In this document: one piece after another, positions 1 through 21,358 of the stretch
How positions within the stretch are numbered: the first letter of the stretch is position 1
How the letters are laid out: each line of letters begins with the position of its first letter
Origin: a virus
DNA: 21,358 nucleotides
Virus record (IMG/VR): IMGVR_UViG_3300032304_001652
Span: 1 to 21,358 of that record
Strand: one strand, 5' to 3'
The notes under the pieces: model-generated
The model's input: the letters and a program-made list of their open reading frames with translations, nothing else
The model's database searches: none
What the model was told of the DNA's origin: nothing
Position numbers and translations under genes: made by a program

Positions 1-1
1 A

Positions 2-10
2 ATTATATCA
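2..10 (-). promoter_or_regulatory. Extended -10 promoter firing out of the window to the left
   Basis: The minus strand reads TGATATAATT, the core of the promoter family repeated across the window, followed by CATG rather than CCTG on its upstream side. It would drive a gene lying left of position 1. It is divergent from the plus-strand gene at 83. Confidence 0.6.
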
Positions 11-22
11 TGTTATCTTGGT

Positions 23-32
23 ATGCATGCAT
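23..32. promoter_or_regulatory. Palindrome ATGCATGCAT between divergent promoters
   Basis: A perfect 10-bp palindrome lies between the leftward promoter at 2-10 and the putative rightward -10 at 47-55, about where a -35 region would fall. It could be an operator, but only its position suggests this. Confidence 0.2.
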
Positions 33-46
33 TTGTGGGGTGGCTA

Positions 47-55
47 TGATACTAT
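47..55 (+). promoter_or_regulatory. Probable plus-strand extended -10
   Basis: TGATACTAT resembles the minus-strand family core TGATATAAT with two changes. It is placed to start a transcript near 62, followed by AGGGAGAG (71-78) and the ATG at 83. It is the only candidate promoter for the plus-strand gene. Confidence 0.4.
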
Positions 56-82
56 TCATGCCATACAACCAGGGAGAGATAT

Positions 83-1075
83 ATGGCTACAAAGAGCGTC
101 ATAAGTGATAAGGAAGCTATCTCGGCTGAGCCGTGGCCAGAAGGTCTATATCCTCTGTCCGTGCGCGGCAAGGATAAGAACGGCGACTGGCTTCACGGAG
201 CAACAGCGGTTTTATCACCGTGCCCAGCAAACGCAATATTCTATGACACCCGATTGCCAGTTCCGCGCAAAGGTATGGTGCTTGAGAACTACAGCGTGCG
301 ACTTGACGTTCTTGTCCCACCAGGCGAGTACACGGTTTCATTTTCTCACAAGCGCGAAAGTCCTGTAGTCAAGATCTCCGTAAGCGACCCTGTCGCACTT
401 ACGACAAGCGCTGAAGGCACCGACAAACTTCCTGTGCACTATCGAGATTCTCGCTGGGATAGATACATCATGAAGGAGAACTCATACGGCTCACTTGCGG
501 TGAAAGATGGAGACACGGTAGTCGACATCGGCGCACACATTGGAATCTTTTCTCGTAAGGTTCTTTCTAAGGGCGCTCGTATTTTGAAGGCGTATGAACC
601 GGAGTCGGATAACTGTAGACTTCTCAAGATGAATCTTTCTGAGTATAAGAAGAAATCTTGGAACATTGAACAAGCGGCTGTTGTCTCTGACGACTTCCCA
701 TTTGTGGAAAAGCGCTTTGCTAAGCTTTGGGTTGACGCGGCTGGAGACGGAGACATGTCTCGCACCGCACTACATTCTTTATATAGAAAACGAGGAGCAC
801 GCGTCCCAGTGTTAGTTCCTGCGGTGACGTGGTCGTCAGTTCTAGAGCTAAGCCCAACCATTCTCAAGGTGGACGTTGAAGGCGCGGAGCTAACATATGA
901 CTGGTCACTTCTTAAGAACTACGACGGAATTAAGCATCTAGCCATCGAGCTTGAAAACACCAAGCGTCTTCACAAGGAGCGCGCGAAGGTGATCTCTGAT
1001 ATTCGTAAGTCGGGGTTCACCCTTATGCATGAAACAAGTGGATGGTCGACTGTGCAGATCTGGACTCGTAAGTAA
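83..1075 (+). CDS. FkbM-family SAM-dependent methyltransferase
   Basis: 330 residues. The C-terminal half is a class I methyltransferase of the FkbM type. VVDIGAHIGIFSRKVL (about 146-161) is the SAM-binding glycine-rich motif I, AYEPE follows as the acidic motif after strand 2, and ILKVDVEGAE (about 260-269) is the typical FkbM KxDxEGxE signature. The first ~120 residues are a beta-rich stretch I do not recognise. FkbM enzymes O-methylate small molecules or sugars; the substrate cannot be told here. ATG at 83 follows AGGGAGAG. It is the only plus-strand gene, convergent with the cell-wall genes and separated from them by about 600 bp, so it may be a separate acquisition or the edge of another module. 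Family call firm, substrate unknown. Confidence 0.85.
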   Translation: MATKSVISDKEAISAEPWPEGLYPLSVRGKDKNGDWLHGATAVLSPCPANAIFYDTRLPVPRKGMVLENYSVRLDVLVPPGEYTVSFSHKRESPVVKISVSDPVALTTSAEGTDKLPVHYRDSRWDRYIMKENSYGSLAVKDGDTVVDIGAHIGIFSRKVLSKGARILKAYEPESDNCRLLKMNLSEYKKKSWNIEQAAVVSDDFPFVEKRFAKLWVDAAGDGDMSRTALHSLYRKRGARVPVLVPAVTWSSVLELSPTILKVDVEGAELTYDWSLLKNYDGIKHLAIELENTKRLHKERAKVISDIRKSGFTLMHETSGWSTVQIWTRK

Positions 1076-1649
1076 CTCCAACGCGGCGGCAAACTTATGT
1101 ACTGAAGTAAAGAATCAGTACGTTAAGGCTAATTGCCTTGGGCGTGAGAGAGGGTTATGCTATGTTTTGGAAGTGTCTCGAAGTGTCTCGAGCGTTTTCT
1201 TATAGGAAGAAGTTCCGAGAAGATCTCGGCGGAAAGCAGCAGGCAGGTGCCTGCTGTTGCAAGTTGTGGCGCTATGCCTGTGTGGATATGCGTAGAAACA
1301 TAGTAGAAGCAATGTTTTTGTATTAGAAAGCACTACAGATAGTGTAAGACAATAAAAAAAGTTAGTAGATGTGTGTTGTTGTTAGTCTAAGTTGTGTGGA
1401 TGTGTAGCTTGTAGGCTTAGTCTTCTACAAGGATGACAAGTTACTCACGAGTAATGAGTACAAACGAGCTAGGACATAGCAGGTGTCAACATGGATGTTG
1501 TAACTACTGACTAGATAACCTATACATGTTGTGTAGATTTGTAAGCCAAGCCAGCCTGTTGTATGTGTTGTACATATGTGTATACGTTTTGTAGGAGGAT
1601 AGGCTATGCCTATGGGCTAACCTACGTGTACGCCCTACATAAATAAGAA
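1076..1649. other. Hairpin-rich convergent intergenic region without a convincing gene
   Basis: No convincing gene on either strand. It holds many short inverted repeats: 1099-1121 (GTACTGA/TCAGTAC), 1125-1139 (AAGGC/GCCTT), 1215-1229 (CCGAGA/TCTCGG), 1235-1258 (CAGCAGGCA/TGCCTGCTG), 1408-1431 (CTTGTAG/CTACAAG), 1441-1454 (TTACTC/GAGTAA), 1487-1500 (CAACAT/ATGTTG) and a nested one at 1591-1625. A 10-bp direct repeat AAGTGTCTCG lies at 1171-1190. From about 1370 to 1600 the plus strand is rich in TGTGTAG/TTGTAG words. No tRNA arm pattern was found. It may be structured RNA, a control or replication site, or eroded sequence. Confidence 0.5.
1099..1139 (+). terminator. Tandem hairpins after the methyltransferase gene
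   Basis: Two hairpins follow the stop codon by 24 nt: GTACTGA-9 nt-TCAGTAC and AAGGC-5 nt-GCCTT. No clear T-run follows, so termination is only plausible. Confidence 0.35.
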
Positions 1650-1674
1650 AGGACCCTACGGTGAGTAGGGTCCT
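1650..1674. terminator. Bidirectional intrinsic terminator
   Basis: Perfect 10-bp stem AGGACCCTAC/GTAGGGTCCT with a 5-nt loop. T-rich sequence follows on the minus strand (TTCTTATTT) and AT-rich sequence on the plus strand. It lies 15 bp beyond the stop of the peptidoglycan-binding gene and separates convergent transcription. Confidence 0.8.
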
Positions 1675-1688
1675 AACTTATTATTAAA

Positions 1689-2180
1689 TTACTCTGGCAG
1701 GATAACCTTTACGTTAGGGTCGCCCGCAAACACTCGCTCAAATGTGGTGGCATCCATGATGCCCGTATCCTCAAGCTTGTTATCTCCCTGGAATTGCTTT
1801 ACGGATTCCTTTGTAAGGTCGCCATACCAACCATCACGGTCAGCCGTAGCGTCACCGTACCCCAGCTCGCCAAGGCGACGCTGAAGATGATGCACCGTAA
1901 GTGACTTGCGTGCATAAACGTTCTTATACACACAACGATCTAGGAATACCTCATCATAGTCACCGCTACCAATTACGTGTGGGACTGATGGAACCTCAGC
2001 CGCAGGTGTATCCATAGGCATAGGTTCAGGTTCAGGTTCAGGTTCAGGCGCCGCTAGTTCCTCGGCATCCTCTACCTCGACAATGATAGGTTCCTCAACT
2101 ACAGGAGCTGAGATTTCTTCCTCATCTAGGAGCTCAGCCGCAAGGGGCTGGTACTCGTTTTCGTTTTCGTTTTCGTTCAT
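1689..2180 (-). CDS. Peptidoglycan-binding-domain protein with acidic low-complexity N-terminus
   Basis: 163 residues. Residues 2-9 are an Asn-Glu repeat; about 10-60 are very acidic, with an (EP)4 run near 48-55. A peptidoglycan-binding_1-like domain occupies about 95-155: LQRRLGELGYG, then DGWYGDLTKESVKQFQ, then TGIMDATTFERVF, which is the usual three-helix pattern. No catalytic domain and no signal peptide are present. The lysozyme-like gene lies 18 nt upstream, so the pair probably forms one lytic or wall-remodelling unit in which this protein supplies wall affinity. The acidic arm may be a spacer. The start follows TAGGATAAAG, a modest ribosome site. Confidence 0.75.
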   Translation of the reverse strand: MNENENENEYQPLAAELLDEEEISAPVVEEPIIVEVEDAEELAAPEPEPEPEPMPMDTPAAEVPSVPHVIGSGDYDEVFLDRCVYKNVYARKSLTVHHLQRRLGELGYGDATADRDGWYGDLTKESVKQFQGDNKLEDTGIMDATTFERVFAGDPNVKVILPE

Positions 2181-2198
2181 GTTATTACTTTATCCTAA

Positions 2199-2810
2199 CT
2201 ACTCTACTTTGACTTTAACGATACCTGGGTATTCGTGAAGTCGTTTGAGTGTCGACATGCCCGCACCAGAACGATATGCATTAGGGCCAATGCCCCATGA
2301 ACCAAAGTCCTCGCCGCCTCTACTCATTAGGTAAGCGACCTGTGCGTTCAATACTGGGTCAAACAGTTGAGTGTTGGACGTCAATCCAAACTTCTCTCTA
2401 CGTGATGGACCAAGGTCACCAATCATGTTGACCTGGAATATACCGTAAGAGCTGTCGCCAGTTCTATGGTTGCCATTGTGTGCCAATGGGCGGGCGTTTG
2501 ATTCCCGCATAACGATACCCCAGGCTGTCTTGTGTTCCTTGCCTTGAAAGCCTACAGCAGACAAGAGCTCAGAGAGCTGGCCTGGTGCTAAGGCATCCTT
2601 GGCATTTCGGTAAGACGCAAACACCTCAGCCTGAGTGCGTACACTGGCCGAGATTACTGGGATGTTTTCTTTATATTCAGTTGTAGTTAGCTCCTCGGCT
2701 TGTGCCGAGTCTAGTGTCTCAAACTGCGATGTTGCTGTTAACGCTACTGCGAACAACGTAACCGCGTAAGCTACTGACGTCAGTGCTAATTTCTTTGAAG
2801 AAATATGCAT
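2199..2810 (-). CDS. Membrane-anchored or secreted lysozyme-like (SLT) transglycosylase
   Basis: 203 residues. The N-terminus (KK then a hydrophobic stretch at about 8-27) looks like a signal peptide or membrane anchor. The rest resembles a lysozyme/soluble lytic transglycosylase fold: WGIVMRESNARP carries the expected catalytic Glu at about 103, and SSYGIFQVN (120-128) is the SLT GxFQxN motif, followed by FDPVLNAQVAYLMS. Such enzymes cleave the MurNAc-GlcNAc bond of peptidoglycan. The ATG follows AAAGGAGG, one of the strongest Shine-Dalgarno sequences in the window. It could be an endolysin exported by a signal sequence or a virion wall-degrading protein; no holin is recognised nearby. Confidence 0.75.
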   Translation of the reverse strand: MHISSKKLALTSVAYAVTLFAVALTATSQFETLDSAQAEELTTTEYKENIPVISASVRTQAEVFASYRNAKDALAPGQLSELLSAVGFQGKEHKTAWGIVMRESNARPLAHNGNHRTGDSSYGIFQVNMIGDLGPSRREKFGLTSNTQLFDPVLNAQVAYLMSRGGEDFGSWGIGPNAYRSGAGMSTLKRLHEYPGIVKVKVE

Positions 2811-2846
2811 TGCTAGTTAGCCTCCTTTGGTAGGGGACAGGGACAA

Positions 2847-2864
2847 CCAAGCCCGCAGGCTTGG
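2847..2864. terminator. Hairpin upstream of the lysozyme-like gene
   Basis: CCAAGCC-CGCA-GGCTTGG, a perfect 7-bp stem, lies between the stop at 2880 and the Shine-Dalgarno sequence of the lysozyme-like gene. No T-run follows. It may attenuate readthrough or shape the leader. Confidence 0.4.
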
Positions 2865-2879
2865 CGGAATGCGCTAGAG

Positions 2880-3251
2880 TCAATTAAACCCCAACGACGA
2901 TTCATATTCGTGAAGTCGTTTACGAGCTTCCTCGTCTTCAACTTCATGCATCGTCGACCACACGCTTCCCAACGCGTAGGCGTATTCCTTTCCTCGGGTA
3001 ATAGCAACTTGGTTTTTGAAGTTGGTATATCCAAGGAAATCTATATTGTCGTTCATCCAGCTCTTGACATCTTCCTTTGCCGCAACAAGGCGGTATGGGT
3101 AGTCGGCGTCTGGTGTTGACTTGATCTCAACGCTAATCATTGTAGCTAGTGATTCAAGTGATTGACGGTCGCGTGCGCGAACCATCAGGTAGTCTGCGTT
3201 GTCGCTGTGTTGAACAGCAGACACAAATCCAGTCTCAGTAAAAATCCACAT
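2880..3251 (-). CDS. Conserved small phage protein, unknown function
   Basis: 123 residues starting MWIFTETGFVSAVQH. This opening and the RARDRQSLE stretch resemble small proteins I have seen in other phages, but I can name no function. Mixed alpha/beta composition with a charged C-terminus (EVEDEEARKRLHEYESS), and no cysteine motif or membrane segment. It has its own weak promoter (3281-3289) and leader, and the lysozyme-like gene follows after about 70 nt. Confidence 0.75.
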   Translation of the reverse strand: MWIFTETGFVSAVQHSDNADYLMVRARDRQSLESLATMISVEIKSTPDADYPYRLVAAKEDVKSWMNDNIDFLGYTNFKNQVAITRGKEYAYALGSVWSTMHEVEDEEARKRLHEYESSLGFN

Positions 3252-3280
3252 ATCATTTCGTCCTTTTCGTCATGGGTCCA

Positions 3281-3289
3281 ATAATAACA
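3281..3289 (-). promoter_or_regulatory. Variant extended -10 promoter
   Basis: Minus strand TGTTATTAT fits TGnTATnAT but lacks the flanking family consensus. It lies about 30 nt before the ATG at 3251, downstream of a hairpin, as at other unit boundaries. Confidence 0.45.
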
Positions 3290-3305
3290 TCGAATCCCTG
3301 TTTAG

Positions 3306-3328
3306 GGAAACATGAAGTCCATGTTTCC
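3306..3328. terminator. Hairpin after the 3356-3553 gene
   Basis: Perfect 9-bp stem GGAAACATG/CATGTTTCC with a 5-nt loop, between the stop at 3356 and the variant promoter at 3281. No long T-run follows. Confidence 0.5.
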
Positions 3329-3355
3329 ATCGTTATTTATAGAATGAATATACCC

Positions 3356-3553
3356 TTAGGCAATATCCAGCTCTACACCTTCCGGCAAGCTATCTAGTGG
3401 CTCAGCCTCAACGTTGTACCCTTCATCGAAGGAATACATGTGTTTAGCCTTGCGCGCCTTGTCACCCGCAACATGAAGAATCATGTAGGGTGAACCATCA
3501 CTGTTGGTGATGGTAAGCTTGTAATACTTTGCCACTTTTTCCATAGGTACCAT
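3356..3553 (-). CDS. Small hypothetical protein
   Basis: 65 residues from the ATG at 3553 (MVPMEKVAKYYKLTITNSDG). A longer reading starts at 3586, but it would overlap the upstream gene by 25 bp across that gene's zinc-binding C-terminus. The ATG at 3553 has GGAAGGTAGG just upstream, so it is preferred. The protein is predicted mostly beta-strand with an acidic C-terminus. No recognised family. Last gene of the unit starting at the promoter at 4374. Confidence 0.65.
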   Translation of the reverse strand: MVPMEKVAKYYKLTITNSDGSPYMILHVAGDKARKAKHMYSFDEGYNVEAEPLDSLPEGVELDIA

Positions 3554-3561
3554 AATATCGC

Positions 3562-4143
3562 CTACCTTCCGAACTTCTTGCGGCATTCTGGACCAAGCTG
3601 TAGCTCACGGCTCACAGGATCTGTAAGCTCAGCGCCACATGAACCGCAGCAGCTGTAGTGTTGTCCAAAGATCTTTGCGTACTTGTATGGGTCCTGGCTG
3701 ATGATATTCATGATGGTGATTGAATCATTAGCAGGTACACGATGGCGGGTAAATCCGCCTACTGAGCCAGTTAGTCGGCGCATGTATAGGTTGCCCATGT
3801 ACTCTTTAACCTCAATGAATAGGAGGTCACCAGTTAATGGTGTACCTTCCAGCGAGATATCTAGCTCGTTTGCAGGCACCGCGTACTTAGACTTAGGCGC
3901 TTTCGAAAGTGCTTCCTGAAGAGTGGACTTACCAGCTCCTGGAACCTTTGTAGCTTTCTGAGGTAGACGGAGAAGAAGATCAATCGTGCTGGAAGCTTGC
4001 TTCTTAGTCAGCGTTGGTAGCATTGAACGGAAGCTAGAAATCTGAATCGCATCCAGCTCGCGCTCCGTAAGTAGTGAATCGATGAATGCTACCTGCTTCT
4101 CGCTGGCAGCGTCCTTTACGATTGGTAATGTCATTTGCGTCAT
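3562..4143 (-). CDS. Zinc-finger protein (DUF6011-like C-terminus)
   Basis: 193 residues. N-terminal part SEKQVAFIDSLL...LTKKQASSTIDLLLRLP (about 14-61) is the helical TEKQ...LTK..AS..I module seen in many phage and actinobacterial proteins. The C-terminus, CCGSCGAELTDPVSRELQLGPECRKKF (from about 165), matches the small zinc domain C-x2-CGxxLTDPxSxxxxxGPxC. Likely zinc ligands include C166, C169 and C187. Nucleic-acid binding is plausible but unproven. The upstream gene overlaps its start by ATGA. The GAGKST string near residue 69 looks like a P-loop but has no NTPase fold around it. Confidence 0.75.
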   Translation of the reverse strand: MTQMTLPIVKDAASEKQVAFIDSLLTERELDAIQISSFRSMLPTLTKKQASSTIDLLLRLPQKATKVPGAGKSTLQEALSKAPKSKYAVPANELDISLEGTPLTGDLLFIEVKEYMGNLYMRRLTGSVGGFTRHRVPANDSITIMNIISQDPYKYAKIFGQHYSCCGSCGAELTDPVSRELQLGPECRKKFGR

Positions 4144-4337
4144 TTAGCTCTCCTTTTCGCTTCAGCCTTGGCAGCCATTGCCTCTAACTTTTCATCAAGC
4201 CACTTTGAGCAAAGGGCTTTGAACTCCGGTGTAAAGATCTCAACCTGCTCGCTCTTAGCGGCGCGACGAGCTTTTCTTGTTGCTTTCTTAGCAACGTAAA
4301 TAACTGGGCTGTCTTGCACTAATCCATGTACTGGCAT
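4140..4337 (-). CDS. Small basic hypothetical protein
   Basis: 65 residues, strongly basic and Ala-rich at both ends (KKATRKARRAAK and a C-terminal EAMAAKAEAKRRAK helix). It could bind nucleic acid or be a scaffold; there is no family match. It is first in its unit: promoter at 4374-4382, leader with AGGAAAGGAG, then the ATG. Its stop overlaps the next start by ATGA, implying translational coupling. Confidence 0.7.
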   Translation of the reverse strand: MPVHGLVQDSPVIYVAKKATRKARRAAKSEQVEIFTPEFKALCSKWLDEKLEAMAAKAEAKRRAK

Positions 4338-4373
4338 GTTGGGCTCCTTTCCTGGGGTCCTCTTGATAGGATA

Positions 4374-4382
4374 ATTATATCA
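4374..4382 (-). promoter_or_regulatory. Extended -10 promoter (family consensus)
   Basis: Minus strand CCTACCTGATATAATTATCC. Predicted start near 4367, giving a leader of about 30 nt to the ATG at 4337. Drives 4140-4337, 3562-4143 and 3356-3553. Confidence 0.8.
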
Positions 4383-4408
4383 GGTAGGTTCAGGAAAGGA
4401 GCGCCAGG

Positions 4409-4579
4409 TTACGCCCTTTGAGCTAATAGAGCCATAGTTATGCCTGCCAGCCCCAAGGATACCACCTTAGAGAGGCTCTCAGGGGATATGAAGGCGGTAC
4501 CTACGGAAAGCACGGTAAATACCGTAGCCATTACCGCAGGCCACACCAGCTCCCTGAGCCTATACCAGAAGGTAGGCAT
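4409..4579 (-). CDS. Small two-helix membrane protein
   Basis: 56 residues (MPTFWYRLRELVWPAVMATV...LAQRA). Two hydrophobic segments at about 12-31 and 37-54 with a short polar link make a hairpin membrane protein likely. ATG at 4579 follows AGGA by 5 nt and lies 6 nt past the stop of the helix-turn-helix gene, so it is coupled to it. A holin-like role is conceivable from size and topology, but the gene is not next to the lysozyme-like gene and nothing else supports it. Confidence 0.7.
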   Translation of the reverse strand: MPTFWYRLRELVWPAVMATVFTVLSVGTAFISPESLSKVVSLGLAGITMALLAQRA

Positions 4580-4585
4580 GATTTC

Positions 4586-4897
4586 CTACTTGACTGGGCG
4601 TGTACGGCCCTTGAGACGGCTGGAGCCATCCCGAATGGTAGTTCCTGATGCGTCGATGAGCTTACGGGCCTTACCATAGGTAATTCCTAGCTCCTTGGCT
4701 ACCTCAACTACCGGCTTGCCCTGACTGTAAAGCTGACCTGCTAGTTGTGCCTGTGATGATGAATCTGTCACGGGACTTCCTTTCGTCGGTACTTCGTTTG
4801 TTTCAGCTGGCGGACTTTCCGCAAGCCAGGCGCGACTCTTCTTATGAAGAGCCTTTGCCTCGTTGAGTAACTGCAGCTGCGAGCTACCCAAAGTCAT
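4586..4897 (-). CDS. Small helix-turn-helix DNA-binding protein
   Basis: 103 residues. VVEVAKELGITYGKARKLI (about 63-81) is a clear helix-turn-helix of the resolvase/sigma-4-like kind, followed by a basic tail GSSRLKGRTRPVK. The N-terminal half is helical and polar. It is the best candidate transcription factor in the left part of the window; its target is unknown. The start overlaps the upstream stop by ATGA. It sits in a long unit that probably starts at the promoter at 5995. Confidence 0.75.
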   Translation of the reverse strand: MTLGSSQLQLLNEAKALHKKSRAWLAESPPAETNEVPTKGSPVTDSSSQAQLAGQLYSQGKPVVEVAKELGITYGKARKLIDASGTTIRDGSSRLKGRTRPVK

Positions 4898-5208
4898 TTT
4901 TCTTCCAGCTTGAGAGTCTCAAGGACCGCGCGACCAGTAACGGAATCCCGGATGAGGAATCCATCATCGGCGTGACAGCCCATGCAGAGATACTCGTTGC
5001 GTCGATGTGATGGGTCGCGGAAAACCTTTTCTTGTTTGCCGCACCTATCGCAGTAAGGTTTCAGTGGATGTGAATGTGCGTATTGGCGTGCATGTTCAGC
5101 GCACAGCAAGCGTTCTCCACACTCATACACAAGTACTTGAGCTTCCTGGCAGCGTTCACATGTTCCGTAAACGTACACCTTGTCTCGTTGAATCGTACCT
5201 CGCGTCAT
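4894..5208 (-). CDS. Double zinc-ribbon protein
   Basis: 104 residues with two metal-binding sets: C17-x2-C20 with C36-x2-H39, and C53-x2-C56 with C75-x2-C78. Such ribbons bind zinc and usually support nucleic-acid or protein contacts. ATG at 5208 follows AGGAGG, a strong Shine-Dalgarno sequence. The 37 nt upstream contain no family promoter, so it is probably cotranscribed from 5995. No specific family recognised. Confidence 0.75.
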   Translation of the reverse strand: MTRGTIQRDKVYVYGTCERCQEAQVLVYECGERLLCAEHARQYAHSHPLKPYCDRCGKQEKVFRDPSHRRNEYLCMGCHADDGFLIRDSVTGRAVLETLKLEEK

Positions 5209-5245
5209 TGCATCCTCCTGTTTGGTAGAACCCTATATTGAATCT

Positions 5246-5509
5246 TTATTCTTGTAAACCTTTGTCCAAAACTATTTGGCGTCGTGGGCCGTACTCACTG
5301 GAAGGTAGCCCAATGTTAATGGAAACCTTACAGTCGATGTAGTCCACGTGACGTGCGCTCATCTTGAGATTACCGCGTGCCTTGTTACCCAGCGGCACAA
5401 GATCTATCTCCTGTGCCACGTAGATGTAGTGGCCACAGGAGATACAGATCTCAAAACGATTATCGTCTCTGCGACGAGGTACTCGTTGATCCTTTGATAA
5501 AAACTTCAC
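5246..5509 (-). CDS. Small hypothetical protein with one CxxC
   Basis: 87 residues. ICISCGHYIYVAQ near 22-34 holds a CxxC, and a further Cys lies near 60, too few for a confident zinc site. Basic N-terminus (PRRRDD). The start overlaps the stop of the upstream membrane protein by ATGA. Function unknown. Confidence 0.65.
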   Translation of the reverse strand: MKFLSKDQRVPRRRDDNRFEICISCGHYIYVAQEIDLVPLGNKARGNLKMSARHVDYIDCKVSINIGLPSSEYGPRRQIVLDKGLQE

Positions 5510-5706
5510 ACATCCAGCTTTCGGCTGCCTGGCTTATACCCCACTCCAAGAAGTGGTTGGATCTTTACTTCGTCCTTCTTGTACTTATAAAACTTACGAG
5601 CTAAAGCTAGAACCGCGATAGCCGAAGGTACCCAGACGTGCAGGTACAGGTCAATAGTGTTTGCGATGTACAGATACATCGTCCAGTCTTCAATTACAAA
5701 TTCCAT
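5506..5706 (-). CDS. Small single-span membrane protein
   Basis: 66 residues from the ATG at 5706 (MEFVIEDWTMYLY). A longer in-frame reading would overlap the upstream gene; the chosen start has AAGGA 8 nt before it. A hydrophobic segment (YLHVWVPSAIAVLALA, about 22-37) is followed by a basic cluster RKFYKYKK, consistent with one span and a cytoplasmic tail. Function unknown. Confidence 0.65.
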   Translation of the reverse strand: MEFVIEDWTMYLYIANTIDLYLHVWVPSAIAVLALARKFYKYKKDEVKIQPLLGVGYKPGSRKLDV

Positions 5707-5716
5707 GTTGTTGTCC

Positions 5717-5947
5717 TTATCTCTTGAGTTGGTTGAATTCGTCGTCCGCGACGTTGAAGCAGTGAAGGGCAAATACTAGAAGCGGAATACATCCACCAAG
5801 TACGAGAACTACAGCTGCCGCAAGTGCGATGAAACTAGGGAAGATGAAAAACGTGTGAGCTGCGTATGGGAACCAGGCAACTGCTGCTACGATTAGTGCT
5901 GCGCCATAGCGGCGGTAACGGTATCCACGAAACTGATTTATTTTCAT
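5717..5947 (-). CDS. Small two-span membrane protein
   Basis: 76 residues with a basic N-terminus (RGYRYRRYG) and two strong hydrophobic segments, about 15-35 and 38-62, then a polar tail. First gene of a unit: promoter at 5995, leader with the inverted repeat at 5970-5985 and GAAAGGAC before the ATG. Unknown role. Three small membrane proteins lie in this one unit. Confidence 0.75.
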   Translation of the reverse strand: MKINQFRGYRYRRYGAALIVAAVAWFPYAAHTFFIFPSFIALAAAVVLVLGGCIPLLVFALHCFNVADDEFNQLKR

Positions 5948-5969
5948 TTGGGAAGTCCTTTCGTCATTT

Positions 5970-5985
5970 GCCGGAAGGTTCCGGC
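5970..5985. repeat. Inverted repeat in the 5717-5947 leader
   Basis: GCCGGAA-GG-TTCCGGC between the promoter at 5995 and the ribosome site. It could fold in the leader or bind a protein. Confidence 0.4.
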
Positions 5986-5994
5986 GTTGGGATA

Positions 5995-6003
5995 ATTATA
6001 TCA
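5995..6003 (-). promoter_or_regulatory. Extended -10 promoter (family consensus)
   Basis: Minus strand CTACCTGATATAATTATCC. Likely drives 5717-5947 and the closely spaced genes down to 4409, since no further family promoter lies between. Confidence 0.8.
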
Positions 6004-6015
6004 GGTAGATAGTGA

Positions 6016-6222
6016 TTAGTCGCTTGTTATTCCGAACGCTGCTTGGTACGAAGATCTTTCGAACTGTTCGCGCATTGCTTCTTTATCGCGGGAGATTTGG
6101 TTGTAGGCGTTCGCGCAGTTGTAGCACCAGGTTTCAGTCTGGATTCCACCGAGCATGAACGCATCAGTTCCAGAGTACACAAGCTCTGTGCTCTCGCACT
6201 TATATGTCTTACAGGTCTTCAT
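6016..6222 (-). CDS. Small zinc-ribbon-like protein
   Basis: 68 residues with C4, C9 and C33-x2-C36, a plausible four-cysteine zinc site. The rest is polar and helical (RDKEAMREQFERSSYQ). Leader with CGAAAGGAAC and its own promoter at 6258; single-gene unit. Function unknown. Confidence 0.7.
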   Translation of the reverse strand: MKTCKTYKCESTELVYSGTDAFMLGGIQTETWCYNCANAYNQISRDKEAMREQFERSSYQAAFGITSD

Positions 6223-6257
6223 TTTGGTTCCTTTCGTAGTACGTCGTTGTTGGGTAA

Positions 6258-6266
6258 ATTATATCA
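6258..6266 (-). promoter_or_regulatory. Extended -10 promoter
   Basis: Minus strand CCTACCTGATATAATTTACC; downstream flank differs slightly from consensus. Drives 6016-6222. Confidence 0.8.
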
Positions 6267-6281
6267 GGTAGGTTGGGAAGG

Positions 6282-6458
6282 TTAGCCCTTGGTTCCCCAA
6301 GTGACTAGCGTCATAACCTTGTCGGCAAGGAAGTGACTGCGTTGGTAGGTTTCAGCCCATGATTCAGCCTCAGCTTCAGAGCGGCAGAGCTGGTAGAAGG
6401 TTTGGCCATTGCTAAATGTGTAGTAGTACTTAGTCTGGTTTCCTGGAACATTCTTCAT
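6282..6458 (-). CDS. Small hypothetical protein
   Basis: 58 residues from the ATG at 6458 (MKNVPGNQTKYYYTFSNGQTFYQL). A TTG four codons upstream is part of the ribosome site GATTGGAG, so the ATG is preferred. The layout, a strand-forming N-terminus then EAEAESWAE, loosely resembles 6508-6690 and 7029-7178. Single-gene unit from the promoter at 6492. Confidence 0.7.
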   Translation of the reverse strand: MKNVPGNQTKYYYTFSNGQTFYQLCRSEAEAESWAETYQRSHFLADKVMTLVTWGTKG

Positions 6459-6491
6459 TTGGATCTCCAATCCTCGGTGGTTAATAAGATA

Positions 6492-6500
6492 ATTATATCA
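6492..6500 (-). promoter_or_regulatory. Extended -10 promoter (family consensus)
   Basis: Minus strand CCTACCTGATATAATTATCT. Leader carries the GATTGGAG ribosome site. Drives 6282-6458. Confidence 0.8.
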
Positions 6501-6507
6501 GGTAGGT

Positions 6508-6690
6508 TTAGTTCCCGCGACCCTTTACCTCTGGGCGTCTACGTGAAATCTCAACCGCGTCCAGCTTAAGTCCCTGGGACTTTACCCAGCTCTTAGCTGC
6601 GTCTTCGTTGATGAACTGACCTGCCCAGGTTCCACTAGGCAGGTACACGTTCACCATTGCGTAAAGCGTATTTGTTTCCTTAGTACTCAT
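6508..6690 (-). CDS. Small W-GQF family protein
   Basis: 60 residues from the ATG at 6690. TWAGQFINEDAAKSWVKSQG...DAVEI aligns with NWLGQFGTPDAAVAHAESIG...DACRL in 7029-7178, so the two look like paralogues. The start overlaps the upstream 32-residue gene by 11 bp in another frame. Function unknown. Confidence 0.7.
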   Translation of the reverse strand: MSTKETNTLYAMVNVYLPSGTWAGQFINEDAAKSWVKSQGLKLDAVEISRRRPEVKGRGN

Positions 6691-6778
6691 CGTCACCGAT
6701 TTGCATTGGGAATTTGTTTGCGATTACCGCAACTGCAATAGAGCCAACGAAAATAACCAAAAGTAGTAGAGCTATCAT
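6680..6778 (-). CDS. 32-residue membrane microprotein
   Basis: MIALLLLVIFVGSIAVAV followed by IANKFPMQIGDDEY: one membrane helix at about 2-20 and a short acidic tail. The start overlaps the upstream stop by ATGA and follows GGAGGA, a strong ribosome site, which is the main evidence it is translated. Its end overlaps the next gene by 11 bp. Role unknown; single-span microproteins of this kind often regulate membrane enzymes. Confidence 0.6.
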   Translation of the reverse strand: MIALLLLVIFVGSIAVAVIANKFPMQIGDDEY

Positions 6779-6993
6779 TCGTTTCCTCCAAACATTTCGT
6801 TCCAGCACGCTGGGTGATACCCAGTCATTAGTTGCTCACGCAGAGACTTGTCTAAGTCTGGGTAAGCGTCTTGGATTGCCGCGCCAAGTTGGCGAGCAAA
6901 GAATCCTACGGCTGGGACTTCAACAATTCCATCCTTGCCGCACCATGTACACGTAGGTGTTTCTACGATGTAGGTTTCATCAATCAGTGCCAT
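6775..6993 (-). CDS. Conserved small phage protein with C..C..H..C site
   Basis: 72 residues. C15-x2-C18 and H60-x2-C63 form a plausible zinc site around VEVPAVGFFARQLGAAIQDAYPDLDKSLREQLMTGYHPACW. I recall similar short proteins in actinobacteriophages, without a known function. First gene of a three-gene overlapping unit from the promoter at 7023; leader contains ACGACGAAAGGAA. Confidence 0.75.
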   Translation of the reverse strand: MALIDETYIVETPTCTWCGKDGIVEVPAVGFFARQLGAAIQDAYPDLDKSLREQLMTGYHPACWNEMFGGNE

Positions 6994-7022
6994 GTTACTT
7001 CCTTTCGTCGTTGCGTAGGATA

Positions 7023-7031
7023 ATTATATCA
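7023..7031 (-). promoter_or_regulatory. Extended -10 promoter overlapping a stop codon
   Basis: Minus strand CCTGCCTGATATAATTATCC. The TGA of TGATATAAT is the stop codon of the gene 7029-7178. Drives 6775-6993, 6680-6778 and 6508-6690. Confidence 0.8.
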
Positions 7032-7178
7032 GGCAGGTGGATACTTTGAAGCGCCCAGCTCAAGCCTACAGGCGTCTGGGTCCTTTCCAATGCTCTCCGC
7101 ATGAGCTACCGCAGCGTCCGGAGTTCCAAATTGGCCTAGCCAATTGTCTTCTTCATCGTAGAGGTGAAAATACTTCAT
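7029..7178 (-). CDS. Small W-GQF family protein
   Basis: 49 residues from the ATG at 7178 (MKYFHLYDEEDNWLGQFGTPDAA). A longer in-frame reading runs inside the Ntn-hydrolase gene; the ATG at 7178 overlaps that gene's stop by ATGA and is preferred. Probable paralogue of 6508-6690. The stop TGA lies inside the next promoter. Function unknown, but cotranscription with the Ntn hydrolase makes it a candidate partner or substrate. Confidence 0.65.
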   Translation of the reverse strand: MKYFHLYDEEDNWLGQFGTPDAAVAHAESIGKDPDACRLELGASKYPPA

Positions 7179-7765
7179 GAGAATCTCTTTCCGTATTGAA
7201 TACGAGTAACTATTGGCCCGCTGGAATAAATATCCCATTGGCAAGCTACCTCAACAGCTTTCTGAATAACTTTCTCAGCTTTTTCTGGGTTGTTGGCTAG
7301 CTTTTCAATTCCCATTGCAACCATCGCGCCAAGAGCTACGTCTCCGCCGGAACCACCGAAGTAAACGTTACGCACGTCTCTGTCCCAGCTGTAATCGTTA
7401 AAGATTGGATAAATAATTCCGCGTGCAACGATAAGCAAGTTCGAGTCTTGCCAGGCTGCATCGCCATCGTCCTTTGCATCGTAGCCAGCTTCTTGAAACG
7501 CTTTACGCAATGATGGAATGAACTGACGCGTCATGAACTTGTCCATTGCCGCAAGGCTGTTTTGTTTTGGTGGTTGTGGCGGCGTCCAACCAAACTGCGA
7601 GATGTTACCACCGCGTGATGCACCAGACACAGCAATTAAATAACCGGAGTTCTCCATAACTTTCGGTGTCGCCAAATCCATTGGGCGTCCACCTTCGTCA
7701 CTCGCACGCGAGTCACAGCCAATGACTGCCCAGCCATTGCCTTGAAATGCTGCAAGTGTTGTCAT
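7175..7765 (-). CDS. Proteasome-beta/HslV-like Ntn hydrolase
   Basis: 196 residues. After removal of Met1 the chain begins TTLAAFQGNGWAVIGCDSRASDEGG, matching the start of proteasome beta and HslV subunits. Counting from that Thr, Thr1 is the nucleophile position, Asp17 aligns with the conserved Asp17, and Lys34 (ATPKVMENSGYLIAVSG) is close to the conserved Lys33. GGSGGDVALGAMVAMG near 132-147 resembles the later glycine-rich helix segment. No separate ATPase partner of HslU type is nearby; the only AAA+ gene is the MoxR-like one about 12 kb away. Such a phage enzyme could be a self-assembling peptidase; peptidase activity is inferred. Ribosome site AGGGAGAAG. Confidence 0.8.
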   Translation of the reverse strand: MTTLAAFQGNGWAVIGCDSRASDEGGRPMDLATPKVMENSGYLIAVSGASRGGNISQFGWTPPQPPKQNSLAAMDKFMTRQFIPSLRKAFQEAGYDAKDDGDAAWQDSNLLIVARGIIYPIFNDYSWDRDVRNVYFGGSGGDVALGAMVAMGIEKLANNPEKAEKVIQKAVEVACQWDIYSSGPIVTRIQYGKRFS

Positions 7766-7784
7766 GTCTTCTCCCTAGACGATA

Positions 7785-7793
7785 ATTGTATCT
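7785..7793 (-). promoter_or_regulatory. Divergent copy of the extended -10 promoter
   Basis: Minus strand AGATACAATTATCG: TACAAT replaces TATAAT, and the TG and CCTRCC parts are degraded (TGAGA). Drives the Ntn hydrolase and 7029-7178; weaker or differently controlled expression would fit. Confidence 0.55.
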
Positions 7794-7797
7794 CAAA

Positions 7798-7819
7798 CCT
7801 ACCGCACATGGGCGGTAGG
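7798..7819. terminator. Hairpin between 7841-8173 and the Ntn promoter
   Basis: CCTACCGC-6 nt-GCGGTAGG, a perfect 8-bp stem, placed after a gene and before the next promoter like other hairpins here. No T-run. Confidence 0.5.
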
Positions 7820-7840
7820 CTTGAGGACAACCTACCAGGT

Positions 7841-8173
7841 TTACGCTGGGTCTACTATGGAGATAGGCACTGTAATGTTGGCAGATTCAGTACCTGTTGG
7901 TGTGTACCGCGCGAATCTACCCATAGGCTTTTCCAACTGAACCACAATCTTGGTTCTCTTCATACCAGTAACTCGTGCGTACTCACCCACGAGATAGCGG
8001 GTACCGCAACTGTTGTTGAATCGAACTCTGTCGCCAATACCAAAGTCTGTGGCAGTCTTTGTAATTCGTACATCACTGAGGCGCTTTTCGAGTGTGGTAG
8101 ATAGTTTGCCAAGGTCGGCGTCCAACTCACCACTCATGATGGCAGCTTGAACTGCCTCTATTGTTAGTGTCAT
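7841..8173 (-). CDS. Small hypothetical protein with possible SH3-like fold
   Basis: 110 residues. The N-terminal helix (about 1-35) is followed by FGIGDRVRFNNSCGTRYLVGEYARVTGMKRTKIVVQLEKP, a beta-rich stretch of the GDxVRF..G..A.V.G....V.L type found in KOW/SH3-like small domains. Likely binding rather than catalytic. Single-gene unit from 8206, with GGAGGGAC before the start. Confidence 0.7.
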   Translation of the reverse strand: MTLTIEAVQAAIMSGELDADLGKLSTTLEKRLSDVRITKTATDFGIGDRVRFNNSCGTRYLVGEYARVTGMKRTKIVVQLEKPMGRFARYTPTGTESANITVPISIVDPA

Positions 8174-8205
8174 TTCGTCCCTCCTTATGGGGTGTCGTTA
8201 GGATA

Positions 8206-8214
8206 ATTATATCA
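8206..8214 (-). promoter_or_regulatory. Extended -10 promoter (family consensus)
   Basis: Minus strand CCTACCTGATATAATTATCC, starting 3 bp beyond the stop codon of 8221-8538. Drives 7841-8173. Confidence 0.8.
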
Positions 8215-8220
8215 GGTAGG

Positions 8221-8538
8221 TTACTCGTCTTCGAGGTCTGGACCTTTGTAGTGTGGATACGTCTTGTAGAACCCATCCATGTCCCAGTTCATGTCAGTCT
8301 TACAGACGGGGCACAGGTCTGGCCAAATGTCGTCTGGCTCAGACATATCCAGCTCAACAAGTTGAAGACCGCACTCGCCAAACTTAAGAGCTATGTCCTC
8401 GAATATGCCAGGACGTTTGTCGTCAGCGTTCTTACGAAAAATAATTGACATGCGCTCTTCCGGAGTTAAAACTAACCAGGGAATCCCTGGACCACGACAC
8501 CAGAGAGATGCCATAACCTTTTCGTCTTGTTCACTCAT
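8221..8538 (-). CDS. Hypothetical protein with C-terminal CPVC
   Basis: 105 residues from the ATG at 8538. Contains GPGIPWLVLTPEERMSIIFRK and a lone CPVC (about 76-79) before an aromatic-rich C-terminus. A longer reading through the upstream gene is a frame shadow. It overlaps 8531-8794 by 8 bp. Last gene of a three-gene unit from 9106. Function unknown. Confidence 0.65.
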   Translation of the reverse strand: MSEQDEKVMASLWCRGPGIPWLVLTPEERMSIIFRKNADDKRPGIFEDIALKFGECGLQLVELDMSEPDDIWPDLCPVCKTDMNWDMDGFYKTYPHYKGPDLEDE

Positions 8539-8794
8539 CGGCAGACCAAAGCTCTTCCCGCAACGCTTCTTCATATCTATCTCCGCGAAACGAGTTAGAT
8601 CCAAATGTAATGTCTTCATTCTCAATGAGCTTGTCGAGTGACAACACCGCAGTGTGCCCTTCAGCTTCAAACATGATGACGAGTTTTGTGTCACCTTCAT
8701 TTGGGTCGTCAACAAGCGCAACGCGGAATGGCATTCCCGCAACTCCATTTCGGTGGTAGTCTGCGTTTACGATTTGTAGGTTAGTGAGAGTCAT
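8531..8794 (-). CDS. Hypothetical protein, beta-rich
   Basis: 87 residues (MTLTNLQIVNADYHRNGVAGMPFRVALVDD). The pattern NGVxGxPFRVALV...KLVIMF....HTAVLSLDKL suggests a small beta barrel or sheet; I do not recognise a named family. Starts 18 nt after the stop of 8812-9078 with GGAAAGGAA and no promoter, so cotranscribed. Confidence 0.7.
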   Translation of the reverse strand: MTLTNLQIVNADYHRNGVAGMPFRVALVDDPNEGDTKLVIMFEAEGHTAVLSLDKLIENEDITFGSNSFRGDRYEEALREELWSADE

Positions 8795-8811
8795 AGTGTG
8801 TTCCTTTCCAC

Positions 8812-9078
8812 TTAACCATTGTATCCATCGTCTTCGTACTCAGACTCAAAGTCTGAGCTAAGACCGCATGTTGGACACTTCCAGGTCCAGTACTCAAAGA
8901 CTACATTGTGACTTGAGTATTCTTTTGTTAGAACGATTTCACGTTCTTCAACAATGTCAAATTCAACACACTCATCATTTTGGCATGAAGCCTCGCGGTG
9001 GTCGATGTCTTCACGGGTGTCGTAACCCGCAATCTCTGGTTCAAACCCTGAGACTCCTGGTGGGTAGTTACTTGTCAT
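8812..9078 (-). CDS. Acidic zinc-ribbon protein
   Basis: 88 residues, very acidic. C32, C37, C68 and C71 (SCQNDEC and KCPTCG) form a probable zinc ribbon around an antiparallel sheet (FDIVEEREIVLTKEY...VVFEYWTWKCPTC). First gene of a three-gene unit: promoter 9106, leader AACGACGAAAGGAC. Unknown role; acidity argues against direct DNA binding and suggests a protein partner. Confidence 0.7.
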   Translation of the reverse strand: MTSNYPPGVSGFEPEIAGYDTREDIDHREASCQNDECVEFDIVEEREIVLTKEYSSHNVVFEYWTWKCPTCGLSSDFESEYEDDGYNG

Positions 9079-9105
9079 GATCTGTCCTTTCGTCGTTATG
9101 AGATA

Positions 9106-9114
9106 ATTATATCA
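9106..9114 (-). promoter_or_regulatory. Extended -10 promoter (family consensus)
   Basis: Minus strand CCTACCTGATATAATTATCT. Drives 8812-9078, 8531-8794 and 8221-8538. Confidence 0.8.
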
Positions 9115-9127
9115 GGTAGGTGTGACA

Positions 9128-9150
9128 GAACTGGGTCAGAGACCCAGTTC
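9128..9150. terminator. Hairpin containing the stop codon of 9136-9423
   Basis: Perfect 10-bp inverted repeat GAACTGGGTC-AGA-GACCCAGTTC. The stop codon (9136-9138) lies in it, so coding sequence forms one arm; the 9106 promoter follows directly. Confidence 0.55.
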
Positions 9151-9423
9151 CTTAATCACCTGTCCCCAGAATGATAAAGCCACATCATCCGCAGACTCTA
9201 GGTCTTCAATTGAGTCCGCAATGGTGCCTTCTGCATCATTCCAAGAGTACCCTAGCTCACTTCCGAGGTTCTCACCTAAAGCTAGGTAGTAGTCTGGATT
9301 TGAGTCTACTGGGAATCCAATGTGAATGTACCCTGGGTATTCCCAGTGAATAGTTGTTACATTTGGAAGTGGTGACCATTCCTTTACCGCAACCAATACA
9401 TCTTGAATATCGACCTTGTTCAT
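9136..9423 (-). CDS. Small acidic hypothetical protein
   Basis: 95 residues from the ATG at 9423. An upstream TTG is part of the ribosome site GATTGGAG, so ATG is preferred. Sequence MNKVDIQDVLVAVKEWSPLPNVTTIHW...IHIGFPVDSNPDYYLALGENLG is a mixed alpha/beta small domain with an acidic C-terminal half. No family recognised. Single-gene unit from 9458. Confidence 0.7.
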   Translation of the reverse strand: MNKVDIQDVLVAVKEWSPLPNVTTIHWEYPGYIHIGFPVDSNPDYYLALGENLGSELGYSWNDAEGTIADSIEDLESADDVALSFWGQVIKELGL

Positions 9424-9457
9424 ATTGAGCTCCAATCAATTGATGTTGTTAAGGATA

Positions 9458-9466
9458 ATTATATCA
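9458..9466 (-). promoter_or_regulatory. Extended -10 promoter (family consensus)
   Basis: Minus strand CCTACCTGATATAATTATCC, just after the hairpin at 9476-9513. Drives 9136-9423. Confidence 0.8.
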
Positions 9467-9475
9467 GGTAGGTAA

Positions 9476-9513
9476 GTTGAGGGTACCCTACTTGTGAGTA
9501 AGGTACCCGCAAC
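9476..9513. terminator. Hairpin after 9521-9952
   Basis: GTTG-A-GGGTACC pairs with GGTACCC-G-CAAC, with a further TACT/AGTA pairing inside. It shares the arm GTTGCGGGTACC with the hairpin after the paralogous gene at 12374-12868. Confidence 0.6.
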
Positions 9514-9520
9514 TTGAGGA

Positions 9521-9952
9521 CTACTCTGGGTATGAGTTGAGGAAGAACTTTTGAAGGTCTTCATCAACCCAGAATCCTCTGTAGAAGACTAGGGGAGAAT
9601 CATCTGTCATCAGGAGATCTATAAACCACTGCTCAGTGGATTCATCTACTGAATCTACTGCTATGTGATCTATTCCTTCAATTTCTACATAGCCACCCGC
9701 ATCTATGAAGTGGTAGGTGTTATCTGGGTATCTGAAGACTAATATCTGACCATCCGCATTTACTTCAACAACCTCTGCTTGGTCTATCTTTACTGATGGA
9801 TCAATTGGGTAGTCTTGGAATATGGATACTTTGTCTATCCACTTTTGTAGGGGTTCTGTCTTTGAGTTCTTAAACAACTCATGAAGTTTTTGTGAAGGTG
9901 TGAGTGTGGTGTCTTGTGAGACCTTTACCGCATCTTGGTATGTAGGGTACAT
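9521..9952 (-). CDS. Hypothetical protein, paralogue of 12374-12868
   Basis: 143 residues from the ATG at 9952 (MYPTYQDAVKVSQ). Longer in-frame readings cross the promoter at 9990 and a terminator, so they are rejected; an alternative ATG lies 5 codons upstream (MIGTH). ILVFRYPDNTYHFIDAGGYVEIEGID aligns with YLVVRTPDNTYYLVDEYFGLELFDE in the other gene, and both end in a GF..(D/N) aromatic tail. The base composition is more AT-rich than most neighbours. Function unknown; the PDNTY core is the diagnostic feature. Confidence 0.75.
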   Translation of the reverse strand: MYPTYQDAVKVSQDTTLTPSQKLHELFKNSKTEPLQKWIDKVSIFQDYPIDPSVKIDQAEVVEVNADGQILVFRYPDNTYHFIDAGGYVEIEGIDHIAVDSVDESTEQWFIDLLMTDDSPLVFYRGFWVDEDLQKFFLNSYPE

Positions 9953-9989
9953 ATGGGTTCCAATCATTAGTGGGTTGTTGTTAAGGCTA

Positions 9990-9998
9990 ATTATATCA
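9990..9998 (-). promoter_or_regulatory. Extended -10 promoter, variant upstream flank
   Basis: Minus strand CCTATGTGATATAATTAGCC; the CCTACC part is altered. Drives 9521-9952. Confidence 0.75.
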
Positions 9999-10015
9999 CA
10001 TAGGTAAAAGGAAGG

Positions 10016-10047
10016 AAGAGAGGGGGTCCCACAACCCCCTCCCTCTT
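10016..10047 (-). terminator. Strong intrinsic terminator-like hairpin
   Basis: Minus strand AAGAG-GG-AGGGGGT, loop TGTGGG, ACCCCCT-CTCTT, followed by the pyrimidine run CCTTCCTTTTACC. It lies between the structured RNA locus and the promoter of 9521-9952. Confidence 0.65.
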
Positions 10048-10072
10048 TACCCACCATCGCCATAAAAACTAG

Positions 10073-10150
10073 ATACGCGGAGCGGCGTATTGTTTCCGAC
10101 CCCTGCAGGTGTCGAGTCGTTCAGGTGACCAGCGCCTGTCCTCCGCGTAT
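10073..10150 (-). ncRNA. Candidate small structured RNA with three-way junction
   Basis: 78 nt with no open frame of interest. The ends pair perfectly over 10 bp (ATACGCGGAG at the 5' end, CTCCGCGTAT at the 3' end). Inside are a weaker stem CAGG/CCUG with a 9-nt loop and a stem CGACACC/GGGGUCG with loop UGCA. A family promoter at 10158 would start transcription at about 10150, exactly the first base of the closing stem, and the 3' end is followed by CTAGTTTTT. The 3' part also forms a local 6-bp hairpin (AUACGC/GCGUAU) that competes with the closing stem, so termination or folding may switch. It is not a tRNA: no T-arm. A longer form could end at 10016-10047. Confidence 0.55.
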
Positions 10151-10157
10151 AAGGATA

Positions 10158-10166
10158 ATTATATCA
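10158..10166 (-). promoter_or_regulatory. Extended -10 promoter of the structured RNA
   Basis: Minus strand CCTGCCTGATATAATTATCC, 8 bp beyond the stop of 10174-10335. Predicted start 10151-10150, at the first base of the RNA closing stem. Confidence 0.75.
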
Positions 10167-10173
10167 GGCAGGA

Positions 10174-10335
10174 TCAGTCTGGATGGTACTCCAAAAACCA
10201 GCCCTTGCCGTACTCGTTTTCGAAAGTCCACATTCCGTTGTTCAACTCCGCGTTGAGCTTGGCTGCATAGTTCCAAGCTCCGCCTTGAGTTTTCCAATAG
10301 CGTGTGTCTCCATTAGCGTCTTTAAAAGTAATCAT
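10174..10335 (-). CDS. 53-residue hypothetical protein, probably leaderless
   Basis: MITFKDANGDTRYWKTQGGAW...YGKGWFLEYHPD, rich in Trp and Tyr, likely a small beta domain. The ATG lies exactly 6 nt after the TATAAT hexamer of the promoter at 10342, so the transcript should begin at or next to the A of ATG and there is no room for a ribosome site. Leaderless initiation is common in actinobacteria. No family recognised. Confidence 0.7.
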   Translation of the reverse strand: MITFKDANGDTRYWKTQGGAWNYAAKLNAELNNGMWTFENEYGKGWFLEYHPD

Positions 10336-10341
10336 GGTGTA

Positions 10342-10350
10342 ATTATATCA
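10342..10350 (-). promoter_or_regulatory. Extended -10 promoter for a leaderless gene
   Basis: Minus strand CGCCTGATATAATTACACC followed directly by ATG at 10335. The upstream CGC is the last arm of the hairpin at 10352-10394. Confidence 0.8.
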
Positions 10351-10351
10351 G

Positions 10352-10394
10352 GCGCGGAATCCTAGGCCCAGCGTGAGCTGGGCCAAGGCCGCGC
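10352..10394. terminator. Two-level hairpin after 10398-10673
   Basis: Outer arms GCGCGG/CCGCGC enclose a perfect 8-bp hairpin GGCCCAGC-4 nt-GCTGGGCC (10365-10384). Stop codon, hairpin, promoter and the next start codon all fall within about 65 bp. Confidence 0.65.
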
Positions 10395-10397
10395 AAG

Positions 10398-10673
10398 TTA
10401 TAAGGCTGCGATGAAGTCGCGTAGAGCTTGAGGCTGGTGCGACAGGCAGTTGGTCATGATGGACTGGACGGGTGAGTCGTCGAGGAACGAGACAGACGGC
10501 AGAGTTTGTTCGGTGCAGTCGTCGAATTCGCAGTCGTAGTCAGTGTCAGTGAAGTTGATTTGGACGTTGTAGACGTCGTTGTTTTCGGCGGCGTCGAGAT
10601 CGTTGAAAAGCATTGGGTCGATTTCAAGAACGAGTGCGTCAGCAGTTTTTTCGATGATTTTGATTTGTGTCAT
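10398..10673 (-). CDS. Acidic hypothetical protein
   Basis: 91 residues, very acidic (FNDLDAAENNDVYNVQINFTDTDYDCEFDDCTE). The codons on the coding strand favour C-ending triplets such as GAC and AAC, unlike most neighbours but like 10773-11147, suggesting a shared foreign origin. Ribosome site TTGGAG. Own promoter lacks the TG. Function unknown; acidity could indicate DNA mimicry, which is speculation. Confidence 0.7.
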   Translation of the reverse strand: MTQIKIIEKTADALVLEIDPMLFNDLDAAENNDVYNVQINFTDTDYDCEFDDCTEQTLPSVSFLDDSPVQSIMTNCLSHQPQALRDFIAAL

Positions 10674-10703
10674 GATGAATCTCCAATTCGTTTGTGTAGG
10701 GTA

Positions 10704-10712
10704 ATTATATCG
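10704..10712 (-). promoter_or_regulatory. Variant -10 promoter without TG
   Basis: Minus strand TACGATATAATTACCC: core TATAAT and the downstream flank are kept, but TG is replaced by CG. Drives 10398-10673. Confidence 0.65.
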
Positions 10713-10733
10713 TATAAGATTTTCAAGCGCAGG

Positions 10734-10762
10734 TGCGCGGCATGCAGAGCAGAGGCCGCGCA
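10734..10762. terminator. Hairpin after 10773-11147
   Basis: TGCGCGGC-13 nt-GCCGCGCA, a perfect 8-bp GC-rich stem between the stop codon and the next promoter. Confidence 0.55.
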
Positions 10763-10772
10763 GCGCGAGTGA

Positions 10773-11147
10773 TTAGTAGAAGGTGTCGACGTCGAGTGGA
10801 GAGTCGAGGCTTTCAGAAAGGCCAGGGAAGTCAGTGTAGAGAGCGTAGACGTCGTTGTCGATTGTGATGAAGTGATTTTCGGTGTCGTCGAATTCGCAGA
10901 AGCCAGAATGGCCGAAGAAGTGGTCAAGATGTTCGGCAGGGATGTTTAGGATTTGATAGTCGTTGTAGCCGGCAGAGACGGTAGCGACGAGTGTAATTGT
11001 TGTGTCAGAGAAGCGTTCGGCAAGGAATTGCAGAGCGACGGCGACAGAGAATGGTTCGTTGAGTTCGACAGGCGAAGTTTTGTAAGAAGCAAGTTGTGGA
11101 TAGTCGTAGCAGTTTTTGTTGCGTGCGAAATCGTTTGCGTTTTGCAT
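10773..11147 (-). CDS. Hypothetical protein with unusual leader
   Basis: 124 residues. Hydrophobic/beta middle (FSDTTITLVATVSAGYNDYQILNIP) and an acidic C-terminus (NDVYALYTDFPGLSESLDSPLDVD). Shares the C-ending codon style of 10398-10673. The leader has no good Shine-Dalgarno sequence and carries alternating CGTTAT/ATAACG repeats (11161-11187). Promoter at 11194. Function unknown. Confidence 0.7.
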   Translation of the reverse strand: MQNANDFARNKNCYDYPQLASYKTSPVELNEPFSVAVALQFLAERFSDTTITLVATVSAGYNDYQILNIPAEHLDHFFGHSGFCEFDDTENHFITIDNDVYALYTDFPGLSESLDSPLDVDTFY

Positions 11148-11160
11148 AGTGGGCTCGATT

Positions 11161-11187
11161 CGTTATATGTATAACGTATTTCGTTAT
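11161..11187. repeat. Three alternating 6-bp inverted repeats in a leader
   Basis: CGTTAT (11161), ATAACG (11171), CGTTAT (11182). The middle copy can pair with either neighbour, with loops of 4 or 5 nt, so two exclusive hairpins are possible in the leader of 10773-11147. It may instead be a multi-site operator. Confidence 0.45.
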
Positions 11188-11193
11188 GGGTTA

Positions 11194-11202
11194 ATTATAT
11201 CA
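11194..11202 (-). promoter_or_regulatory. Extended -10 promoter, variant flanks
   Basis: Minus strand ACATGATATAATTAACCC: the TGATATAATT core is kept but the CCTRCC flank is lost, as at position 2. Drives 10773-11147. Confidence 0.75.
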
Positions 11203-11223
11203 TGTCAGGATTTTCAAGAAATT

Positions 11224-11263
11224 AAAAGAGAGCCAGCGACTTCCCCAAGGCTGGCTCTCTTTT
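11224..11263. terminator. Bidirectional intrinsic terminator
   Basis: Perfect 13-bp stem AAAAGAGAGCCAG/CTGGCTCTCTTTT with a 14-nt loop, flanked by A-runs and T-runs on both sides. Lies 11 bp beyond the stop of 11275-11571 and is one of the best terminators in the window. Confidence 0.85.
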
Positions 11264-11274
11264 AGCTTACAGCT

Positions 11275-11571
11275 TTACGCTGCTAGGCTCTTTTTGCCGC
11301 GACGCAATTCAGACATCAATTTTGATGCTTCCTTGGTGTTAGCTACTTGCATCTTCTTCCCTGTCGAGATATCGAAGACTAAGTAGTGCGAACGATTTGT
11401 CGCACGCAATACCGCAAGGGTCTTACGCTTGCGATAGTAAGCTGGTTCGTAGCCAGAGGGAAGCTTCACACCTTTTGGAAGCGCTGGTAGTGATTCAACG
11501 CGAGTGTAAGGCTTCGTCTGTACAAGAACCTTTTTAGTAGCTGCCTTCGCAGCTGCTGGTTTCTTTGACAT
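11275..11571 (-). CDS. Basic hypothetical protein
   Basis: 98 residues from the ATG at 11571, preceded by GAAAGGAC. An in-frame ATG at 11589 contains that ribosome site and is rejected. Highly basic (KKPAAAKAATKKVLVQTKPY... RKRKTLAVLRATNRSHYLVFDISTGKK), with an N-terminal Ala/Lys arm like those of nucleoid or DNA-binding proteins and a short beta-rich core. DNA binding is inferred from charge only. Confidence 0.75.
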   Translation of the reverse strand: MSKKPAAAKAATKKVLVQTKPYTRVESLPALPKGVKLPSGYEPAYYRKRKTLAVLRATNRSHYLVFDISTGKKMQVANTKEASKLMSELRRGKKSLAA

Positions 11572-11596
11572 GACTTGTCCTTTCGTCATTTTGTCT

Positions 11597-11617
11597 CCTC
11601 AACTCGGCGAGCTGAGG
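11597..11617. repeat. Leader hairpin of 11275-11571
   Basis: CCTCAACTCG/CGAGCTGAGG nearly abut (one base between), giving about an 8-bp stem with a small loop between the promoter and the ribosome site. Confidence 0.45.
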
Positions 11618-11625
11618 CTTGATCT

Positions 11626-11635
11626 ATTATATACA
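11626..11635 (-). promoter_or_regulatory. Variant -10 promoter with shifted TG
   Basis: Minus strand CCTGTATATAATAGATC: TG is two bases from TATAAT rather than one. The upstream CCTG is shared with the hairpin arm at 11634-11670. Drives 11275-11571. Confidence 0.6.
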
Positions 11636-11670
11636 GGTTCTGTCGCAGAAGTAAACCCGCAACGAACCTG
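11634..11670. terminator. Hairpin abutting the 11626 promoter
   Basis: CAGGTTC/GAACCTG outer stem of 7 bp with a further imperfect GTCGC/GCAAC-type pairing inside. Confidence 0.5.
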
Positions 11671-11691
11671 GAGTAATAGCCAACGATAAAG

Positions 11692-11716
11692 CGGAAGGTT
11701 CCGATCTCACCTTCCG
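11692..11716. terminator. Hairpin after 11759-11956
   Basis: CGGAAGGT-9 nt-ACCTTCCG, a perfect 8-bp stem; on the minus strand CTTTATC follows. Confidence 0.55.
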
Positions 11717-11758
11717 TATAACGACCAACGGCCGCAATCATTCCCTTATGCATACTCG

Positions 11759-11956
11759 TCATACGATTGCGCTCGGGTCACATGGCGGCAAGGTGTGTGT
11801 TCGCCAGTCAATAAGAATTTGGTCCAAGGTGTCCGCGTACTCTGTCGGCAGAGACTCGGAGACCTGTTTCATCATAAGAAGCGTCGCCATGTTCGCGGCA
11901 GCTCGCTCCTTGTGCCATTCTTCAGGGGAAAGGCACACCCCGCATTTCTCTTCCAT
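11759..11956 (-). CDS. Small hypothetical protein with CxxC
   Basis: 65 residues, MEEKCGVCLSPEEWHKERAAANMATLLMMKQVSES. C5-x2-C8 plus H15 and C59 might hold zinc; the rest is helical. The start overlaps the upstream stop (TAATG), so it is translationally coupled to 11956-12279. About 170 nt of hairpins and one promoter follow it. Confidence 0.7.
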   Translation of the reverse strand: MEEKCGVCLSPEEWHKERAAANMATLLMMKQVSESLPTEYADTLDQILIDWRTHTLPPCDPSAIV

Positions 11957-12279
11957 TACGAAAGAGAAACGGGAGCGTCAGCAAGTACTTTTTGCACTTG
12001 AGTTACCGCAAGCTCATTGTACCCACCAATGTGCCATTCGTAAACTTCGTTGAGTGCTGGCGCACCTTCTTCGTATCGCTTCCAATCGTAAATTGTTGCG
12101 ATGACTTCGTTTTCAAACTTGATTACCCACTCTGTAGTAACTTTTTCATGTTCTTCGTCACTCATGAATGTCGGCATGCCGAATCTTTCGATGAGAGCAG
12201 AGCGAGTTGTGGTGACGTAACCTTGTAGGCTTGAGCCTACACCATCTGCGTCTAGCGTGTTACCAGTTATGAATTTCAT
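11956..12279 (-). CDS. Conserved small phage protein, unknown function
   Basis: 107 residues. SSLQGYVTTTRSALIERFGMPTF...KVTTEWVIKFENEVIATIYDWKRYEEGAPALNEVYEWHIGGYNELAVTQVQKVL is a pattern I recall from many phage proteins (GYVTTTR, TEW.I.F, ATIYDWK, WHIGG), with no known activity. Mixed alpha/beta single domain of usual length. Leader ACGAAAGGAC; promoter 12312. Confidence 0.8.
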   Translation of the reverse strand: MKFITGNTLDADGVGSSLQGYVTTTRSALIERFGMPTFMSDEEHEKVTTEWVIKFENEVIATIYDWKRYEEGAPALNEVYEWHIGGYNELAVTQVQKVLADAPVSLS

Positions 12280-12311
12280 AGCGGCGTCCTTTCGTATTTG
12301 TTATTAGGATA

Positions 12312-12320
12312 ATTATATCA
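12312..12320 (-). promoter_or_regulatory. Extended -10 promoter (family consensus)
   Basis: Minus strand CCTGCCTGATATAATTATCC right after the hairpin at 12328-12368. Drives 11956-12279 and 11759-11956. Confidence 0.8.
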
Positions 12321-12327
12321 GGCAGGC

Positions 12328-12368
12328 AGTTGGGGAACCCACTCTGGAGTGAGTGGGTACCCGCAACT
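12328..12368. terminator. Hairpin after 12374-12868
   Basis: Minus strand AGTTGCGGGTACCCACTC folds on GAGTGGGTTCCCCAACT: 7-bp inner stem CCCACTC/GAGTGGG, then GGG/CCC and AGTT/AACT. It shares AGTTGCGGGTACC with the hairpin at 9476-9513. Confidence 0.65.
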
Positions 12369-12373
12369 GGGGA

Positions 12374-12868
12374 TTATGCCTTTACTTCTTGGTAGTACTC
12401 TGAAACTTTATCTAGGTACTCTTTGTTGTAGATGTAGAATCCACCCATGTAGTAGTCACTTTCATCTATAATTGAGTGGAGAAGGATACCTGTCCTAGAT
12501 GTGTAGGAGGTGTAGTGGTACTGTGATCTATTGTATGAGTGGGTTATTTCATACAACTCACCAATAGGAGTCTTTGGGTCTACTTCTGGAGTTTCATCAA
12601 ACAACTCTAATCCGAAATATTCATCAACTAAGTAGTAGGTGTTGTCTGGGGTTCTAACAACTAGGTACTCCTGGTCTTCTGAACCTGGACCACTAGCCAA
12701 TACTACTGTGCCCTCTGGGAGAGTAGGGTAGTTTGGTTCTCTGTATGGATCTTCATCTTTGTTTTTAAGACTATATTCAACATGGAGTTTGTAGTCTACT
12801 GGAGTAAGGTCTACAACTTCTTTGGTAAAGAAGAAGTGAAGGATTTCTTGGGTAGTCTTTTTTGTCAT
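12374..12868 (-). CDS. Hypothetical protein, paralogue of 9521-9952
   Basis: 164 residues from the ATG at 12868 (MTKKTTQEILHFFF); an in-frame ATG five codons upstream (MIGTQ) is the same alternative seen in the paralogue. Shared core YLVVRTPDNTYYLVDEYFGLELFDE and a GFYIYNKEYLDK tail. Rich in Tyr, Asp and Glu; AT-rich. Function unknown. Single-gene unit bounded by the promoter at 12909 and its own hairpin. Confidence 0.75.
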   Translation of the reverse strand: MTKKTTQEILHFFFTKEVVDLTPVDYKLHVEYSLKNKDEDPYREPNYPTLPEGTVVLASGPGSEDQEYLVVRTPDNTYYLVDEYFGLELFDETPEVDPKTPIGELYEITHSYNRSQYHYTSYTSRTGILLHSIIDESDYYMGGFYIYNKEYLDKVSEYYQEVKA

Positions 12869-12908
12869 TTGGGTTCCAATCATTAGTGGGTTATTAAGTT
12901 ATAGGATA

Positions 12909-12917
12909 ATTATATCA
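12909..12917 (-). promoter_or_regulatory. Extended -10 promoter
   Basis: Minus strand TAACCTGATATAATTATCC following the terminator at 12932-12957. Drives 12374-12868. Confidence 0.8.
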
Positions 12918-12931
12918 GGTTAGAAATAAAA

Positions 12932-12957
12932 CTGGAGCTCCCTTGCGGGAGCCCCAG
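12932..12957 (-). terminator. Intrinsic terminator with GCAA loop
   Basis: Minus strand CTGGGGCTCCC-GCAA-GGGAGCTCCAG then TTTTATTT. The one non-Watson-Crick pair is G-U on this strand but A-C on the other, supporting minus-strand function. Confidence 0.85.
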
Positions 12958-12964
12958 CCGGGTA

Positions 12965-12990
12965 CCGCGCCGGATTGGAGTACAGCGCGG
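12965..12990. repeat. Second hairpin after 13001-13243
   Basis: CCGCGC-14 nt-GCGCGG directly before the terminator on the minus strand. Confidence 0.45.
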
Positions 12991-13000
12991 AACAGTTGAG

Positions 13001-13243
13001 TTAGACCGCGTAGGCTAACTCGTAACCTTTGTCCAGCTTTTCCTGGACTTTCATGAAGGCGAGCTGGCGAGCATACGATTCACTGTACACTTGCTTTACC
13101 GCAGTCTGACGCTGAGTCTTCTCAGCCATTCCCCAGACTGTGATTACCTTGGTTCCATCTACGATTACTTCGTAGACCTTTTGCTTTCCATTGGTACCGC
13201 GTTCGCCATCGCTGGCCTTTAGTAAACACCATTTTTTGTTCAT
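13001..13243 (-). CDS. WGR-like small domain protein
   Basis: 80 residues: MNKKWCLLKASDGERGTNGKQKVYEVIVDGTKVITVWGMAEKTQRQTAVKQVYSESYARQLAFMKVQEKLDKGYELAYAV. The order KVYEV.V.G..VITVWG.AE...RQT......S...A...A..KV.EKL.KGY resembles a short WGR domain, in which the WG-R core contacts nucleic acid in PARP-type proteins. Stand-alone versions occur in phages. Nucleic-acid binding is inferred. Promoter 13294; leader ACGACGAAAGGAA. Confidence 0.75.
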   Translation of the reverse strand: MNKKWCLLKASDGERGTNGKQKVYEVIVDGTKVITVWGMAEKTQRQTAVKQVYSESYARQLAFMKVQEKLDKGYELAYAV

Positions 13244-13293
13244 GGGATTTCCTTTCGTCGTGCGTCATTGGGTTTTATTAAGTTGTTAGGATA

Positions 13294-13302
13294 ATTATAT
13301 CA
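13294..13302 (-). promoter_or_regulatory. Extended -10 promoter (family consensus)
   Basis: Minus strand CCTACCTGATATAATTATCC. Drives 13001-13243. Confidence 0.8.
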
Positions 13303-13317
13303 GGTAGGTGAGTGGCA

Positions 13318-13349
13318 GGAACTGGAGCGCCTTGCGGCACCCCAGCTCC
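13318..13349 (-). terminator. Hairpin with GCAA tetraloop after 13360-13587
   Basis: Minus strand 14-bp stem with loop GCAA (13332-13335). Three positions pair as G-U on this strand but would be mismatched on the plus strand, so the minus-strand RNA is the one that folds. No T-run follows. Confidence 0.7.
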
Positions 13350-13359
13350 CCGCACCCTA

Positions 13360-13587
13360 TTATTCGTCCGCGCAGTTCTCTAGAACTTCGTCCAGCTCTT
13401 TGATGAAGGTTTTCTTGAACTCTTCAACCGCACCCTGGATAAGGAGCTCTTTGTCTAGAGCTAAGATGTCCTCGGCAGTTAGGTCTTCAAACAAGCGCTC
13501 TGCAAGAATCTCAGAGATGATGTGATGGCGGGTAGCGACTTCGACTACGTCGAAAGCGAGCTGTTCCCCAAGGGTCTTTACGTCCAT
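13360..13587 (-). CDS. Acidic helical hypothetical protein
   Basis: 75 residues from the ATG at 13587; an upstream TTG belongs to the ribosome site TTGGAG. Sequence MDVKTLGEQLAFDVVEVATRHHIISEILAERLFEDLTAEDILALDKELLIQ is almost all helix and acidic, ending LDEVLENCADE. The periodic leucines suggest an amphipathic bundle or dimer. It resembles 13678-13908 in size, charge and layout. Single-gene unit. Confidence 0.7.
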   Translation of the reverse strand: MDVKTLGEQLAFDVVEVATRHHIISEILAERLFEDLTAEDILALDKELLIQGAVEEFKKTFIKELDEVLENCADE

Positions 13588-13620
13588 TTGGTTCTCCAAT
13601 TCGTTCGTGTTGTTAGGATA

Positions 13621-13629
13621 ATTATATCA
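13621..13629 (-). promoter_or_regulatory. Extended -10 promoter (family consensus)
   Basis: Minus strand CCCGCCTGATATAATTATCC. Drives 13360-13587. Confidence 0.8.
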
Positions 13630-13642
13630 GGCGGGTTTTAGG

Positions 13643-13668
13643 GCAGGAACGCCTTTCGGCGTCCCTGC
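13643..13668 (-). terminator. Hairpin with GAAA tetraloop after 13678-13908
   Basis: Minus strand GCAGGGACGCC-GAAA-GGCGTTCCTGC, 11 bp with one G-U that would be A-C on the plus strand. GNRA loop. No T-run follows; the next promoter begins 14 bp on. Confidence 0.7.
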
Positions 13669-13677
13669 ACCCTTCCC

Positions 13678-13908
13678 TTACTCTTCTTCGTACTCGCGGG
13701 CAGCTTCGAGGTAACCGAGAACGAGGTCGCGGAGCAGTGGCGAAATCATAGCGAGGACGTCTTCGTCCTTGATGTCAGAAATTCTGAACTCGTTATTTTC
13801 GGCGAACTCAGGGAGGTCCAGATCAATTCGAGTAGTCTGGTCCACAGCGCGTTCGATGGTTTCGAAGATCTCGTTAACGAGCCCTTCAACTTTTTCGTTA
13901 TAGTCCAT
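13678..13908 (-). CDS. Acidic helical hypothetical protein
   Basis: 76 residues: MDYNEKVEGLVNEIFETIERAVDQTTRIDLDLPEFAENNEF then ISDIKDEDVLAMISPLLRDLVLGYLEAAREYEEE. Acidic, helix-rich, with the EDxLA helix also seen in 13360-13587 (AEDILALDKELL). Perhaps distant paralogues. Ribosome site GATTGGAA; promoter 13945. Confidence 0.7.
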   Translation of the reverse strand: MDYNEKVEGLVNEIFETIERAVDQTTRIDLDLPEFAENNEFRISDIKDEDVLAMISPLLRDLVLGYLEAAREYEEE

Positions 13909-13944
13909 ATGAGTTTTCCAATCTCTTAGCGGGTTGTTAGGATA

Positions 13945-13953
13945 ATTATATCA
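13945..13953 (-). promoter_or_regulatory. Extended -10 promoter (family consensus)
   Basis: Minus strand CCTACCTGATATAATTATCC. Drives 13678-13908. Confidence 0.8.
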
Positions 13954-13974
13954 GGTAGGAATGACAGATAGCCT

Positions 13975-14163
13975 TTAGCCTTCTCGATGGTTTAGGAAAT
14001 CTTCGATGACGTTATGAATCGCGTCGTTCACGTCAGTGGCTAATTGATCTAATTCTTCGTCAGAAAAATCCCCATTGTTATCCCACATCATTTTTAGTTG
14101 ACTCAACGTCAGCGATGAATCAAAAATTACTACGTCGCCTTCATCATTTTTTTCGAGGTCCAT
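13975..14163 (-). CDS. Small acidic hypothetical protein
   Basis: 62 residues, MDLEKNDEGDVVIFDSSLTLSQLKMMWDNNGDFSDEELDQLATDVNDAIHNVIEDFLNHREG. Asp/Glu-rich and helical in the second half; NNGDFSDEEL superficially recalls an EF-hand but lacks the full 12-residue loop. Leader AAACGACGAAAGGAC; promoter 14193. Function unknown. Confidence 0.7.
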   Translation of the reverse strand: MDLEKNDEGDVVIFDSSLTLSQLKMMWDNNGDFSDEELDQLATDVNDAIHNVIEDFLNHREG

Positions 14164-14192
14164 TTTCGTCCTTTCGTCGTTTGGTAAGGCTA

Positions 14193-14201
14193 ATTATAAC
14201 A
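14193..14201 (-). promoter_or_regulatory. Extended -10 promoter (TGTTATAAT form)
   Basis: Minus strand CCTACCTGTTATAATTAGCC. Drives 13975-14163. Confidence 0.8.
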
Positions 14202-14209
14202 GGTAGGTT

Positions 14210-14368
14210 TTACGAGTCCTTTGACTCAATAATCGCCTTCCGGTTCTTGGCTGCCCGACTGCGGTTTCGCTTCGTCGCCTTATGAGCGTAAACAGGTGCG
14301 TGTTGGTTGACCTTCGGTCCCATGCCACTCGGGCGGACGAGGTTAAACGTAGGCTGTTTCGTTTTCAT
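14210..14368 (-). CDS. Small basic protein, probably leaderless
   Basis: 52 residues, MKTKQPTFNLVRPSGMGPKVNQ...HKATKRNRSRAAKNRKAIIESKDS, strongly basic in the second half. The ATG lies 7 nt after TATAAT of the promoter at 14376, so the mRNA should start at the start codon. Charge suggests nucleic-acid binding; no family recognised. Confidence 0.7.
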   Translation of the reverse strand: MKTKQPTFNLVRPSGMGPKVNQHAPVYAHKATKRNRSRAAKNRKAIIESKDS

Positions 14369-14375
14369 AAGGCTA

Positions 14376-14384
14376 ATTATAACA
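14376..14384 (-). promoter_or_regulatory. Extended -10 promoter for a leaderless gene
   Basis: Minus strand TTACCTGTTATAATTAGCC, then TT and ATG. Same TGTTATAAT subtype as the next copy downstream. Confidence 0.8.
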
Positions 14385-14431
14385 GGTAAGAAAGTACGCC
14401 CGTCTTGGTTTCGAGCCAGCGTTCTAGCGGG

Positions 14432-14647
14432 CTAGCCAACAAGTGACCCGTCAGGGTCAAAGATCGAGACGCCTTGCCTAGCCAGAGCTTCGTGGTTCTT
14501 GCGAGCGTGATGCCTGCAGAATAAAAGTGTGCCCGTCAAAAACGTGACGCGGACCAGTGCCTGCGCGCCACAACTGTCACACCTATCCGTCGCCAGTAGC
14601 TCAGGCTCCGTTGCCGTTGCCGTTGCCGTTACTGTTGCCTCGGTCAT
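14432..14647 (-). CDS. DUF7455-like zinc-binding protein
   Basis: 71 residues from the ATG at 14647. After a Thr-Ala repeat (TATATATE, from a hexanucleotide repeat) comes CDSCGAQALVRVTFLTGTLLFCRHHARK, the C-x2-C...C-x2-H pattern of the small DUF7455-type proteins common in actinobacteria and their phages. Probable zinc ligands C23, C26, C44 and H46 or H47. The start overlaps the upstream stop by ATGA; a GTG five codons earlier is an alternative. Last gene of a four-gene unit from 15417. Confidence 0.8.
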   Translation of the reverse strand: MTEATVTATATATEPELLATDRCDSCGAQALVRVTFLTGTLLFCRHHARKNHEALARQGVSIFDPDGSLVG

Positions 14648-14844
14648 GCCGTTGTCTCCCACTCTGTAATGAAGACCGCCTCGAAATCTTCTATCGGTCG
14701 GCCAAGCCCAATGTGTGCCATGTTCAGGTACCGTGTTACATCAGCGTGCCGTCTTGCACGAAAGCGACTAATCTTCTCGCCCGTCCGTGCATCACGTATT
14801 TCCCATATGCCTGCCGACGCATTCTTCTTTCTAGTCGCCGACAT
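14644..14844 (-). CDS. Small basic hypothetical protein
   Basis: 66 residues: MSATRKKNASAGIWEIRDARTGEKISRFRARRHADVTRYLNMAHIGLGRPIEDFEAVF. The strand W-E-I-R-D-A-R-T-G-E-K-I looks like a beta-hairpin, followed by a basic helix. It overlaps 14831-15208 by 14 bp in another frame and the next gene by ATGA. Function unknown. Confidence 0.65.
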   Translation of the reverse strand: MSATRKKNASAGIWEIRDARTGEKISRFRARRHADVTRYLNMAHIGLGRPIEDFEAVFITEWETTA

Positions 14845-15208
14845 AAATCTTCACCTCGCCGGCTCGTGCCGATGCAAGCCTAGCCGCAAGTTCCTGGAGC
14901 TGCGTAACCCACGCTTGTGATAGCGAGTGGTTGTATCCGTCATCGTCCGGAGCGCCCGTGACAACGATGTTGCCCATAATGACGTCAGTCATGCCGAACG
15001 ACTTCTCCCACAGGTGCGTGCCGATGACGTTTGGCTCCAGGCCATTGATGAGCTTGCCCTCTTCGTTCACCCAGATGGTGAGGTCGTCCCGCAGGTCGAC
15101 ACATTGAATGAGGCCGCCAACCGCGTCCCGCAGTTGCTCGTAGCTCTCTGTCTCAAGATCTAAGACTTCAGTAGTGAAGTCTGTGTTGATGCGCAGCGCT
15201 GTCTTCAT
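14831..15208 (-). CDS. DUF3846-like protein
   Basis: 125 residues. YEQLRDAVGGLIQCVDLRDDLTIWVNEEGKLINGLEPNVIGTHLWEKSFGMTDVIMGNIVVTGAPDDDG follows the DUF3846 order: a residue pattern L...VGG.IE.V, W.NEEGKL.GL..N..A..L, then D.I.GN.V.TG. Family function unknown; it is common in phages and plasmids of actinobacteria. Overlaps 15205-15387 by ATGA. Confidence 0.8.
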   Translation of the reverse strand: MKTALRINTDFTTEVLDLETESYEQLRDAVGGLIQCVDLRDDLTIWVNEEGKLINGLEPNVIGTHLWEKSFGMTDVIMGNIVVTGAPDDDGYNHSLSQAWVTQLQELAARLASARAGEVKIYVGD

Positions 15209-15387
15209 TCAGACAGCTCCGCATCTGGGAACCAGCGAAAGAATGTTCGAAGTAGTTCATCGTAGTCGCCTGCAGTCATCTCCGCAGTGAACGCCGCAGT
15301 CTCGTCGCCGCGTCCTGTGCGCTCTAGCTCACGGCGTCCTGCGCCAATGATTGCGAAAGCGTTTCCATCTGTAAGTAGTATTGCCAT
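15205..15387 (-). CDS. Small hypothetical protein
   Basis: 60 residues, MAILLTDGNAFAIIGAGRRELERTGRGDETAAFTAEMTAGDYDELLRTFFRWFPDAELSE. The arrangement N-A-F-A-I-I-G...G....A.F..E...GDYD.LL is one I recall from small phage proteins, function unknown. First gene of an overlapping four-gene unit; ribosome site GAAGGGAC, promoter 15417. Confidence 0.75.
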   Translation of the reverse strand: MAILLTDGNAFAIIGAGRRELERTGRGDETAAFTAEMTAGDYDELLRTFFRWFPDAELSE

Positions 15388-15416
15388 TGGGTTGTCCCTT
15401 CGTCGTTGTTAGGATA

Positions 15417-15425
15417 ATTATATCA
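15417..15425 (-). promoter_or_regulatory. Extended -10 promoter
   Basis: Minus strand CTGACCTGATATAATTATCC; the upstream TGA (15428-15430) is the stop codon of 15428-15679. Drives the four-gene unit 15387 down to 14432. Confidence 0.8.
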
Positions 15426-15427
15426 GG

Positions 15428-15679
15428 TCAGGAATTCTCGGCTTCGATTCTTGCCGCAAAGTCTTGGAGCCCAGCTTCATCGACTGCGTTGGCCGCAAGA
15501 ATTGTTAGGGTGCACGTCATCACTGCTAGCTCCGCACCTGTGAGCTCCTTGATGTAGAAGTTGAGGAGCGAGTCGAGCTCAGTTGCAAAGCGCTCAGGGT
15601 TTCCCTTGAGCGAGCGAGTCAAGGTGACGAGCGCCACCGCAGCTTTCGCTCCGCCATGATTGGTAATACTTGTATCCAT
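15428..15679 (-). CDS. Small helical hypothetical protein
   Basis: 83 residues from the ATG at 15679, which overlaps the upstream TAA by one base (TAATG). An ATG four codons upstream is possible but would overlap further. Alpha-helical: AAVALVTLTRSLKGNPERFATELDSLLNFYIKELTGAELAVMTCTLTILAANAV. The hydrophobic stretch near 53-68 is moderate, more like a buried helix than a membrane span. Function unknown. Confidence 0.65.
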   Translation of the reverse strand: MDTSITNHGGAKAAVALVTLTRSLKGNPERFATELDSLLNFYIKELTGAELAVMTCTLTILAANAVDEAGLQDFAARIEAENS

Positions 15680-15963
15680 TACATCTCGCATTCGTAACTA
15701 TGAGTAAGGAAGCATGAAGGGCACGCTTCAACCTTTGGAGCTGGGGTTGTTTGACGAGCCTTGGTGAGACCATTGGCTCCTAGGAATGTTTGTACTGCGT
15801 AATAGGTGCGCCCTAGAGCCTTGGCAATCTCAGCGACTGAGACTCCTGAATCGCGCATTGACTTTAGCTTATTGACTTCTGCTATTGTCCACTCGTTGCC
15901 AGCAGAGAAAGCTGTAAGGAGTGTGAAGTTTTGGTATGAAGCTTGGTGTTGGTTTGGGTGCAT
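15679..15963 (-). CDS. Helix-turn-helix protein with C-terminal cysteine cluster
   Basis: 94 residues. NEWTIAEVNKLKSMRDSGVSVAEIAKALGRTYYAVQTFLGANGL (about 23-66) is a Myb/SANT- or GcrA-like helix-turn-helix. The C-terminus VEACPSCFLTHSYECEM has CPxC and a further Cys, a likely zinc knuckle; CPxCFLTH endings recur in actinobacterial and phage HTH proteins. Probable transcription factor. Ribosome site GATTGGAA; promoter 16002; coupled to 15428-15679. Confidence 0.8.
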   Translation of the reverse strand: MHPNQHQASYQNFTLLTAFSAGNEWTIAEVNKLKSMRDSGVSVAEIAKALGRTYYAVQTFLGANGLTKARQTTPAPKVEACPSCFLTHSYECEM

Positions 15964-16001
15964 ATGATTTCCAATCTCTATGTTGTCGTCGTTATAGGAT
16001 A

Positions 16002-16010
16002 ATTATATCA
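16002..16010 (-). promoter_or_regulatory. Extended -10 promoter
   Basis: Minus strand TTGCCTGATATAATTATCC. Drives 15679-15963 and 15428-15679. Confidence 0.8.
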
Positions 16011-16025
16011 GGCAAGAAATGGAGA

Positions 16026-16047
16026 GCCCCTCCCTTTCGAGAGGGGC
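16026..16047. terminator. Hairpin after 16064-16414
   Basis: GCCCCTC-8 nt-GAGGGGC, a perfect 7-bp GC-rich stem between the stop codon and the next promoter. No T-run. Confidence 0.6.
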
Positions 16048-16063
16048 CGCCCAACGACGACTC

Positions 16064-16414
16064 TTAGAGAGCCTTGATGTAATCGTAAGGAGTCTTTACG
16101 AGTGTTGCCTCGTATGCTTCAGGCCAGCCGGCTTCAAGCGCCTTACGGTCAATCTTTGAGTTTGATGAGTTCTGAAGCTTGAATCGCTCAACTCCGCGAA
16201 TCATTCCGACTTCAGCATCACCAAGGAGCTCACGAAGACGAGCTTCAGCTTTCTCCTTTTGAGCCTCGTGAGCTTTGATTGCTTCACGAGCAGCGATGAA
16301 TTGGAATAACGCCTTCTCAGCGTCTGTTGCAGTAAGGTCGATTGTCTCAACCTTTGTGGTTGCAGTTGATACTGTTGTTACAGTTGTGACTGCGGATGAT
16401 GTCGTTGTAGACAT
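16064..16414 (-). CDS. Hypothetical protein with coiled-coil-like helix
   Basis: 116 residues from the ATG at 16414, preceded by GACGAAGGGAC. Thr/Val-rich N-terminus (SAVTTVTTVSTATTK), then a charged helix KALFQFIAAREAIKAHEAQKEKAEARLRELLGDAEVG, then a strand-helix end (KLQNSSNSKIDRKALEAGWPEAYEATLVKTPYDYIKAL). The helix plus KIDRKAL end is typical of small phage proteins related to recombination or exonuclease gene clusters, but I cannot assign it. An in-frame extension to 16534 begins at a second promoter. Confidence 0.75.
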   Translation of the reverse strand: MSTTTSSAVTTVTTVSTATTKVETIDLTATDAEKALFQFIAAREAIKAHEAQKEKAEARLRELLGDAEVGMIRGVERFKLQNSSNSKIDRKALEAGWPEAYEATLVKTPYDYIKAL

Positions 16415-16460
16415 GTGTGTCCCTTCGTCATTCACCATCGGGCGTTCCGATGATAGGATA

Positions 16461-16469
16461 ATTATATCA
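16461..16469 (-). promoter_or_regulatory. Extended -10 promoter (family consensus)
   Basis: Minus strand CCTGCCTGATATAATTATCC. Proximal promoter of 16064-16414. Confidence 0.8.
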
Positions 16470-16540
16470 GGCAGGAAATCCTGCATTGATATAAATGCTT
16501 TTGGTGCCGAGATTATTCCCGGATTCCGAAGCATAGTTGA

Positions 16541-16549
16541 ATTATATCA
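16541..16549 (-). promoter_or_regulatory. Second, upstream promoter of 16064-16414; overlaps a stop codon
   Basis: Minus strand CCTACCTGATATAATTCAACT followed by ATG at 16534, 6 nt after TATAAT, a leaderless arrangement. The TGA is the stop codon of 16547-16957. That ATG is in frame with 16064-16414 and would add 40 residues. Confidence 0.75.
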
Positions 16550-16957
16550 GGTAGGAATCTCAGTCTCAGTCCCATACTCCATAATTACTCTCTCGAACTT
16601 ATCGCCTTCAACCTCGACATCGTCCGGTAGCTCATACTCGTGGAGAACGTGAACTGTCACGGGAGCGTGGGTTGCATCCCACCAGTCTCCGTTGGGGCTC
16701 GCAATCCACGTTCTGTACTCGGGCTTAAACTTCCCCGTCTCATCACGGTCGAATGGAGCTTCCAGTCTAGGGTCGTCCGACTGTATTACCAGCGGGAGGA
16801 ACAGCCCGTCATTGTCTGCGGTCAAGCCTGAGCGTATCAAGATCTCGCCCGTCATCTCGTCCAGCTCGATGGTGAAGCCTGCAAGCCGTTCATCAACGAA
16901 CCGTTGCAGAGCGTGTATGGACAATAGGTCCTTGCCTTCAAGATTCATGCCCGTCAC
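16547..16957 (-). CDS. Hypothetical acidic protein
   Basis: 136 residues from a GTG at 16957 that overlaps the upstream stop (GTGA); an ATG at 16948 (MNLEGKDLLSIHAL) is an alternative. Contains ALQRFVDERLAGFTIELDEMTGEILIRSGL, then APFDRDETGKFKPEYRTWIASPNGDWW and a VHVLHEYELPDDVEVE strand. Beta-rich and acidic; no family recognised. The stop TGA is inside the promoter at 16541. Confidence 0.7.
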   Translation of the reverse strand: MTGMNLEGKDLLSIHALQRFVDERLAGFTIELDEMTGEILIRSGLTADNDGLFLPLVIQSDDPRLEAPFDRDETGKFKPEYRTWIASPNGDWWDATHAPVTVHVLHEYELPDDVEVEGDKFERVIMEYGTETEIPT

Positions 16958-17118
16958 CCTACCTGTAGTAATTCGTCACATAGGCCGCAATAGTAAGCGT
17001 CGCCTAGCCGTGAGTCTTCGTCATACTCGTGTACGACATTGTGCATGCCGTTATGAAAGTTTTGTTTGCAGGTATCACACCCGTTGGTGCAGTCGCCCGC
17101 GTGTATTGTAGTAGCCAT
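16954..17118 (-). CDS. Small zinc-ribbon-like protein
   Basis: 54 residues: MATTIHAGDCTNGCDTCKQNFHNGMHNVV...GDAYYCGLCDELLQVG. C10, C14, C17 and the CGLC pair C44/C47 give a likely zinc ribbon. GACGGAAGGAC precedes the ATG. First gene of a two-gene unit from 17198. Function unknown. Confidence 0.7.
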   Translation of the reverse strand: MATTIHAGDCTNGCDTCKQNFHNGMHNVVHEYDEDSRLGDAYYCGLCDELLQVG

Positions 17119-17145
17119 GCCGTTGTCCTTCCGTCGTTGTTAGGT

Positions 17146-17190
17146 GTGGGGCAGGAGGCCGGATCCGTATTCTGGAACCCCCTGCACCAC
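17146..17190 (-). promoter_or_regulatory. Long leader hairpin of 16954-17118
   Basis: Unlike most hairpins here it lies after the promoter (17198), inside the transcript. Minus strand GTGG-T-GCAGGGGG pairs with CCTCCTGC-C-CCAC (one G-U), about 12 bp, with a smaller TTCC/GGA pairing inside. It may protect or regulate the mRNA, or terminate early. Confidence 0.5.
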
Positions 17191-17197
17191 TAGTCTA

Positions 17198-17206
17198 ATT
17201 ATATCA
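17198..17206 (-). promoter_or_regulatory. Extended -10 promoter
   Basis: Minus strand CCTGCCTGATATAATTAGAC. Drives 16954-17118 and 16547-16957. Confidence 0.8.
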
Positions 17207-17213
17207 GGCAGGA

Positions 17214-17453
17214 TTAGTCGTCGACGTCAGCACGCAAGTACTGAACGCCGTCATCGCGCTCGTCCACTGTCCAGGGGAGCCGACTACGCGACAGGTCGCC
17301 CAGACTATTGGCAAGCTCAACCGCAGCCTTCTTAGCGGCGCCCAGGCTTGTCCTAGCGGCATGCCGTGTCTCGCCGGTGACGTCATACTTAACTGATATC
17401 AGCCAAGCCGACTGTGGAGCTGTGTTCTTCAGGAGTGTCGCTGTGATACTCAT
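17214..17453 (-). CDS. Small hypothetical protein
   Basis: 79 residues from the ATG at 17453 (MSITATLLKNTAPQSAWLISVKYDVTGETRH), preceded by ACGAAAGGAAC. A longer in-frame reading enters the terminator hairpin and is rejected. Two strands then a helix with AARTSLGAAKKAAVELANSLG. No family promoter lies between it and the VWA gene upstream, so it may depend on readthrough. Function unknown. Confidence 0.65.
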   Translation of the reverse strand: MSITATLLKNTAPQSAWLISVKYDVTGETRHAARTSLGAAKKAAVELANSLGDLSRSRLPWTVDERDDGVQYLRADVDD

Positions 17454-17491
17454 GTCGTTCCTTTCGTTAGTTTCCGTCATTGGAATTTGGA

Positions 17492-17534
17492 CCGGAGCGC
17501 TTGGAATATCTGACGGAAGGACCAAGCGCCCCGG
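17492..17534. terminator. Long hairpin after the VWA gene
   Basis: 13-bp stem CCGGGGCGCTTGG/CCAAGCGCTCCGG on the minus strand with one G-U pair and a 17-nt loop. No T-run. No promoter follows before 17453, unlike at other hairpins. Confidence 0.6.
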
Positions 17535-17540
17535 AATCTA

Positions 17541-19325
17541 TTAACTAGCTTTTCGTGTTGTCACTTTCATGAGAGCACTTGCTGCTGCCTTGCCAATCTC
17601 AACTGCAGCAGATGCTGGGTCGAGAGTTCCGGCGAGCTTGACTGCGTCAGTTCCGCGAGTGATTGAATCGACGTAGTGGTCTCGATCGAAGGGAAGCCAC
17701 AACACTGCGACTCCTGCATCGTGACAACGGCGCATCCACTCTCTTGCTTTTTGTGTTTCATCATCTGTATAGCAACCATCGCTCACAACTACAAGTAGAC
17801 GAGCGCCAGTGCCATGCAGAAGATTGAGTCCACCATCAAGAGCCTTGAATGCTTTGTTGAACTTTTCAGTTCCATCAGGAGCTGAGTACACAGTTACTTC
17901 TGAAAGATGCTGCCCTGGCTTGAGTGTAGGGAATACGTCCTGTCCATAGTAGACCATTGCGCACTTCGCTTGAACGCGGCGTGCGGCCTCAGACATAACC
18001 CAGGCAGTGACTGCCATAGGCTGCATCGCAGAAGACATTGAACCTGAGATGTCGACCATCACGCCAACAGTAAGTGTTGGGTCCTCTGTGGACTTGCGCA
18101 CTGTGCGACGCCAAGGTTCTACCTGCACCATTGAACCTTTAGCTTTTAGAGCGGCGCCTTGAACGATTGCTCGTGTGCGTAACTTTCCTGGAGGAATGAT
18201 AGATGCAATCTCAACTGCATCACGCTCACGATACTTTGCTTTCTCAAGCATCTGTGCAACTCGAACTGCTGCTGCACGCTCTGGTCCAGTAGGTTGACGT
18301 TGTTCACATAGACGTGAACTTGTTCTTGAATCTGGTGAAGGACCAGTACCCTTGATGAACATCTCATCAAATTCTTTCTTGTGGTCGCGAGCTTCCTTCG
18401 ATGCAGATGCTTTTGACTTTACCTGCTCTGCCCACTCTTCAGAAGTCTGTTGATTGTTCACATCTTCTTGTGCACCGATCGAAGCAGCGTCGGCAGCTTC
18501 GCCAAGTGCATCCATCAAGTCTTCGATGAACTGTTGCATCTCTGCAGAAGGAGTTGAGCCATTAGGTTCACCGCGTTCTTCTGCTGCGTCCTCGACAAGC
18601 TTCGACCACTCACGTGCAAGTTCATAAAGAGGTTCTGGGTTTGAGTGACCTTCATGCATTTGGAAGCGACCCCAGACAGAACGTAGTCCCTTGAGAAGTT
18701 CTTCGCCTAGGAAGTCTTCAAGAAGTTCTGCGATAGGTTCTACGTCACTGCGTTCAAGTACATCTGCGTCAACACGAGCAAGTGTTAGACCAGCGAGCTG
18801 AGCTGCCGCGCGAGTAGATGAAAGTCCTTCAAGGTCTTCGCGAGCATCTGCAAGTACGATGTCAAGAGCGCAAGCGCGAAGGAACCCACGATTTTGTGGA
18901 GAGGTCTGAACACCGATGTACTCGATGCGCGACTCTTCAAGAAGTGTAAGAGCGTTAAGCTCACTTGGAGAAAGAATCTTAGATGCAGCCTCTAGCGAGT
19001 AGCGAGAGTAGCGTGCGTGTAGTGCCTCATGAAAGATTGCACCGGAAGCGCGTGGCCAGTCGAACTGGGTCTCGCGTTCTGTTAGGTTTCCAATCTGGTC
19101 TGGTGTGACGTTGGGACCGAATGCAACGCTAACGTTGACTTCGATTTCCGCAAGGTCTGGATTGAAGCATGCAGGTGCAGGACCTCCAGCGCCAGGACCA
19201 ACGTATGCGACTAGGTCGCTGCGTCCTGCCCAGTCATTGACCAGGCGTCCGAGCTGGGAACCGGTGCGTAACCACTCTGGTGGTGTAGCGGCGGCTCGCT
19301 CTGAGCTGTGCTTGTAATGTGCCAT
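17541..19325 (-). CDS. HExxH and VWA-domain protein (CobT/VWA-like), partner of the MoxR ATPase
   Basis: 594 residues. An N-terminal putative metallopeptidase-like region has HEALH at about 99-103 and LLEESRIE at about 128-135, giving the usual HExxH plus Glu zinc set. The middle (about 240-350) is acidic and helical. The C-terminal VWA domain has DISGSM at 425-430, Thr near 506 and SDG near 515-517, the metal-ion-dependent adhesion site. VWA proteins pair with MoxR AAA+ ATPases, which may remodel or load metal into targets; the neighbouring 19436-20419 fits this. The pair occurs in many large phages, with no settled role there. Own promoter at 19361. Confidence 0.85.
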   Translation of the reverse strand: MAHYKHSSERAAATPPEWLRTGSQLGRLVNDWAGRSDLVAYVGPGAGGPAPACFNPDLAEIEVNVSVAFGPNVTPDQIGNLTERETQFDWPRASGAIFHEALHARYSRYSLEAASKILSPSELNALTLLEESRIEYIGVQTSPQNRGFLRACALDIVLADAREDLEGLSSTRAAAQLAGLTLARVDADVLERSDVEPIAELLEDFLGEELLKGLRSVWGRFQMHEGHSNPEPLYELAREWSKLVEDAAEERGEPNGSTPSAEMQQFIEDLMDALGEAADAASIGAQEDVNNQQTSEEWAEQVKSKASASKEARDHKKEFDEMFIKGTGPSPDSRTSSRLCEQRQPTGPERAAAVRVAQMLEKAKYRERDAVEIASIIPPGKLRTRAIVQGAALKAKGSMVQVEPWRRTVRKSTEDPTLTVGVMVDISGSMSSAMQPMAVTAWVMSEAARRVQAKCAMVYYGQDVFPTLKPGQHLSEVTVYSAPDGTEKFNKAFKALDGGLNLLHGTGARLLVVVSDGCYTDDETQKAREWMRRCHDAGVAVLWLPFDRDHYVDSITRGTDAVKLAGTLDPASAAVEIGKAAASALMKVTTRKAS

Positions 19326-19360
19326 AAGTGAATCCTTCCGTCGTTTGTGCTTATAGGATA

Positions 19361-19369
19361 ATTATATCA
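19361..19369 (-). promoter_or_regulatory. Extended -10 promoter
   Basis: Minus strand TTACCTGATATAATTATCC. Drives the VWA gene and possibly 17214-17453 by readthrough. Confidence 0.8.
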
Positions 19370-19381
19370 GGTAAGATTTAT

Positions 19382-19420
19382 AGAGGGGTGGCGGGCACCC
19401 AATGCAACCCACCACCCTCT
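19382..19420. terminator. Long imperfect hairpin after the MoxR gene
   Basis: Minus strand AGAGGG-TGG-T-GGG pairs with CCC-G-CCA-C-CCCTCT around a loop of about 12 nt. Separates the MoxR and VWA units. Confidence 0.55.
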
Positions 19421-19435
19421 GGCTAAGACCTAACC

Positions 19436-20419
19436 CTAGATCTTAGCAGGTCGGCACTCTTCACCGAACACCCTAGTGAACACGTCCGCTACGACGGGGC
19501 GGTCGAGCTCAGGTGCTGCGGCGAGTAGGTTCGCGATTGCGAACTTCGTACCGAAACTTTTTGCGATGTCGCGGAACCCAAGAAGCTCACGCATCTGTGG
19601 TGCCCAGGAGACTTCGCCTGCTTGCTGCTTCTTTGAAAGATTCTGAGCAGCAGTAACGATTGTTGTTGGCGCACCTAACTTGCGAGCAAGTGCCCAGTCA
19701 GTTGTCATCTCACCTTGAATAAGGAAGCGAGACAAGAGTGCTTCTGAAAGTCGAACTCCAGGAGCGTTTGGGTTGGTAGCAGCAACTACGTAGAACCCAG
19801 GCTTGACCTTGACGACTCCACGCTCTGGGTTGGCAGTGATATACAACTCACCAGTGCCATCCATCGCTGGATAACCGCAGGACATAACCTTTGGGTCGAT
19901 GAGACCAATCTCATCGATGAATAGTGGTACACCTTCTTCGGCAGCTTTTACCAGCGGCCCATCTTCCCAGATGAAACCACCTGATGGAGTTTGGATATAT
20001 CCACCAATGAAGTCTGAGATCTCAGTGTCGCCTGTACCAATGATGGTATAGAACTTTTCGAATGATGCTTGAATGAGTGCAGTTTTACCACAACCTGGCG
20101 CGCCATAGATAAGTGCGTATTGCTTATCCTCGCGTGCCTTGCGTAGTACTGCAACATCGTGGTGCTCGCCCCACATGCGAGTGTAGTAGTACTCGCCATT
20201 AGGGCGCAGGTACTTCTCATCTGCAGTGAGTGAATCTGGTGAAATCATTGGTACAACTTTCTTAGGCGCAGTTGTTCGGGCAGTAGCCTTCCCAGGTGCT
20301 GGCATGAAAGCATCTAGCTTTGCACTCATCTCGGCATTGACGCTCGATGATGCTGTGCTGGCTAGTATCTCTGCAAGCCCCGGATGGAGCTTGTCGTAAT
20401 CTATCGTAAGTGTAGACAT
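19436..20419 (-). CDS. MoxR-like AAA+ ATPase
   Basis: 327 residues. Walker A GAPGCGKT at 106-113; Walker B LFIDEIG at about 166-172; sensor 1 AATNPN at about 213-218; arginine-finger region LLSRF near 229-233. The YIQTPSGGFIWEDGPLVKA segment (about 141-159) is typical of MoxR/CobS ATPases. The first ~65 residues are a low-complexity Ala/Ser/Thr arm. Acts with the downstream VWA protein, probably as a hexameric ATP-driven remodeller or chelatase-like machine. Leader AACGACGAAAGGAC; promoter 20454. Confidence 0.9.
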   Translation of the reverse strand: MSTLTIDYDKLHPGLAEILASTASSSVNAEMSAKLDAFMPAPGKATARTTAPKKVVPMISPDSLTADEKYLRPNGEYYYTRMWGEHHDVAVLRKAREDKQYALIYGAPGCGKTALIQASFEKFYTIIGTGDTEISDFIGGYIQTPSGGFIWEDGPLVKAAEEGVPLFIDEIGLIDPKVMSCGYPAMDGTGELYITANPERGVVKVKPGFYVVAATNPNAPGVRLSEALLSRFLIQGEMTTDWALARKLGAPTTIVTAAQNLSKKQQAGEVSWAPQMRELLGFRDIAKSFGTKFAIANLLAAAPELDRPVVADVFTRVFGEECRPAKI

Positions 20420-20453
20420 TGGGTGTCCTTTCGTCGTTTGGAATTACTGGATA

Positions 20454-20462
20454 ATTATATCA
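20454..20462 (-). promoter_or_regulatory. Extended -10 promoter
   Basis: Minus strand TAACCTGATATAATTATCC; the TAA is the stop codon of 20465-20920. Drives the MoxR gene. Confidence 0.8.
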
Positions 20463-20464
20463 GG

Positions 20465-20920
20465 TTAGGAAGCGAACAGCGCTTCGCCGAAACCTAGAAC
20501 TCTACGGCAGCGGGTAATGCGACCAAGAATCTTGTAGGGAGTCTTCCCCATGCGAACGTCGTCCATATCTTCTGGAGTGACCTCGACAACGATAGGCTTG
20601 CCATAGAGAGACCAGCCTTGCATTACGAGTTGATTGAATATGGAGTCTGTGAAGGACAACTTGTCCTTTACAACTAGAGTTGCCTGTTCAAGAGAGTATT
20701 GAGCAATCTTGCCAGATGCATCCATCTCAGGAGCTGAGTGAGCAGATATCTGCTTCCAGGTCTTGCGAGGTTGAACCTTGCTAATTCGACGTCGATATAT
20801 CGTCATCGGAACGAGCTTGTTAGTTGTGTTGAAGCCTTCCGGCGTCATTACAAGTTGCATGGTATGTAGACCATTGCGCATTTCAAGGTAAAGTGCTTTA
20901 CCTATAACTTTTGTGTCCAT
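20465..20920 (-). CDS. Hypothetical protein next to the MoxR/VWA pair
   Basis: 151 residues. Beta-rich N-terminal part (GKALYLEMRNGLHTMQLVMTPEGF), a basic segment TIYRRRISKVQPRKTWKQI, and a C-terminal part DMDDVRMGKTPYKILGRITRCRRVLGFGEALF. No family recognised. Its place just upstream of the MoxR gene makes it a candidate accessory or substrate. Leader AACGACGAAAGGAA; promoter 20954. Confidence 0.75.
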   Translation of the reverse strand: MDTKVIGKALYLEMRNGLHTMQLVMTPEGFNTTNKLVPMTIYRRRISKVQPRKTWKQISAHSAPEMDASGKIAQYSLEQATLVVKDKLSFTDSIFNQLVMQGWSLYGKPIVVEVTPEDMDDVRMGKTPYKILGRITRCRRVLGFGEALFAS

Positions 20921-20953
20921 TGGGTTCCTTTCGTCGTTTGGGTTACTAGTTGA

Positions 20954-20962
20954 ATTATATCA
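20954..20962 (-). promoter_or_regulatory. Extended -10 promoter overlapping a stop codon
   Basis: Minus strand CCTGCCTGATATAATTCAAC. The TGA is the stop of 20960-21085. Drives 20465-20920. Confidence 0.8.
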
Positions 20963-21085
20963 GGCAGGAATTCCTGCACATGGGAAGCAATTGAATCCAC
21001 CTGTGTAGTACTCGACCACTGGAACATCCTTGGCCTTGCACTTGTCACAGTTAGAGACTCCGCCGTACTCGAATTCTTTACTCAT
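20960..21085 (-). CDS. 41-residue zinc-ribbon microprotein
   Basis: MSKEFEYGGVSNCDKCKAK followed by DVPVVEYYTGGFNCFPCAGIPA. C13-x2-C16 and C34-x2-C37 make a minimal four-cysteine zinc ribbon. Its stop codon is part of the downstream promoter, and its last codons form the palindrome GCAGGAATTCCTGC (20964-20977). Leader ACGGAAGGAA; promoter 21117. Confidence 0.75.
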   Translation of the reverse strand: MSKEFEYGGVSNCDKCKAKDVPVVEYYTGGFNCFPCAGIPA

Positions 21086-21116
21086 AGTCGTATTCCTTCC
21101 GTAGGGTTATGGAATA

Positions 21117-21125
21117 ATTATATCA
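21117..21125 (-). promoter_or_regulatory. Extended -10 promoter
   Basis: Minus strand CCTGCCTGATATAATTATTCC. Drives 20960-21085. Confidence 0.8.
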
Positions 21126-21134
21126 GGCAGGAAT

Positions 21135-21290
21135 TTAAGAATAGAGCGGAGGCTTCTCCATAAAGTCGTTACTCACGAGTATCGAGGTAATGAATTCGAT
21201 TTTCTCATAGTCAGCTCTGTTACCTTCAACTACGTAGACAATATCCTTCAGGATAGCCTCGTAGATCTCTTCCCAGTTTCTGTCGTTCAT
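21135..21290 (-). CDS. Small acidic hypothetical protein
   Basis: 51 residues: MNDRNWEEIYEAILKDIVYVVEG followed by NRADYEKIEFITSILVSNDFMEKPPLYS. Helical and acidic. The ATG lies two bases after the stop of the upstream gene, whose last codons supply the ribosome site GGAAAGGAA, so the two are coupled. Function unknown. Confidence 0.7.
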   Translation of the reverse strand: MNDRNWEEIYEAILKDIVYVVEGNRADYEKIEFITSILVSNDFMEKPPLYS

Positions 21291-21292
21291 TA

Positions 21293-21358
21293 TTATTCCT
21301 TTCCAGTGACATCAATAATAGTTTGGACAAGAGCTTCATCGTCGTAGAACTCTGCGTC
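21293..21358 (-). CDS. C-terminal end of a gene cut by the window edge
   Basis: The last 21 codons (DAEFYDDEALVQTIIDVTGKE) and stop are in the window; the start lies beyond position 21358. Acidic, helical end. Coupled to 21135-21290. Confidence 0.6.
   Translation of the reverse strand, partial: DAEFYDDEALVQTIIDVTGKE

Follow-up and report, generated by a model that had tools for sequence, protein, structure and literature searches.

Functions are seldom assigned to the structured noncoding RNAs that phages encode. Phages and prophages carry the genes for ROOL and GOLLD, two RNAs with no known function (PMC12286853). Like OLE, both assemble into homo-oligomers, and their covariation-supported contacts include kissing loops (PMC12286853). 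AbiF and type III antitoxin RNAs are small, structured and protein-binding, and often lie 5' of a gene (PMC12373285). In temperate mycobacteriophages, the region encoding an RNA for extrachromosomal replication adjoins parABS; the deleted segments span several hundred bp (PMC7157519). Here, we describe a new RNA family within this broad kind of phage-encoded structured RNA.

We analysed a viral record of 21,358 bases from IMG/VR (hereafter, the window). Within it, the original prediction had placed a promoter-driven structured RNA of about 78–90 nt, on the minus strand and distinct from tRNA. Comparison with relatives supports this; changes in the closing stem, P1, are compensatory and the distance to the -10 box is constant. 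The element is one member of a small folded RNA family in phages related to actinobacterial phages. The family, its strand, its promoter and its fold are established by sequence comparison. The positions of all features are listed in Table 1. As predicted, the arms of P1 form 10 bp without a mismatch and enclose 78 nt, and a promoter of the phage's own type stands at the start of the stem, its TATAAT box ending 7 nt before it. No tRNA is found by ARAGORN; tRNA and tmRNA were rejected for want of a cloverleaf detectable by that program.

Table 1. Features of the predicted RNA and its surroundings in the window
Feature	Position	Strand	Remarks
Predicted RNA element, P1 to P1	10073–10150	-	78 nt; R1 covariance model (Infernal) 88.2 bits, E 9e-26
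-10 box TATAAT, part of CCTGATATAATTATCC (10153–10168)	10158–10163	-	exact copy of the phage's repeated promoter
P1 5' arm ATACGCGGAG	10141–10150	-	perfect pairing with 10073–10082; two-sided changes across relatives
Extra-pair C between P1 and P2, partner G 10083	10138	-	flanked by 2-nt bulge 10140–10139 and bulged A 10137
P2 5' strand GGCG, partner CGCC 10084–10087	10133–10136	-	two-sided changes in 3 of 4 pairs; 99.5% of cells paired
Internal loop 5' strand UGGUCACCUGAA (type 1)	10120–10131	-	nearly invariant in the family; type 2 relatives have UGGUCAAACGAAA
P3 5' strand CGACU, partner GGUCG 10097–10101	10115–10119	-	two-sided changes in 4 of 5 pairs
Apical tip CCTGCAGG: 2-bp stem and palindromic tetraloop UGCA (10104–10107)	10102–10109	-	tetraloop palindromic in 47 of 49 relatives
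Internal loop 3' strand GAAACAAU	10089–10096	-	nearly invariant in the family
P1 3' arm CTCCGCGTAT	10073–10082	-	two-sided changes across relatives
Single-stranded tail, CTAG and TTTTT	10064–10072	-	possible weak terminator (terminator-like scan match); tail listed for 48 relatives
Strong intrinsic terminator, 13-bp stem then CCTTCCTTTT	10016–10045	-	terminator scan; separates the RNA from the next gene

About 70 viral contigs besides the window carry the element. The first relatives came from blastn against viral loci fetched via neighbouring genes, and in these the closing stem had changed yet stayed complementary. The original prediction had pointed to homologous loci whose arms might change without compensation; at the loci found, the arms change with compensation. 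It had also proposed a covariance search with Infernal, and the family model matches the window copy (Table 1). Searched with a pattern for the conserved core, the viral contigs gave 58 stretches, of which only one was false. Two more patterns yielded further types. A last pattern scan, which added one more contig, gave 69 stretches, of which 4 were real and all of one divergent type found as a second copy in the L070 phage. The other 65, which contain core-like words, failed to match the model and serve as a control.

Exactly one copy was found in each of 48 whole records searched (48/48, records of up to 135 kb). Two copies occur in G051 and the G090/G093/G094 group alone. In the nearest phage to the window (L011/G051), the two copies are of different subtype and lie at 94951–95031 and 103787–103867; the second heads the AAA-ATPase operon. 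A second copy of the window phage may lie beyond the record, because the record ends (21358) just past the corresponding gene (21135–21290). The very divergent second copy, seen at L070:20568–20649 (plus strand) and in L285–L287, reads UGGCCAAACUGA ... GCAAACAAC with tip UCCUAGGA. It precedes a gene resembling the DUF2958 gene downstream of the L101 element.

Outside uncultivated viral contigs, searches gave nothing convincing. Searching phage records by blastn returned no relatives, or chance matches. Both models were run against eight phage records with similar AAA ATPases (DSL-LC01, four Microbacterium and three Gordonia), again with nothing convincing. The R1 model gave two chance-level matches in the nearest named phage records, and later searches none beyond E 3. 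In GTDB, the core pattern was applied to one genome from each of about 85,000 prokaryote species and produced two chance matches, with neither P1 nor P2. In the comparison of AAA ATPases, the nearest named records belong to Actinomycetia phage DSL-LC01 (67% identity) and to Microbacterium and Gordonia phages. The genome of DSL-LC01 is metagenome-assembled (PMC10611076). Since the nearest AAA ATPases lie in Actinomycetia, Microbacterium and Gordonia phage records, the hosts are probably actinobacteria.

Some neighbouring genes of the window can be described. At 17541–20419 (minus strand), an AAA_5 ATPase adjoins a protein with a weak VWA_CoxE match. The corresponding pair in DSL-LC01 is annotated as an AAA ATPase and a cobalamin biosynthesis protein; the ATPase gene of Microbacterium phages Cece and Zooman is followed by an rIIA-like gene. 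The protein at 7175–7765 (minus strand; MTTLAAFQGNGWAVIGCDSR...) has no Pfam match and resembles, by eye only, an ATP-dependent protease subunit (HslV-like) of DSL-LC01.

The fold is one irregular hairpin. Briefly, it comprises P1, a 2-nt bulge, an extra pair, a bulged A, P2, an internal loop, P3, a bulge and an apical tip. The structure was supported on 20 members, then on 49. P1 usually has 9–12 bp, P2 has 4 bp and P3 has 5 bp; the tip has 2 bp and 4 nt, and its stem, which sits on P3, is CC/GG in the window. Element length in the 49 relatives is 74–87 nt. Across 49 aligned members, standard pairs fill 97.4% of pair cells and both sides have changed in 17 of 20 pairs. The extra pair covaries (A-U in 19, C-G in 13, U-A in 12 and G-C in 3 of 49). 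The covariation score is 0.756, against 0.198 for shuffles and at most 0.13 for slid controls, in an alignment (A4) that was fitted to the model and whose figures thus lean towards structure. A MAFFT alignment that was not model-fitted (A2) gave 94.4% paired and a score of 0.438 versus 0.161. The 5' side of the large internal loop reads UGGUCA plus CCUGAA (or AACGAAA), and its 3' side reads GAAACAAU. The core comes in two types, CACCUGAAC and CAAACGAAA.

Folding of the window sequence alone sets the RNA apart from shuffles only moderately (z = -2.95; 2 of 200 shuffles were as good). The case for an RNA therefore rests on the relatives. The original prediction had left the strand in doubt, with a preference for pairing on the plus strand in one stem. 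G-U pairs fill 51 cells on the minus strand and A-C pairs only 14. Hence, the strand is minus, and an RNA from the plus strand is ruled out by these counts together with the promoter. The stem that raised the doubt, CAGG/CCUG with its C-A neighbour, did not hold up as part of the family fold; all four pairs can form in only 2 of 49 members. The 6-bp hairpin proposed for the 3' arm is present in the window, where it appears as a weak terminator in the scan, but can form in just 3 of 49 members. Two exclusive folds are thus not a conserved trait.

The promoter 16-mer CCTGATATAATTATCC has 28 copies in the window at up to three mismatches, where 0.16 are expected. These promoter-like sites run from 4369 to 21127 on the minus strand, ahead of most minus-strand genes. 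The motif is an extended -10; a scan of 9900–10400 showed no clear -35. In all 48 testable members, the -10 box ends 5–8 nt ahead of the first base of P1. This distance is constant across several promoter types.

At the other end, TTTTT begins 4 nt (CTAG) past the 3' arm, and not 3 nt as first stated. A short tail resembling C(U)UAA often follows the element in relatives. In the terminator scan, the hairpin at 10045–10016 is much stronger than the weak one at the 3' arm. Both the RNA hairpin and this downstream terminator are kept in a fold of 10150–10008. Because the second, stronger terminator follows, the predicted transcript has two possible ends, around 10064 and around 10008. A listed reading frame at 9521–10063 (minus strand) would start at 10063, between the RNA and its terminator. 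That gene has its own promoter (10000–9985) and a paralogous start region (9950–9979, 93% identical to 12866–12895), which suggests that its real start is at MIGTHMYP near 9966.

The apical tip behaves differently from the rest of the molecule. In the window, the palindromic stretch is CCUGCAGG. Among 49 members, 47 have a palindromic 4-nt loop, and all five distinct loops (UGCA, CUAG, CAUG, CCGG and GCGC) are palindromes. Five of five would arise by chance with a probability of about 1e-6, if the loops are independent. The search patterns had placed no constraint on the loop. Several pairs of RNAs with 0–1 differences outside P3 have tips that differ at 4–7 of 8 positions. For instance, the RNAs of L099/L196 and of L147/L145 are identical outside P3; of the 8 tip positions, 4 differ in the first pair and 6 in the second, and the tips are palindromic in each case. 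The two copies in G051 have different tips, CCTGCAGG and CGCATGCG, as do those of the L070 phage, CTGCGCAG and TCCTAGGA; all are palindromes. The short members L209 and L268 are without a palindromic tip. As RNAs that are identical outside P3 carry entirely different palindromes, the simplest reading of the comparison suggests homodimers, each with a private tip sequence. Cofold energies are compatible with a dimer and are no proof of one. The palindromic tip can alternatively fold inside a single molecule.

What lies downstream bears on whether the RNA acts in cis or in trans. In about four fifths of members (some 39 of 49), the element stands 16–37 nt ahead of a start codon that has a Shine-Dalgarno sequence. 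For a purely trans-acting RNA this would be needless, and it counts against such a role. It is, moreover, what one expects if the element is a leader at the very 5' end, whether it stabilises a single early mRNA in each phage or serves as the binding site of a protein, from phage or host, that controls translation of that mRNA. A P1 that begins at +1 is the expected look of a 5' stabiliser, and several AAA-ATPase phages have the element at the head of the AAA-ATPase operon. However, we consider the leader doubtful. The first downstream gene differs between relatives, and RNAs of the same sequence precede different genes. Compared with Pfam, ten downstream genes contain DUF2958 as the only known domain. 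Between the element and the region of the Shine-Dalgarno sequence and start codon, pairing averages 1.7%, which leaves the Shine-Dalgarno sequence unpaired. Several copies are cut off from genes. A terminator follows the element in the window, L009, L011, L012 and L198, with a similar sequence in L009, L011 and L012. In L098 and L113, P1 and a U-run are followed by a new promoter, and in L104, L092 and L103 a new promoter lies directly 3' of the element. The RNAs of L196 and L198 are the same; a gene follows one of them and a terminator the other. As a general stabiliser, the element would also be oddly rare; the window has a single copy despite 27 other promoters of the same type. Hence, a varying downstream gene, an unpaired Shine-Dalgarno sequence and copies isolated from genes favour action in trans, with which a leader function is still compatible. 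The RNA probably works in its own right, as far as comparison of sequences can tell.

An improbable alternative is processive antitermination in the manner of HK022 put, where a nascent hairpin stays on RNA polymerase and lets the enzyme read through later terminators. The element stands at +1 of a phage operon, is bound to that position and not to a gene, and needs no adjacent phage gene; the strong terminator downstream of the window copy would also suit this. However, the U-run and new promoter directly after the element in L098/L113, and the terminators with new promoters behind them in the window clade, leave little to antiterminate. In addition, the put sites are two hairpins and are not known to have such an internal loop.

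We regard a riboswitch, with a small molecule sensed by the internal loop, as very improbable. That loop is nearly invariant within variable helices, and the two core types resemble related aptamers differing in specificity. Against this, no expression platform was found (there is no helix sequestering the Shine-Dalgarno sequence, and the switchable hairpin is confined to 3 of 49 members), no target gene is conserved, standalone copies exist and no Rfam riboswitch matches. Finally, a chance inverted repeat or an element acting at the DNA level, such as an operator or recombination site, would fit the modest z-score of the single sequence, but is refuted: 17 of 20 pairs have changed in a compensatory way, G-U pairs lie mainly on a single strand (51 versus 14), and the distance to the promoter is constant.

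We favour a small phage noncoding RNA gene with its own promoter and an irregular hairpin, predicted to act in trans, as a dimer, and to bind a host protein via the invariant loop. We put the probability of this reading at roughly 0.5. The dedicated promoter sets the predicted start at the foot of P1, a stem that would hide the 5' triphosphate and stabilise the RNA. The RNA would then act in trans, perhaps as two copies that meet at their self-matching tips. The self-complementary tip would link the two through kissing or an extended duplex. The invariant internal loop (UGGUCA...GAA / GAAACAAU) would be the protein-binding face. Its partner would most likely be a conserved actinobacterial host component, which the RNA may sequester or redirect during infection. 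A presence/absence profile of proteins in 9 positive and 7 negative genomes revealed no exclusive partner protein. Where the RNA leads a gene, it may act within the mRNA or following cleavage near the CUAA tail. Should the RNA prove to be a decoy or regulator that acts as a dimer, its invariant loop would offer a way to find a host component that many uncultivated phages must control. More tentatively, the element may define a new class of trans-acting phage RNA, combining an invariant protein-binding loop with a fast-changing, nearly always self-complementary tip that serves as an RNA self-recognition code. In that event, the RNA of each phage would pair with its own copies and not with the RNAs of relatives.

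We compared the element with known RNAs. The 4227 families of Rfam 15 gave no match approaching a family's gathering score at the element in the window (whole, and as a 106-base stretch), L102, L109, L135 or L268; the sole signal there was a 10-bit chance match to sR1. As far as our searches reach, no description of the element is found in open-access papers. Hence, a family of at least 70 members is missing from the RNA libraries searched. 5S rRNA has a 10-bp closing stem and a GGUGGUC..ACCUGA / GAAAC stretch. The element has such a stem and a similar stretch, and the likeness is superficial. A 5S rRNA mimic was rejected, with helices IV and V absent and the Rfam 5S model unmatched (106-base search, E 10). 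6S RNA is a long hairpin with a bubble resembling an open promoter, and binds RNA polymerase. The window has no match to the Rfam 6S model, and the element differs from 6S RNA in size and bubble.

Other likenesses concern behaviour. Put sites are likewise structured RNAs at the start of a phage transcript, but are cis-acting by definition, whereas several copies of the element have no downstream gene in the predicted transcript. The mycobacteriophage replication RNA is likewise noncoding and from actinobacterial phages; it belongs to temperate phages, whereas contigs with the element reach 135 kb and parABS was not noticed among the neighbours of the element. By analogy, a phage could mimic an AbiF or type III antitoxin RNA as a decoy. 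Unlike those RNAs, the element has no toxin family among ten downstream genes (Pfam), no tandem repeats and no Rfam match. ROOL and GOLLD would be nearest in predicted behaviour, although the element, which matches no Rfam sequence or model, is not a member of either. They and OLE are multi-domain RNAs of hundreds of nucleotides, whereas the element is a single hairpin of about 78 nt. Four traits come together in it: covariation is unusually strong, the predicted start lies strictly at the base of the stem, copies are nearly always single, and the tip stays palindromic even where its whole sequence has been replaced.
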